Assembly (NCBI GenBank): GCA_001801215.1 | Contig: MGXA01000091.1 | Location: 1-64,000, forward strand | Reading direction: 5' to 3' | Source of the DNA: Gallionellales bacterium RIFCSPLOWO2_02_FULL_59_110 | GTDB taxonomy: Bacteria; Pseudomonadota; Gammaproteobacteria; Burkholderiales; Gallionellaceae | DNA length: 64,000 nucleotides | The notes under the pieces: model-generated | What the model saw: the letters and a program-made list of their open reading frames with translations, nothing else | What the model was told of the DNA's origin: nothing | Databases searched by the model: none | Translations under genes and position numbers: made by a program | Part shown: positions 1-64,000 of the stretch, one piece after another | Numbering within the stretch: the stretch's first letter is position 1 | Layout: the number at the start of each line of letters is the position of its first letter

Positions 1-278
1 CAGGCGAAATGCTGCGCTTCCCACGGGTGCCCGGACATAACCAGCGACTTAGCGGGCGTTGTTTGCTCGCTTAGTCGAATGGCTAGTGGTTTCATCAAAA
101 GTTTTTCGTAGATCACCGCATTCGCGCCCCGCGCAATCGCCTGCGCGATGAATTGGCGGCCATCCGTTTTTTCGCCCGGACAGGCGACGAAGGTGTCGCC
201 CTGCTCTACCGCGCGGCTGTCGGTCACGAGGCGTGTAATTTTCACGTTCAGTTCTTTTAACTGCTCAAGGGGGAACAT
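1..278 (-). CDS. murE: UDP-N-acetylmuramoyl-tripeptide synthetase MurE, N-terminal part (runs off window)
   Basis: Reverse reading [44 protein letters not shown]; start overlaps ftsI stop; dcw order. Confidence 0.85.
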
Positions 279-2008
279 CAGACTTCCTCCCTGACGATGT
301 CGGTTGGCGGCGCTATGACGTTGTCCAGCGGCGCATCGTTCGGCACGTTGAGCGCGTGCAGTGCCGCGCCCGTCACTTTGCTGAACACCGGCGCGGCGAC
401 CAGCCCGCCGTAATAATGCCCGTTGGCAGGCTCGTCGATCATCACCGCCACGATCAGACGCGGATCGGAGACCGGCGCGAAACCGACAAACGAGGCGACA
501 TAGCGGTCGATATAGCGGCCGTTTTCCAGTTTATGCGCGGTGCCGGTCTTGCCCGCCACGCGATAGCCCGCCACCTGCGCCAGGGGCGCCGTGCCGCCGG
601 GCTGCACCACCGATTCCAGCATGGCGCGCAGCGCTTGCGCGGTGCCGCCGGAAAACACCCTTTTCCCGAGCGCGGGCACATTCAGTTTCAGCAGCGACAC
701 CGGCTTCAGTTCACCGTCGCTGGCGAATACGGTGTAGGCGCGCGCCAGTTGCAGCAGGCTCACCGAAATGCCGTGCCCGTAGGACATGGTGGCCTGCTCG
801 ATGGGCTGCCAGGTCTTCGCGTCGCGCAATCTGCCCGATGCCTCGCCGGGAAAATTGCTGCCGGTCTGCGCGCCGAAACCGCTATCCGCAAGGCTTTGCC
901 ACAGCGTCTGCGCTTCGAGCGACAGGGCTATTTTGGCCGAGCCGATATTGCTGGATTTCTGGATGATCTGCGCCACGGTCAGCATCGGTTCCGGATGCGT
1001 ATCGCGGATTTTTTTGTTGCCTACAGTCAGCACGCCGCGCTCGGTGTTGATGATGCTTTCCGGGCGCACTTTGCCCTGTTCGATGGCGCAAGCCACTGTG
1101 AACGGCTTCATCGTCGAACCCGGCTCGAACAAATCGACGATCGCGCGGTTGCGCAGCATCTGGCTGCTGGCTTTGCTGCGGTTATTGGGGTTGTAGGCGG
1201 GATAATTGGCGAGCGCCAGCACTTCGCCGCTCCTCGCATCGAGCACCACCACCGCGCCGGATTTAGCGCGGTGCTGTTTCACCGCATCGGACAGTTCGCG
1301 GTAGGCGAGGTGCTGCACCCGGCTGTCCAGACTCAGTGCGATATCGCTGCCCGGCTTGGGCGCGTGGAGGTTGCCGGCATCCTCAACGATATGCCCGCGC
1401 CGATCCTTGATGACGCGCTGGCTGCCGGACTTGCCGCCCAGACGTTCCTGCAAAGCCAGTTCCAGCCCCTCCTGCCCGTTATCGTCCTGCCCGGTAAAGC
1501 CCAGCGTCTGCGCAACCGCTTCGCCCGCCGGGTAATAGCGGCGATATTCGCGTTGCAGCGAAATGCCGGGCAGATTCAGGCCCACCACTTTTTCGGCCTG
1601 ATCGGGAGGCAGATGGCGTTTGAGATAGACGAAATCGCGCGAGGTATCGAACAGGCGGCTTTTCAGCTCTCCCACATTCATGCCGAGAACCTGCGCCAGC
1701 TGCTTCACTTGACGGCTGTCGGCTTCCACCTCGTCCGGGCTGGCCCATGCCGATTCGACCGGTGTGCTGACGGCAAGGGGGATGCCGTTGCGGTCGGTGA
1801 GCATGCCGCGATGCGCGCCGACTTCGATCACGCGGCTATACCGCGCGTTGCCTTTTTCCTGCAAAAAGCCGTCATGTATCCCTTGCAAATACACGCCGCG
1901 CCCGAGCAATCCGAGCAATCCGAGCAGCAACAGCATAAATAACGCGGTGGCGCGCCATCCGGGCAATTCTGCCGTAATGTCTGGATGTGCGCTGGACGCA
2001 TAATTCAT
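278..2008 (-). CDS. ftsI: Peptidoglycan D,D-transpeptidase FtsI (PBP3)
   Basis: ORF 576 aa; transpeptidase motifs [21 protein letters not shown]; dcw context. Confidence 0.95.
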
Positions 2009-2322
2009 GGTTTCTTGTCTGGTTGGCCGTCAGGCTTTGCCCGTATAAATCTGACTTGCCCGTTCCCGGGCAACTGCATCTGCAACTGGCGCAGCGCAAT
2101 TTTTTCCACTTGCGCCGGCGTGGCCAGGGTGCTTTGCTCCAATTGCAACTGCCCCCATTCCACTTCCATCTGCTGCGCGAGCTCCTTTTGTTTTTGCAGC
2201 TCGATGTACAGTTTGCGCGCCTTGTGCTGCGAAGTGACCACGCTCAGCGCGCAGATCACCACCGCCGCCAGCAGCAGCACATTTAAAGCGCCCCCGAGCA
2301 TCACATCGCTGCGCCACATCAC
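2005..2322 (-). CDS. ftsL: Cell division protein FtsL
   Basis: Small single-TM coiled-coil ORF between rsmH and ftsI. Confidence 0.85.
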
Positions 2323-3239
2323 AAGCGCTCCGCCACGCGCAGCACCGCGCTGCGCGCGCGCGGATTGGCCCGCACTTCAGCCTCGCTCGCTCGCACCGCC
2401 TTGCCGGCCAGATACAATTTTCCCTGCGGCACTTCGCTGGCACGGATCGGCACATCGCGCGGCAATTTGTCGCCTTCAGCCATGTCGCGCATGAAATGCT
2501 TCACGATGCGATCTTCCAGCGAATGGAAGCTGATCACTGCCAGGCGCCCGCCGGTCTTGAGATGCGTCACGCATTCCGGCAGCACCCGCGCAAGCTCTTC
2601 GAGTTCCCCGTTGAGAAAAATCCGTATAGCCTGAAAGGTGCGCGTTGCCGGGTTCTGCCCGGCTTCGCGGGTACGTACCGTTTTGCCAACCAGCTCGACG
2701 AGCTGCCGCGTGGTGAGGATGGGTTGGACTGCGCGCGCCGCAACAACCGCCCTTGCAATCTGCTTAGCAAACCGTTCTTCGCCGTAATCACGTATCACCC
2801 CCGCAAGAAAACCTTCATCCACCGTCGCCAGCCACTCGGCCGCAGTCATCCCGCCGCTGGTGTCCATGCGCATGTCCAGCGGCGCATCAAAGCGAAAACT
2901 GAAACCGCGCCGCGCATCGTCCAGTTGCGGCGACGACACCCCGAGATCCAGCAGGATGCCATCCACTCTTTCTGCGCCCTGCTCGCGCAACACTTCCGCC
3001 AGATGCGCGAAACCGCGATGCACCATGCAAAAGCGCGCATCGCGCCATGTGTTGCCTGCCGCCACCGCCGCCGGATCCTTGTCCAGCGCAATCAATTTGC
3101 CTTTGCCGCCGAGCCGTTCCAAAATCAGCGCGCTGTGCCCGCCACGCCCGAACGTCCCGTCCACGTAGATGCCGTCCGGCTTGATGTCCAGCGCTTCGAC
3201 CGCTTCATTCAGTAAAACGGTGGTGTGGGCTAATTCCAT
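2319..3239 (-). CDS. rsmH: 16S rRNA m4C1402 methyltransferase RsmH (MraW)
   Basis: [38 protein letters not shown]; start refined to 3239. Confidence 0.95.
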
Positions 3240-3360
3240 TTCATAAATAAAAAATCGTAGGCCGGGCTCCGCCCGACAGCCCTCCGACAAACCTGATCCG
3301 GCAGGCATAGCCCGCCCAACAAAATTGCACTGTCGATCTGAAAATGTAATAGGCCCTCAC

Positions 3361-3807
3361 TCATAACGAGAAGCCTTCCAGTTCCGGAGGCAGTTCCCCA
3401 TCCATGAACGACAGCGCGGTTTCCTGCTGCGCCTGCCATTTCGCCTCGTCCCACAATTCGAATTTGTTGCCCTGCCCGACCAGCATCACGCGTTTATCCA
3501 GTGCGGCCACGCCGCGCAAGGCTGGAGAAATCAACACGCGCCCGGCGCCGTCCATCACCACATCCTCGGCATAACCGATCAGGCGGCGCTGCAACGCACG
3601 GATTTTCGGGTTGAGCGCGGAGAGCTTGAGCAGCTTGTCGCGGATCGGCTGCCATTCTGGCTGCGGATACAGCAGCAGACAGCCGTCGGCATCGGCGGTC
3701 AACACCAGGTTGCCCGCGCAATTCGCGAGCAGCATGTCGCGATGCCGCGCCGGTATCGCCAGCCTGCCTTTGCTGTCCAGATTAAGTTGCGCCGCTCCCT
3801 GAAACAT
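3361..3807 (-). CDS. mraZ: Transcriptional regulator MraZ
   Basis: MFQGAAQLNLDSKGRLAIPARHR; start refined to 3807, downstream of the operator repeats. Confidence 0.93.
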   Translation of the reverse strand: MFQGAAQLNLDSKGRLAIPARHRDMLLANCAGNLVLTADADGCLLLYPQPEWQPIRDKLLKLSALNPKIRALQRRLIGYAEDVVMDGAGRVLISPALRGVAALDKRVMLVGQGNKFELWDEAKWQAQQETALSFMDGELPPELEGFSL

Positions 3808-3816
3808 CTTCTCAAC

Positions 3817-3851
3817 CCCACTTTTACCCACTTTTTACCACTTAAGCCCAC
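3817..3851 (-). promoter_or_regulatory. MraZ-type operator: four pentamers GTGGG/GTGGT with 10-nt periodicity
   Basis: Minus strand reads GTGGG-CTTAA-GTGGT-AAAAA-GTGGG-TAAAA-GTGGG about 10 nt upstream of mraZ ATG. Confidence 0.85.
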
Positions 3852-4110
3852 TATATTGAAAAAAAACTAGCCCGTCAAGCGGAAAAACCGCTTTTTTCTT
3901 TACGGGACAAGGGGTTAGCGCGGGAAGTTAAAGAAAAACAAATTTACTTAAAAAGCAATGGATTGCGCAAACAAGCTAAAGTTGTTTGTAATGGATGGTC
4001 AGGTTATTTTGGCGGATTGCCGTTGACCGGCGACTAACCTGAGGTGCGCGGATTATTGGGAAGCTGCTTGAACTTTTACCCGCAGAAATCCCGGGGGCTG
4101 TTCACGGCTT

Positions 4111-6266
<2,156 letters not shown>

Positions 6267-7262
6267 TCAAAACGTGTAACCCACCTGTTTGTTGTGCGGT
6301 TCCAGTTCATCCAGCAGGTTGAGCAGGGGCCTGAGGCCGATATAGCGCTCGCATGCAGCGCGCAGATAGTCCATAACCAGCGGCAGGTCTTTCAGGTAAC
6401 CGTCTTTGCCGTCGCGGTGATACAGGCGCGCGAAGATGCCCAACACCTTGAGATGGCGCTGCACGCCCATCCACTCATAGTCGCGGTAGAAACCGGAAAA
6501 ATCGTCAGCTACCGGCAGCCCGGCCTTGCGCGCCTTTTCCCAGTAGCGGATCAGCCAGTCGAGCGTTTCCGCTTCTTCCCGGCGGATATAGGCATCCTTG
6601 AACAGCGACGCCAGGTCGTAGGTGATCGGGCCATATACCGCATCCTGAAAATCGAGGATGCCGGGATTCGGTTCGGTTGCCATCAGGTTGCGCGAATGAT
6701 AGTCGCGATGCACATATACGCGCGGCTGCGCCAGATTGCTGGCGAGGATGCGACGGAAGCATTCTTCCAGCGCGCCCCGCTGGCTATCGCCAAGCGCCAC
6801 GCCGAGATGTTTGGCGATGTACCACTCCGGAAACAGGTTGAGTTCGCGGCGCAGCAGCGCTTCGTCGTAAGGCGGCAATTCTTTTTCATTCGAGGCGAGC
6901 TGGATTTTGATCAGGGCGTCGGTGGCCGCACCGTAAAGTTCACGCGCCGTATCACCGTTCAGCGCTTGCAGGTAGGTGGTACTGCCCAGGTCGGACAGCA
7001 GCAGAAAACCCTGCCGCAAGTCCTGCGCATACACGTGCGGCACATGCGTCCCCGCCGCTTCGAACAGTTGGGCGATATGCAAAAACGGGCGGCAGTCCTC
7101 GTGTTGCGGCGGAGCGTCCATCACGATGAGCGTCCGCCCATCCGGGAAAGTGGCGCGAAAATAGCGGCGGAAGCTGGCATCGGCGGAGGCCGGGGCAAGG
7201 GTAAAGGTCTCGCCGGGAAACTGGCTGTGCAGCCATGCGCTAAGGAGTTGCTGGCGCTGCAT
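6267..7262 (-). CDS. amgK: AmgK-like anomeric sugar kinase (aminoglycoside phosphotransferase family)
   Basis: YVHRDYHSRNLM catalytic loop, ILDFQDAVYGPITYDLASL; start MQRQQLLSAWL. Confidence 0.85.
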   Translation of the reverse strand: MQRQQLLSAWLHSQFPGETFTLAPASADASFRRYFRATFPDGRTLIVMDAPPQHEDCRPFLHIAQLFEAAGTHVPHVYAQDLRQGFLLLSDLGSTTYLQALNGDTARELYGAATDALIKIQLASNEKELPPYDEALLRRELNLFPEWYIAKHLGVALGDSQRGALEECFRRILASNLAQPRVYVHRDYHSRNLMATEPNPGILDFQDAVYGPITYDLASLFKDAYIRREEAETLDWLIRYWEKARKAGLPVADDFSGFYRDYEWMGVQRHLKVLGIFARLYHRDGKDGYLKDLPLVMDYLRAACERYIGLRPLLNLLDELEPHNKQVGYTF

Positions 7263-7319
7263 ATCGGGCTTTCCGATGTTAATGGTAAACTTGCGGAAGT
7301 TTACCACCTTACTATCGTC

Positions 7320-9536
7320 ATGCGGTTTCGCTTCAAGCCTGTCGCATTTTCCTTGCTCTGCACTTTTGCGCATCATGCCAGCGCGAATGCGGAGTTGTTC
7401 GCGCTGCGCATGGACAAAACCTTTATGGTGATAACCGATCCGGCGCATGAGTCTCCCGCCTTCGTGGAAGCCGATTACCTGGCGGGCCAGAAGGAAAACA
7501 TGATCGAGGCAACCGGCAACGCGATATTGCGCAAGCGCTGGCAGTCGATCCGTGCCGATCGCCTGCTGTACTCCCAGGATACGCAGGATCTCGAGGCGCA
7601 TGGTTCGGTGGTGCTGGAACAGGACGGCAACACGATGAGCGGGCCGCATCTCAAGCTGAACCTGGACACCAGCATCGGCACCATGACACAACCGGAGTTT
7701 TACCTGATAGAAAACGGCGGGCGCGGCGCGGCGAACATGCTGCACATTCACGACAAGCAGCATTACACGCTGGATAACGCATCCTATACCACCTGCCCGG
7801 CCGAGGACGAGGACTGGCTGCTGAAAATGCGCGGCCTGGAAATTGATCGCGACCGGCAGATCGGAACCGCCTATCATGCCTGGATCGAATTCATGGGTGT
7901 ACCGATCCTGTATTCGCCCTGGATGAACTTTCCGCTCAACGATCAGCGCAAATCGGGGCTCTTGTCGCCGGTATTCGGCAGTACCACCCAGGGCGGCAGG
8001 GAATTGACCTTGCCTTATTACTGGAACATTGCGCCGAACCGCGATGCGACGATTGCGCCGCGCATAATGACCAAGCGCGGAATATTGCTCAACAATGAAT
8101 TCCGCTATCTGGAGCCGCGTTATGGCGGAGAATTGCAGGTGGACGTGTTGCCCAATGACAAGCTGGCGATGCGCAGCCGCACGCGGGTTCACCTCACGCA
8201 TAACCACGCCTTGGCGGGCGGGCTGAGCGGCTTCGCCAACCTGCACAGCGTCTCGGACGACGCGTATTTCCGCGACTTGGGGAACACGGTGAATGCCACG
8301 TCCCAGGCCAATCTGCTGCAGGAAGCGGTATTGACTTACGGTGCCGGATGGTGGAATGCGGCCGCGCGCGTACAGCGCTACCAGACCCTGCAAGACCCGG
8401 CTGCGCCAATCAGCGTGCCTTACAAACGCATGCCGCAATTGCTGGTCAACGCGCAGCGAAACTTCGCCGGTGCCAACCTTGCGTTTGCCGGGGAGTTTGT
8501 CGATTTCAGCCACTCCACCGCGCCGAATGCCCGGCGCTTGGTAATCAACCCCAGCGTCAGCTACCCCCTGGTCAATGATCCCGCTTTTTACGTGACGCCG
8601 AAAATCGCCTTGCACCATACGCATTATGCGCTGGGCGCCAATAATGCCAGCGGTTCGTCGAACGTTTCGCGCACCTTGCCGCTACTGAGCTTGGATAGCG
8701 GCGTTGCTTTCGAACGCGACTGGGATCTGTTCGGCGGCAGCTACGTGCATACGCTGGAGCCGCGCGCCTTCTACGTTTATGTGCCGTACAAAAACCAGGA
8801 TGCGCTGCCCAACTTCGATTCGGCGCAGGCCGGTTTCGATTTCACCCAGATGTTCACCGAGAACCGCTTCTTCGGCAGCGACCGGGTGGGCGACTCGAAT
8901 CACATTACGCTGGCCATGACCTCTCGTTTGCTCGATCAGGAAAACGGCATGGAGCGGCTGAAGCTGCTGGTGGGGGAACGCTTCAGCCTGGAAACACCCA
9001 AGGTAAACCTGGTCGCGCCCACCATGACCACCAATAAATCCGACATTTTGCTCGCCGCCTCCGGAAGCGTGACCAAGGCATGGTCTTTTGACAGCGAGTT
9101 TCAGTACGACCCAAACCAGTCGCACAGCCAACGCTATAATATTGCCGCGCGCTACCGGCCGGAACTGGGCAAGTCCCTCGACCTGGGCTACCGCTTCGCC
9201 CGCAGCACCTTGCGCCAGGTGGATCTTTCCGGGCAGTGGCCGTTATCCGGCCACTGGCGTGCGGTGGGACGTTTGAATTATTCCCTGCAGGACGGCAAAA
9301 CCTTGGAGTCGATCGCCGGGCTTGAGTATAATCAAAGCTGCTGGACGTTCCGATTTGTGGCACAACGCTTTACCGTCGCGGCACAACAGGTCAATACGGG
9401 CATTTTCCTGCAACTTGAACTGAACGACTTGATCAGTGTCGGCGTGGATCCCATTAATGCCTTGAAGCAAAACGTGCCAAGCTACACCAAGTTAAACGAA
9501 AAACCCGCCAGCAAACCCAGTTCAGTCTTGCGTTGA
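7320..9536 (+). CDS. lptD: LPS assembly outer-membrane protein LptD
   Basis: OstA-like N-terminus and long C-terminal barrel; followed by surA, pdxA and rsmA in the classic order. Confidence 0.93.
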   Translation: MRFRFKPVAFSLLCTFAHHASANAELFALRMDKTFMVITDPAHESPAFVEADYLAGQKENMIEATGNAILRKRWQSIRADRLLYSQDTQDLEAHGSVVLEQDGNTMSGPHLKLNLDTSIGTMTQPEFYLIENGGRGAANMLHIHDKQHYTLDNASYTTCPAEDEDWLLKMRGLEIDRDRQIGTAYHAWIEFMGVPILYSPWMNFPLNDQRKSGLLSPVFGSTTQGGRELTLPYYWNIAPNRDATIAPRIMTKRGILLNNEFRYLEPRYGGELQVDVLPNDKLAMRSRTRVHLTHNHALAGGLSGFANLHSVSDDAYFRDLGNTVNATSQANLLQEAVLTYGAGWWNAAARVQRYQTLQDPAAPISVPYKRMPQLLVNAQRNFAGANLAFAGEFVDFSHSTAPNARRLVINPSVSYPLVNDPAFYVTPKIALHHTHYALGANNASGSSNVSRTLPLLSLDSGVAFERDWDLFGGSYVHTLEPRAFYVYVPYKNQDALPNFDSAQAGFDFTQMFTENRFFGSDRVGDSNHITLAMTSRLLDQENGMERLKLLVGERFSLETPKVNLVAPTMTTNKSDILLAASGSVTKAWSFDSEFQYDPNQSHSQRYNIAARYRPELGKSLDLGYRFARSTLRQVDLSGQWPLSGHWRAVGRLNYSLQDGKTLESIAGLEYNQSCWTFRFVAQRFTVAAQQVNTGIFLQLELNDLISVGVDPINALKQNVPSYTKLNEKPASKPSSVLR

Positions 9537-10906
9537 GCAAAGGAATGATGATGTCTAGAATGGCAGCCGCCGCGCTGATTTGCTGTGCCACTTTCATTGC
9601 AGCCTCCCCGGTTTCTGCTGCCGATGCCGCGTCGGCGAAGCCTGCGCAGGCTCCTGCCGCTATCGATCCGCAAAAACAGGTTGCGGCGGTCGATTGGGTC
9701 GTTGCCGTGGTCAACGACGACGTAATCACCCGCAACGAACTGGATGACCGGCTGCGCGTGGTAGTGCGGCAGTTGCAGAAACAGGGCACATCGCTGCCTG
9801 CCCCGAAGGTGCTGGAAAAGCAAATACTCGAACGCATGATTACCGACATGTTGCAGGCGCAGCATGCCAAGGAAAACGGCATTCGCGTGGATGACACCCA
9901 GCTCGACTTGGCAATTACGCGCATCGCACAGCAGAACGGCTCCCCGTCGCTAGCAGAATTCCGGGCAAGACTGGAAACGGACGGCGTGGATTTCAAAAAA
10001 TTCCGCGAAGAAATACGCAGCGAAATTATTTCCACACGCCTGCGCGAGCGCGAGGTGGAGAGCAAACTGATCATCGGCGACGGCGAAGTGGACAACTACC
10101 TTGCCAACAAGAAAAAAATGGGCGGGGCGGAAGAAGAACTTCACCTCGCGCATATTCTGGTGGTCATACCGGAGCAGGCCAGCGCGGAGAAAATCCAGGC
10201 TGCGCGCGACAAAGCCAAGCACGCATTGAACCAATTAAGGGATGGCGCGGATTTCGCGCAAGTCGCGGCGGGCTATTCCGACGCCAAGGATGCGCTGAAA
10301 GGCGGAGATCTCGGCTGGCGGCCAGGCGACCGCTTGCCGCCGCTGTTTGCCGGTGAACTGCAAAAACTGCAACCCGGACAGGTCACTCCGGTATTGCGCA
10401 GCCCGAACGGTTTTCACATCCTCAAACTGGTTGACCGGCGCAGCGCCGGTGCGCCGGTGGTGATTGCGCAAACCCATGCACGTCACATCCTGATCAAGAC
10501 CAGCGAGATCGTTTCCGAAAGTGAAGCAAAAAAACAGCTGATGGAAATCAAGGCGCGCATTGAAGCCGGCATGGATTTTGCCGAGCAGGCGAGGCGCTTT
10601 TCCCAGGACGGCAGCGCACAACAGGGCGGCGACCTGGACTGGCTCTCGCCCGGGCAGACCGTTCCCGAGTTCGAGGCGGTGATTAACAGGCTGCAACCCG
10701 GCATGATGGATGTGGCGCAAACGCAATTCGGCTGGCATCTGATCCAGGTGCTGGAACGGAGGGATACCGATGTCAGCGAACAGCAGCAGCGCCAGCAAGC
10801 GCGCATCGCCATCGCCACGTTCAAAGCCGATGAGCAGTATCAGGACTGGTTGCGCCAGTTGCGCGACCGCGCCTTTGTCGAATATCGCCTTGAAGAAACA
10901 CGGTAA
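9533..10906 (+). CDS. surA: Periplasmic peptidyl-prolyl isomerase/chaperone SurA
   Basis: Signal peptide, two parvulin domains (HLAHILVVIPE, THARHILIKTSE). Confidence 0.95.
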   Translation: MSKGMMMSRMAAAALICCATFIAASPVSAADAASAKPAQAPAAIDPQKQVAAVDWVVAVVNDDVITRNELDDRLRVVVRQLQKQGTSLPAPKVLEKQILERMITDMLQAQHAKENGIRVDDTQLDLAITRIAQQNGSPSLAEFRARLETDGVDFKKFREEIRSEIISTRLREREVESKLIIGDGEVDNYLANKKKMGGAEEELHLAHILVVIPEQASAEKIQAARDKAKHALNQLRDGADFAQVAAGYSDAKDALKGGDLGWRPGDRLPPLFAGELQKLQPGQVTPVLRSPNGFHILKLVDRRSAGAPVVIAQTHARHILIKTSEIVSESEAKKQLMEIKARIEAGMDFAEQARRFSQDGSAQQGGDLDWLSPGQTVPEFEAVINRLQPGMMDVAQTQFGWHLIQVLERRDTDVSEQQQRQQARIAIATFKADEQYQDWLRQLRDRAFVEYRLEETR

Positions 10907-10909
10907 GCG

Positions 10910-11947
10910 GTGAACGCGGCATCCGATCCGCTTCCGTTGGCAATCACCGCCGGCGAACCGGCCGGCATCGGCCCGGATTTGTGCGTGCAGCTTGCCGCCG
11001 CGCCGCCCGATATTCCGTTCGTCGTCGTTGCCGATAAAAACCTGCTGCAGCAGCGCGCCGCGCAACTCGGCCTGAATTTACGGCTGCGCGATTATGCTGC
11101 CACAAGGGGGGTTGCCGAACCGGAAGCAATTGCCCCTTCTCCCTTCTCCCTTCCCCCTTCCCTGCCTGTCCTCCATGTTCCGCTTTCCGCACCATGCCAT
11201 GCAGGCGAGCTAAATGCCGCCAACAGCGGCTATGTGCTGGCGACCCTGCGCCGCGCCATGCAAGGTTGCCAGACGGGTGAGTTTTCCGGCATGGTCACCG
11301 CCCCGGTGCACAAAGGCATTATCAACGACGCCGGAGTACCGTTCACCGGGCATACCGAGTTTCTGGCCGAGCAGACGCATACTCCATTGGTGGTGATGAT
11401 GCTGGCCGGTGGCGGGATGCGCGTGGCGCTGGCCACCACCCATCTTCCGCTGAAAGACGTGCCTGGCGCAATTACCGCGCCGTTGCTGGAAAACGTGCTG
11501 CGCATCATCCGGCGCGATCTGCAACGCCGCTTCGGCATCGCGCAGCCGCGCATCCTAGTGGCCGGATTGAATCCCCATGCGGGAGAAGGCGGATATCTGG
11601 GGCGCGAGGAGATCGAGGTGATGATCCCGGTGCTGGACCGGCTGCGCGCCGAGGGTTTCGATGTCAGCGTGCCGCTGCCCGCCGACACCTTGTTCACCCC
11701 GCAAAAACTCGCGCAATGCGACTGCGTGCTGGCGATGTACCACGATCAGGGGCTGCCGGTGCTCAAACACGCCAGCTTCGGGCAGGGCGTAAACATCACG
11801 CTCGGCCTGCCGATCATCCGCACTTCGGTGGATCACGGCACGGCGCTGGATCTGGCCGGAACCGGCAAGGCAGAAGCCGGTAGCCTGCTTGAGGCAATCA
11901 GGGTCGCGGCACAGATGGCGCGCAACGAACCGGCATACCGTGCATAA
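10910..11947 (+). CDS. pdxA: 4-hydroxythreonine-4-phosphate dehydrogenase
   Basis: [39 protein letters not shown]. Confidence 0.95.
11134..11161. repeat. Heptamer tandem repeat CCCTTCT x2 / CCCTTCC x2
   Basis: Direct reading within pdxA, encodes [11 protein letters not shown]. Confidence 0.85.
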
Positions 11948-12731
11948 AGCCAAAAAGCATTTTGGGCAGAATTTCCTCGTCGATGAACAAATCATCGCCG
12001 ATATCATCGCGGCGATCCGCCCCGCAGCAGAGGACAACATGGTCGAAATCGGCCCCGGTCTAGGCGCGCTGACCCGTCCGCTGCTGGTACGCCTGAACCG
12101 TCTGCACGTTGTGGAAATCGACCGCGACATCATCGCGCGACTGAAACATGATTACCCGCAGGATAACCCGGCGGCGAAATTGACCATCCATGCCGGGGAC
12201 GCGCTGAAATTCGATTTTGCGACGCTGCCCGCCCCGCTGCGCATCGTCGGCAATCTGCCCTACAACATCTCCTCGCCGCTGCTGTTCCACTTCGCCGGGT
12301 ATGCCGGATGCATCCGGGACATGCACTTCATGTTGCAAAACGAGGTAGTCGAACGCATGGTCGCCGCACCGTCCACGCCGGAGTATGGGCGGCTGTCGGT
12401 CATGCTGCAATACCGCTTCCACATGGAGAAGCTGCTCGACGTGCCGCCGCATTCTTTCCGCCCGGCGCCCAAGGTGGATTCCGCCGTGGTGCGCATGATC
12501 CCGCTACTCGCCGCTGAAATCGGGGTGCGCAATGAGAAACTTTTCGCCGCGATTGTCGGCGCGGCATTCGGCCAACGCCGCAAAACGCTGCGCAATACCC
12601 TGCGCGGTTATTTGGATGAAGCGGATTTTGCCCAGATGGGAATCGATGCCATGCTACGCGCGGAAAACCTGTCCGTGGCGGAATTTGCGTTAGTGACGGA
12701 GTACCTGGATAAGGCAGAGCATCGCCGCTAA
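11940..12731 (+). CDS. rsmA: 16S rRNA dimethyladenosine transferase RsmA/KsgA
   Basis: GTG start; [31 protein letters not shown]. Confidence 0.95.
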
Positions 12732-12786
12732 GCGGTTTCCCGGCTCGCAGCCAAACCTTCATTACCGCACGTACGCCTCGCCCGGA

Positions 12787-13317
12787 TCAGGCGTTGGAAA
12801 TTTTATGCGCCTGCTGTGCGTGGCCTGCGCCATTCTTATGCGCGTGCGCGGGAAGATAGCGCGCCAGCTCATTGAGCGCCATCGTATAAACTTCACGCTT
12901 GAATTCGATTACCGCGTTGATATCCAGCCAGTAATCATTCCAGCGCCACGCATCGAATTCCGGATGCGTGCAGGCGCGCAGACAGACATCACATTCACGG
13001 CCAACTAGGCGCAACAAAAACCAGATCTGCTTTTGCCCGCGATAACCGCCGCGCGATTCGCGCTTGCTCCAGCTTTGCGGAACCTCGTAACGCATCCAGT
13101 CGCGGGTGCGCCCGAGTATGGCCACATGTTCCGGCATCAAGCCCACTTCTTCGCGCAACTCGCGGTACATCGCCTGTTCCGGGGTTTCGCCATGCTGGAT
13201 ACCGCCTTGCGGAAACTGCCAGGCATGTTGCCGCACCCGCTTGCCCCAAAACACCTGATTTTTGTCATTCGTGATAATGATGCCGACATTCGGGCGGTAG
13301 CCGTCTCGGTCGATCAT
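12787..13317 (-). CDS. rppH: RNA pyrophosphohydrolase (Nudix)
   Basis: [17 protein letters not shown], Nudix box [23 protein letters not shown]. Confidence 0.95.
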
Positions 13318-13676
13318 TTGCCACTCTATTCGGTTAATTTAATGCGCGGATTCTTTCACATTTCCTGTTTGTTGGAAAGCGAATCCGCTTTTCCGCGATT
13401 GCCCGAATGACCAGGTTGCTTTCCCCCGATCAGAAATATCTCCAATGTCAGGAATGCCGATCCGGAGGCGCTAGCGCAGTTCGCCCGGGCGGCAGGAACC
13501 AAGCATCCATTCAAACCAAGCGCCGGAAGGAAAAAATCCTGCCATTTAACGCCGCCCGCTCTTTTTTGATAGAATCGCATAAATATTCCCATACGGATTT
13601 GAGCGTAAATCCAGACTGTTATTTTCTCCATTCCAGTTTTTCCGGGACTCGCCAGATTGCCCGCCAAATATCCAGC

Positions 13677-15011
13677 ATGACCAAAAAACTCTATATCAAA
13701 ACTTATGGCTGCCAGATGAACGAGTACGACTCGGAAAAGATGGCTGATGTGCTGCGCGCCTGCGATGGCATGGAGCAGACCAATAAGCCGGAAGAGGCCG
13801 ATGTGATCCTGTTCAATACCTGCTCGATCCGCGAAAAGGCCGAAGAAAAAGTGTTTTCCGACCTGGGGCGGGTACGCCCGCTCAAACTGTCCAAACCGGG
13901 TTTGCTGATCGGCGTAGGAGGGTGCGTGGCTAGCCTGGAAGGTGAGGCGATCGCGAAGCGCGCGCCATACGTGGATGTGGTATTCGGCCCGCAGACCCTG
14001 CACCGCCTGCCGCAGTTGCTGCAGGCATGCCGGGATACCGGCCTTGCGCAGGTGGACATCAGCTTCCCCGAGATCGAAAAATTCGATCATCTGCCGGCAT
14101 CGCAAACTGCTTCGGGAATGGCTTTCGTGTCGATCATGGAAGGGTGCAGCAAATACTGCACTTATTGCGTGGTGCCCTATACGCGCGGCGAGGAAGTGTC
14201 GCGCCCGCTGGCCGACGTGCTGCGCGACGTGCGTGAACTGCTCGGGCAAGGCGTGAAGGAAATCACCCTGCTCGGCCAGAACGTGAATGCCTATTGCGGC
14301 GCAACCGGGGATGGCGACACGGCGGATTTCGCCTTCCTGCTGCAAGCCGTCGCCGCGTTCGACGAAGTGGAGCGGCTGCGCTACACCACTTCGCACCCGA
14401 AGGAAATGACGCAACGCCTGATCGATGTGTATGCGACCACACCCAAGCTGGTCAGCCATCTGCATCTCCCGGTGCAATCCGGCTCGGACCGCATCCTCGC
14501 GGCGATGAAACGCGGCTACACCACACTGGAATACAAGTCCATCGTGCGCCGGTTGCGCGCGATGCGTCCCGATATCTGCATCACCTCGGATTTCATTGTT
14601 GGCTTCCCCGGCGAGACCGAGCGGGATTTTGGGGCCACCATGCAGTTGATCGACGATGTCGGCTTCGAAGCATGCTTCAGTTATGTGTATAGCCCGCGCC
14701 CCGGCACGCCTGCCGCCGAATTGCCTGACGACACACCGGCGGAGGTGAAATCGGCGCGCCTGGCGCGTTTGCAGACGCATATCGACGAATTGGAGCAGCG
14801 CGCCAATCAGGCCATGCTCGGCACGGTGCAGCACGTGCTGGTGGAAGATGTGTCGAAAAAGAATGCGCAAGAACTTGCAGGACGCACCGGCAACAACCGT
14901 GTGGTGAACTTCTGCGGCACGCCGGATATGATCGGGCGCTTTGCCGAAGTGAAAATCACCCGAGTGGTGCGGCATACCCTGCGCGGCGAGTTAATATCCA
15001 AAACATCTTGA
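13677..15011 (+). CDS. miaB: tRNA-2-methylthio-N6-dimethylallyladenosine synthase MiaB
   Basis: [19 protein letters not shown], radical [16 protein letters not shown]-terminus. Confidence 0.95.
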
Positions 15012-15973
15012 ATCGGGAAACTCAAACTCTGCAATTCGCGCTGGAACCGGTGGATAACCAGCGGTTGTCCAACCTGTGTGGCGCGCTGGACGAGAACCTG
15101 CGCCAGATAGAAACCGCGCTGGAAGTCAGCATCGCGCGGCGCGGCGAACATTTCAACGTGCGGGGCGCGCAGGCCGAACTGGCACGCCAGGTGTTGCAGG
15201 ATTTCTACCTCGAGGCCAGGCACGACATCACGCTGGAGCGCCTGCAACTCGGCCTGATCGAGGCGATGAAATGGCGCCATGAGCCGCAGCCGGGCAGCGA
15301 TTTCGTGCCGCTGCTGATGACGCGCAAGGCCGAGATACGCGGGCGCACGCCGCGCCAGAACAGCTACCTGCAGGCCGTCCAGGAGCACGACATCACCTTC
15401 GGCGTCGGCCCCGCCGGCACCGGCAAAACCTATCTTGCCGTGGCCTGCGCGGTGGATGCGCTGCAACGCGAGACGGTGCGCCGCCTGGTGCTGGTGCGCC
15501 CGGCAGTGGAGGCCGGCGAGAAGCTCGGCTTCCTGCCCGGCGACTTGGCGCAGAAAGTCGATCCCTATCTGCGCCCTTTGTACGATGCGCTGTACGACCT
15601 GATGGGGCTAGAGAAGGTCACTCGCGCCTTCGAGCGCGGCGCAATCGAAATCGCACCGCTCGCCTACATGCGCGGGCGCACGCTTAACCACTCCTTCATC
15701 ATTCTCGACGAGGCGCAGAACACCACGCCGGAGCAGATGAAGATGTTCCTCACGCGCATCGGCTTCGGCAGCAAGGCCGTCATTACCGGCGACGTCACGC
15801 AGATCGACCTGGCGCGCGGCCAGAAAAGCGGTCTGATCGAGGCGCGCAACATATTGAAAGAGGTACGCGGCATCGCCTTCAGCGACTTCCTCGCCGAAGA
15901 CGTGGTGCGCCACCCGCTGGTGCAGAAAATCGTCGCGGCCTATGAAGATTATGAACAGCAAAAGAACGCCTGA
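15008..15973 (+). CDS. phoH: PhoH-like ATPase (YbeZ)
   Basis: [41 protein letters not shown]. Confidence 0.95.
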
Positions 15974-16424
15974 ATTTTCACCGCCCAAACTTTCTTTGGC
16001 CGTGCAATATGCCAGCACCGCGCAGCGCCTGCCGGCGCGCCCGCAGTGGCGGCGCTGGGTCAAAGCGGCATTGCAGCGCGACGTGCGCATGACGTTGCGC
16101 ATCGTCGACGAGGCTGAGGGACGCGAACTTAACAAGAAATATCGCGGCAAGGACTACGCGACCAATGTGCTGACTTTCGTCTACGACGACGCCGGCATTC
16201 TTTACGGCGATGTGGTGATCTGCGCTCCGGTGGTGGAGCGCGAAGCGCGCGAACAGCACAAGGATTTGCTTGCCCACTATGCGCACTTGGCCATTCACGC
16301 CGCGCTGCATTTGCAGGGCTGCGACCACGATAACGCGGCCGATGCTGCCGCCATGGAAGCGAGCGAGACTGCAATTATGACGAAATTAGGGTATGCTGAT
16401 CCCTACCGAGTTGTAAATCCGTAA
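15942..16424 (+). CDS. ybeY: Endoribonuclease YbeY
   Basis: LNKKYRGKDYATNVLTF, HLAIHAALHLQGCDHD. Confidence 0.93.
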   Translation: MKIMNSKRTPEFSPPKLSLAVQYASTAQRLPARPQWRRWVKAALQRDVRMTLRIVDEAEGRELNKKYRGKDYATNVLTFVYDDAGILYGDVVICAPVVEREAREQHKDLLAHYAHLAIHAALHLQGCDHDNAADAAAMEASETAIMTKLGYADPYRVVNP

Positions 16425-16432
16425 CTGACAAG

Positions 16433-17290
16433 ATGGACGAACCCGAAAGTAACAAACCCAGCCTGCTCGAACGGCTTTCCACGATGCTGCTGCGCGAGCC
16501 GGAAGACCGCGAGCAATTGATTCAACTGCTGCACTCTGCCTACGAGCGCAACCTGCTGGATTCCGATGCGCTGTCGATGATGGAAGGCGTGCTGCAGGTC
16601 TCCGAACGGCAGGTGCGCGAAATCATGATTCCACGCGCGCAAATGGATGTCATCGACATCAGCGAACCCCCGGAAAAGTTCATTCCTTTTGTCATCGAAA
16701 CCGCGCACTCGCGCTTCCCCGTAACCGACGGTGATAAGGACAACATCATCGGCATCCTGCTCGCGAAAGACCTGCTGCGTTATTACGCGGGCGAGGAATT
16801 CGACGTGCGCGACATGCTGCGCCCGGCGGTGTTCGTGCCGGAAGCCAAGCGGTTAAATGTGCTGCTGCGCGACTTCCGCAGCAACCGCAACCACATTGCG
16901 CTGGTGGCCGACGAGTATGGCGGTGTGTCCGGCATGGTGACGATCGAGGACGTGCTGGAGCAGATCGTCGGCGACATCGAGGATGAGTATGATTTCGACG
17001 AGGATGAGGACAACATCATTTCCGATGGCAAAGCAAAGTGGCGCGTGAAAGCCGATACCGAAATCGCCGGCTTCAACGAGGCGCTCGGCACGGAATTCAG
17101 CGACGAGGAATGCGACACCGTGGGCGGGCTGGTACTTAAGAATGCCGGCCAGCTCCCCAAGCGCGGCGACCGCATCCGGATTGGCGAGCTAACTTTCACC
17201 GTGTTGCGCGCCGACAGCCGCAGGCTTTATTCGCTGCTGGTGGAGCGAAAAAAACCTGCCGCAGAAACGTTCAGCTCGGAAAACGGCTAA
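16433..17290 (+). CDS. corC: CorC-like CBS-domain / CorC_HlyC protein
   Basis: Paired CBS domains, VREIMIPRAQMDVID, follows ybeY. Confidence 0.9.
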   Translation: MDEPESNKPSLLERLSTMLLREPEDREQLIQLLHSAYERNLLDSDALSMMEGVLQVSERQVREIMIPRAQMDVIDISEPPEKFIPFVIETAHSRFPVTDGDKDNIIGILLAKDLLRYYAGEEFDVRDMLRPAVFVPEAKRLNVLLRDFRSNRNHIALVADEYGGVSGMVTIEDVLEQIVGDIEDEYDFDEDEDNIISDGKAKWRVKADTEIAGFNEALGTEFSDEECDTVGGLVLKNAGQLPKRGDRIRIGELTFTVLRADSRRLYSLLVERKKPAAETFSSENG

Positions 17291-17457
17291 TCTCAAGCGT
17301 ATATCAGATTCCGCTCATATATCGGAAGTTGAACAATCGGTTAAAAAATAACGTTCGGCATATTGTTTTTCCCCCGCGCCTCTGGGATATTCGCACATCC
17401 TGAAAATCCGGCTGCCGCATGGCTTATCCGGATTCAGTCCCGATCGGAGTAGCCTGC

Positions 17458-18651
17458 ATGTTTGACGAACTGGATCGCGAAGTTTTTGCCGCCGGCGAGC
17501 TGATATTCGAAGCCGGCGATGCCGGCGACTGCGCCTATCTCATCGAGGCGGGCTCTGTCGAAATCTTCATTCCTGATCAGGGCGCAGAGCGCAAGGTCAG
17601 TTCGATGGCCAAGGGCGAGATGTTTGGCGAGATTGCGCTGATCGACCATCAGCCGCGCACCGCCACGGTCAGGGCTGCCGAGAAAACTGTGCTCGTTCCG
17701 GTCAGGCGGAAACTGCTGGATGGGTTGCTGGAAAAAAGCGACCCGATCCTGCGCCATCTGTTGCTGGTTATTCTGGAGCGCTTCCGCAGCAAGCAGGGCG
17801 GTGCTGCAAAACCGGCCCCGGAAACGGAAGATTCGCTGGCGCAAACCGCCAATCGCAGCAACCTGAAAGGCACGGCCACGCAAAACCTGTCGCTTGCCCA
17901 TGGGATCACACGCGCTCTGGCGCGCGACGAATTCGAGCTTTACTACCAGCCGATCTGCAATCTGGCGGATGGCAATATTGCCGGATTTGAGGCATTGATC
18001 CGCTGGCACCACCCCACGGACGGCGTGATTCAGCCCATGGATTTTCTCTGGCTAGCCGAACAAACCGGCCTGATACGCGAACTCGGGCTTTGGACGATTG
18101 AACGCGCCTGCCGCGACTGGCCGGTACTGAGGCAATACTCCGACTTCAGGTTACCTTTTGTCAGCGTTAACCTGTCGCCAAACCAGTTGACCTGCGAATC
18201 GCTGGTAGACGATGTCAAGGCGATCATCGCGCGCCACAATATGCTGCCGACAGAGTTGAAACTGGAGCTCACCGAGACGGTCATGGTCGAACACCCCGAC
18301 ATGGCGCTGCGAATACTGGACAGGCTGATCGAACTGGGCAGCAGTCTTGCGCTGGACGATTACGGCACCGGGCACTCCGGATTGAATCACCTACAGCGTT
18401 ACCCGATCGGCACGCTGAAAATCGATCGCGCTTTCATCGAGCCCATGATGAATTCGGCACAGAGCCTTGAAATTGTGCGCTCTTCAATCGACCTGGCACA
18501 CTCGCTGGGCATGAATGTGGTTGCCGAGGGGGTGGAAACCGGATTGACGCGCAAAAAATTGCTGCAACTGGGCTGCGATTTTGGGCAGGGCTGGCATTTC
18601 GGCAAGCCCGCCGCATTGCGGGATCTGGCGGCCATTTATCTGAAAATTTAA
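17458..18651 (+). CDS. Cyclic-nucleotide-binding domain fused to EAL phosphodiesterase domain
   Basis: CAP_ED N-terminus (GEMFGEIALIDHQPRTATV) and EAL motifs FEALIRWHHP, LDDYGTGHSGLNHL, VVAEGVET. Confidence 0.9.
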   Translation: MFDELDREVFAAGELIFEAGDAGDCAYLIEAGSVEIFIPDQGAERKVSSMAKGEMFGEIALIDHQPRTATVRAAEKTVLVPVRRKLLDGLLEKSDPILRHLLLVILERFRSKQGGAAKPAPETEDSLAQTANRSNLKGTATQNLSLAHGITRALARDEFELYYQPICNLADGNIAGFEALIRWHHPTDGVIQPMDFLWLAEQTGLIRELGLWTIERACRDWPVLRQYSDFRLPFVSVNLSPNQLTCESLVDDVKAIIARHNMLPTELKLELTETVMVEHPDMALRILDRLIELGSSLALDDYGTGHSGLNHLQRYPIGTLKIDRAFIEPMMNSAQSLEIVRSSIDLAHSLGMNVVAEGVETGLTRKKLLQLGCDFGQGWHFGKPAALRDLAAIYLKI

Positions 18652-18667
18652 CTAGAAAATGCAGTTG

Positions 18668-18794
18668 TCCGCAGATTACACAGATTTTCGCAGATTAAAC
18701 AAAAAGTAGCTTTAGCATGCTGATCCACCTTTTGGGTGATGCGATATTTGCCAACAACCCTCTGAAAATCTGCGCTAATCTGCGAAACCTGCGG
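18668..18794. repeat. Imperfect inverted repeat of ATCTGCG/CGCAGAT-type motifs
   Basis: Left arm tccgcagattacacagattttcgcagatta, right arm aaaatctgcgctaatctgcgaaacctgcgga. Confidence 0.7.
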
Positions 18795-18832
18795 ATTGGA
18801 CTAAGGTTTTTAGGTTTAATACTGCCAGGTAT

Positions 18833-19564
18833 TCAGAACTGCTCGCCCTCGCCCAGATAGCGCCACTGCCCGACCGGCAGATTCCCCAGCTTCACCCTGC
18901 CGATGCGGATACGCTTCAACCCTGTCACCTTCAGCCCGACCAGCTCGCACATGCGGCGGATCTGGCGTTTCTTGCCTTCGCGCAGCACGAAGCGCAACTG
19001 GTCTTCGTTCTGCCAGTTCACCTTGGCCAGCTTGAGATATTCGCCGTCCAGCTTCAGCCCTTGATTGAGCAGCGCCAGCCCGCTGTCATCGATTTTCCCC
19101 TGCACGCGCACCAGATATTCCTTGTCCACTTTGGAGTCCTCGCCGATCAGTTGTTTGGCGATGCGGCCATCCTGAGTGAACACCAGCAGACCCTGCGAGT
19201 CGATATCCAGACGACCAGCCGGAGCGAGCCCGAGCAACTGGCTGCGGTGAAAGCGCAGCGGCGACGGGTCTTCTTCCCAGCGCGTCGCGGCATCCAGCAG
19301 GGCGATGGCCGGTTTGTGATTGTGCTCGGCCTGCCCAGACACATAGCCGACCGGCTTGTTGAACAGTATCGTCACGCGCTGTTGCTGCGAATTCTGTGCC
19401 GCGCGGCGCAGGACAATCTGCTGGCCAGGATAGACCTTGCTGCCCAGCTCGCTGACGATTTCGCCATCGACTTCCACCCAGCCTTTTTCGATGTAGCCAT
19501 CCGCTTCGCGGCGCGAGCACAGTCCGAGTTCGGCCATGCGTTTTGAAAGACGGATTTTTTCCAT
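18833..19564 (-). CDS. RsuA/RluB/RluF-family rRNA pseudouridine synthase
   Basis: S4 domain RLSKRMAELGLCSRREAD, PAGRLDIDSQGLLVFTQDG. Confidence 0.9.
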   Translation of the reverse strand: MEKIRLSKRMAELGLCSRREADGYIEKGWVEVDGEIVSELGSKVYPGQQIVLRRAAQNSQQQRVTILFNKPVGYVSGQAEHNHKPAIALLDAATRWEEDPSPLRFHRSQLLGLAPAGRLDIDSQGLLVFTQDGRIAKQLIGEDSKVDKEYLVRVQGKIDDSGLALLNQGLKLDGEYLKLAKVNWQNEDQLRFVLREGKKRQIRRMCELVGLKVTGLKRIRIGRVKLGNLPVGQWRYLGEGEQF

Positions 19565-19670
19565 GGTGAGAGGGCACGAAGATCGGTTTGAACGGAGCGC
19601 GATTTAATCACAAATGCCGTATCTGAAGGAATCGGTTATTCTTCGCGCATTTTCCTTACCGGATAGCCTG

Positions 19671-21299
19671 ATGCCAAACACCCGAAAATCCCTGCTTGCC
19701 GCGTTTGTTGCGGGCTTGGCGTGCGTGTCCGGTTTCGCGCCGTTCGGCGTGTTTATCGTTCCGGTGCTGGCCCTCGCCGTGCTGTTCGTGTTATGGAGCC
19801 GTGCCGATAACCCGCGTGCGGCGGGATGGCTGGGTTTTGCGTTCGGCTTGGGGCTGTTCGGTGTCGGCATCGGCTGGATCTATGTGGCGCTGCACGACTA
19901 CGGCAATATGCCGCTACTGCTGGCGCTACCGGCCACGCTGCTGTTCGCGGCATTCCTCGCCTTGTATCAGGCGCTGGCGGGCTATGCGCAGGTACGCCTT
20001 CCGGCATTGAGCGGCGCGGTGTTCGGCAGCCCGGAACAGGGGGGCCGTCTGCTCCGGAAAACCGCACCCGGTATTCCCGTAGCGGTGTCGCTGTGCGTGC
20101 TGATGCCGGCAGTGTGGGTGCTGGCCGAGTGGCTGCGCGGCACGCTCTTTACCGGCTTCCCGTGGCTGACTCTGGGTTATGCGCACAGCGATAGCCCGTT
20201 GGCAGGCTACGCGCCGTTGCTGGGCGTGTATGGCGTATCGCTGGCTGCGGCGGTGAGCGCGGGCTTGCTTGCGCTATTGTGGCGCGAGCGCTGGAACCGG
20301 CGCGGGCGGATCGCTTGCGCTGTGCTTGCCGCGCTTTGGCTCGGCGGCGCGGCGGCGCGCAGCATCGCCTGGACGCAGACGCACGGCGAGCCGTTCAGCG
20401 TGGCGCTGGTGCAGGGCAATATCGCACAAAACCTCAAGTTCAAAAGGGATGCGCTGGCAGGCACGCTGGAAACCTACCGCCGCCTGACCCTGCAAAACCC
20501 GGCGCGCCTCACCGTGCTGCCCGAAACCGCACTGCCGCTGCAACGCCAGGCTGTGCCGCAGAGCCTGGTCGAACAGCTGCGCAGCCACGCTAGGACAAAC
20601 GGCGGCGATATCCTAATCGGCTCCTTCGAACGCGACAACGGCAGCTATTACAACGGCGTATTCACGCTCGGTTCGGCGGATGAGCAGCGCTACCGCAAGC
20701 AGCATCTGGTGCCGTTCGGCGAATTCATCCCGCTGCGCCCGCTGCTCGGCTGGCTCATCAACGGCGTGCTCGACATCCCGATGGGCGACCTGGCGCGCGG
20801 CGATAAATTGCAGGTACCGCTCGACGTTGCCGGCCAGCGCGTCGCGGCGAACATCTGCTATGAGGACGTGTTCGGCGAGGAAATCATCCGCGCGCTGCCG
20901 CAGGCCACGCTACTGGTGAATGTCACCAACGACGCCTGGTACGGCCGCTCCCACGCCGCGGCGCAGCACAACCAGATCGCGCAGTTGCGCGCGCTGGAAA
21001 CGGGCCGCATGATGCTGCGCGCCACAAACACCGGCGTAAGCTCCATCATCGGCAAGGACGGCAAGGTGTTGCAACAGCTGCCGCAACATACCGAGGGTGT
21101 GCTGCTGGGCATGGCGCAAGGCTATGCGGGTGCCACGCCCTATGTGCGCTGGGGTAATGCGGCCGTGCTGTTGCTGTTGCTTGCCATGCTGGCCTACGCG
21201 TGGCTGCGCCGTGAGCCTGCCCCCGAAGCGGAGCAGGTTGACAGTCGGCGCAACCGGCGCTCGCGCGGGAAAAGGCAGAAAGGGATCGGCGAGCCATGA
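19671..21299 (+). CDS. lnt: Apolipoprotein N-acyltransferase
   Basis: Multi-TM N-terminus plus CN-hydrolase domain (TVLPETALP, NICYEDVFGE). Confidence 0.95.
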   Translation: MPNTRKSLLAAFVAGLACVSGFAPFGVFIVPVLALAVLFVLWSRADNPRAAGWLGFAFGLGLFGVGIGWIYVALHDYGNMPLLLALPATLLFAAFLALYQALAGYAQVRLPALSGAVFGSPEQGGRLLRKTAPGIPVAVSLCVLMPAVWVLAEWLRGTLFTGFPWLTLGYAHSDSPLAGYAPLLGVYGVSLAAAVSAGLLALLWRERWNRRGRIACAVLAALWLGGAAARSIAWTQTHGEPFSVALVQGNIAQNLKFKRDALAGTLETYRRLTLQNPARLTVLPETALPLQRQAVPQSLVEQLRSHARTNGGDILIGSFERDNGSYYNGVFTLGSADEQRYRKQHLVPFGEFIPLRPLLGWLINGVLDIPMGDLARGDKLQVPLDVAGQRVAANICYEDVFGEEIIRALPQATLLVNVTNDAWYGRSHAAAQHNQIAQLRALETGRMMLRATNTGVSSIIGKDGKVLQQLPQHTEGVLLGMAQGYAGATPYVRWGNAAVLLLLLAMLAYAWLRREPAPEAEQVDSRRNRRSRGKRQKGIGEP

Positions 21300-21538
21300 G
21301 CTGGGTTTGCTACCTTCTGCGTTGCGCCGACGATACCTTGTATTGCGGCATCACCAACGACCCAGACAAGCGCCTCGCCGCGCATAACGCCGGAACGGCG
21401 TCAAAATACACCCGCACACGCACGCCGGTGCGGTTGGCGTGGAGCGAATCCTGCGCCGACCGATCCGCCGCATTGAAACGCGAAATGGAAATCAAGAATA
21501 TGTCGCGGGTGGAAAAACTGGTTTTGTGCGGCAAATAA
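21296..21538 (+). CDS. GIY-YIG nuclease-domain protein
   Basis: CYLLRCADDTLYCGITNDPDKRLAAHNAG. Confidence 0.9.
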   Translation: MSWVCYLLRCADDTLYCGITNDPDKRLAAHNAGTASKYTRTRTPVRLAWSESCADRSAALKREMEIKNMSRVEKLVLCGK

Positions 21539-21610
21539 AACCAGTCTATCGGATGACTGCCGGATAGCCCAAAATAACCGGGCACTAGCGAATTGAAGGC
21601 TAATTTTGAT

Positions 21611-21687
<77 letters not shown>

Positions 21688-21762
21688 TTTCCAACTTCTC
21701 CCCCTTATCGGGAGAGTGAACCGCCATCTCCTCCCCTGACAAGGGGAGGGCGGGAGGGGTTA

Positions 21763-22725
21763 CTAAAATTGCCGCGTAGCGGCAAAGTTTGCCAATTCTA
21801 GCAAACTTTGCTTGTATTTTGAACCGGCAAGCGCAGCGATGGCCGCGCATGCCGCCTCCGCTTCGCGCAAAGCCTGCTGGCGCGTGAAGTCCAGTGCGCC
21901 GGTGGCATGGATGATTTGCAGCACTTCGGCAAACTTTCCCACATCGCCCTGTTCGATCGCGCCGCGCACCACGGCGGCCTGTTCCGGCGTGCCGTGCTGC
22001 ATGGCATAGATCAGGGGCAGGGTGGGTTTGCCTTCGGCAAGGTCGTCGCCGAGGTGCTTGCCGGTCTGCGCTTCGTCGGCGGAATAGTCGAGCACATCGT
22101 CGATCAACTGGAACGCGGTGCCGAGGTGCATGCCGTATGTCGCCACGGCCTCTTCGTCGGCTGCGGAAGCATTGCCAAGAATCGCTCCCAGACGCATCGC
22201 CGCCTCGAACAGTTTGGCGGTCTTGCAATGAATCACGCGCATGTAGTTGGCGGCATCCACGTCCGCATCGTGGCAGTTCAGTAACTGTAACACTTCGCCC
22301 TCGGCGATGGTGTTGGTGGCGTCTGCCATGGTTTGCATCACGCGCATCTCGCCCACCTCCACCATCATCTGGAAGGCGCGCGAATACAGGAAATCGCCGA
22401 CTAGCACGCTGGCGGAATTACCGAATAGCGCATTGGCGGTCTCGCGTCCGCGACGCAAGGCGGATTCGTCCACCACGTCGTCGTGCAGCAGGGTGGCGGT
22501 ATGGATGAACTCCACCACCGCCGCGAGGTCGTGATGGCCCTTGCCACGGTAACCGAAAGCCTCGGCTGACAGCACCACCAATGCCGGGCGCAGCCTCTTG
22601 CCGCCGCTGTTGACGATGTATTCGCCGACCTGGTTGATCAGGAGCACTTCCGAGTACAGCCGGGTGCGTATCACCGAGTCTACGGCCAGCATGTCTGCCG
22701 CAATCAATTGCTTGAAGTTTTCCAA
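21763..22725 (-). CDS. ispB: Octaprenyl diphosphate synthase (polyprenyl synthetase)
   Basis: LLHDDVVDESALRRG, FQLIDDVLDY. Confidence 0.93.
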   Translation of the reverse strand: MENFKQLIAADMLAVDSVIRTRLYSEVLLINQVGEYIVNSGGKRLRPALVVLSAEAFGYRGKGHHDLAAVVEFIHTATLLHDDVVDESALRRGRETANALFGNSASVLVGDFLYSRAFQMMVEVGEMRVMQTMADATNTIAEGEVLQLLNCHDADVDAANYMRVIHCKTAKLFEAAMRLGAILGNASAADEEAVATYGMHLGTAFQLIDDVLDYSADEAQTGKHLGDDLAEGKPTLPLIYAMQHGTPEQAAVVRGAIEQGDVGKFAEVLQIIHATGALDFTRQQALREAEAACAAIAALAGSKYKQSLLELANFAATRQF

Positions 22726-22904
22726 TAATGCCTTCTATTCTGAATTGTCGTACCGCCGCGCTACGCGGCTGAAAAACTGGGCAGTCCCGACCAAGCGGGT
22801 ATTTTGAAAATTGCTCTATGCACTTGCCCGGCTGCAAATTATATTCACCGTAAAGCAGGCTAGCCATTAACAAACATCGCCACTGCTATTGAGACGCCTC
22901 CGTG

Positions 22905-24080
22905 TCACTGCCTTAATACAAAAGACCTTTCTCCGCTGTCCCCTTTTTTTACCCTGCATATAATGGGGTGTTTTACCGGCAGGTTTTCCTGGGTAAAACT
23001 TGTTTTCCCTGTCACGCCTATACAATCTTTCCGGTTGATTAATGCTTCCCTGACCTTGATGGGATCGGTCGAGCCTGCTTCCTTAATCGCTTCCGCAACC
23101 AGCATGAATGTATCATAAGACAAGGCGGCAAACCGGTCGGGATTGGCTTTTCCATAATCCTTTAAAAACTCTGCCATTTTGGATGACTTGCTGTCGGCAG
23201 AAAAGGTGGTATACAAGAGAGTTTCGTTTACCGCATCTCCGCCCTTCAGATACTCCTCCGAAAAAAGGTCTTCGCCACCGATGATGGGCAGGGTCAAGCC
23301 CGCTTTCTTCAACTCCTGGGCAAGCAATACAGCTTCGCTGGCATCCCCGGTAAAGATCACGCCATGCAAGGGATCGGGGCTTTTCTTTAGCGCACCGATA
23401 ACCGCCCCCAAGTTGCGGCTTCCTGTAAAGGTATCATAGGTATCGACTTCAACTTTTATCGCCCCGCGATTTTTGTCGAGCGCCCTCTTGAACATCGCGC
23501 TCAGGTCCAGGGAAAAATCATTGTTGGAAGCCGTTACCAATGCATAATTGACATACCCCAGTTCTGTAATCGCATATTTTATCAAGTCCTCCGTTGCAAT
23601 GTCGTCAGGGACGGCGGTGCGAAACACGAACGGGCCGCTGCCCTTGAGGTGCCTGCGTGACCCGACCGAGATGAATATTGTCTTGGACTCGTTGGCCAAA
23701 TGAAGCGGTGAAAAAGTCGAGGAGCCCGTAGGGGCAGCCAATATGGCGATAGCCTTCTTGCCGATCAGATCCTGCACGATCCTGTTGGTCGTCTCGATAT
23801 CGCTTTTATCGTCAAAGTGGAGCACCTTGATTTCTTTTCCATTTATCCCGCCCTGAGCATTGAAACGTTTGGCCGCCGCCAAAGCACCATCCACCACGCT
23901 GTTGCCGTATCTAGCTTCCTCGCCTGTTTCGGGCCCGACGATGCCTATGATCAAGGGTCTTTCTTCCGTTGCCATTTCTTCGGGCGCCTTTGCCGCCTTA
24001 TCCTGCGAGCAACCCACGAGTGTCATCAGCGCCATCGCCGCAAGAACCATGACACTCATTCCGTGGTGATATGTATTCAT
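22905..24080 (-). CDS. Periplasmic ligand-binding lipoprotein, Peripla_BP_6/LivJ-like
   Basis: Lipobox LVGC; IIGIVGPETGEEARYGNSVVDGALAAAKRFNAQGGINGKEI. Confidence 0.8.
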   Translation of the reverse strand: MNTYHHGMSVMVLAAMALMTLVGCSQDKAAKAPEEMATEERPLIIGIVGPETGEEARYGNSVVDGALAAAKRFNAQGGINGKEIKVLHFDDKSDIETTNRIVQDLIGKKAIAILAAPTGSSTFSPLHLANESKTIFISVGSRRHLKGSGPFVFRTAVPDDIATEDLIKYAITELGYVNYALVTASNNDFSLDLSAMFKRALDKNRGAIKVEVDTYDTFTGSRNLGAVIGALKKSPDPLHGVIFTGDASEAVLLAQELKKAGLTLPIIGGEDLFSEEYLKGGDAVNETLLYTTFSADSKSSKMAEFLKDYGKANPDRFAALSYDTFMLVAEAIKEAGSTDPIKVREALINRKDCIGVTGKTSFTQENLPVKHPIICRVKKGDSGERSFVLRQ

Positions 24081-24178
24081 GGTAGTTGGTCTCATTAAAG
24101 GAAGATTGATCTGCTTGTCGAGCCGCCCTTCCCCGGGCGGTGCTTTTCTGACAAACGTGTACGAAGCAGGAAGCCGGC

Positions 24179-25144
24179 TTACGCGCCGGCGCCCTCATCC
24201 AGCAGCTTGTCCATGTTCAGGATGAGGGTGTTAACCAAATCCTCTTCGAGGTCGAAAACCTTTTTCACCTGATTGGTTCTGGCAAAATACGCCCGGTTTG
24301 CCCTGTCCTTGCCGCCAATGGTGAGTATATACGGCGTTTCTTTCTGCTCCAGATAAACCGTCAGCTGCATCATCGGCTCAGCCAGGCCGTACGGGGCAAG
24401 ATCGGCGGGGTTCTCGTCGGCAAAGGCCTTGATTTCACCATTTTTGATCCCGTACAGGTATTCCAGCACTTTTGCCTGTGAGGCCCTGGCAATTGCAGGC
24501 TCCAGCATGTTCCATTTCCCCTGATTCTGTTCGATGACCACCCTGCCTGCTCCCTTTCTTACAATTTCGAGCCGCCTCATCTTGACCGGGTCGAAATCTG
24601 GAAGGATCACCTTGTCGCGCAAGGCGTAGGCATTTTGGCCCACTTCCTGCCTGAGATCGGAATGGACGCGGTACACCTCCGGCCTACCCTTGAACATGAC
24701 ATACGCGATGTTATGGGTTGGCCCCCGCTCCCCGAAAACGATGACGGTTTCGCTGTTACCGGCCTTCAAACCCATTTCGATTCCGGGCGCGGCCAAGCCC
24801 AGCTCGGCCAACTTGGCGGGCTCCACCTGGGTAAACAGCACCGCGTCCTTGCGCGCCGTAACGATATTCGTCAAGAACTTCTCGATCGCCTTGACATCCC
24901 CTTTGGCGTCCAATGGCTGCACCAATCGCCATCCGCCCTGTTCCCGGAGAACCTTGATCTGGAGATTTTCCTTGATATTGTTGATCCAGAATTCCGACAC
25001 ATCTTTCACGGCAAAAGGCAGGAGTTTCAGTTCCGCTTCTTTTAACTGTTTGATCGCTTCTTCTTTCTTGTCGAAGAAAAAGAACACGCCGCTCAGCGTG
25101 ATCAGCACGATGACCCAGAAGAGGGTTTTTTTTGTAAAGTTCAA
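24179..25144 (-). CDS. DUF4340-family protein of Gld-like ABC cluster
   Basis: Single N-terminal TM, repeat architecture (WRLVQPLDAKGDVKAIEKFL), adjacency to GldG-like gene. Confidence 0.7.
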   Translation of the reverse strand: MNFTKKTLFWVIVLITLSGVFFFFDKKEEAIKQLKEAELKLLPFAVKDVSEFWINNIKENLQIKVLREQGGWRLVQPLDAKGDVKAIEKFLTNIVTARKDAVLFTQVEPAKLAELGLAAPGIEMGLKAGNSETVIVFGERGPTHNIAYVMFKGRPEVYRVHSDLRQEVGQNAYALRDKVILPDFDPVKMRRLEIVRKGAGRVVIEQNQGKWNMLEPAIARASQAKVLEYLYGIKNGEIKAFADENPADLAPYGLAEPMMQLTVYLEQKETPYILTIGGKDRANRAYFARTNQVKKVFDLEEDLVNTLILNMDKLLDEGAGA

Positions 25145-26718
25145 ACGCCCCGCCTCCTTCTGGCGGTTACTCCAAGCCCCGCCACCAGCAGCAGCGACGG
25201 CACGATCACCACGGAAAGCCAGAAAACGATTTTCCCCTGGACGGCGGTCAGCATAAGCGGGGTCAGGCCCGGCTCTTTTTTCCTCACCGAAATCAGGACA
25301 TTTTCCTCGGCCAGCCAGTTAAGCATGTTCAGCATGAAGTCCCGGTTGCCGGCCATTTTGATGAATTTGTTGCTGACAAAATCCGAATCTCCCGCTACCA
25401 GAATTTTCCCCCAGGTTTTTACGCTGTCCTGCCCGCCCCCCGCTTGGCTGTTGTTCCCGGCCAGATTGTCGCCAACATTCACCTCCACGGCTGTGACCGC
25501 CACCACGCCAAGCGGACCGCGTTGATGCCTGGCCGGGTCGAACTCTTCGTCTTCCCTGGTCAACTTGCCGCTCACCGCCCAGCTCTTGTCGCTCGTCTTG
25601 GCGAGATCGTAGCTCCCCTTCGCCGTGTCTTCCTTGATATGCACGGAGCGGGCGATAGGGAAGAACGTGGCCAGATCGAAGTCGCGTGTGACCGGATGAT
25701 TTTTGTGATATTCCACCACGACAGGCGTAAGGTAATTGGCGCCGTAGACCTGGCTTAATTTATCGATGATGAAATCGTTTTTGATTTCAAAGCCGAACCC
25801 GCCCAGATAATTTGCCAACCCCGGCGCGCCGCCCGGATCGACCATGAAAAGCACCCGCCCGCCCTTTTTGACGAAGGCAGTTATCTTGTCCAACTCACCG
25901 GACAAATAGTCCGTCTCCGGCCCGCTTACCACCAGCACGGCCGCATCTTCCGGCACTTTTTCCGCGCTGATCAGCAGCAGGTCGCGAACCTGGTGGTTTT
26001 CTCTCTCGATGGCTTCCTTGAGATAGCCATAGCCGCTCTCTTCCTTGCTGTCGATGCGCTTTTCGCCGTGCCCGCCAACGAAATAGAACACCTTGATATC
26101 CTTGTTGATCAGCTTGAGCAGTGCGTTGGTGAGCTTGTTTTCGGATTCGGTGCCGACCACTTCCTGCTGGTCGCCATGCTTCAATACCGTGGTCCGGTAG
26201 GATGTAATACCGTACTTCACGGTTTCCGTCGGATCCCGGTCAGGATCTACAAAGCGGAAGTTGAACTTGGAGGAATGGTAGGAATATTCGCTCAACAGGT
26301 CGAACATCGCCTGTCTTGTCCTTTCGTCGCTGCGATAAAAGGCCACAACCTCGATATCGTCCTTGAGGGATTTCAATATTTTGATTGTTTGCGCCGAGAG
26401 GGTGTACCTGCTGTCCCCGGTCAAGTCGACCCTGACCTTGTATTTGATCGACATGCCGGCGATAAGCCCGATAATCAACATGAACACCACGCTCATGACT
26501 GCCGTATTAAAGGCATATTTGGTAGAACGCTTGGCGATGAAGTCCCTGATTTCCGGGAAATAAGTATAAAAAAACAGCAGCAGCGCAAGCAGCCCGACCC
26601 AGATCAGGGTAACCGGCAGCGTGCTCATCTCGCCGGTTATCGCATAGGTAATCCCGCCTGCCGCTATCAGAAAAACAGATGAAAGGCCTAATGGCGCAAA
26701 GAACCCCCTGGCTTTCAT
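25141..26718 (-). CDS. GldG-family ABC auxiliary membrane protein
   Basis: Multi-TM with DLTGDSRYTLSAQTIKILKSLKDDIEVVAFY and GPETDYLSGELDKI. Confidence 0.8.
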   Translation of the reverse strand: MKARGFFAPLGLSSVFLIAAGGITYAITGEMSTLPVTLIWVGLLALLLFFYTYFPEIRDFIAKRSTKYAFNTAVMSVVFMLIIGLIAGMSIKYKVRVDLTGDSRYTLSAQTIKILKSLKDDIEVVAFYRSDERTRQAMFDLLSEYSYHSSKFNFRFVDPDRDPTETVKYGITSYRTTVLKHGDQQEVVGTESENKLTNALLKLINKDIKVFYFVGGHGEKRIDSKEESGYGYLKEAIERENHQVRDLLLISAEKVPEDAAVLVVSGPETDYLSGELDKITAFVKKGGRVLFMVDPGGAPGLANYLGGFGFEIKNDFIIDKLSQVYGANYLTPVVVEYHKNHPVTRDFDLATFFPIARSVHIKEDTAKGSYDLAKTSDKSWAVSGKLTREDEEFDPARHQRGPLGVVAVTAVEVNVGDNLAGNNSQAGGGQDSVKTWGKILVAGDSDFVSNKFIKMAGNRDFMLNMLNWLAEENVLISVRKKEPGLTPLMLTAVQGKIVFWLSVVIVPSLLLVAGLGVTARRRRGV

Positions 26719-27500
26719 TATCTCCACCTCTTCGTTTCCAGGCTTCTGAGCGTAAGAAACAGGAACAGCGCAATAAAGCAAAGATAGTAAATAATATCCT
26801 CCGTATCCACGACGCCCTTCGACATGCTTTCTATATGATCGTTAATCGAAAGATAGCTGAGAAATTGCCCCAGCCCGGCAGATACCAGCGGGACGGAATA
26901 GCTGATCAGCCAGAAAAAGAACAGTATGCCAAAGGTCATGGAAGCCGAAACAATCTGGTTCTCCGTCAACGACGAGGTAAAAATCCCCAGCGAGATGGCT
27001 GCTGCCCCCAGCAGGACAAGACCCAGATAACCCGTTGCGATCGGCACCACTTCCGGTTCGCCCAGCGCAATGAGGAGAATGGGGTAGGTGGCGGTCAGCA
27101 ATATCATGGTCAGCAATACCACGAGGCAGGCCAGATACTTGCCCAGAACCACGTCGACATCGTTGATCGGAAAGGTCAGCAGCAATTCGATCGTGCCGGT
27201 TTTTTTCTCTTCGGCGAACAGCCTCATGGTCAGCAACGGCACCATCAGCAGCAGGATAATGCCGATGCTGCCAAACAGCGGCCTTATAACCGTCTCATTG
27301 ATATTCAACATCTGGTATTGCTTGGCCAGCATCGGATCGGTCTGCGCCTGAAAACTGACGATCGAGAAGGTGGCCAGCAGGTTGTAGAAAAAATAACCCG
27401 TCATCAGCAGGAACATGATGATGACGACGTAGACCGTCAACGAACCGAAATAGGATTTCAATTCCCGGCCAAGGATGAGGAAGATATTCCTGTAATTCAT
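26718..27500 (-). CDS. ABC-2 type permease (GldF-like)
   Basis: Six-TM pattern, LRLFAEEKKTGTIELLLTFPINDVDVVLGKY. Confidence 0.85.
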   Translation of the reverse strand: MNYRNIFLILGRELKSYFGSLTVYVVIIMFLLMTGYFFYNLLATFSIVSFQAQTDPMLAKQYQMLNINETVIRPLFGSIGIILLLMVPLLTMRLFAEEKKTGTIELLLTFPINDVDVVLGKYLACLVVLLTMILLTATYPILLIALGEPEVVPIATGYLGLVLLGAAAISLGIFTSSLTENQIVSASMTFGILFFFWLISYSVPLVSAGLGQFLSYLSINDHIESMSKGVVDTEDIIYYLCFIALFLFLTLRSLETKRWR

Positions 27501-28429
27501 GCCTCTTCCTTGGTCACCAATTTGATAAAGATATCTTCCAAACTGGCCTCCATCGTGCGCATTTCCAGAAGCTCCCAGCGGTTGTTTTCAATCATGGAAT
27601 GGATGCCCTGCCTGCCTTGTTTCTCATCGTCAAACACGACGACGAACCCATTATCTTCACCGGCGGTCAACTCCCGTTCGACACTTTTGACGCCCGCCAT
27701 GCGGGAAAGTGCCTGCTCGATCGCCGGGGCATTGCCGTTGATGCGCAAGAACATTCTGCGCGAGCCTTCGGCTGCGAGGTTCTCCGGCCTGTCCACCGCC
27801 ACCAGCTTGCCTTTGTTGATGATGATGACCCTGCCGCAGAGGATGCTGACTTCCGGGAGAATATGCGTGCTGAGAATGACGGTGTGCCTGCCCGCCAGAT
27901 CCTTGATCAGTTTTCTGATTTCCTTGATCTGCTTGGGGTCTAGGCCGACTGTGGGCTCGTCGAGGATCAAGACCTCCGGATCGTTGACCAATGCCTGGGC
28001 AATTCCGACCCGCTGCCGGTACCCCCTGGACACTGCCTTGATCAGTTTGTTGGAAACATCGCTGAGGCTGCAGTCGTCCATGACTTTTTCGACTTGCCGT
28101 TTGACTTCCTTGGCGGGCGTACCCTTGATGGCCGCGACAAAACGCAGGTAGTCGCTGACCTTCATGTCTTCATAAAGCGGAACTCTCTCCGGCAAATAGC
28201 CGATCCTTTTGCGCACATTCAGGGAGTCTTCAAAGCAATTGAAGCCGGCCACGATGGCCCTGCCCTTGGTGGGAGGAAAAAAGCAGGTCAGGATGCGCAT
28301 TACCGTGGTTTTCCCAGCCCCATTGGGTCCAAGAAAGCCGAGTATTTCACCTTTTTCAACGGAGAAGCTTATATTGTCAACGGCGCGAAATTCGCCATAT
28401 TCTTTGGTTAGATTTTCGACTTCGATCAT
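27497..28429 (-). CDS. ABC transporter ATP-binding protein (GldA-like)
   Basis: Walker A GPNGAGKTT, signature SRGYRQRVGIAQAL, Walker B VLILDEP. Confidence 0.93.
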   Translation of the reverse strand: MIEVENLTKEYGEFRAVDNISFSVEKGEILGFLGPNGAGKTTVMRILTCFFPPTKGRAIVAGFNCFEDSLNVRKRIGYLPERVPLYEDMKVSDYLRFVAAIKGTPAKEVKRQVEKVMDDCSLSDVSNKLIKAVSRGYRQRVGIAQALVNDPEVLILDEPTVGLDPKQIKEIRKLIKDLAGRHTVILSTHILPEVSILCGRVIIINKGKLVAVDRPENLAAEGSRRMFLRINGNAPAIEQALSRMAGVKSVERELTAGEDNGFVVVFDDEKQGRQGIHSMIENNRWELLEMRTMEASLEDIFIKLVTKEEA

Positions 28430-28679
28430 TGGAATTGCTTCATTATCTGACTTTTTTGATGATAGCAGTAATAGCCTTTATGCCGCAACGCTGTTTTCGG
28501 CGCGCATCGAGCTCGTTGCACGGATTCGATAGCCTTCTATCGGGTTGATATAAGGAACCTTTTGGGCTGGCAGCAGAGAGTATGTTAGAATTCTCTTGTA
28601 TTACCATTTCCGGCGCGGCATCGGCACGATACCTGTACTAGCGAGCCGCGCTACCCATTTAGAAGACAAAAGGATTTGA

Positions 28680-29396
28680 ATGACTATGGCAAAGCAATCT
28701 GGACATAATATTGCCCTTGGACTCTTGGCTATTCTGATGGCAACATGGATGCCGGGCGCCGGCGCAAGCGATAAAACCAAGCCTGTCCCTCCTTCTGCAA
28801 AAAAGAAAGACGCCAGGGTTTATGACGAAATGGTGGTCGTGCCTGCGGGTAAGTTCATTTACGGAAAACCTGGCGAAACCAAGGAGATCAATTTGCCGGC
28901 CTATTCGATCGACAAATATGAAGTTACCAACAGCCAGTTCGCCAGATTCAATTTAGACCATAGGTATGAGCCAGACAAGGCCAATTTTCCCGTGACCATG
29001 GTTTCTCTCAATGATGCGTCCGCCCATTGCGAAGCGCTCGACAAGAGACTGCCCACGGAGCAGGAATGGGAAAAAGCTGCGCGCGGGACCGATGGCAGAA
29101 TTTACCCCTGGGGTAACGAGTTCATCAAGATTGCCTGCATCACCAGCGAAACCGCCACCGAAGGGCAACCCATGCCGGTCGGCTCATGCGAAAAAGGCAA
29201 GAGCCCATACGGCGCTATGGATATGGCCGGAAACGTGTGGGAGTGGACATCCAGCTTTAGCGAACGTTACAGCATTCTCCGGGGTGGATCGTTTTTTGAA
29301 GAGGGAGATTCCGCCAAGGTTTTCAGCAGCCTGCTCAGCATTCCCGATGACAGCAAAGACTATGTCGGATTCCGTTGCGCCAAAAACGGCAAGTAG
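28680..29396 (+). CDS. Secreted SUMF1/formylglycine-generating-enzyme-like protein
   Basis: Signal peptide; VVPAGKFIYG, KYEVTNSQFARF, RLPTEQEWEKAARG, GNVWEWTSS, ILRGGSF. Confidence 0.88.
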   Translation: MTMAKQSGHNIALGLLAILMATWMPGAGASDKTKPVPPSAKKKDARVYDEMVVVPAGKFIYGKPGETKEINLPAYSIDKYEVTNSQFARFNLDHRYEPDKANFPVTMVSLNDASAHCEALDKRLPTEQEWEKAARGTDGRIYPWGNEFIKIACITSETATEGQPMPVGSCEKGKSPYGAMDMAGNVWEWTSSFSERYSILRGGSFFEEGDSAKVFSSLLSIPDDSKDYVGFRCAKNGK

Positions 29397-29609
29397 CAGG
29401 TTGTCGGCCCTGTGTTTCTGCTGCCCGGCAGCTGCCGGGCGATGGAAGCGCACCTAGCTGGAACATTTATACTCGCGTAATGCAGCAAAGCCGCACAGCC
29501 TGCTGCGCACCCCGGGGAGTTGGGGCGGCGATTTACATACCTGAGCGCCAACTCCACACGGCCTTCAAGTACGGATGCGCATAGAACTTTGCCTTAAATC
29601 ATTTAAGCC

Positions 29610-30797
29610 ATGAAAATCAAACAATCGCATTGGCACCACTTCTTTGGTGGGATTGCCCTTATCCTCCTTATTGTTCAACTTCTTTCCGGCACGATACTGG
29701 CGCTGTTTTATTCGCCTCACCTGAATGAAGCCTACGCCAGCGTACAGGCCATCTACAATGAACTCGGCGCGGTGGCGTGGATAAGAGACACGCACCGCTG
29801 GGCCGCACTATTCCTGCTGGTTGCCGTAATAATGCATTTCATAAGGAGCTTCTTAAGGAAGGATTACCTCATCCGCGACAGCAAAACGTTGTGGCTGACC
29901 GGCATTCTTCTCTACCTGCCCCTGTTCGGCTTCCTGCTGACCGGATTCATTCTGCCGTGGGAATGGAGAGGTTATTGGTTCATGGAAATGGTGCCCAATT
30001 CTGTGGCTGAAATCCCGTTGATCGGCTCTTTTCTGAGCCAGTTCCTGATGGACTTCTTTACCTTGAACCGCGCATTCGTGGTGCACGTGGTTATTCTTCC
30101 GGTCATCACCCTAGTGCTGATGGATATACACGCTTTCACGAAAATCAAAAAAAGGCCGGGGGGGCTTTCCGCATATCTCATCGATCACAGCCCGCTCACG
30201 GTCCCGTTTCTGGCGGTCATTGCCGTGTTGGCGTATACCCTGCCGATGCCCTCTCAGGATCCCGCAATCATACCGATGCCTTTGGAGGGTGAGTACATGC
30301 CAACCGCCGAATGGTTCATCCTCATCTTCTATGTGCCTTATCTGTATTTCAAGGGATTCATGGCGGCACTGTTCAGCATTTACATCCCGGTGATTATTTT
30401 TCTGGTTTTGGCGCTATTTCCTTATTTTCTCAAGGAGAGCACTTTCAGGGAGAGGCGCAGGCACGAAGCTGACACCCGGCAGGTAACTGCCTCCGCCAAG
30501 AAAATTGAAGTATTTGCCAAAATCATGGCCCCCGTCAAAAGAGTGCTGGGCGCAAAAATTTATGCGAAAACACTTGGCGTTATGAGTGTAACCTTGGTAG
30601 CGTTAGCCCTGTTTGGGCCGCTTTATGCCGTTACCTATGAGTCGCCAACCATGGGCTGCAATTCATGCCACAACGTCAGCTCAGGAATCCGGCTGGGGAT
30701 TCCTCCGGAAACATTCAAGGATCGGATAAAAAACCCCACGCTCAGCGACAATAAATTTATGGTAGAACACTGGTTTTATCCGCAGGTTGTCTGGTAA
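29610..30797 (+). CDS. Fused cytochrome b (b6 + subunit IV-like) with C-terminal c-type heme motif CNSCH
   Basis: His pairs THRWAALFLLVAVIMHF and FVVHVVILPVITLVLMDIHAF; AEWF at Qo-motif position; CNSCHN near C-terminus. Confidence 0.88.
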   Translation: MKIKQSHWHHFFGGIALILLIVQLLSGTILALFYSPHLNEAYASVQAIYNELGAVAWIRDTHRWAALFLLVAVIMHFIRSFLRKDYLIRDSKTLWLTGILLYLPLFGFLLTGFILPWEWRGYWFMEMVPNSVAEIPLIGSFLSQFLMDFFTLNRAFVVHVVILPVITLVLMDIHAFTKIKKRPGGLSAYLIDHSPLTVPFLAVIAVLAYTLPMPSQDPAIIPMPLEGEYMPTAEWFILIFYVPYLYFKGFMAALFSIYIPVIIFLVLALFPYFLKESTFRERRRHEADTRQVTASAKKIEVFAKIMAPVKRVLGAKIYAKTLGVMSVTLVALALFGPLYAVTYESPTMGCNSCHNVSSGIRLGIPPETFKDRIKNPTLSDNKFMVEHWFYPQVVW

Positions 30798-30870
30798 AAC
30801 GCTTTGCCTTGCAGCGGCAGCGGCGCTTGCGGACAATTAATAAGCATCTAAGCAAGTTTAAGGAAAGGGG

Positions 30871-31398
30871 ATGGCTTTGGGCCTGAAATGCAAAAAATGG
30901 TTTTGTGGCGGTATATTGCTGGCTCTTGCCATTGCTGTAACGGGTTGCGGTCGTCTGGGCGGCAGCGCAACGCCCGATGAAGAACCGGAAGCCGTCGCCA
31001 AGCGCTTCTATGAATTGATCTCCACTTCCAAGATTGAAGGCGGCACGACACCCGCCAGCGAAGCCTACAAGATGATCGACAGCAAAACCTCCAATCTGAA
31101 CGTGACTCAGTTTCTGGAAATTATCAAGCATTACCCGCCAAATTTTGCGGTGGTTGTAGGGAAAGCGGAGGTTAAAGGAACGCAGGCCCTGGTTCCCATC
31201 AGCTTCAAGATGCCTTCCAGCTTTGGCGGCGAGTATACGGTACAGGAAGTGCTGCCCCTCAATATCGACCCTGCTACCAACACTTGGAAAATCGACTTTA
31301 CCGGCGATACTTACGGTATGCAAAAAGACGAGGCAATCGAGGCGAGCCAGCGAGAAGCGCCTGCGCAGAAATCCGAAGCGCCCCCGGGAGGTAAATAG
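30871..31398 (+). CDS. Predicted lipoprotein of unknown function
   Basis: Lipobox VTGC; located between cytochrome b genes. Confidence 0.6.
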   Translation: MALGLKCKKWFCGGILLALAIAVTGCGRLGGSATPDEEPEAVAKRFYELISTSKIEGGTTPASEAYKMIDSKTSNLNVTQFLEIIKHYPPNFAVVVGKAEVKGTQALVPISFKMPSSFGGEYTVQEVLPLNIDPATNTWKIDFTGDTYGMQKDEAIEASQREAPAQKSEAPPGGK

Positions 31399-32021
31399 TG
31401 GCGAATGCACCCAGGATAGCGGAGTGGATCAAGGAGCGGATCCGGCTGAAAAAAGCCAAGCCAATTCCCGCGCATGTCAATTTTTTTTATTGCTTTGGCG
31501 GCGTTTCGCTGTTCCTCATCCTCCTGCAGCTGGCTTCCGGAGTGTTCATGCTTTTCTTCTACACGCCCGAGCCGGCCAAGGCACTGCAAAGCATCGCCCA
31601 TTTAAGCAACGAAGTTCCCCTGGGATGGCTGTTCAGGAACCTGCACCGCTGGACTTCCACGCTCCTGCTGGCGACCGTGTTTTCCCACATGGCCATCGTG
31701 TTTTACCTGAAAGCCTATCAGAGCCCTAGGCAGCTCACCTGGCTGTCCGGCGTTTCGCAGTTGCTCCTGGTGTTCCTGCTGGTGGTCACCGGGCTGATTC
31801 TCCCGTGGGACTGGAGATCCTACTGGTCTTTCGCGATATGGATGGATTACATCGGGACATGGACGATAGGGGGCGAATTTATCCAGAATATGCTTCTGGA
31901 TTCTTTCACGTTAAACGCGGCGTACTTTATCCACATCCTGATAATCCCGTTATTTCTTGCGGCTATCCTGTCTTTCCATTTCAAAATGGTAAGGCGGCAT
32001 GGCATATCGGAGCCACTGTAA
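31398..32021 (+). CDS. Cytochrome b6-like N-terminal cytochrome b subunit
   Basis: NLHRWTSTLLLATVFSHMAIVF and AYFIHILIIPLFLAAILSFHFKMVRRHG. Confidence 0.88.
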   Translation: MANAPRIAEWIKERIRLKKAKPIPAHVNFFYCFGGVSLFLILLQLASGVFMLFFYTPEPAKALQSIAHLSNEVPLGWLFRNLHRWTSTLLLATVFSHMAIVFYLKAYQSPRQLTWLSGVSQLLLVFLLVVTGLILPWDWRSYWSFAIWMDYIGTWTIGGEFIQNMLLDSFTLNAAYFIHILIIPLFLAAILSFHFKMVRRHGISEPL

Positions 32022-32042
32022 GCATCATTGGGGTAACCAAAC

Positions 32043-32723
32043 ATGGCGAACCGGAAAACAGAAACCATCATGGAGCCCAAGTACGCTCCCCCCTATCCGC
32101 AGTCGTTCTACCCTTTTTGGCCGAAGCACGCGGTAAAGGCCGGCACACTGATATCGATCATATTCCTGGGGTTGCTGTTACTGTCCTTTTTCATGAGGGT
32201 GCCCATGGATCTCAACATGCCCCCCATGCCCGATGATGGTGCCTACGTACCCGCGCCCGAGTGGTATTTGTTCTTTCTGTTTCAGCCTTTCTGGTATCTG
32301 ACCGGGGATAATGCGAAATGGCTGGCGGTCGGCACGTTTTGGCTCCCGCTGTTGGCTGTGGTTGCCCTGCTTCTGGTGCCCTTTCTCTTTCGAAAACGCA
32401 GCAAACTCCGTTTCGGGATCAAGGCCACATCAATAGCGGCGATTGCCATCTATGCCGGAATTGCCTGGTTGATCCCAATAGGCACAATCGTGGGCAGCGG
32501 CGCTCCCGCCAAGACGTTGGGTTGTCCGTCTTGCCACAATCCCATGATGGGCGAACGGCAAGCCTTGCCCCCTGCCAACATTGGCGATTTCTACAGAAAT
32601 GAACGCCAGCGCCAAGTCGATCTGGGCGGCTATAACGTAGGGAGCGACGATCATGTCGGCGGATCCTACAAGGATGCAAACTGGCAACTGCGCCATTTTT
32701 ATGAACCCACGATGACATGGTAA
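32043..32723 (+). CDS. Subunit IV-like cytochrome b C-terminal part with c-heme motif CPSCH
   Basis: APEWYLFFLFQPFWYL (PEWY motif), GCPSCHNPMMGE. Confidence 0.85.
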   Translation: MANRKTETIMEPKYAPPYPQSFYPFWPKHAVKAGTLISIIFLGLLLLSFFMRVPMDLNMPPMPDDGAYVPAPEWYLFFLFQPFWYLTGDNAKWLAVGTFWLPLLAVVALLLVPFLFRKRSKLRFGIKATSIAAIAIYAGIAWLIPIGTIVGSGAPAKTLGCPSCHNPMMGERQALPPANIGDFYRNERQRQVDLGGYNVGSDDHVGGSYKDANWQLRHFYEPTMTW

Positions 32724-32744
32724 TCCCATGCCCGGCGATACTCC

Positions 32745-33974
32745 ATGAGAAACCCGTTTAATTTTTTTCCACATAACGGACTGATATTTCTGCTGTGCGC
32801 TGCGCTCATCGGCAGCGGGACAGCTTCCGCACAGGGAATGCACGATCATGGCGACGGCAAGCACCAGACTCAATCGTCTTCGCCAGTCAGGGACGTAGCC
32901 TTACCCGAAGGAATCGGTGCGACCCAGTCGATTGCCATAGACTCGAACGGCTGGGTCTGGTTTACCGAGAAGGCGGGCAATAAACTAACCGCCTACGATC
33001 CGGAAAAACAGAAGTTTGCGACCCACTCTCTTCCCCCATCATGGGGCGATATGGGATTTTCGAATATTACGCTGGGCGCGGACGGGGAAATCTGGTTCAC
33101 CGTAAACCGGCGCGCAGAAGGTGCGGATAATCCGCACATACTGGGACGGTTTACGCCTGCGGACGGATATTTTACGAAATATGCCCTCCCGCACAAATCC
33201 GCTCCGGAAGAATTGATAGTGGACGCCAACGGCACGATATGGTTTTTTGCCTCCAATAAAAACAACCTTTATCGCATCGACCCCAAGACTTTCGCGCTGA
33301 AAGGCTACCCCATCCCTACCGCCAACGGGCATCCCAGAGGGTTGGCTGTCGATCAGAAAGGCCATGTCTGGTTTGCCGAATCCAATGCCAATAAAATAGG
33401 CCGCTTTATTCCCGAGCAGGAGGTGTTTCATGAATATGAGGTGCTCACGCCGTTCGCCAACCCGGGAAAAATCTCCATCGACCATCATGGCAATGTATGG
33501 TTTGTCGAGGTAACGGCAAACAGGATTGGAGTGTTTCACCCGGACCGGAACCGGTTCAGCGAAGCCATTATCCCCACCCCCGGCAGCGCTCCTGTCGCGC
33601 TGGTGAACGACGGCGATGGCAACGTCTGGTTTTTGCAATACAAGGGGAACAAGGTTGGCGTGTTCAATCTGGAAACAGCAGCCTTTCGCGAATATGACAT
33701 TCCCGCTTATAACAGCCTGCCGGCAGGCATCGCGATTGACCGCAAACGATCCACACTCTGGTTCACTCAAAGCGCCACAGAAGCGAAGAGCCTGGGGATG
33801 CTTTCCATTAGCGAAGCCTTGGCGCACGGCAACAAACAGGGCGCAGTGCTTGAAAAATCAGCTGCGGCAGGAGGAGGCATGCCCAACTGGTTTGTTTTGC
33901 TTGCCGTGTTGCTGGCCGTCGCGGCGCTGGGCGGGTGGTTGGCCTGGAAATCCCGCAAAGGTGTGCGCCCGTAG
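32745..33974 (+). CDS. Vgb-like (streptogramin-lyase-type) beta-propeller with C-terminal TM anchor
   Basis: Repeated G.(V/I)WF(T/A/V)E blades; C-terminal FVLLAVLLAVAALGGWLAWKSRKG. Confidence 0.82.
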   Translation: MRNPFNFFPHNGLIFLLCAALIGSGTASAQGMHDHGDGKHQTQSSSPVRDVALPEGIGATQSIAIDSNGWVWFTEKAGNKLTAYDPEKQKFATHSLPPSWGDMGFSNITLGADGEIWFTVNRRAEGADNPHILGRFTPADGYFTKYALPHKSAPEELIVDANGTIWFFASNKNNLYRIDPKTFALKGYPIPTANGHPRGLAVDQKGHVWFAESNANKIGRFIPEQEVFHEYEVLTPFANPGKISIDHHGNVWFVEVTANRIGVFHPDRNRFSEAIIPTPGSAPVALVNDGDGNVWFLQYKGNKVGVFNLETAAFREYDIPAYNSLPAGIAIDRKRSTLWFTQSATEAKSLGMLSISEALAHGNKQGAVLEKSAAAGGGMPNWFVLLAVLLAVAALGGWLAWKSRKGVRP

Positions 33975-34066
33975 CACATTGCCCAGATGCATGGATGGGC
34001 TATCCGGGCCGTCTCATAAACTATTGAGGGACTTTTTTCCGCTTGGCGTTGTCTTGACAACGCAGT

Positions 34067-35131
34067 ATGCCGCTCCCGGATTTGCGCTATACCCTGCCGC
34101 CAGGAATCCATATTAAACCGTTTCAACAAGGACGCAACGCAGTGAAAATAGCAGCTGTTTTCTGGGCGGCCCTCGCCAGTTTGCTTAGCTTCCCGTCATG
34201 GGGAGAGGATGCCTTCAAGCCGTTCGAGGTGCCCACAGCTCATACTTACCCGACGAGGATCGCCATCGACAAGAGTGACACAGTCTGGTTCATCGAGTCG
34301 AATTTCAACAAACTCGGAGAACTCCGGCCTGCCAAAGGCGTTTTCTCCGAACACAATATCCCCACGCCCTCCAGCCTCCCATCGGATATAACGGCCAGCC
34401 CGTCGGGCAAGATATGGATAACCGAGTCGGACGCAAACCAGCTCGGTGTTTTCGACCCTGCTTCGCAGTTGTTTAAGGAATACGATATTCCGACAATAAC
34501 GAGCATGCCTTCCCGGATTGTGACCGATCCGCGCGGAAATATCTGGTTTACAGAATTTTATGGCAACAAGGTCGGTATGTTCGATCCACGGCGAGAAACG
34601 TTTCGGGAATATCCGATCCCGACACCCGACAGTCGCCCATCGGGCATCGTCGCGGATAAAAAGGGCTTGATGTGGTTTCTGGAAACCCAGGGCAACAAGC
34701 TGGGCAAGCTGAACCCCAAGAACGGCGCAATTCACGAATTCGAACTGCCAATAGCATTCGAATCCCCAAGGGACATTGTCATAGACAGATCCGGCGTGCT
34801 CTGGTTTGGCGGCCACATAGGACGTAACCTGATGGCCTTCAATCCCGCCACCGAAAAATTCAGATCATTTTCGATGCCGGGCGGTAGCGTAGTCGAAAGC
34901 TTGACTGCCGCAAACGACGGGAAAATATTTTGCACTCTCAGGACAAGCAGCAAAATAGCAGTGTTCGACCCGGCAACCAGTGCGTTTCTGGAATTCGATG
35001 TAGGCGTGGGCAAGAGCCAGCCTAACGGTATCGGCACCGATGCAAGAGGGAATATCTGGTTTGCCGATACGGCAAAAAACGCCCTAGTCAGGCTGGACAA
35101 GGGCATGGTGGGAAAGCTATGGATAAAGTGA
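34067..35131 (+). CDS. Vgb-like beta-propeller protein
   Basis: Repeated blades DTVWFIES, GKIWITES, GNIWFTEF, GNIWFADT; start uncertain (MNTERNAL alternative near 34144). Confidence 0.8.
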   Translation: MPLPDLRYTLPPGIHIKPFQQGRNAVKIAAVFWAALASLLSFPSWGEDAFKPFEVPTAHTYPTRIAIDKSDTVWFIESNFNKLGELRPAKGVFSEHNIPTPSSLPSDITASPSGKIWITESDANQLGVFDPASQLFKEYDIPTITSMPSRIVTDPRGNIWFTEFYGNKVGMFDPRRETFREYPIPTPDSRPSGIVADKKGLMWFLETQGNKLGKLNPKNGAIHEFELPIAFESPRDIVIDRSGVLWFGGHIGRNLMAFNPATEKFRSFSMPGGSVVESLTAANDGKIFCTLRTSSKIAVFDPATSAFLEFDVGVGKSQPNGIGTDARGNIWFADTAKNALVRLDKGMVGKLWIK

Positions 35132-35186
35132 AATTTTCAAGGTGCCGGGAATCGCTGGTCGCCCTGGCATCTGATGAGTGCGTAAA

Positions 35187-35705
35187 ATGAAGAAATCCTG
35201 GTGGGCGATAGGTTCACTTTTTTTTGCAATTGCTGCGGCAATTGGCGTATTGGCCATCCCCAACCCGTTGGGCGAACAGGTGCTGGCAGAAGCCAAGTAC
35301 AGGGGATACATCCCATACACCACGGACGATGCGGTTTCGCTCGCTTACAGCCGATGCACCACCTGTCACAACGCAGATAAAATGCTCAAATATTGCGCCC
35401 GATGCGGGCCTCCTTTTATCGTCACCGTCCATTCCATGAAAAAATATGTGGAATTGCTGAACCAGAAGGGCGGGCAATTCAAGCCATTCTCCGACGCTGA
35501 GGCGGTCGCGATCACACAGGCATGGAACGGCCTGGTCGGCAACTGGGAACCCGGGTGGGGCTTGAAAAACATCCACAAACTCTTGCAAGGCGATCAAGCA
35601 CTGATGCGCCTCGCGGAGACTCCATTGGAGAACAGGCCCATAGAAATGGCGCTGAAGAGCAAGAGCGCGCCGGGCGCCCACAAGGAAACGTTCACGCCGC
35701 AATAA
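35187..35705 (+). CDS. Monoheme c-type cytochrome, membrane anchored
   Basis: N-terminal TM and CTTCHNADKMLKYCARCG. Confidence 0.75.
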   Translation: MKKSWWAIGSLFFAIAAAIGVLAIPNPLGEQVLAEAKYRGYIPYTTDDAVSLAYSRCTTCHNADKMLKYCARCGPPFIVTVHSMKKYVELLNQKGGQFKPFSDAEAVAITQAWNGLVGNWEPGWGLKNIHKLLQGDQALMRLAETPLENRPIEMALKSKSAPGAHKETFTPQ

Positions 35706-35732
35706 ATTCCGGTCACGAAACCGCATGCATGT

Positions 35733-36041
35733 TCATTTCTCGCGCAATAATTTTTCGAGGATGGCAGCGTAATAATATTGGCGCAAATTCTGCCTTGCGA
35801 TCAGGAGAATCAAAATCACCAGCACGAAATGAACGCCAGGCTCAAAACCGGGTTGCGTGGCGAATTGCCAGGCATAAAACAATGCCAGGCCCGACCCCGC
35901 GATCACGCTGGTAATCGAAAGGGCCAGGAAAAGTTTTTTACGCTTTATGGCACGTCTGGCAAAATGCAGTTCCGAATCAGTCATGCTCATGTGCATGCAC
36001 CATGTCGCTTCAAGGGTAAGTAATGGCGTATCGTCAAGCAA
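35733..36041 (-). CDS. Small two-TM membrane protein
   Basis: LFLALSITSVIAGSGLALFYAW and VHFVLVILILLIARQ. Confidence 0.55.
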   Translation of the reverse strand: MLDDTPLLTLEATWCMHMSMTDSELHFARRAIKRKKLFLALSITSVIAGSGLALFYAWQFATQPGFEPGVHFVLVILILLIARQNLRQYYYAAILEKLLREK

Positions 36042-36065
36042 CTACCCGCAATCCGTTCCTTCGAC

Positions 36066-36557
36066 TCACTTTGATTCTTTATCTTTGTATTTGCACTTGC
36101 AGATGCTGTCCCTGACATATTGAACAATCTGTTTTATCTCAGCGTCGGTAAAAGTATCCTTCCAGCCCGGCATTGCCTCGGAAAGCCCGGCCGAGACCCC
36201 GCCGTGTTTGACGACCTTGAAAAGAAACTCGTCTGTTCTTGCCGATAACAGTCTGGTATCGCTCAATTGGCGTGGGATCACCCCTTCTCCGAGACTGCCC
36301 GAAAGAGGGCCATCGTTTTTTCCGGTCACTCCGTGGCACGGCGAACAATTTCCGATATAGTTGTCCTTGCCTGCCTCTCCGGTATAGGTTCCCGTATTGT
36401 CGGGGTCGAGCTCTATGTGAGAGCGGTTCCTTTCCTTACCCGGCAGCTCGTTCGAAAATCCCGCACCGGGAAAAAACATCATACTCAAACACAGCGCAAA
36501 GGGAACCGCCCCCGATAGAAAGATTTTCATTTTTTTCGTAATTCGACTATTCAACAT
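36066..36557 (-). CDS. c-type cytochrome
   Basis: Signal peptide; NCSPCHGVTGKNDGP; C-terminal M..W.D..TDAEI..IVQYVR. Confidence 0.88.
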   Translation of the reverse strand: MLNSRITKKMKIFLSGAVPFALCLSMMFFPGAGFSNELPGKERNRSHIELDPDNTGTYTGEAGKDNYIGNCSPCHGVTGKNDGPLSGSLGEGVIPRQLSDTRLLSARTDEFLFKVVKHGGVSAGLSEAMPGWKDTFTDAEIKQIVQYVRDSICKCKYKDKESK

Positions 36558-36587
36558 TGTGGAGCAATTCCGGCGGCCTGCCGAAAT

Positions 36588-38042
36588 CTATTCGGCGGCA
36601 ACACCCATAGCTCCCAGACCGCAAACAGTCTTCGCGCGGCACTCCGCTTCCTCGCGCCGCTTCCTCTCGACAGAAGGCCAGTGCCGCGCACCCAGAATAC
36701 GATCCGCGACGGCATGGCTACAGACAAGGCGGTCGCGCACCGATACCCCGCCCCGGTAGTTGGCCTCGAGATGGAGGCCGGGAATATGTTGCAGGCGTGC
36801 CGAGATGGCCTGCATGCGCGCCTGGTAGGCACCGTGATACATGGGGAGCGCCTCGCCGTGCCTGTCGATGCGCACCATTTCCGGATCGGCTTTCAAACCT
36901 ATCAACGAGCGCAATGTTCCAAGCGCCTCATCCAGCAGGCGCGCGTCGTCCCAGTCCGCCACGTGTGGGGCACGCGCGCCACCCAGATACGAAGTCAATA
37001 GTGCTTTCCCCGGCGGCGCACGGTCCGGAAACAGGGTGCTCATCCACAAATTACCCGTCAGGGTCGCGCTTTCCCCCTTCGGCGCAAGGAAACCGGCGCC
37101 ATCCAGCGGGTGCTGCACAGCATCGCGCGCCACCCCAGTATGTACGATGCTCACCGGGGCATAGCCGATTCCCCGCAGCAATTCCGCCAGCTCGTTGTCC
37201 AGCGGATCGACCAGCGCCACCGCCGCAGGCGCGGGGGTCGCCACGATCACATGAGCTGCGCTCACGCTGCGCTGCCCATGCGGCGTTGCCGCCGTGGCCT
37301 GCCAGCCATCCCGCTCGCGCGCCAGTTCTTGCGCGACATGGCCGGTGCGCATGTTGATCCCTGGCGTTTTGGCCAATGCCTCCACCAGGCTGCCCATGCC
37401 GTCGCGGAAGGAAAAAGTTTCGGTAACGCTGGCGGTGCGGCGGCGCAATATGCGGTTGACCAACACTCCGGCACCGATGCTGCCATAGCGCTGCTCCAAT
37501 GCCATCAGGCGCGGCAGAACGGCGGCGGCGCTGGCCTGGTCCGCATCAGCGGCCAGCGTTCCGGCCACGAAGGGCTCCATGGCTTTTTCCAGCACTTCGC
37601 GGCCAAGCCGGCGCGTGATGAACTCGCTGACCGTTTCGTCGGTTCGCCCGCTGGAGAAGATAAACGGTTCGGCGAGCAGGCGCAATTTGCCGCGCAGGCT
37701 CCACAAGGGCGAGGCCACCATGGGGCTCAAACGCATCGGCAATGCTTTCAGGCACCCCCGATGCAGCAGGTAGCGGCGTACCTCGGCGGCAGGCTGGCGT
37801 GCGGTCTTTGCCGGTTCCAGCCCCGCCTCGCGCACCAGCTCCGCTACCTCGGGGCGGAAATTCAATACCATGGCTGCGGCGCGTTCGGTGAGGTAGCCGT
37901 CCTGCCGGGTGCTCATAATCTTGCCGCCCGGTCGCTCGCCGGCTTCCCATACCTCGACGGATAGGCCGCTGCGCGCCAGCCACCACGCGGAGGCCAGCCC
38001 TGAAATGCCGCCGCCAATAATGAGTACGTCAACTTTATGCAT
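36588..38042 (-). CDS. HemY-like protoporphyrinogen oxidase family FAD protein
   Basis: VLIIGGGISGLASAWWLARSGLSVEVWEAGERPGGKIMS; C-terminal GLHLEANYRGGVSVRDRL. Confidence 0.8.
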   Translation of the reverse strand: MHKVDVLIIGGGISGLASAWWLARSGLSVEVWEAGERPGGKIMSTRQDGYLTERAAAMVLNFRPEVAELVREAGLEPAKTARQPAAEVRRYLLHRGCLKALPMRLSPMVASPLWSLRGKLRLLAEPFIFSSGRTDETVSEFITRRLGREVLEKAMEPFVAGTLAADADQASAAAVLPRLMALEQRYGSIGAGVLVNRILRRRTASVTETFSFRDGMGSLVEALAKTPGINMRTGHVAQELARERDGWQATAATPHGQRSVSAAHVIVATPAPAAVALVDPLDNELAELLRGIGYAPVSIVHTGVARDAVQHPLDGAGFLAPKGESATLTGNLWMSTLFPDRAPPGKALLTSYLGGARAPHVADWDDARLLDEALGTLRSLIGLKADPEMVRIDRHGEALPMYHGAYQARMQAISARLQHIPGLHLEANYRGGVSVRDRLVCSHAVADRILGARHWPSVERKRREEAECRAKTVCGLGAMGVAAE

Positions 38043-38084
38043 CGCTATGCCGCCGGCTTGTGTTTTATTCTAACGGGCCGAATT

Positions 38085-40223
38085 TTACTTGTTTGATTTG
38101 AGTTGCGCCTTCATTTTTTCGAGCAAATCCCGGCCCAGCAGATCGCCGGGGTTTTCCCGTGCCGCAACGAAACTCCTGATGGTATCGAAGCGCTTGTCGG
38201 CTTCGGGATTGTCCTTGAGGCGCGGCACGCGATCGCGCGCAATCTCGTAGGCGTTGAAGCTCAATTCCTGCATCCCGAACCCCTTCATGCGCTGCACCGC
38301 ACGCATCATGGCGTTATTGCGGAAGCGCGTCAGGTCGGCGGAAGTGATACGCGCCAGCCCCTCCTTGCGTGCATTGAACTCGGCGGCCTTCTTGATGCCG
38401 GCGCGGTTGAAATCGGGCGCGGACAACACGCGCGCCAGCGCATCCTCGTCCCACTCCACACCGCCAGTCAATTGCGCGATGGCTGCCTCGACATCGGTCG
38501 ATTCCACGGTGGCCGCACGCCGTTTTCTGGTGAAGCTCTCTGCGGCGCCTTCCAGTGCGGGCGCTACGAACATGCGCACCTGGGGCGCCTTTTCGGCAAG
38601 GAACACCGTAAGCAACTGGTCGGATTCATCCGCCCACTTCAAACTGCGACCAGGCTGCTGTTCCGATTCCAGCCGATCCAGCAGCTTGATATTGACTTCC
38701 AGCCTGCCCTCGGAACGGGCGACATCCTCGGCGATCGCACGCACACCTTCCTGCAAAAAGGCGGGCATGGCCGCGAGGCGTTCGCGCGCCTGCTCGCTCC
38801 ACGGCAGCTCACCGTTTATATGAAACTCGCGTAGCGATTCGTTCGCCCCCTCTCCCGGGTGCCCTGCCAAAAGCTTTTCGGACTCCGGGGGAGGGTTGGG
38901 GTGAGGGACGCCGATAGCCTGCACGCCTGCTATTTGGTTTGCTTCCCCTCGTGTATTTGGTCTGGGTGGCCCGTCGCTGCCGAAACGTCTGGCGGACAAG
39001 ACCGCGAGATGCTCTTCCGTAACCGTATCCAGTCCCAGTTCCTGCACGTAACTTTCGGCGCGGCTCTTGACCATCTTGCGCAAAAAGGACGGAACCCGCG
39101 ACAGGCGCTTCTCCGCCTCCTCACTCCATGCCAGTTTCTTCGACTGCTCGGCCAGCGGTTCGATGACGGCAGCACCTTCCGGCACATGAACACACCATGG
39201 GTCGGTATCCATCAAGCTTTCGCCCATCGCGAGGGGCCGCGCACGGCAACCGCCGCACAACTTCCGGAATTCGCAACTGCCGCATTTGCCTTGCAACTTG
39301 GGTTTGCGCAGGGATTGGAAGGTGGGCGATTGATCCCAGATATCCCAGAATTTCTTGTCGCGGATGTTGCCGTCTTCATTGGGAATATAGGGACAAGCCG
39401 TAACGCCGCCCTCCGGTGTGACGCGGCAATAGTGTATGCCCGCGAGGCAACCGCCGCCTTCGTAGCCCGCGGCGCGGGTGAGCGTCGATGCAGGGTTGCG
39501 CTGATAGGCGATGCGCTTGTAATGGGGGGCGCAGCGCGCACGGATCAGCAAGTCCCGGCTCTGTTCCTGCGCCGCCACCAGTTGGTTGAGCACCCGCTCG
39601 TACGTGACGGGGCTGATATCCGACATGGATTCACCGCGACCGGTACACACCAGGAAGAACACGTTCAGCACTCGCGCCCCGGAAGCCCGGGCAAAATCTA
39701 TCATGCCCGGCACTTCGTCGGCATTGGATTCGGTGACGGAAAAATGGATCTGGAACGGCAAGCCGTGGCGCTTGCAGGCCTCGATACCCTGCATGGTTTT
39801 CTCCCACGCGCCCGGCAGGCCACGGAAGGCGTCGTGCTTTTCGGGGTCGAGAGAATCGACACTGATACCTGCGCCCATCGCACCGGTAGCCTTCAGCGAT
39901 TGCACGCGCTTATCGGTGAGCGCCACACCATTTGTCCCCACCACCATGGCAAGGCCAAGTCCGGCACCATGCGCCACCAGTTTTTCCAGGTCGCCACGCA
40001 GCATCGGCTCACCGCCGGTAAGCACCACCATGGTTTCCGTGCTGCGTGCCGCGATATCGTCCAGCAGGCTGCACACCTCTTCCGCCGTCAGTTCATTTCT
40101 ATCGCCATGCTTCATGGTTTCCGCATCCATGTAGCAATGGGCGCAGGCGAGGTTGCAACGGTTGGTCAGATTGATGGCGAGCAAAAACAGGCTGCTTGCA
40201 TCGCCGGTGCGAGATACCTCCAT
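38085..40223 (-). CDS. Radical SAM/SPASM protein (NirJ/Ahb-like) with C-terminal PCP_red-like repeats
   Basis: CNLACAHC, SPASM CGSCEFRKLCGGCRARP, three W(S/D)E.A..RL...P.F.R repeats. Confidence 0.82.
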   Translation of the reverse strand: MEVSRTGDASSLFLLAINLTNRCNLACAHCYMDAETMKHGDRNELTAEEVCSLLDDIAARSTETMVVLTGGEPMLRGDLEKLVAHGAGLGLAMVVGTNGVALTDKRVQSLKATGAMGAGISVDSLDPEKHDAFRGLPGAWEKTMQGIEACKRHGLPFQIHFSVTESNADEVPGMIDFARASGARVLNVFFLVCTGRGESMSDISPVTYERVLNQLVAAQEQSRDLLIRARCAPHYKRIAYQRNPASTLTRAAGYEGGGCLAGIHYCRVTPEGGVTACPYIPNEDGNIRDKKFWDIWDQSPTFQSLRKPKLQGKCGSCEFRKLCGGCRARPLAMGESLMDTDPWCVHVPEGAAVIEPLAEQSKKLAWSEEAEKRLSRVPSFLRKMVKSRAESYVQELGLDTVTEEHLAVLSARRFGSDGPPRPNTRGEANQIAGVQAIGVPHPNPPPESEKLLAGHPGEGANESLREFHINGELPWSEQARERLAAMPAFLQEGVRAIAEDVARSEGRLEVNIKLLDRLESEQQPGRSLKWADESDQLLTVFLAEKAPQVRMFVAPALEGAAESFTRKRRAATVESTDVEAAIAQLTGGVEWDEDALARVLSAPDFNRAGIKKAAEFNARKEGLARITSADLTRFRNNAMMRAVQRMKGFGMQELSFNAYEIARDRVPRLKDNPEADKRFDTIRSFVAARENPGDLLGRDLLEKMKAQLKSNK
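38838..38915. repeat. C-rich/G-rich palindromic intergenic-type repeat embedded in the radical SAM coding sequence
   Basis: ccctctcccgggtgccctgcc...ccgggggagggttggggtgaggg; encodes VPHPNPPPESEKLLAGHPGEGANES. Confidence 0.65.
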
Positions 40224-41995
40224 TATTGGCCCGCGTCTTGGGGGTTCTTTGCTTTTTTACCGAAACCAAACGGGCAACTGCCCTTGGCAGCCGGTGCGTT
40301 TTGCCCCTGCATGGTTTTTTCCATTTCGCCGCGTGCTAGTTTAAGGCCGTTTTCCGCCACCTCCAGGGTGATTTCGGTATGGCCATTTTGCCGTGCAAAA
40401 TTCTCGATGCTCTGCTTGCACCGCTCGCGCATGAAACCCTCCGGCACGCGCATCAGGCGCGCCAGCGCGGCGGCCTGCCAATGCAGTTCCGCCGCTACTG
40501 GCTGATCCAGTGTTTCCGCATCAATGAACGGCTTGATGTGCCGTGCTTCGACCACGGCAGATTTTTCCTGGCGGGCTTTTTTCTCGGCGCGCATGCTGAG
40601 GTTGCCGCGCACCGCAAGGTCTTCGATAGTGCGCAACAGCGCAACCGCGTCATCTGACCAGCGCATGACCTCATCCGCCGCAGGCTTGCGCTTCAATTCT
40701 CCCGCGTCGTAGGCCGCGACGATTTCCCCCATGGCCTGTTCCGCATGGTTGGGCATGAGTTGCGCGGTCGCTTCGTCCACAATTTTCCGGGTGATGACGG
40801 TGTGGCCATGCTCCTGGGCGTAGCGCATGATGGCCATGCGCGCCATGTTGCGGACGAAGGAAGGCACCCGCTCCATTCTGGCTTCGGCTTCATGGGTCCA
40901 TGAGGTGGTGACGCCGGACACAACGTCGATTTTGGGCTGATATTCGCGCATGCTGAGCAGAATTGCGCAGTCCGCGTTTTCAAGCAAATGCTCGCTATTG
41001 CCGCCGATATCGAGTTCGTCGTCGGCATGGATGCCCACCTTGCCGACAACCAGCAGCGACGGTTCGACTTTCCTGACATATTTTTCGATGGCATCGTGAG
41101 GTTTGCCATCCAACAGCTCGGTTTCTATTTCAACGCCGAAGTCTTCGGCAATGGAGTGTGCGACTGCCAGATGGCCGTCGTATATCTTTGCCAGCCCGGA
41201 ATCGATGATCTCCTCGTGCAGTTTTTCCTGCTCCTTGAATTTGAACACCTTGCCCGCCTCTTCGGACAGCACGCCCGCAATACGGTTAAATGCAACGTAA
41301 TGATAATAAGGGTCGAAGGCGGCAATCACCTTGACCGGAACCCGCCAACCTTCGGCTAGCGCCAACGCGGTGAGCAGACCTCCATAGGCTTTTGCCGAAC
41401 CATCCACCGCGACGACAATCGGGCCTTCCTTGATCGAGCGGGCTGTATTCTTGATGACCAGCGTATCGATAGCCGAGCGCCGCGCCGAACGCCTGCATAC
41501 GGTACCCAGCCGGCTTCCTTTTATTGCGCCAAGCCCCAAGGCCCCCATAACGAGCAAGTCGTATCTGCCAGAATTCGTTTCCCGCACGAGTTCGCGGTAA
41601 TTTTTACCTTCCAGCGAACTGCGTTTGAATTCGATACCGAGCCGGGCGCATTCATTTGCCGCCTGGTCCAAGTAGGAGTCGGTGATGATCGACAAGCCGC
41701 GGGTGATCAGATCGTCATGCACATCGCGCTGGCGCTCCAGTTCCTGCTCCTGCCGGAACTGTTCGGGCAAGCCCCCTTCCATCTGGCGGAAGCGCATGTC
41801 ATGCAGTTTGGCGGCATAAACATGGGAACCTGTGATCACGGGTGCATCCGCCATACATGCCAATTCCGCAGCATCCCGCATGGCGGCATTGGCATAATCC
41901 GATGAATCCAGCGCAACCAGAATGTTTCGATACAAGCGGGTGTTCTGCGATGTGTGGGACTCTCCGGCAACGGCCAAAGAAACTTGGGGCGTCAT
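40223..41995 (-). CDS. UspA universal stress protein with C-terminal PCP_red-like repeats
   Basis: NILVALDSSDYANAAMRDA, second UspA-like half, then TSWTHEAEARMERVPSFVRNMARMAIMRYAQEHG and two weaker repeats. Confidence 0.82.
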   Translation of the reverse strand: MTPQVSLAVAGESHTSQNTRLYRNILVALDSSDYANAAMRDAAELACMADAPVITGSHVYAAKLHDMRFRQMEGGLPEQFRQEQELERQRDVHDDLITRGLSIITDSYLDQAANECARLGIEFKRSSLEGKNYRELVRETNSGRYDLLVMGALGLGAIKGSRLGTVCRRSARRSAIDTLVIKNTARSIKEGPIVVAVDGSAKAYGGLLTALALAEGWRVPVKVIAAFDPYYHYVAFNRIAGVLSEEAGKVFKFKEQEKLHEEIIDSGLAKIYDGHLAVAHSIAEDFGVEIETELLDGKPHDAIEKYVRKVEPSLLVVGKVGIHADDELDIGGNSEHLLENADCAILLSMREYQPKIDVVSGVTTSWTHEAEARMERVPSFVRNMARMAIMRYAQEHGHTVITRKIVDEATAQLMPNHAEQAMGEIVAAYDAGELKRKPAADEVMRWSDDAVALLRTIEDLAVRGNLSMRAEKKARQEKSAVVEARHIKPFIDAETLDQPVAAELHWQAAALARLMRVPEGFMRERCKQSIENFARQNGHTEITLEVAENGLKLARGEMEKTMQGQNAPAAKGSCPFGFGKKAKNPQDAGQ

Positions 41996-42257
41996 GTGAT
42001 GTACCTCTGGTTTGCTTTAAACTTTTCCAACATTGATGCGCACAGCTTTCGGGCCATACGGAAAATCACGCGTCGGCATTTGCAAAATTGAAGAACTTTT
42101 GCTGCCCCCAAAACGAGAGAGGTATATCCCGTGGTGTTTCATCCTCGGGACATACCTCGCTCAGACTACCTGTTACTACAAAACGTCAACGATCATATCA
42201 GGCCGACTTGCTTATCTCAACTCAAAGCTATGTTCTGCGGCAGGCCCTCAATAATGT

Positions 42258-43205
42258 TTAATTTTTAACCTTCAGCGTGACATTGCTCGCCTTATCCCTG
42301 TTGCCGCCCTCGACATATCCACCGCCGATCAGTTCAGCGCCGCCACGCCCTGCCAGTTCGGATTCCATCAACTCCTGGAGTTCCTTGAAGTCGGGGTGCG
42401 TTGCCGCATTGAGCGCATCGACGTCGCCCTTGATCGGCTTGAAGGTCGACTTGGGGTTAAGGTATTCCTCGACGGATTTCGGCGGTTTGACATCCTGCAT
42501 CGCGCGGATGAAGGCGACCACGTTCCAGATATCCTGATCCATCAGGACGTTGCCCCAGTTAGGCATCGAAGAGGAAAGCGCCAGGACTTCACCGCCGCCC
42601 TTGATTATCGCAAACAGCTCAAGATTGGTCTTCTTCTGCATGTAGTCGCCACGTGTCAACGTCCTTGGCCGCGGGTTCAGGTCGATGGCGCTGGGGCCAT
42701 CGCCGTGCATCATCCAGCCATGACAGGCGATGCAGTAGGAGTAATACCATGTCTTGCCCTGATTTGGATCGGCGCCTGCAACAAGCGTTGCGTCGAACTT
42801 GGGTGACCAGTTGTTTGTCCACTGGTCGTACAGGGCAGCCCCCTGAGCCGGATTTTTCACCCGATCCCACAATTCCGTCCTTGCGGAACCATCGTCGGCG
42901 CCATAGCCGCTGCTCGTTTTATAGGTCTTTGCATCGACTTTGGCGCGCTTGCCCACCCCGGTCAGGTAGTCGAACGGCGCAACACCGTAAGTGCTGCCCC
43001 CTTTGCCTGCGCCCATGTCGTTGGCTTCTTTCTCGAAGTTTTTCGCTGCCGCATTGAGATCCTTATCGCTTTGCGTCGGGCACTCCACCTTCACCCCGCC
43101 AGCCGTGCAACGTTTCTCTCCCGCCGCAAAAGCTGTCGAACTCCCCCACACCATACCTAGGCTTGCCATTGCTACCAGGTATATTTTCAAATTGTCTTTC
43201 TTCAT
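42258..43205 (-). CDS. Secreted monoheme c-type cytochrome with long N-terminal extension
   Basis: Signal peptide, CIACHGWMMHGDGPSAIDLNPRPR, MPNWGNVLMDQDIWNVVAFIRAM. Confidence 0.88.
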   Translation of the reverse strand: MKKDNLKIYLVAMASLGMVWGSSTAFAAGEKRCTAGGVKVECPTQSDKDLNAAAKNFEKEANDMGAGKGGSTYGVAPFDYLTGVGKRAKVDAKTYKTSSGYGADDGSARTELWDRVKNPAQGAALYDQWTNNWSPKFDATLVAGADPNQGKTWYYSYCIACHGWMMHGDGPSAIDLNPRPRTLTRGDYMQKKTNLELFAIIKGGGEVLALSSSMPNWGNVLMDQDIWNVVAFIRAMQDVKPPKSVEEYLNPKSTFKPIKGDVDALNAATHPDFKELQELMESELAGRGGAELIGGGYVEGGNRDKASNVTLKVKN

Positions 43206-43279
43206 TTTTGATTCTCCCTTTAGTCTCCCCGCAAGGGGGAGGGCCGGTTATTCATCTGTATCCATGAGCAAAGAGTAAA

Positions 43280-45046
43280 TTACAGCCCCTTCACGCGTTC
43301 CGCTACCGTGATCTGCCCCTCTTCCATCAGGCCAGGCAAATGCTGCGCTTCGGCATAGTCACCCACCGCGAGGTTGGAATTTCCCTTCTTGGGATCGTCA
43401 ACGAAGAAGGTCGCTCTCATTTCCAGGTGCAATGGGCCGCAGAAGTGCGTACAGAAAATTTCATATTCCCCGGCGATATCTGCGACAAACTCATGCACGG
43501 CGGTCACGCCGCGCGGAAGATCCATGTTGGTTCTCAAGCCATAAGGGCCGTAGACGGTCAAACCCATGGTGACGTCAGGATTCTTGGTGATACCTGCCGC
43601 CTTGTCGATATTGGTGGCAAACAACCTGACCTTGTCGCCCTTGTTCACCCTCACCTGGCGGGGAATGTAGCCGTAGCTGAAGGCTTTCATGTGAATTTCT
43701 TTGACGCCATTGACAACCTTGATGCCCGGCGGTGTATTGTCCTTCGGGATCACGTACCTCTTTGACTTCGCCCGGTGGACAGGGTCGAGAACTTCCGTCA
43801 TGCCCGCTTTCAGCAGGCCGCCTCTCTCTGCCTCGCCTCTGGTCCAATCCTTGATCAAGTAAGCCATGATGCTCTTGGCATTATGCGGCTCGCCATCCAC
43901 CGGCATGATCTTCAAAGTCTTGCCGTAGGTTGGGCTCTTTTCCCGCGCATCCCACATTTCGAAGTTGACCGGATACACGATACCCGTCGGGCTGAACAAT
44001 CCCGTCGAGAACTTGTTCAACGCCATCACATAGGAGTTGTCCGCAGAAATGGAAATATGGCCTGTTCTATAGTGTGTCGGGATTTCGTCGACCACTTCAA
44101 GTTTTTTCAGATCCACTTTCACGTTGGCATCCGCCACGAAACAGCTTTCGTAAGCGTACTTGGAAGTCAGGCCTTGCGCGCTGTCTATGCCTGGCCTGTA
44201 AGATCCGCCGTCCTTGTTATATACATCCATGACCGAATGCAGAGGTCCCGCGCAGGTCGGCAACACTTTCTTGACCGCCAGTTTTTCGGTATCGATGATG
44301 GACATGGTCGCCGAGAGCTTATCGCTCACCAGAACCATGGTGCCTTCCGGTATGACGTCGACGCCATGCGGGTTCTTGCCCACCGGTATCGACTTGACCA
44401 GCTTGAAAGGGTTGGTGGAAAACACGCCTACTGCCGAGTGGTAATAGTTGCCGGAGTAAATGTACTTGCCGTCCTTGCCCGCATCCAGATAGTCAGGCGC
44501 GCTCGGCGAGGGGCCCCAGTCGATCACCTCGGTTTTCCCCGAGGCGATATCTGTCTTGGACATCTTGCCGGAATATTCGCCTGTACCATACAAAGTCTTG
44601 CCATCAGCGCTCAGCGCGATATGGTGAACCCCGAACGGGAAAGGCAGAGCGATAACCCTTTCCATGTAACCTGTCTGCAAATTGAGTTCGCAGATCGTAT
44701 TGGCGCCCTTGTCGTTGACGTAGAGGTATTTGCCGTCCGGCGTTCCATTTTTGTTACCCGCCGGGCTGCCGCTAAAGACAACCTCATGCAAGTCAACGCC
44801 GCAATCGATGTGCCGGTAGGTTTTAAAACTGGGGATACCAATGATCGCCACCTTGCCGTCCACACCGCCGGACGAATATAGCAACATCGGATCCACGGTC
44901 GGATTATCCTTGGCATTCGAAGCATCTACCGCCGCATTCTGCCATCCCGGAGTGACCACCTTTTTTTCAGCGGCGTTGGCCGTTCCCAAAACCAAGCAGC
45001 TCGCCGAAAGAGCGCCCACCATTAAAAATTTAGTTTTGCTTTGCAT
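43280..45046 (-). CDS. Divergent nitrous-oxide-reductase-like (NosZ-like) beta-propeller plus cupredoxin protein, Sec-type signal
   Basis: KNPHG, GPLHS, THYRTGH, LNKFSTGLFSPTG, GEPHNA and CTHFCGPLHLEM; start refined to MQSKTKFL. Confidence 0.8.
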   Translation of the reverse strand: MQSKTKFLMVGALSASCLVLGTANAAEKKVVTPGWQNAAVDASNAKDNPTVDPMLLYSSGGVDGKVAIIGIPSFKTYRHIDCGVDLHEVVFSGSPAGNKNGTPDGKYLYVNDKGANTICELNLQTGYMERVIALPFPFGVHHIALSADGKTLYGTGEYSGKMSKTDIASGKTEVIDWGPSPSAPDYLDAGKDGKYIYSGNYYHSAVGVFSTNPFKLVKSIPVGKNPHGVDVIPEGTMVLVSDKLSATMSIIDTEKLAVKKVLPTCAGPLHSVMDVYNKDGGSYRPGIDSAQGLTSKYAYESCFVADANVKVDLKKLEVVDEIPTHYRTGHISISADNSYVMALNKFSTGLFSPTGIVYPVNFEMWDAREKSPTYGKTLKIMPVDGEPHNAKSIMAYLIKDWTRGEAERGGLLKAGMTEVLDPVHRAKSKRYVIPKDNTPPGIKVVNGVKEIHMKAFSYGYIPRQVRVNKGDKVRLFATNIDKAAGITKNPDVTMGLTVYGPYGLRTNMDLPRGVTAVHEFVADIAGEYEIFCTHFCGPLHLEMRATFFVDDPKKGNSNLAVGDYAEAQHLPGLMEEGQITVAERVKGL

Positions 45047-45443
45047 TATTACTCCCCTTGTTCGCAACTGCTTAATTAATCGGGATAGCGCAATAATATT
45101 TACGCCGACATTCAACCCAGAACATTTACTTCGGTGCTACCTCTATTACATATTACTCAATACTGTGCTGCATCCTTCAAAAACCGCCCCAGTTCGCCAT
45201 AATTTGGTGGCTGCGGCATTTTGTCGCATCATGCCCAAAATGAATACTATCGTCAAGAGAGAGGTATTCAAAGAGTGCTGAAAAATTTCACGCCAATACG
45301 GGGAGGCCAAAACATGGTTAGATATAGCAGCGAAATCGGGGAAAACCGTGCCGGATCGGGGCGCTCACGGGAAACACCCTCTCCGATCCATAAGCGGCAT
45401 GTCGGGTAACGCCCCTACTCACCGGTATTCCTCGCACACCACG

Positions 45444-45695
45444 CTACTTCATACACTGTGCCCCACTGTTATCAGCCTGCACCTCCTGTCCGACAGGCGC
45501 CCGCTGGCCGTTGCGAACCGCGCCGATGGCGAACACAACAGCCCCGAAAACAATGAGCAGGAGAAACTCGTAAGCAGGCACGCCGCCGCGCAGGCTCAAC
45601 AAGCTGTCCAGAACGCCTAATGACATGATAATAAAACCAAATATCTTGGTTATCACACCCCGGCTGCTGTAATTTATTTCAGCTTCGGCTTCCAT
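45444..45695 (-). CDS. Small membrane protein
   Basis: Start MEAEAEINYSSRG, two TM segments, tightly packed in operon. Confidence 0.6.
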   Translation of the reverse strand: MEAEAEINYSSRGVITKIFGFIIMSLGVLDSLLSLRGGVPAYEFLLLIVFGAVVFAIGAVRNGQRAPVGQEVQADNSGAQCMK

Positions 45696-45699
45696 CCTG

Positions 45700-47238
45700 T
45701 CAATGCTGCCTGCCAGCGGCCCTGCCGGCGCTGCGCGCCCACCAGAGCAGGCCGCCCGCAAACAGCACCATAATTGCTAACGCCGCGACCAGCGGCCTGG
45801 AACCGGTTGCCGGTTTTAACAGCAACCAATACCAGGTGGTCATGGTGTGCTTCGAGCCTTTTTCGCTGTTATTGCTGCCATCCCAGGCAGCGAATGCAAC
45901 CGGAATAAACTTGCCCTCGGCGAACTGGATATCCTTGTCCGCCGCTTGGGTAGTGAGCGGGCGGTACATCAGCACCTTCCAGGTTCCGTCGCTATAACTC
46001 GAAACGGTCTTGAGGCCGACCGCTGCCGCATCGCGCTTCTCGATCGCTTTGAATCCGAGGCTGTTGAGAAGATTGGCCGCTTCCGGCTCGCTCTTCGTGC
46101 CGCTCTTCCAATGCCAGATATTCACCGGGTGCGACTCATCGCCCATGCCAAAATAAGGCTTGCGCATTTCCGTGGGAATCACGACCGGCAACTGCACGGC
46201 AACACCGTCTTCCGCAATGGGCTCATCGGCAATCTTCTCCGCGCTCTCATCTCCCGGGATGCTCTTGGTTCGATCATCCCATTCCATGAGTAGCGCAACC
46301 ATCTTGTCGTTGTACATGGCGCGCACGATGATGGTGTCATTGGACGGTTTGAAATAACGCTCCTCGCCGATTATCTGGGGAACCAGATAAAAGGCGGTCG
46401 GCACAGATTCATTCCAGCGCTTGTCATCCGTCGTAGCCGGCAATTCGCCTTCCACCTTATCCGCTTTAATGACCGTATTCTCGGCATTGACAGTCATGCC
46501 GGTCTTGGCCAAGGATTCCACATAGTTGGCCACATGCCAGCGCTCCTCAACCGAGAGTACATTTTTGCTCTTTGGGTCGGCGAACGATGGCATCTCCGTA
46601 CCGGCAATGCCGGTGGATATACGCGTATAAATATCTTTTGGATCGCTACTGCCAATGAAAGTCCATGGCTTGGTCAGGTTGCGCGGCCAGGTGCGCTCGC
46701 CGCCGCCCCCTTTGAGCCGCTTGCTGGCGCTGCCCTTGCCGCTCTTGCCATGGCATTCCACACAACGGTCGCCGTCTTCGAAAAGTTTTTTGCCCTTCTC
46801 GATGCTCTCTGCCGAACTTTTCACCTGCGTACCGTAATCGACCTGTTTTTCGGGCGGCTTATCGAAACCGGCGAAGGACTTGAGGTAAGCCGCCAGATCC
46901 CACATTTCCTGCTCGGAAAGCAGATCGCTCCAGCCCGGCATGGCGGTTCCCGGCATACCGTCGCGTATCATGCGGAAGATGTCATCGTCATTAGGCGTCA
47001 TATCTTCAAAACTGGAAGTTTTGATCTTGTAATTGCCGGACGTAAAGTCACGCGGCGGGGGATTAAGATAATCCTGAGCCGCGCCCGCGCCGTCGCCTTC
47101 GGCACCGTGACACCAGGTGCAACGCTTGTCGTAAACTTCCTTTCCCTTGTCGGCGTTGCCGGGTTTCGCCATCGCCGTTCCTGCCGCAAATAACGCAGAG
47201 CAGAGAGCGAGGAGCGCCAGTTTGTTTTTATAAGTCAT
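45700..47238 (-). CDS. Diheme c-type cytochrome with EB_dh / NxrC-gamma-like heme-b-binding domain and C-terminal TM
   Basis: CTWCHG, CVECHG, then YNDKMVALLMEWDD, YFGMGDESHPVNIWHWKSG, GTWKVLMYRPL, IPVAFAAWDG. Confidence 0.82.
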   Translation of the reverse strand: MTYKNKLALLALCSALFAAGTAMAKPGNADKGKEVYDKRCTWCHGAEGDGAGAAQDYLNPPPRDFTSGNYKIKTSSFEDMTPNDDDIFRMIRDGMPGTAMPGWSDLLSEQEMWDLAAYLKSFAGFDKPPEKQVDYGTQVKSSAESIEKGKKLFEDGDRCVECHGKSGKGSASKRLKGGGGERTWPRNLTKPWTFIGSSDPKDIYTRISTGIAGTEMPSFADPKSKNVLSVEERWHVANYVESLAKTGMTVNAENTVIKADKVEGELPATTDDKRWNESVPTAFYLVPQIIGEERYFKPSNDTIIVRAMYNDKMVALLMEWDDRTKSIPGDESAEKIADEPIAEDGVAVQLPVVIPTEMRKPYFGMGDESHPVNIWHWKSGTKSEPEAANLLNSLGFKAIEKRDAAAVGLKTVSSYSDGTWKVLMYRPLTTQAADKDIQFAEGKFIPVAFAAWDGSNNSEKGSKHTMTTWYWLLLKPATGSRPLVAALAIMVLFAGGLLWWARSAGRAAGRQH

Positions 47239-47257
47239 CTTTTTTCCTAAACGCAGA

Positions 47258-48043
47258 TTATTCATGTTCCCACGTCCTTGGCCTTCTGCCGGTATAGTCG
47301 TATAAGAACAGGATTACTTTCCATGTCTCGTCTTCCGTTATGAAATTTTCCCAGATAGGCATGGATGAAATCCACGGTGCAGCCTCATCGGGCAAGCCCG
47401 GGCCACCCGTTGCGATACGCCAGAACAGGAACGATTCCTGCAACTGCGCGATGGTGCCCACGTCCTGGAAATTGAGCGGTGTGGGATTCAAGCCAGGGGC
47501 GTAAGGCCCCTTGCCGTCCAGTTTATCGCCGTGGCAATACTGGCAGTTCTTGATATAGACGTCCCCGCCTTCTCTGACATGCTCCTTGAATTTCGCCGGG
47601 TCTTCCTTCTCGAATTTACGATAAGGGTTTTCCAGCTTGGTCAGGTCGAAACTCTTGCCATATGCCTTGAACTTGTTCGGCGGCGCGGGGTGGATGGTGC
47701 GCAATTCCGTCGGAGGATCGAAACTAGGCAGCATGCTCGAATAGGTGTAATACCCTGCCAGCAACGGCACAATAACGAACACCACATTCCGGATATTCCT
47801 CTTGGACGGGTCTTCGACCAACGCCTTGATAGGCGCAGTCAATTCCCGCGTGCCCTCTTCGGTAAAGGTGTACACCATCAACACCCCGGACACCACGAAC
47901 ACCATATACATGGTGAGCAGGCTCTTGGGAATCAGTTGCCCCAGCAGCACGTCGAAAACTAGGATAAAGCCGAAGTAAGTCCCGAATATTACCAGCGCCA
48001 TCTGCAACAACAGCGGGATGCGTCTTTTCTGTGTCGTATTCAT
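47258..48043 (-). CDS. Membrane-anchored c-type cytochrome
   Basis: TM segments then CQYCHGDKLDGKGPYAPGLNPTPLNFQD. Confidence 0.88.
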   Translation of the reverse strand: MNTTQKRRIPLLLQMALVIFGTYFGFILVFDVLLGQLIPKSLLTMYMVFVVSGVLMVYTFTEEGTRELTAPIKALVEDPSKRNIRNVVFVIVPLLAGYYTYSSMLPSFDPPTELRTIHPAPPNKFKAYGKSFDLTKLENPYRKFEKEDPAKFKEHVREGGDVYIKNCQYCHGDKLDGKGPYAPGLNPTPLNFQDVGTIAQLQESFLFWRIATGGPGLPDEAAPWISSMPIWENFITEDETWKVILFLYDYTGRRPRTWEHE

Positions 48044-48597
48044 TATTCACATTCCTTGGATTTGGCTGATTCTGCGCCTTCTGCGGAGGCGTCCATCGTT
48101 GGAATTTGAACGGTCACTTCGCTGCCGCTCAAATCCTGGAGATAGGCGATGACAGCTGCAAGCTCAATCTTGGTCAGCCCGACACTGCTGCCAGTGGCAT
48201 CAGGCATGGGGCTTACGGTGTCATTGGTGCCCTTCTTGCCGAACCCCGGAACCACATAAACAGAAGGGCTCACCGATGACTCGTACAGGTATTCTTCGAC
48301 CGTTTTGGCCGTACCTTTGTATGCGGGGCTCTTCAGGGTTTTTTCGGCGTCCGCAACAGCCTTCTCCAGCATCGGCGCCCGTCCCATTTCGTTGTGGCAC
48401 AGCGTGCAGTCCCCTTTGCCGTCGAAAAGCTCCGCCCCGAGGGCGATGAATTTTTCCATGGTCATGCTGCCCAAATCCACCTTTGCCTCGACGGGCGGCG
48501 GTGCCGGCTTGATCTGCGGAATGCCAAAACTGGAATATCCCCAAAATGCACCCACCGTCAACAGACTGAAAATGCAAACCTTAATAAAATTGGTCAT
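48043..48597 (-). CDS. c-type cytochrome
   Basis: Start MTNFIKVCIFSLL; CTLCHNEMG; ATGA overlap with upstream gene. Confidence 0.85.
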   Translation of the reverse strand: MTNFIKVCIFSLLTVGAFWGYSSFGIPQIKPAPPPVEAKVDLGSMTMEKFIALGAELFDGKGDCTLCHNEMGRAPMLEKAVADAEKTLKSPAYKGTAKTVEEYLYESSVSPSVYVVPGFGKKGTNDTVSPMPDATGSSVGLTKIELAAVIAYLQDLSGSEVTVQIPTMDASAEGAESAKSKECE

Positions 48598-50435
48598 GCC
48601 TGCTGCTCCTTCCAATAACCCTTGGAAACAACATGTTTACCGCTGACCGTACTCAGCCAGAATACAAAGATAACCATGGCCATGAATATGATCGTCCCGA
48701 TCGATACGATATTTGCCACGTAATCCAGACCGGGGGTAAAGGCATCGGGAGAGCCATCGCGGAACATGTTGTATACATGCCAGTGCTGTCGAATACCGGA
48801 GCGAACGTAACCCATCAGCCCCATCAGCCAGGTGAAAGACACAGCCAGCAGGAACAGCGCGTATTGCGAACGCGGCGGCATGCGTCCCCAGCGTAAAGGC
48901 GCCACATCTTTCGCGCCCTTGTACATCAAGGCGTCAATGATCACACTGACGATGATGATAACCAGCGTGGTCAATACCTGAGGTATGGAGGCCGCTATTT
49001 TGATCACCGTGTTGGTGAAATAACCGTGATAAACACCCAGTATCGTGATGTTGATCGAGCCCGCGACAAACAGGGCTACCTGCGCCGCATTGCCGACCTT
49101 CGCCCAGGATACGGTGACAAATTTATTGGAGCGCCGGTAGAACATGAAGCTCAGGTAAGTAAACAGGATCAGGAAGTTCACCGCAGTATTTTTCGCCGGC
49201 ATGATGCCCAGGACTCCGAGGTACTTGTGGTAGGGGCCGCCCAGATCCTTAAGTTCTGAATTGGTGAGCACCAAGGTATGCGGCGTGAACCATACCAGGA
49301 AAGAAACAACCAGCACGACGGCAATATATTTGATCCAATGGTTGTAGCGATGGGCGCCTTCGCTGCGCCCCATGCCGCACCACAGATAATAGTTGGCCGA
49401 CAGGAACAGCGCGCCGATCAGCACGGCCTGGATAATGAATATCCAGGCAAATACGCCGCCCATCAGGGTGATGCCCATCTGCTGGCTGTAGGCGTACATT
49501 TCGGCGGTGAGGTAATAACCGGCGAAGGGCAGCGGCAACAACGCGCCGATGGCAATAAAGTTGGCGTTGTAGCCCATCCAGTCATAGTGTGCGCGCTCTT
49601 CCTTGTTCTTGGCGCTGAGAAACTTGAATGCCGCATAGGCGCCCACGATCGAGCCGCCGTACGCAACGTTGGCGACTGTCCGGTGCAGGTTGATGGGGTT
49701 CCACAGGAAATTATGAATTGCGGCCCAGGTATCGCCGTTGAATACGCCCGCCGCATCCAAAGCAGCCGGACTCATCATGAAAGTTGTCCAGGCATTTGCC
49801 AGGAACATCAGCAGGAGGCCGAACGCATTGAGCAATAACCCAAGGGTCAGGTGCACCCATTTTTTGTTCCCGCCCTGCAACCAGTGCCAACCGTAATAGT
49901 AAATATACAGAACCGCACTCTCGGCGAAGAACAGCAGCGCGTACGCAAACATGCTCTCCTTGAAAATTAACGCCAGATACTGGAACAAATCCGGATAGAA
50001 CAGGATCAGGCAGAAGGACAACAAGCCTCCCAGCAGAGCGGTCAGCGAATAGGCGGTAATGGTGACCTTGATGAATTCATAGGCCATTTTGTCATAGCGC
50101 TGTTCACGGGTCGCCATGCCGATCGCCTCGATGATGAACACAAACATCGGCACCGCCACCACAAAAGCGCCGAACCAGAGGTGCAACTGGGCCACAAGCC
50201 ACACCACCACCCTGGCATTCACGCCCTTTATGGAGGGATAGTCCGCTTCGGTCAATTTCGGGGCTGGTGGGAAAATTGCCTTTGTGGCGGGCGCGGCAGC
50301 GTCCGGCACCGCTGTTGACGCGGTCGCGGCGGCCTCGGATGCATTCGCTGCAGGCATGAATGCGGACAGCATGAACATGGCAAAAACAGCCAGTAAAAAT
50401 GCCCCGCAGGTTATCCTTATATTCCGTGTTAGCAA
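48594..50435 (-). CDS. CydA-related bd-like oxidase subunit I
   Basis: VAQLHLWFGAFVVAVPMFVFIIEAI, LLFFAESAVLYIYYYGW, INLHRTVANVAYGG; many TM segments. Confidence 0.75.
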   Translation of the reverse strand: MLTRNIRITCGAFLLAVFAMFMLSAFMPAANASEAAATASTAVPDAAAPATKAIFPPAPKLTEADYPSIKGVNARVVVWLVAQLHLWFGAFVVAVPMFVFIIEAIGMATREQRYDKMAYEFIKVTITAYSLTALLGGLLSFCLILFYPDLFQYLALIFKESMFAYALLFFAESAVLYIYYYGWHWLQGGNKKWVHLTLGLLLNAFGLLLMFLANAWTTFMMSPAALDAAGVFNGDTWAAIHNFLWNPINLHRTVANVAYGGSIVGAYAAFKFLSAKNKEERAHYDWMGYNANFIAIGALLPLPFAGYYLTAEMYAYSQQMGITLMGGVFAWIFIIQAVLIGALFLSANYYLWCGMGRSEGAHRYNHWIKYIAVVLVVSFLVWFTPHTLVLTNSELKDLGGPYHKYLGVLGIMPAKNTAVNFLILFTYLSFMFYRRSNKFVTVSWAKVGNAAQVALFVAGSINITILGVYHGYFTNTVIKIAASIPQVLTTLVIIIVSVIIDALMYKGAKDVAPLRWGRMPPRSQYALFLLAVSFTWLMGLMGYVRSGIRQHWHVYNMFRDGSPDAFTPGLDYVANIVSIGTIIFMAMVIFVFWLSTVSGKHVVSKGYWKEQQA

Positions 50436-50510
50436 GATCTACTCCTGATTTGTGCACACATGTGCGTTACCTTAAACGAAACCGCCTTCAAGGAAGTCGG
50501 CGACGAATCC

Positions 50511-50627
50511 TTAGGGGTGATATATCAGCGGCAACCCCTGAAGTTTCATCATGTAGAAATCCAGGGCAAAGAATACGATACCGAACACAATGAACGCGCC
50601 GATGAACGGCAATAGATAAGCTTTCAT
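50511..50627 (-). CDS. Predicted 38-aa single-TM micro-protein (not in ORF track)
   Basis: Translated by eye: MKAYLLPFIGAFIVFGIVFFALDFYMMKLQGLPLIYHP*. Confidence 0.65.
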   Translation of the reverse strand: MKAYLLPFIGAFIVFGIVFFALDFYMMKLQGLPLIYHP

Positions 50628-50631
50628 GTCG

Positions 50632-50757
50632 CTACGCCCCCAAGAACCACACAAAAAAAGCGATCACCGCACCCAGCACCGTAATAAAAAAAACCGGCCC
50701 AGCCCATGGATACTTCGTCACTCCGCATTCTTGTGTCTCACAATTATCAGCACTCAT
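50632..50757 (-). CDS. Predicted 41-aa single-TM micro-protein (not in ORF track)
   Basis: MSADNCETQECGVTKYPWAGPVFFITVLGAVIAFFVWFLGA*, preceded by AAAGGA. Confidence 0.65.
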   Translation of the reverse strand: MSADNCETQECGVTKYPWAGPVFFITVLGAVIAFFVWFLGA

Positions 50758-50851
50758 AGCTATCCTTTTCTCAGCGGCTTGCTTGCCCGCCGTATAACGC
50801 ACCCGTCAAAAAGGGGGATGATCTCCCCCTTTCGACTCCTGCACTGCCAAA

Positions 50852-50959
50852 CTAGAAGACGTAGTAATACAGAATCAGGCAACTGAAGATGACATTCACC
50901 ATCATCCCGGAAAAAATAAGACCGTCAGAAAGATATTTTTTGTTCAGGTATTTTTTCAT
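50852..50959 (-). CDS. Predicted 35-aa single-TM micro-protein (not in ORF track)
   Basis: MKKYLNKKYLSDGLIFSGMMVNVIFSCLILYYYVF*. Confidence 0.5.
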   Translation of the reverse strand: MKKYLNKKYLSDGLIFSGMMVNVIFSCLILYYYVF

Positions 50960-50980
50960 TCCGGTCACCCGCCCCGTGCC

Positions 50981-51343
50981 TTATTGGGCCTTACACTTGC
51001 AAAGCTTGCGGATGTAGGCCAGTTGCCCATCCACTTCCGCCGCAGTTAAGGTTGCGCCCCAAGGCGGCATCAATGGTGATTTACTGATGGCAGGACCGCC
51101 ATCCCTGATTACCGCCTTGATATCTTCATCGGAGCGTTTTGCCATTTCAGCGGCGTTGGTAAAATCGCGCGGATCGGTGGAGAAATCCTTCGTGACGTTA
51201 ATGCCTTTGCCATCACCCTTAACTCCGTGGCACTGGGCACAATAAAAGTCGTACACCTCTTTCGGGTCGGCCGCCTGTGCCGAACCCGCCGCACCCAGAG
51301 CCAGACCAAGCGCCGTAGCGGTTACTATTACAAATCTTGACAT
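50981..51343 (-). CDS. Small c-type cytochrome
   Basis: Signal peptide, CAQCHGVKGDGKG, MPPWGATLTAAEVDGQLAYIRKL. Confidence 0.9.
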   Translation of the reverse strand: MSRFVIVTATALGLALGAAGSAQAADPKEVYDFYCAQCHGVKGDGKGINVTKDFSTDPRDFTNAAEMAKRSDEDIKAVIRDGGPAISKSPLMPPWGATLTAAEVDGQLAYIRKLCKCKAQ

Positions 51344-51369
51344 GAGTTTATCCCTCCGTTTGTTCGCAA

Positions 51370-52023
51370 TTACTCGAAAGCAGCCACGTACGCCGCTACG
51401 CTCTCCATATCCTTCGGATTAAGCGCGCCAGTGAAGTCCGGCATATCCCGAACCGGCTTGAACACCTTGGTTTTTGCCAAGAAGGCGTAAATCCAGTCAG
51501 GATTCAGCCTTTTGCTGGCTCCAACCAGGGAAGGCCCGCTCTTGCCACCGAGTACGACACCCTTCAAAGAGTATTCGTGGCATCCGCCGCACGGCATCTT
51601 CTTGGTAAAAGTATTCCGGCCCTGCACGTTATTATTGGCCTTGATCACTCCCGCCTTGACTTCCGGCGAGGTCAAACCCATAAGGAATTCCGTAACTGCA
51701 TCAGCGTCGCCGGCGGACATCTTGGGATGGTCGCCCGGATTCTTGTCGGTGAGCGAGTTATACTTCAACGGGCGGATCGGCTTGGGAGCCTGCAACCATG
51801 CAACAAGCCAGTCCTTCTGGAACTTGCTGCCGGCATACCAGAGTTCCGGGCCTTTTTTCGCCAGCTGATCCGCTATCGTCTTTTCCTTTGCTGGGCCATC
51901 GGTGTAATGGCAGCCGGCGCAGCTCTTCTTGAATATCGCATCCCCACCAGCAGCGTAGCTGGGCGCGGTCATTGTGACCAGCAAAGCCGCCCCAAGGGAA
52001 ACGGTGACTGCGAGCAATCTCAT
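51370..52023 (-). CDS. Diheme c-type cytochrome
   Basis: CAGCHYTDGP and CGGCHEYSLKG. Confidence 0.9.
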   Translation of the reverse strand: MRLLAVTVSLGAALLVTMTAPSYAAGGDAIFKKSCAGCHYTDGPAKEKTIADQLAKKGPELWYAGSKFQKDWLVAWLQAPKPIRPLKYNSLTDKNPGDHPKMSAGDADAVTEFLMGLTSPEVKAGVIKANNNVQGRNTFTKKMPCGGCHEYSLKGVVLGGKSGPSLVGASKRLNPDWIYAFLAKTKVFKPVRDMPDFTGALNPKDMESVAAYVAAFE

Positions 52024-52489
52024 GTCATACTCCTTTCTTCTGTGTTTTACTTCTATGGAATTAATTCAAGGCACATCTAAAAACGCCGTCGCCCCGCCAA
52101 GAAGGGAACCCAGTACCGCACAGCCCGGCTTCCCGCCTTCGGCGGAGATAACAAAGATGAATTTATAGAGGCTCCCTTTATAAAGACTAACCGTACAAAT
52201 TATTATTGTTTTATTTATTATTATTTTATTTTGTTGCCCGCAGACCAACGGTACAACCTGCGGCCACTACACATTTTGCTTACGAGACCCTACAGTACCG
52301 TTATGCGGCACCCACGCGGCTCTGCCGTTCCTTTTAGATAGCGGACAGAAATATAGCACACCAACTTTTCTTGTCAACGCACATTGACGCCAAACTCGAT
52401 GCTCCTGGCTTCCGAGGCTGCTTTGCGTAACAGCCATTGGCACTGGCATGTCTATGCTTTCCCATGAAATCAAGCATATGGCGACCAAA

Positions 52490-53095
52490 CTATGGGCGGA
52501 TATATGAGAAAAACGCAGCCAAGTCCTGCGGCTCATCCACATCGTGCAGCATCTGCCCGACATGCATCGACCAGCCAAGCTGCCCGATGCGTGCAATAGT
52601 CAGTGCGGCAACGGCAGCAGTGCTCCAGGGTATGTCTTCGAACAGCAAAGAACTGAATTTCCGGAGCCCCAGCAGCGCATAGCCTCCGTCTGCCGTGCCA
52701 TGAATAACTGCATCGTGCTCGCACAATGCAAGCGCGGCTTCGCACAACAAAGCAGCGGACATTTCCACGCAGTCCGTGCCGATCAACAAAACCCGGTCGC
52801 CGCTGTCCAGTGCGCGCTGCGCCGCCTGCGCCAGCCGCTTGCCGAGATCGCCTTCGCCCTGATCGGAAATCTCGATGCCCGCCGGAAGGCGGATGCCGCG
52901 CCATACGGAATGCCGAATTGCCGGGGTGACGCATAACTCGACTGCACCAATCCCGGCATCCATGGCCTCATGCAAGGTATTTAGCAACATCCGCTGCGCC
53001 AGTTCGGCTGACTCTTTCATGCCCAACGCCGGGATCAGACGCGTTTTGGCAAAGCCGGGCTGCGGCGCCTTGGCAAAAATAATTATCCGGGTCAT
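52490..53095 (-). CDS. DUF2064 / TIGR04282-type glycosyltransferase family protein
   Basis: IIIFAKAPQPGFAKTRLIPALG, LLIGTDCVEM, HDAVIHGTADGGYALLGL. Confidence 0.85.
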   Translation of the reverse strand: MTRIIIFAKAPQPGFAKTRLIPALGMKESAELAQRMLLNTLHEAMDAGIGAVELCVTPAIRHSVWRGIRLPAGIEISDQGEGDLGKRLAQAAQRALDSGDRVLLIGTDCVEMSAALLCEAALALCEHDAVIHGTADGGYALLGLRKFSSLLFEDIPWSTAAVAALTIARIGQLGWSMHVGQMLHDVDEPQDLAAFFSYIRP

Positions 53096-53769
53096 CGGTA
53101 TAATTTTGCCAATTCACTGGCAGGCATGCCACGCCAGTACAACCAGCGCAAGCGCCACATCAGCCATATCGTTTTCCATACTCCGCGCGTTTCCCAGCGC
53201 CGCCCCGAGGTAACCGCACGCTCCGCAAGACAAACCGGGCTGGACAATGCCCGCAGCCGCTTCGACAACTCGATATCCTCCATCAATGGCTGATCCGGGA
53301 AACCGCCCACCGATTCGAAGGCGCGGCGCGTCACGAACATGGCCTGGTCGCCGGTTACAATTCCGCTGAGGCGCGAGCGCCAGTTCATCAGCATGGCAAC
53401 CACGCGCAGCATGAACATGCGCCCGTCAATGCGCACGTCAAAATGCCCCCACACAAATTCATCGGCGCGCCGGATAGCCGCTGCGATTGCCTGCCCTGCG
53501 GACGGTGGCAATGCAGTATCGGCATGGAGAAACAGCAGGACATCGCCCTGCGCGGCAGCTGCACCGGCGTTCATTTGCCGCGCCCGCCCACGCCCGGTGC
53601 AAAGCACCTGTGCGCCCGCACGAACAGCCGCTAACTGCGAACCATCCTCGCTGCCGCCGTCCACCACGATTACCTCGGCGCCGCTCGCACGCAGCGGTGC
53701 GAGGTGGGCCAGCAACTCCGGCAACACCTTGGCTTCGTTGAGCACCGGAATGATGATGGAAAGCTGCAT
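53092..53769 (-). CDS. TIGR04283-type family 2 glycosyltransferase
   Basis: SIIIPVLNEAKVLPELLAHLAPLRASGAEVIVVDGGSEDGS, FLHADTALP. Confidence 0.9.
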   Translation of the reverse strand: MQLSIIIPVLNEAKVLPELLAHLAPLRASGAEVIVVDGGSEDGSQLAAVRAGAQVLCTGRGRARQMNAGAAAAQGDVLLFLHADTALPPSAGQAIAAAIRRADEFVWGHFDVRIDGRMFMLRVVAMLMNWRSRLSGIVTGDQAMFVTRRAFESVGGFPDQPLMEDIELSKRLRALSSPVCLAERAVTSGRRWETRGVWKTIWLMWRLRWLYWRGMPASELAKLYR

Positions 53770-53772
53770 GAC

Positions 53773-54447
53773 CTATCCGCGCCGCCGTTGAACCATCTGC
53801 CCGACCCGTTTGGCGGCCAGCGGGAACACCCCCAGCAACGCAAAGGACAGCAGCACCGCAGGTGAAAAAATACCGGACAAACTTTCGATGTGCGCCAGTT
53901 GCGTGCCCGCATTTATGTACACCAGCGTACCCGGCAACATGCCAAGCTGGCTGACCCAGTAAAAAGTGGCGGTGCGGATCCGGGTCAACCCCATCAGCAG
54001 GTTGATCAGAAAAAACGGAAATGCCGGCACCAGGCGCAGCATGAAAAGATAAAGCGCCCCGTCCTTTGCCATGCCCTCGTCGATCCCCTTCAGCATGTCG
54101 CCGAAACGGCGCTGAACCATGTCGCGCAACACGTAGCGCGAAACCAGAAACGCCAGCGTTGCACCGATAGTCGAGGCGAAAGACACCAGCAAGGCACCCG
54201 CCCAGAAACCGAACAACGCGCCTATCGCCAAAGACATGGCGGTAGCGCCAGGCAGTGATAACGCCACGACAGCGACATAGATGAAAAAAACCGCCAAGGC
54301 AGTCAGCCAGGGAGACTGCACCTGCATAGCCGCAAATTTTCCCTGTCCCTCCTTGAGCGCATCCAGTGTCAGGTGCCGGTCGAGGCCCAAGAAAAAAAAC
54401 AGCGCAATGGCCGCAACGATCAGCAAGACGATAACCGTCTTCTTCAT
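53773..54447 (-). CDS. TVP38/TMEM64 (VTT domain) membrane protein
   Basis: LSLPGATAMSLAIGALFGFWAGALLVSFASTIGATLAFLVSRY. Confidence 0.88.
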   Translation of the reverse strand: MKKTVIVLLIVAAIALFFFLGLDRHLTLDALKEGQGKFAAMQVQSPWLTALAVFFIYVAVVALSLPGATAMSLAIGALFGFWAGALLVSFASTIGATLAFLVSRYVLRDMVQRRFGDMLKGIDEGMAKDGALYLFMLRLVPAFPFFLINLLMGLTRIRTATFYWVSQLGMLPGTLVYINAGTQLAHIESLSGIFSPAVLLSFALLGVFPLAAKRVGQMVQRRRG

Positions 54448-54456
54448 GCCGCCCGC

Positions 54457-55428
54457 TCAGTCGTGCAGCGCGCCGCTGCAACTGCTGCCTTGCCCCGCCG
54501 TGCATCCGTAGCAATGATCCGCGACGCGAACCGTATTACCCTGCAAGCCGGACTGCAGAAGGTCGCGCAGATGCGGGCGGCCTTCACCCGGCAGCGCCAG
54601 TTCAAGCTGCTGGTTGAAATCGCAGTCATACAGGTAGCCCCGCCAATCCACGCTCACCAGAGTGCGACACATCACGTCACCGAGATTGGCGGTGCAAAAA
54701 CTCTCCTTCAGCAGGCGCATGTAATCGTTGAATTGCCCTCTGGAGATCAGCGTGCTGCCAAACCGCTGAATAGGCATGTTGGCAATAACATACAACCGAT
54801 TGAACACGATGCCAAAGTGCGCGAACAATTCGCGCCTGTAATCCGCCTGCAACGCAACCTGGTCCGGGGGCAGCGACGGGCCTTGCGGGTTATAGACCAG
54901 ATTCAGGACAAGCCCGCTGCCTTCCCTCCCGTAACCCAGAGCACCGAGTTGCCGGAGCGCGGCTATGCTTTTATTGAACACGCCCTCTCCGCGCTGCTTG
55001 TCCACATTGGCGGAGGTATAGCACGGCAACGAAGCCACCACTTCCACCTTGTGGCTGGCCAGAAATTCGCCGAGGCCATCCTGTCTCGGCTCAAGCAAAA
55101 TCGTCAGGTTGCAGCGGTCGATCACGCGCACGCCCAGGGCAGCTGCCTCGCGCACCAGCTCGCGAAATCCGGGGTGCAATTCCGGTGTGCCTCCGGTCAG
55201 ATCAAGCGTCCCGATCCGGCGCGCCTCCAGCACTTGCGGAACGAGTTCGAGCGTATCCTTGGCCATCATCTCCTCGCGGCCCGGGCCGGCGTTGACATGG
55301 CAATGCAGGCATGACTGATTGCACTGATAACCCAGATTGACCTGCAAGGTTTCCAGCTTGCCGCGATGCAGCGCGGGAAACTCGGTGGCCAGAAGCAAGG
55401 GTAAAGTGGCATGCATAATCGTTCCCAA
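54457..55428 (-). CDS. arsS: ArsS-like radical SAM protein
   Basis: GYQCNQSCLHCHVNAGPGREE, DLTGGTPELHPGFRELV, YGCTAGQGSSCSG. Confidence 0.88.
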   Translation of the reverse strand: MGTIMHATLPLLLATEFPALHRGKLETLQVNLGYQCNQSCLHCHVNAGPGREEMMAKDTLELVPQVLEARRIGTLDLTGGTPELHPGFRELVREAAALGVRVIDRCNLTILLEPRQDGLGEFLASHKVEVVASLPCYTSANVDKQRGEGVFNKSIAALRQLGALGYGREGSGLVLNLVYNPQGPSLPPDQVALQADYRRELFAHFGIVFNRLYVIANMPIQRFGSTLISRGQFNDYMRLLKESFCTANLGDVMCRTLVSVDWRGYLYDCDFNQQLELALPGEGRPHLRDLLQSGLQGNTVRVADHCYGCTAGQGSSCSGALHD

Positions 55429-55876
55429 TGTAATGGATGAAGTTTTTCATGACCCGATCTTGCCCGCCAAGGCGGAGCAACCAAGACCGGAACACTGCGC
55501 GGGTCATTCATGCGTTCGGGTGTTATTCTAACCTGTTCCCTCTTTTCTTCTTCCCGGGCACAAACAATTTGAGATCCGGCAGAGCGTGCCAACCGATTCC
55601 GCGAAAAAATTTCCCAACAAAAAGCCGACTAAATTTGTTAGCATACGCCTCGCTGTCGTACTGGTTTTTGGTTGGCTCGCCGCAACGCCGTCTTGCTTCT
55701 CTTCCGGGAGGTGACGGGTCTGTCGGCCAGCGTGAAGCTGACTCGATTCAGGTAGGACGGAATGTACCGTATCAAAGCGCTGCCAGCGTGCAGGTCAGCA
55801 GATCATATGAGGTGCGAAGCTCCAGCCGTTTCACGGCAACTCAGCGATGTAATCGAGCTATCGGAGCTTTCCATGT

Positions 55877-55904
55877 CACACAAATTCCCTGCGGAATTTG
55901 TGTG
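55877..55904. promoter_or_regulatory. Perfect 12-bp-stem hairpin of unassigned function
   Basis: cacacaaattcc-ctgc-ggaatttgtgtg in long leader region of the downstream gene. Confidence 0.7.
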
Positions 55905-56068
55905 TGCATTCATATCTGCCTCCCCTCTTGCGATCTCTGGCTGCGCCCTTTCTTGTGTTGACGGGGGTAGTCATGACTTGTCCTGAAAAACTCGACTCTA
56001 TCGTTATGTGCGCCCAGCCGCACCCCCGAGCACCAGAAACACAAACTTGGTCAATTTTTTATAAGGAT

Positions 56069-56869
56069 ATGAGCATGAAAAAACTGGCGTTTGCTGCAAC
56101 TTTGATTTTCTCGATGATGGGCGCGCAGAACGCAATGGCCAACGGGGCCATCAGCGTTCTTGGCGACCCCTGCACGGCACCTCTGGCGCAAAAACTGGGG
56201 GAAGCCTTTACCAAGAAAACCGGGAAAAATGTAAAGGTCGAAGCGGAGGCCTGCGCTGCCGGCATTTACAAGGCCAGCCAGGGAGACGTCAATGTCGGCG
56301 TGAGCACCCATGAGGTCGTGTTGAGCTATCTTCCGGAAGGCACCGTCAATACGGTCATCGCCAAAGCGCCGACGGTGGTGCTGGTAAACAAAAACAACCC
56401 GATCAACGACCTGAAGCTCCAGCAGCTCAAGGATATCCTCGCCGGCAAAATCAAAAACTGGAAGGAAGTCGGCGGCAAGGATCTGGAAATAAAGAACGTC
56501 CTCCTGCAACCCTGCACGACCACAATCTTTTCCAAGAGCGCGGCCCCGTTCGGCAAGGACATCAAGCGGCTGGTACCCGACAAACCGATGAACCCCGTGG
56601 CAGGCACCAACAAGATGGTCGAATCGGATGAAGGGGCGATGGGGCTTCAGATTTACGGCTACGAAAGCGCCGATGTCAAGGTACTGACCGTGGACGATCT
56701 TCTGCCCGACGAAAAAACCTTCCCCGCCAAGTACAAGTTCTATCAGGACTACAACGTCGTCACCAGGACAAATGCCGACAGCGACACCAAGGCCTTCGTC
56801 GATTTTGCCGTAAGCCCGGAAGGACAGGAAATCGTCGCGTCGATGAAGCATATCAGGATCAAGAAGTAA
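56069..56869 (+). CDS. Periplasmic substrate-binding (PBP-like, PstS/ModA superfamily) protein
   Basis: Signal peptide, VNKNNPINDLKLQQLKDILAGKIKNWKEVGG, CTTTIFSKSAAPFGKD. Confidence 0.8.
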   Translation: MSMKKLAFAATLIFSMMGAQNAMANGAISVLGDPCTAPLAQKLGEAFTKKTGKNVKVEAEACAAGIYKASQGDVNVGVSTHEVVLSYLPEGTVNTVIAKAPTVVLVNKNNPINDLKLQQLKDILAGKIKNWKEVGGKDLEIKNVLLQPCTTTIFSKSAAPFGKDIKRLVPDKPMNPVAGTNKMVESDEGAMGLQIYGYESADVKVLTVDDLLPDEKTFPAKYKFYQDYNVVTRTNADSDTKAFVDFAVSPEGQEIVASMKHIRIKK

Positions 56870-56959
56870 AACCGCTCCCACATGCTGCTCCGCTGCCTGT
56901 TGGCGGAGCGCATGCGGTCTTGCCCCATGTTTGACTTGCTCATTAAGGAGACGATTCCG

Positions 56960-57370
56960 ATGAAAGAGCGAATCGGTATTACCGGTTTATTTTCCAAATC
57001 CGGCACGGCGCTGTTACTCCTGGCATTGAGCGCTGCCTGCCACACACAGGTAACGGACATCACCCAGGCCGAGCTGATGCGGCGCATCAATGCCAACCAA
57101 CCGGGCCTTATACTGGACGTGCGCACCCCGGAAGAATATGCCGATGGCCATATTCCGGGAGCGATCAATATTCCTTTCGATCAGCTAGGCTCGCGTCATA
57201 AAGAGATCGCTGCGCACGAGGGCGAAGGCATCGTGCTGTATTGCCGGAGCGGGCGGCGCGTACAGATCGCCGCCGGCATTCTGGAAACCAAGGGTTTCAG
57301 CAAATTGCTGCACCTGGCTGGCGATATGGGCGGCTGGCTCCTCAACGGCAATTTGCCGATCAATAAATAG
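56960..57370 (+). CDS. Rhodanese-domain lipoprotein-like secreted protein
   Basis: LILDVRTPEEYADGHIPGAINIPFDQL, VLYCRSGRRVQIAAGIL. Confidence 0.9.
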   Translation: MKERIGITGLFSKSGTALLLLALSAACHTQVTDITQAELMRRINANQPGLILDVRTPEEYADGHIPGAINIPFDQLGSRHKEIAAHEGEGIVLYCRSGRRVQIAAGILETKGFSKLLHLAGDMGGWLLNGNLPINK

Positions 57371-57562
57371 CCGGGCATTATGTTAAAGACACCCTCGACT
57401 GTAGGATGTGGTGAGCCTGCGAACCGCATCAGTCGCGAGCGATGCGGCTCCTTTGTCGCCGCATCCTACTTGAGCAAGCCCGCATGGAACGAAGTGGAAT
57501 GCGGGGATCAATATGGCAGCGTTCGGCTTCTTTCCCGCATTTCGCTGCGCTTCATGCGGGCG

Positions 57563-58732
57563 CTATCTCGCCAAGCCCGCCCCGGCCAGCGCCAGGATCA
57601 GCCTGACCAGCTTGGCGCGAGTGTCCACGCCGGTTTTCTGGTAGATGCTTTTCAACTGGGTTTTCAGGGTGGCGGGAGTCACGAACAGGGTGGCGGCGGC
57701 CTCCTCGATGCTGCCGCCTTCGGCGAGCGCCAGCGCGGCGCGCGCTTCCGCCGGGGTGAGGCCGAAGACCTGCCGCAGCAGCGCCGCATCGGTGCAGGGA
57801 TGCGCCGCGCAATCGGCGATGAAGGCGATCGCCTGCGGCGCGGTGTTGCCCTGCACGAACTCGTTTCCCGCAGGCAGCGCGGAGAACTGCACGCTGTAGG
57901 GAATCGCCCGGGAACGGCGCGGCACCGCCACGCTCCGGGCGAAATGCGGCACCTCGATGCGCTCGTGATCAAGCGCGGTCGCGAGCGCCTCGTTGAGGCG
58001 CGCGTTGGCTTGGGCGTCATGCGCCGTCAGTTTTTGTGCGCCGCCCGCCTGAAACAGCTTCATCCCGTCTGCCTCCTCGAAAATGCGCCAGGCGGCATCA
58101 TTGGCGAAAGTCACCGTGCCGTCCGCCGCAAACAGCAGGATGCCGCTGTGGATGCGATCCAGCGCGGCGAGGCTCGCGGCCACGCGGAACTCGGCATCGC
58201 GCAGCCGCAGCATCACCCCCATCGCGCGGGAAAAATGGGGGGTCAGCAGGCCAAGCCTGCGCTTCTCCTCATCGCCGAAGCGCGCGTCGTTGCGACCACG
58301 GTAGAAATTGAATGCTGTCGGAACGGCCAGGGGGCTCTCCATGTCGAAGATAATTCCGTTCAGGCCCTGCGCCATGTCGTATTTACAAAGGTGCTCACGG
58401 TAGAGGATTGATTCAAGAAATTCCTCGTCGGAAACGTATTCGTGGCTGCACGCGATGCTGCCTTCATACAAGAGGCCGGCGGCCACAAAGCGTTCCGACC
58501 AGATGTCATGCTTGTGGTAGCGGGTCGCCCAGAGCTCCAAGCCCGCCTGGTCGATGTTGTAGGGCAGGGCGTAACCGCCAGCCGATGGAGGTGTAAGGGG
58601 TGTCATGAGCAGCCCCTTGGATGCGCCCACCCAAAGCGATGTGCGCTCGACGACCTCGGGCAGCAATGCAGGCTCGACCGAGGCATCGTAAATCCGCCCG
58701 ATCAACTCGCTCAGCTCGCGCAACTCGTTCAT
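57563..58732 (-). CDS. LuxR-family helix-turn-helix regulator with PAS-like region
   Basis: C-terminal FGLTPAEARAALALAEGGSIEEAAATLFVTPATLKTQLKSIYQKTGVDTRAKLVRLIL; start MNELRELSEL. Confidence 0.85.
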   Translation of the reverse strand: MNELRELSELIGRIYDASVEPALLPEVVERTSLWVGASKGLLMTPLTPPSAGGYALPYNIDQAGLELWATRYHKHDIWSERFVAAGLLYEGSIACSHEYVSDEEFLESILYREHLCKYDMAQGLNGIIFDMESPLAVPTAFNFYRGRNDARFGDEEKRRLGLLTPHFSRAMGVMLRLRDAEFRVAASLAALDRIHSGILLFAADGTVTFANDAAWRIFEEADGMKLFQAGGAQKLTAHDAQANARLNEALATALDHERIEVPHFARSVAVPRRSRAIPYSVQFSALPAGNEFVQGNTAPQAIAFIADCAAHPCTDAALLRQVFGLTPAEARAALALAEGGSIEEAAATLFVTPATLKTQLKSIYQKTGVDTRAKLVRLILALAGAGLAR

Positions 58733-58758
58733 GATGCTCTTTTCCTTCAGCCGTGCCG

Positions 58759-60999
58759 TCAGAAACTGTAGCGTCCCTCGACGCCGAACATGCGCGGGTC
58801 GCCGCGCCTGACATACTGGTTGCCGAAGAAATCGCGACCGCGCGCCGTCGTGTAGCTGCTGTCGAACAGGTTGCGCCCCCACAGACTCAGCCTCAAGGGC
58901 ACACGGTCGGCGGCGAGCGACACGCGCGCGTTGACGACGTTCCGGCTGCCGATGATGTCCGTGGTTTCGCTGTTGTCCACGCCGCTGTACGACTTGCTGC
59001 GGTGGCTGTACTCGCCGTAGAAGTCGAGCCATCCGCCGAGGGAAGGCGCGGACATGCGGTAATTGGCCGTCAGCGCCGCCGTCAGGTCCGGCGCATAGGG
59101 CAGGCGCTTGCCGGCGGCGTCTCCGCCGCCCGTGAGGCCACCGGGAAAGCTGTCGAACGTGGCTCTCAGGATACCGATATTGCCGCCGACGCTGAAACTG
59201 TCGGTGAGCAGCGCGCGCAGGCTGGCCTCCATGCCTTCCGATTCGGCCTTCGCCGCGTTGCGCAACTGCATTTCGGTTCTGCCGCCGCCGAGGTCGGCGA
59301 ACTGGAATACCTGTAAATCCCTGAAGCGGCTGTAAAAGAGCGCAAGGTCGTATGACATGCGGCGATCCGGAGTGGCGCCCTTCAGGCCGAGCTCGTAGCT
59401 GCCGACGGTTTCCCTGTTGAAGTCGATCTTGCCGGCGATCTGCGTCGGCGTCTGGTAATCGAAGTTCCAGCCGCCGCTCTTGAAGCCGGTCGAGTATTTC
59501 CCGTAAAGGTTGAGCGACTTGTTTGCCGCCCAGGTCAGACCCGCCGTGGGGGTGAGCACGCCGTCGGAGCGGCTGTCGGTGTAGTTCCTGGCGGTGCCCA
59601 TCGGCGGTGTGCCGCTGGCCGTGCCGTCGATGTTGTAGAACAGTCTCTTGCGCTCGTCGGTATAGCGCGCGCCGAGGTTGAGCGTGAGCCTCTCGGCCAG
59701 GTCGTAATCCAGCGAGCCAAACAGGGCGTATGAATCGGTCTTTACCGAGCCCCACAGCGGCACGGTGTTGCCGGGAGCCAGGTTGGTCAGCGCGCCGAAC
59801 GGGATCGGAGAGGGCACGAGCGGATGTTGCACCAGCGTGTTGGTGTCGTTGCCGACCGTCGCCACGCGGTTGGTGTCCGCGAATTCGTGCATCAGGTAAA
59901 CGCCGGCGACATAGCGCAGCGCTCCCTTGGCCGTGGACGCGATGCGGATTTCCTGCGAGAGCTGGCGGAAATCGTCGGTGTAGTCGACGCGAAAGATGTC
60001 GTTGGGGCTCCAGTCCACATCGTTCAGCAGGTTCTGGTGCGTGTCGCGATAGCCGGTGATGGCCGTCAGCGCAGCGCCCGCCATGTCGTAGTTCAGCGTC
60101 AGGTTGAGGCCGAAGAGCGTGTTGTTGACATGGGGAACGGTGTTGTAATTCACCGTGCGCCCGGAATACGGCTGCGCCAGCGGCACGTCGAACATCCCGG
60201 TCACGGCCTCGCCGAAGGCGATGTCCTGGCGGATGTCGGTGTGGTCGACGGAAAGGTTGAGCGCCAGCCGATCGGTCGGCTGGAAAGCGATCTGGCCGCG
60301 CACCGAGGCACGCTTCAGGTCGTCGAGATTCCGGTTGTCGAAAATGTTGGTGGTGAAGCCGTCGCGCGCCTCGTAGCCGACAGACAGCCTGCCCTGCATC
60401 CCGTCCGTCATTGGCCCGGAAACGTTGGCGTAGCCTTCGCGCGCACTGTAATTGCCCATCCCGGCGCGCACGGCGCTCTCGAATTTATCCGACGGCGCGC
60501 GGGTGACGATGTTGACTGCGCCGGCCACGGTGTTGCGCCCGAACAGGGAGCCCTGCGGGCCGCGCAGGATTTCCACTTGTTCGATGTCCAGCAGGGACTG
60601 GTCGAGGGCCTGCGTCTGCCCCATGTAAACCCCGTCCACATAAACCCCGGCGCGCGTATCGAAGCCGATATTGCGCCCTCCGCCGCCCACGCCGCGCACC
60701 GTGACGGTATTCACGCCGAGTTGCTGGTCGAGGGAGAAATTCGGCGCCAGTTGCTGCATCTCGGTCAGCGTCGCGGCGTGGCTGTTTTCCAAGTCTTTCC
60801 GGTCGACAACCGTCATGGAGATCGGCACGTTGCCAATCGGCTCGGCGCGCTTCTGCGCCGTGACCACCACCTCGCCCAGCATGGCCGGATCGGCCTGCTG
60901 CTGTTCGCCGGCGTGGCAGCAGGCTGCCGCCTGCGCCAGTGCTGGCACAACGCAGGCAAAAGAATACTTGCCCCGGAATTTGAGCCTGAAGTGCGGCAT
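58759..60999 (-). CDS. TonB-dependent outer-membrane receptor
   Basis: GEVVVTAQKR, plug VRGVGGGGRNIGFDTRAGVYVDGVYMG, LFGRNTVAGAVNIVT. Confidence 0.93.
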   Translation of the reverse strand: MPHFRLKFRGKYSFACVVPALAQAAACCHAGEQQQADPAMLGEVVVTAQKRAEPIGNVPISMTVVDRKDLENSHAATLTEMQQLAPNFSLDQQLGVNTVTVRGVGGGGRNIGFDTRAGVYVDGVYMGQTQALDQSLLDIEQVEILRGPQGSLFGRNTVAGAVNIVTRAPSDKFESAVRAGMGNYSAREGYANVSGPMTDGMQGRLSVGYEARDGFTTNIFDNRNLDDLKRASVRGQIAFQPTDRLALNLSVDHTDIRQDIAFGEAVTGMFDVPLAQPYSGRTVNYNTVPHVNNTLFGLNLTLNYDMAGAALTAITGYRDTHQNLLNDVDWSPNDIFRVDYTDDFRQLSQEIRIASTAKGALRYVAGVYLMHEFADTNRVATVGNDTNTLVQHPLVPSPIPFGALTNLAPGNTVPLWGSVKTDSYALFGSLDYDLAERLTLNLGARYTDERKRLFYNIDGTASGTPPMGTARNYTDSRSDGVLTPTAGLTWAANKSLNLYGKYSTGFKSGGWNFDYQTPTQIAGKIDFNRETVGSYELGLKGATPDRRMSYDLALFYSRFRDLQVFQFADLGGGRTEMQLRNAAKAESEGMEASLRALLTDSFSVGGNIGILRATFDSFPGGLTGGGDAAGKRLPYAPDLTAALTANYRMSAPSLGGWLDFYGEYSHRSKSYSGVDNSETTDIIGSRNVVNARVSLAADRVPLRLSLWGRNLFDSSYTTARGRDFFGNQYVRRGDPRMFGVEGRYSF

Positions 61000-61148
61000 G
61001 AACCTCCACCGAGCTTTGATCGAAATTTCAGATAGCGTTTTATTTTTATCGGCATCACCCGAACGGGTGATGACAAGCCCATTATCTGGCACCAGAATCG
61101 TTCGTGCAAGCTCATTCAAACTTGCGGTATTTCTAACGGGAGGAATGC

Positions 61149-61349
61149 ATGAGGTTTCTGTATTGCCGCCTTCAAGGCGTGGTCTTGAGTATTGCTTCCT
61201 TGGCGATCCTGCTTGCCGCCATGTCCGCTTCCAGGTTGCCGGAAATATTTCTCAGCCCGATGGGAGGAACCCTCGCTTCAGGCATAGCGACCGCTTTGAC
61301 CGCCACGGCTATGCTTGCCCTGTTATTGGGGAATGGAGCCAGCGAATGA
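61149..61349 (+). CDS. Small two-TM protein
   Basis: 66 aa hydrophobic ORF; weak evidence. Confidence 0.35.
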   Translation: MRFLYCRLQGVVLSIASLAILLAAMSASRLPEIFLSPMGGTLASGIATALTATAMLALLLGNGASE

Positions 61350-61377
61350 GGCAACCTATGACACAGTTCGCGAACGC

Positions 61378-61410
<33 letters not shown>

Positions 61411-61561
61411 TAGCTGATCTCACGCGGGAAAGTTCCCGCTGTTTCAAGCCGTTTTACCTCCTCCCATTACGGCGTATTGCGCTTTTTAGCGCCACCTTGT
61501 TGAGTGCGGCGGCATACCTCTCGCTCGCGGGGTTTTCGGCCATTCTCTCGGTGGAAGGCTG

Positions 61562-62857
61562 ATGGACGCAATCAACACCAGCATTACCCAGTTGCAGCTT
61601 GCCGACACAGACCAGATCGGCCTGATACGCAAACGCTGCACCGATCAGGGCATCGTCAGCGTGAGCGAGATTGCCGAGGCCTGCGAGGCATTGCGCCAGA
61701 AACAGGTGGCGGCCGGGCTCTGGTGTTACGAGAATTACACGGAATCGGGCAGTCACTCGGAAGGGCTGGTCAAGAGCGCCGCTTCTTCCGCATCCCGGCA
61801 TTCGGTCATCTGGCCTATCAATCATTATCTCGGCTTGAACCGGCACCCCGAGGTGATTCAGGCGACCATTCAGGCCTTGCAGAAATACGGAACCGGATGT
61901 GGCACCTCTGCAATGAGTGGCGGCCATAACCAACTGCATAAAGACCTTGAGCACAGGCTGGCGCACATCCTGCGCAAGGAAACGGCCATCCTGTTCCCCA
62001 CCGGCTACAGCGCCAATCTGGGCGCCATTTCCGGCCTGACAAAAGGCAGCGACAGTTTCGTTCTGTTTGATCGCGAGTGCCACGCCAGCATCATCGACGG
62101 CTTCCGGCTGTCGGGCTGCAAATTCCTGCCATTCCGGCACAACGATATGGCCGACCTGGAAGAAAAGCTGCGAAATCATTCCCAGAACTACGCGAATGTT
62201 TTTGTCATCGTGGAATCGGTCTATTCCATGTCCGGCAAGGAAGCGCCCTTGCGGGAGATCGTGCAGCTCAAGCAACGCTATCCGTTCTATTTCTTCGTTG
62301 ACGAGGCGCATGCATTCGGTTTGTACGATGTCGGCGGATTGTGCCGGAAACTGGGGGTTTCTGACGAAGTGGACTTCGTGATGACTACTTTCTCCAAGAG
62401 CACCGCCTCCATCGGCGGCGTAGTTGCCACCAGTCGCGCGTTCAAGAGCATGTTGCAAGTGGAAGCCAGCTCACATGTATTTCAGGCAACCTTAACACCA
62501 CCCGATGCAGCTACCATTTTGGCAGCACTGGATGTCATCGAAAAAACACCAGAACTGGTGCAGTCGCTGTGGGATAAAACGGCCTACCTGCGCCAGGCAT
62601 TTGCCCAGCATGGCTTTGATACCGGCAAGGGGGTGAGCCCGATTGTGCCCGTCTATATCCGGGATTCGGCCACCTTGCTGCAGATGGGGCGTGAAATGTT
62701 CAAGCATGGAATTTTCACAACTGCAATCACCTTTCCTGCGGTAAAACATTCCGAAGTCCGCTTTCGCTTTATCGTGAACGCATCGCACACCTACGAACAG
62801 ATGGATCAGACTGTTGCCGTGATGGCCGAATTGGGCAAGAAGTTTGGGGTGATTTGA
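61562..62857 (+). CDS. PLP-dependent alpha-oxoamine synthase-like aminotransferase (AONS/KBL/CqsA superfamily)
   Basis: GTGCGTSAMSGGHNQLHKDLEHRLA, FVDEAHAFGLYDVGG, FVMTTFSKSTASIGGVV. Confidence 0.85.
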   Translation: MDAINTSITQLQLADTDQIGLIRKRCTDQGIVSVSEIAEACEALRQKQVAAGLWCYENYTESGSHSEGLVKSAASSASRHSVIWPINHYLGLNRHPEVIQATIQALQKYGTGCGTSAMSGGHNQLHKDLEHRLAHILRKETAILFPTGYSANLGAISGLTKGSDSFVLFDRECHASIIDGFRLSGCKFLPFRHNDMADLEEKLRNHSQNYANVFVIVESVYSMSGKEAPLREIVQLKQRYPFYFFVDEAHAFGLYDVGGLCRKLGVSDEVDFVMTTFSKSTASIGGVVATSRAFKSMLQVEASSHVFQATLTPPDAATILAALDVIEKTPELVQSLWDKTAYLRQAFAQHGFDTGKGVSPIVPVYIRDSATLLQMGREMFKHGIFTTAITFPAVKHSEVRFRFIVNASHTYEQMDQTVAVMAELGKKFGVI

Positions 62858-62933
62858 GTGCGGCAGCAAGTAACCCGGAAGCTTGCTGTACAGCAAAATA
62901 TTTTCCGGTAATTTATTTTGTGAAAGGATTGCT

Positions 62934-63152
62934 ATGTCCAACAAAACGAAGCGCGACCCAAGAGATGCATTTCCTTGGTCGGTTAAAGAAATGCCCCTTA
63001 CGTTAACTGGCCTCATTGGGCGAAAGGTTCGAATTGTGCGATCAGGAGATGTTGTAACTCAGGATTTTCAGCCGGGCAGAGTCACAATTTTCATCTCAGA
63101 CGCTCATCGAATCGAAGACATCAAAATTGAACCTGGTGGTGATACTGAATAA
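62934..63152 (+). CDS. Peptidase inhibitor I78-like small protein
   Basis: LIGRKVRIVRSGDVVTQDFQPGRVTIFISDAHRIEDIKIEPG. Confidence 0.6.
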   Translation: MSNKTKRDPRDAFPWSVKEMPLTLTGLIGRKVRIVRSGDVVTQDFQPGRVTIFISDAHRIEDIKIEPGGDTE

Positions 63153-63163
63153 ATCCGAATTTG

Positions 63164-63424
63164 TCACTCCCGCGAGAGTGAACTGGAAGTCTCAAATGGA
63201 ACCGACCGGTCGTACAGCGTTTCCGGCGCGATGTCGAGGTTGCCCGGCCAGCACACGGTGTCGCAGGCAACGTGCGCTTGTTTGAACAGGCTCAGGTCTT
63301 TCAGGCGGGTAAAGATGCCGCGTTGCAGGTACGGGCGTGCATCGAACAGCCGGGTTTCACCTGTGCTGAAGGTCAGCACCAGATGATAGTCGTCGCGAGG
63401 ATGGGCTGATTGAACGGTTTCCAT
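63164..63424 (-). CDS. DUF2442-like protein
   Basis: DYHLVLTFSTGETRLFDARPYLQRGIFTRLKDLSLFKQAHV. Confidence 0.8.
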   Translation of the reverse strand: METVQSAHPRDDYHLVLTFSTGETRLFDARPYLQRGIFTRLKDLSLFKQAHVACDTVCWPGNLDIAPETLYDRSVPFETSSSLSRE

Positions 63425-63430
63425 GTTGGT

Positions 63431-63664
63431 TTACCGCAGGGGGTCAATAGGGAATGGCGGTTGCGAAAGCCCCGTTTTGGCACGTGCCGAACGCACCAAA
63501 AGCTGCTCCGGCGTGGTCACTCTGCCAGCACCGGCTTTAGCCTCTGTCAGTGCTTGCCGCACGTCTGGTAATTCCATGCCCGCATCCCGTTCAATGGCGC
63601 GAGCAATTTTTTGCGAGTTGGGCAAGATGCCGCCCAGCCCTGCTAACCCCAATTCAATATCCAT
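63431..63664 (-). CDS. Small conserved-looking protein, function unknown
   Basis: MDIELGLAGLGGILPNSQKIARAIERDAGMELPDVRQALTEA. Confidence 0.5.
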   Translation of the reverse strand: MDIELGLAGLGGILPNSQKIARAIERDAGMELPDVRQALTEAKAGAGRVTTPEQLLVRSARAKTGLSQPPFPIDPLR

Positions 63665-63770
63665 GTCACACCGCCTTTTTAATATCGCCGGGCGCAGTGT
63701 TGGCTTGATCGGATTACCGGCATCCTGCGCACCTGTATGAGGCTTTCTGCTACGGAGACGAAACGATGAG

Positions 63771-64000
63771 CTATACCGGAGAATGCGTCTTGAGCCAGTC
63801 GCGCAATGCCGCATTCATGCGTGTTTGCCAGCCCGCACCCGAGGCGCGGAAGGCGGCCAGCACATCACGATCCAGGCGAATTGCCACTTGTTCTTTTGTT
63901 CCTGAACCAGAAGGGCGACCACGCTTGGCTCGATACGATTCCAGCGCAGCATTCAGCTCTTCCTGTGAGGCTGGGCGGTCATCTTCGTTCTTGCCGTCCC
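63771..64000 (-). CDS. BrnA-like antitoxin, partial (runs off window)
   Basis: SYRAKRGRPSGSGTKEQVAIRLDRDVLAAFRASGAGWQTRMNAALRDWLKTHSPV*. Confidence 0.8.
   Translation of the reverse strand, partial: DGKNEDDRPASQEELNAALESYRAKRGRPSGSGTKEQVAIRLDRDVLAAFRASGAGWQTRMNAALRDWLKTHSPV

Follow-up and report, generated by a model that had tools for sequence, protein, structure and literature searches.

What kind of protein is encoded at positions 43280-45046 of this stretch of Gallionellales DNA? Here, "the window" means the whole 64,000-nucleotide stretch that was analysed. An earlier note, made from the letters alone, read the product as a divergent relative of the nitrous oxide reductase NosZ with altered copper ligands, and suggested an electron-transfer or NO/N2O-reactive protein in place of a standard enzyme. 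The first part of this reading stood. The protein is divergent and its ligands are altered. It is, however, a member of clade III, and an electron-transfer or NO/N2O-reactive role is the less likely one. The gene is as follows.

43280-45046, minus strand: L-nosZ, encoding a clade III lactonase-type nitrous oxide reductase of 588 aa (assigned by NF052460, Foldseek and the tree)

L-nosZ starts with ATG and the preceding AAGGGGAGTAATA is a good ribosome-binding site. The product, L-NosZ, has a Sec-type leader with no RR pair, a 7-bladed propeller of lactonase/YncE type and a C-terminal cupredoxin (CuA) domain. In Pfam, YNCE, Lactonase and nos_propeller scored above cut-off and cupredoxin was sub-threshold. 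All of the NosZ landmarks listed in the earlier note were found in the open reading frame: KNPHG (H227), GPLH (H270), THYRTGH (H325/H330), EPH (H388) and the CuA motif CTHFCGPLHLEM, which spans C532-M543.

Since these landmarks are shared with ordinary clade I/II NosZ, we considered an ordinary enzyme misread by eye. However, the canonical models TIGR04246 and TIGR04244 gave 159.8 and 112 bits, respectively, both below the curated cut-off of 625 bits. The NCBI model for the clade III lactonase-type N2O reductase, NF052460, matched at 770.1 bits across profile positions 1-480 of 480; its curated equivalog cut-off is 700 bits. In a maximum-likelihood tree, canonical NosZ split off with support of 100/100. 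The window protein fell outside clade II and grouped with 41 other clade III sequences. Its place was deep inside clade III, beside sequences from Gallionellaceae, Casimicrobiaceae and Burkholderiales. Model scores, ligand alignment and tree refute an ordinary clade I/II NosZ, which we give next to no probability. Judged by score and tree position, the window gene is a full-score member of the published clade III family.

Clade III N2O reductases were described by He et al. 2025 (Nature 646:152-160), as cited in PMC13274427, and the family is named in PMC13122619 as well. Citations in these two papers credit He et al. 2025 with reporting N2O reduction for clade III. The enzyme family and its altered ligands are already known and the window protein adds another member. 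Like the family modelled by NF052460, it has a propeller and a CuA domain, matches over its full length, carries Glu at the H130 position and has a His pair at H141-H142. The idea of a lone aberrant protein was rejected, because the ligand changes are common to the family.

The predicted fold is that of NosZ. AF2 models were obtained for the full-length protein (pLDDT 80, pTM 0.83) and, because the former superposed poorly on NosZ as one body (TM 0.49, rmsd 15), for the propeller alone (pLDDT 88, pTM 0.88). The poor superposition is probably due to the placement of the domains in the model. Among the 50 PDB matches that Foldseek listed for each model, all were NosZ. For the propeller, the listed NosZ matches gave a TM of about 0.75 and an rmsd of about 4.

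We mapped the copper ligands by alignment with four canonical NosZ sequences (L070-L073), using P. stutzeri numbers for the canonical residues. Conservation was assessed with a profile probe. Briefly, single-residue variants were scored against NF052460, for which the full-length wild type gives 770.1 bits. Two sites in the propeller are central.

44783-44785, minus strand: codon for Glu88, at the canonical H130 position, where DLHE aligns with DTHH (alignment, profile probe)

44621-44626, minus strand: codons for His141-His142; H141 is canonical H178 and H142 is an extra family-wide His, a candidate replacement ligand (alignment, profile probe)

The seven CuZ positions map as H129 to H87, H130 to E88, H178 to H141, H326 to H227, H382 to H270, H433 to H330 and H494 to H388. 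Hence, six of the seven canonical CuZ His are retained, and the His to Glu change at H130 that had been seen by eye is borne out. Glu88 is present in every clade III row of the alignment. H142 is adjacent to H141 where the innermost strand of the next propeller blade begins; at this place canonical NosZ has Gly, following H178. In the profile probe, H142A cost 4.6 bits, equal to the losses for true propeller ligands (H87A 4.7, H141A 4.6 and H227A 4.6). At CuA, H540A cost 4.7 and C532A 5.0 bits. E88A and E88H cost 3.2 and 2.7 bits; replacing a fixed Asp nearby (D85A) cost 3.7 bits. By these costs, we take Glu88 to be near-fixed, and H142 conserved, throughout the family.

As H142 is conserved like a true ligand, the simplest reading seems to be that canonical blade II has given up its His pair and the next blade has gained one, so that seven His are kept. 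Alternatively, the protein could be an N2O reductase in which Glu88 itself binds copper and H142 is structural, giving a CuZ of six His and a carboxylate. The near-fixation of Glu88 argues for such a site. However, H142 is as conserved as the proven ligands and sits beside H141, and we regard a Glu88 ligand as doubtful, though well short of negligible. The His-pair reading is preferred here.

Changes at two canonical ligands could also signal a degenerate pseudoenzyme, and related lineages do hold degenerate paralogues (L046, L092 and L093). Such copies, however, lose many residues together, and the window protein keeps the family-fixed ones. We therefore consider a pseudoenzyme very improbable. 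The paralogues differ among themselves. L046 (1186-4614), from Nitrospinota, encodes 1143 aa with a long extra C-terminal domain; it has no CuA and has lost several propeller His, with Asn at 79, 141, 142 and 388. Most of the propeller ligands have been lost from L092 and L093, two remote relatives in Nitrospirota (408-455 bits) whose CuA is complete with its His.

The second altered site is in the CuA domain.

43565-43567, minus strand: codon for Met494, at the position of canonical CuA ligand H583 (alignment)

43418-43453, minus strand: CuA loop codons C532 to M543, with C532, C536, H540 and M543 kept as CuA ligands (alignment)

DVTMG aligns on the DLTHG/DETHG of canonical NosZ, placing M494 at H583, as the earlier note had proposed. 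The remaining ligands are unchanged (C618 is C532, C622 is C536, H626 is H540 and M629 is M543). The claim of about nine extra residues in this region also held; there are six (GITKNP) plus three. Hence, a proper alignment does not restore all canonical His: H130 and H583 are both replaced. Met494 occurs in 47 of the 48 clade III rows that have a residue there, two pairs of rows being the same locus reached twice, and the exception is the degenerate paralogue L046. In the profile probe, M494A cost 1.8 bits and M494H gained 0.9 bits. The window protein thus differs from the NCBI family in one respect: Met replaces the CuA His here and in all intact sampled relatives, whereas the NCBI profile slightly favours His. 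Position 494 is, by this comparison, mixed His/Met across the family and Met-CuA marks a sub-branch, the split being read from variant scores against the NCBI profile and from an aligned sample without Firmicutes clade III sequences.

Met cannot be protonated. A gating role in electron and proton transfer has been proposed for the CuA His (PMC11573801). In P. stutzeri NosZ, single changes in six of the seven CuZ His abolished metalation, with H382A the exception (PMC11573801); hence H130 is among the essential His. It follows that either L-NosZ compensates for its changed ligands or the sub-branch does something else. The latter would make the Met-CuA proteins NosZ-fold copper redox proteins, acting on NO or hydroxylamine or relaying electrons to a bd-like oxidase, that have left N2O reduction behind. 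The mixed state of position 494 lends this some weight: with Met in every intact sampled sequence, the characterised members may be His-type. However, the propeller ligands and the Phe-Glu-Lys conduit (F535, E386 and K345; residues named for NosZ in PMC11573801) are invariant across long tree distances, and we consider a departure from N2O reduction unlikely. Compared with canonical clade I/II NosZ, L-NosZ shares the fold, six CuZ His, the Cys/Cys/His/Met of CuA and the conduit. It differs in having Glu for H130, Met for H583, nine extra residues around the CuA Met and the extra H142.

A further difference from canonical systems concerns maturation. NosD and NosL are thought to be necessary for CuZ. 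The earlier note saw no nosD or nosL nearby; we detected neither at E <= 0.001 in the whole window genome (2.81 Mb, 99.7% complete), and no canonical NosZ was found there. Likewise, no nosF, nosY or nosR, also reported as missing nearby, was recognised among the scanned neighbours of L-nosZ. The lack of detected NosD and NosL suggests that L-NosZ may mature without recognisable forms of either. It would also suit a protein that has abandoned N2O reduction. Cytochrome cd1 nitrite reductase-type genes are present in the genome, however, and NirK gave no match in it; given the cd1-type genes, NO/N2O chemistry fits. Two heme-copper oxidase-like subunits are encoded on contig C48 of this genome (L097 and L098). 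One has no NCBIfam match; they may represent an unusual NO reductase or oxidase.

We also searched 51 genomes for NosD and NosL, all but one (G622) chosen for their clade III gene. NosD scored above cut-off in four: three in which canonical NosZ also exceeds its cut-off, plus G622, whose NosZ is a Tat-type canonical enzyme. Weak NosD-like or NosL matches occurred in several Nitrospirota, Myxococcota and other genomes. In two loci from Myxococcota/Deltaproteobacteria (L036, 9960-11306; L052, 10518-11948), a NosD-like beta-helix N-terminus is fused to cytochrome c and adjoins L-nosZ. Of these fusions, the window cytochrome at 36066-36557 seems to correspond to the cytochrome part alone.

How might electrons reach CuA? 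The following neighbours bear on this.

42258-43205, minus strand: c-type cytochrome of 315 aa, directly downstream of L-nosZ in the same direction

31398-32021, plus strand: b6-type cytochrome b, candidate quinol-oxidising subunit (Pfam PF00033, 124 bits)

32043-32723, plus strand: membrane protein with one CxxCH, after cytochrome b; candidate partner (no Pfam match)

32745-33974, plus strand: Vgb-like propeller protein, conserved with L-nosZ

34067-35131, plus strand: second Vgb-like propeller protein, conserved with L-nosZ

35178-35705, plus strand: small protein that has one CxxCH and is conserved alongside L-nosZ

45700-50435, minus strand: CydA-like bd-type subunit and three c-type cytochromes, of which one has an EB_dh heme-b domain

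We compared 34 L-nosZ loci of at least 10 kb. A homologue of the downstream cytochrome accompanies L-nosZ in 30 of them. As for the other four, the contigs of L032 and L045 end at the gene, that of L036 ends about 5 kb downstream and L046 is degenerate. The cytochrome is likely a dedicated electron donor of L-NosZ, going by this association. The b6-type cytochrome b adjoins L-nosZ in Nitrospirota, Myxococcota and Pseudomonadota loci; together with the CxxCH membrane protein and two Vgb-like propellers, it recurs from Nitrospirota to Gallionella. The recurrence of these genes, with the cytochrome c, suggests a route from quinol through cytochrome b/c and cytochrome c to CuA.

The CydA-like subunit and its cytochromes would suit the alternative in which the Met-CuA protein relays electrons to an oxidase. 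However, this module occurs in just 9 of the 34 loci, being conserved in Gallionellaceae and some others. The subunit matched Pfam PF01654 at only 38 bits and no CydB was seen with the module. It is probably a separate terminal oxidase. Two other gene sets lie nearby. At 36588-41995 (minus strand) are genes for a PPOX-like flavoprotein, a NirJ2/AhbD-like radical SAM protein with three PCP_red domains and a universal stress protein with two; the set resembles tetrapyrrole modification and adjoins L-nosZ, conserved, in betaproteobacterial loci. At 52490-55428 (minus strand) are arsenosugar biosynthesis genes, encoding an ArsS radical SAM protein and a TIGR04282 glycosyltransferase.

Relatives of L-NosZ are widespread and patchy. 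A scan of genome contigs recovered 51 loci, including ones from Gallionella, other Nitrosomonadales, Gammaproteobacteria, Rhodospirillaceae, Myxococcota, Nitrospirota and Nitrospinota. Within the window's own order, L-nosZ was found in 2 of 199 genomes and was missing from the two other genomes of the window's genus in that sample. Such patchiness suggests horizontal movement. A search of a plasmid collection gave just two hits, both of them canonical nosZ of Rhizobium with 24% identity, and the viral contigs searched contained no relative. The relatives live in groundwater and oxygen-minimum habitats; this, with the cd1-type genes, speaks against loss of N2O reduction. A lactonase-propeller NosZ-like protein had been noted earlier in Nitrospirota (PMC11033732). 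That gene, from the MAG nzgw271 (L049), was transcribed in dysoxic groundwater along with denitrification genes (PMC11033732). Its product is 67% identical to the window protein, with the same ligands, and its locus has the same cytochrome b/Vgb-like neighbourhood. In contrast to the window genome, with no detected NosL or NosD, nzgw271 encodes divergent proteins resembling NosL and NosD at other sites in the genome.

We conclude that L-NosZ is probably a respiratory periplasmic N2O reductase of clade III, with a modified CuZ, a Met-CuA and NosD/NosL-independent maturation. In this enzyme, CuZ would be held by H87, H141, H227, H270, H330 and H388, with H142 from the next blade replacing H130. 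CuA would be built from C532, C536, H540 and M543, with M494 in place of the gating His583, and would receive electrons from the cytochrome c encoded at 42258-43205. The clade III membership, the ligand map and its conservation, the shared gene neighbourhood and the lack of detected NosD or NosL were observed directly; we infer N2O reduction by the window protein, the role of H142, the electron route and Met as a CuA ligand.

To our knowledge, N2O, a major greenhouse gas, has no respiratory sink other than the N2O reductases. The copper sites of the newly described clade III, and their assembly, bear directly on the question of which uncultured bacteria, from groundwater or oxidising iron, can remove this gas. 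More broadly, clade III may combine a relocated CuZ His (H142, with a fixed Glu next to H87) with a large Met-CuA sub-branch that reduces N2O, both assembled without NosD or NosL; we hold this wider proposition tentatively, at somewhat below even chances. If true, it would contradict the view, based on variants of the P. stutzeri enzyme, that NosZ cannot do without H130 and a protonatable residue at 583. It would also indicate a maturation route not known so far. With a moved His pair, a fixed Glu, a Met-CuA and no NosD or NosL, CuZ assembly and CuA gating become questions at the level of residues. The lasting interest lies in the copper chemistry and assembly of the family, rather than in a single gene.
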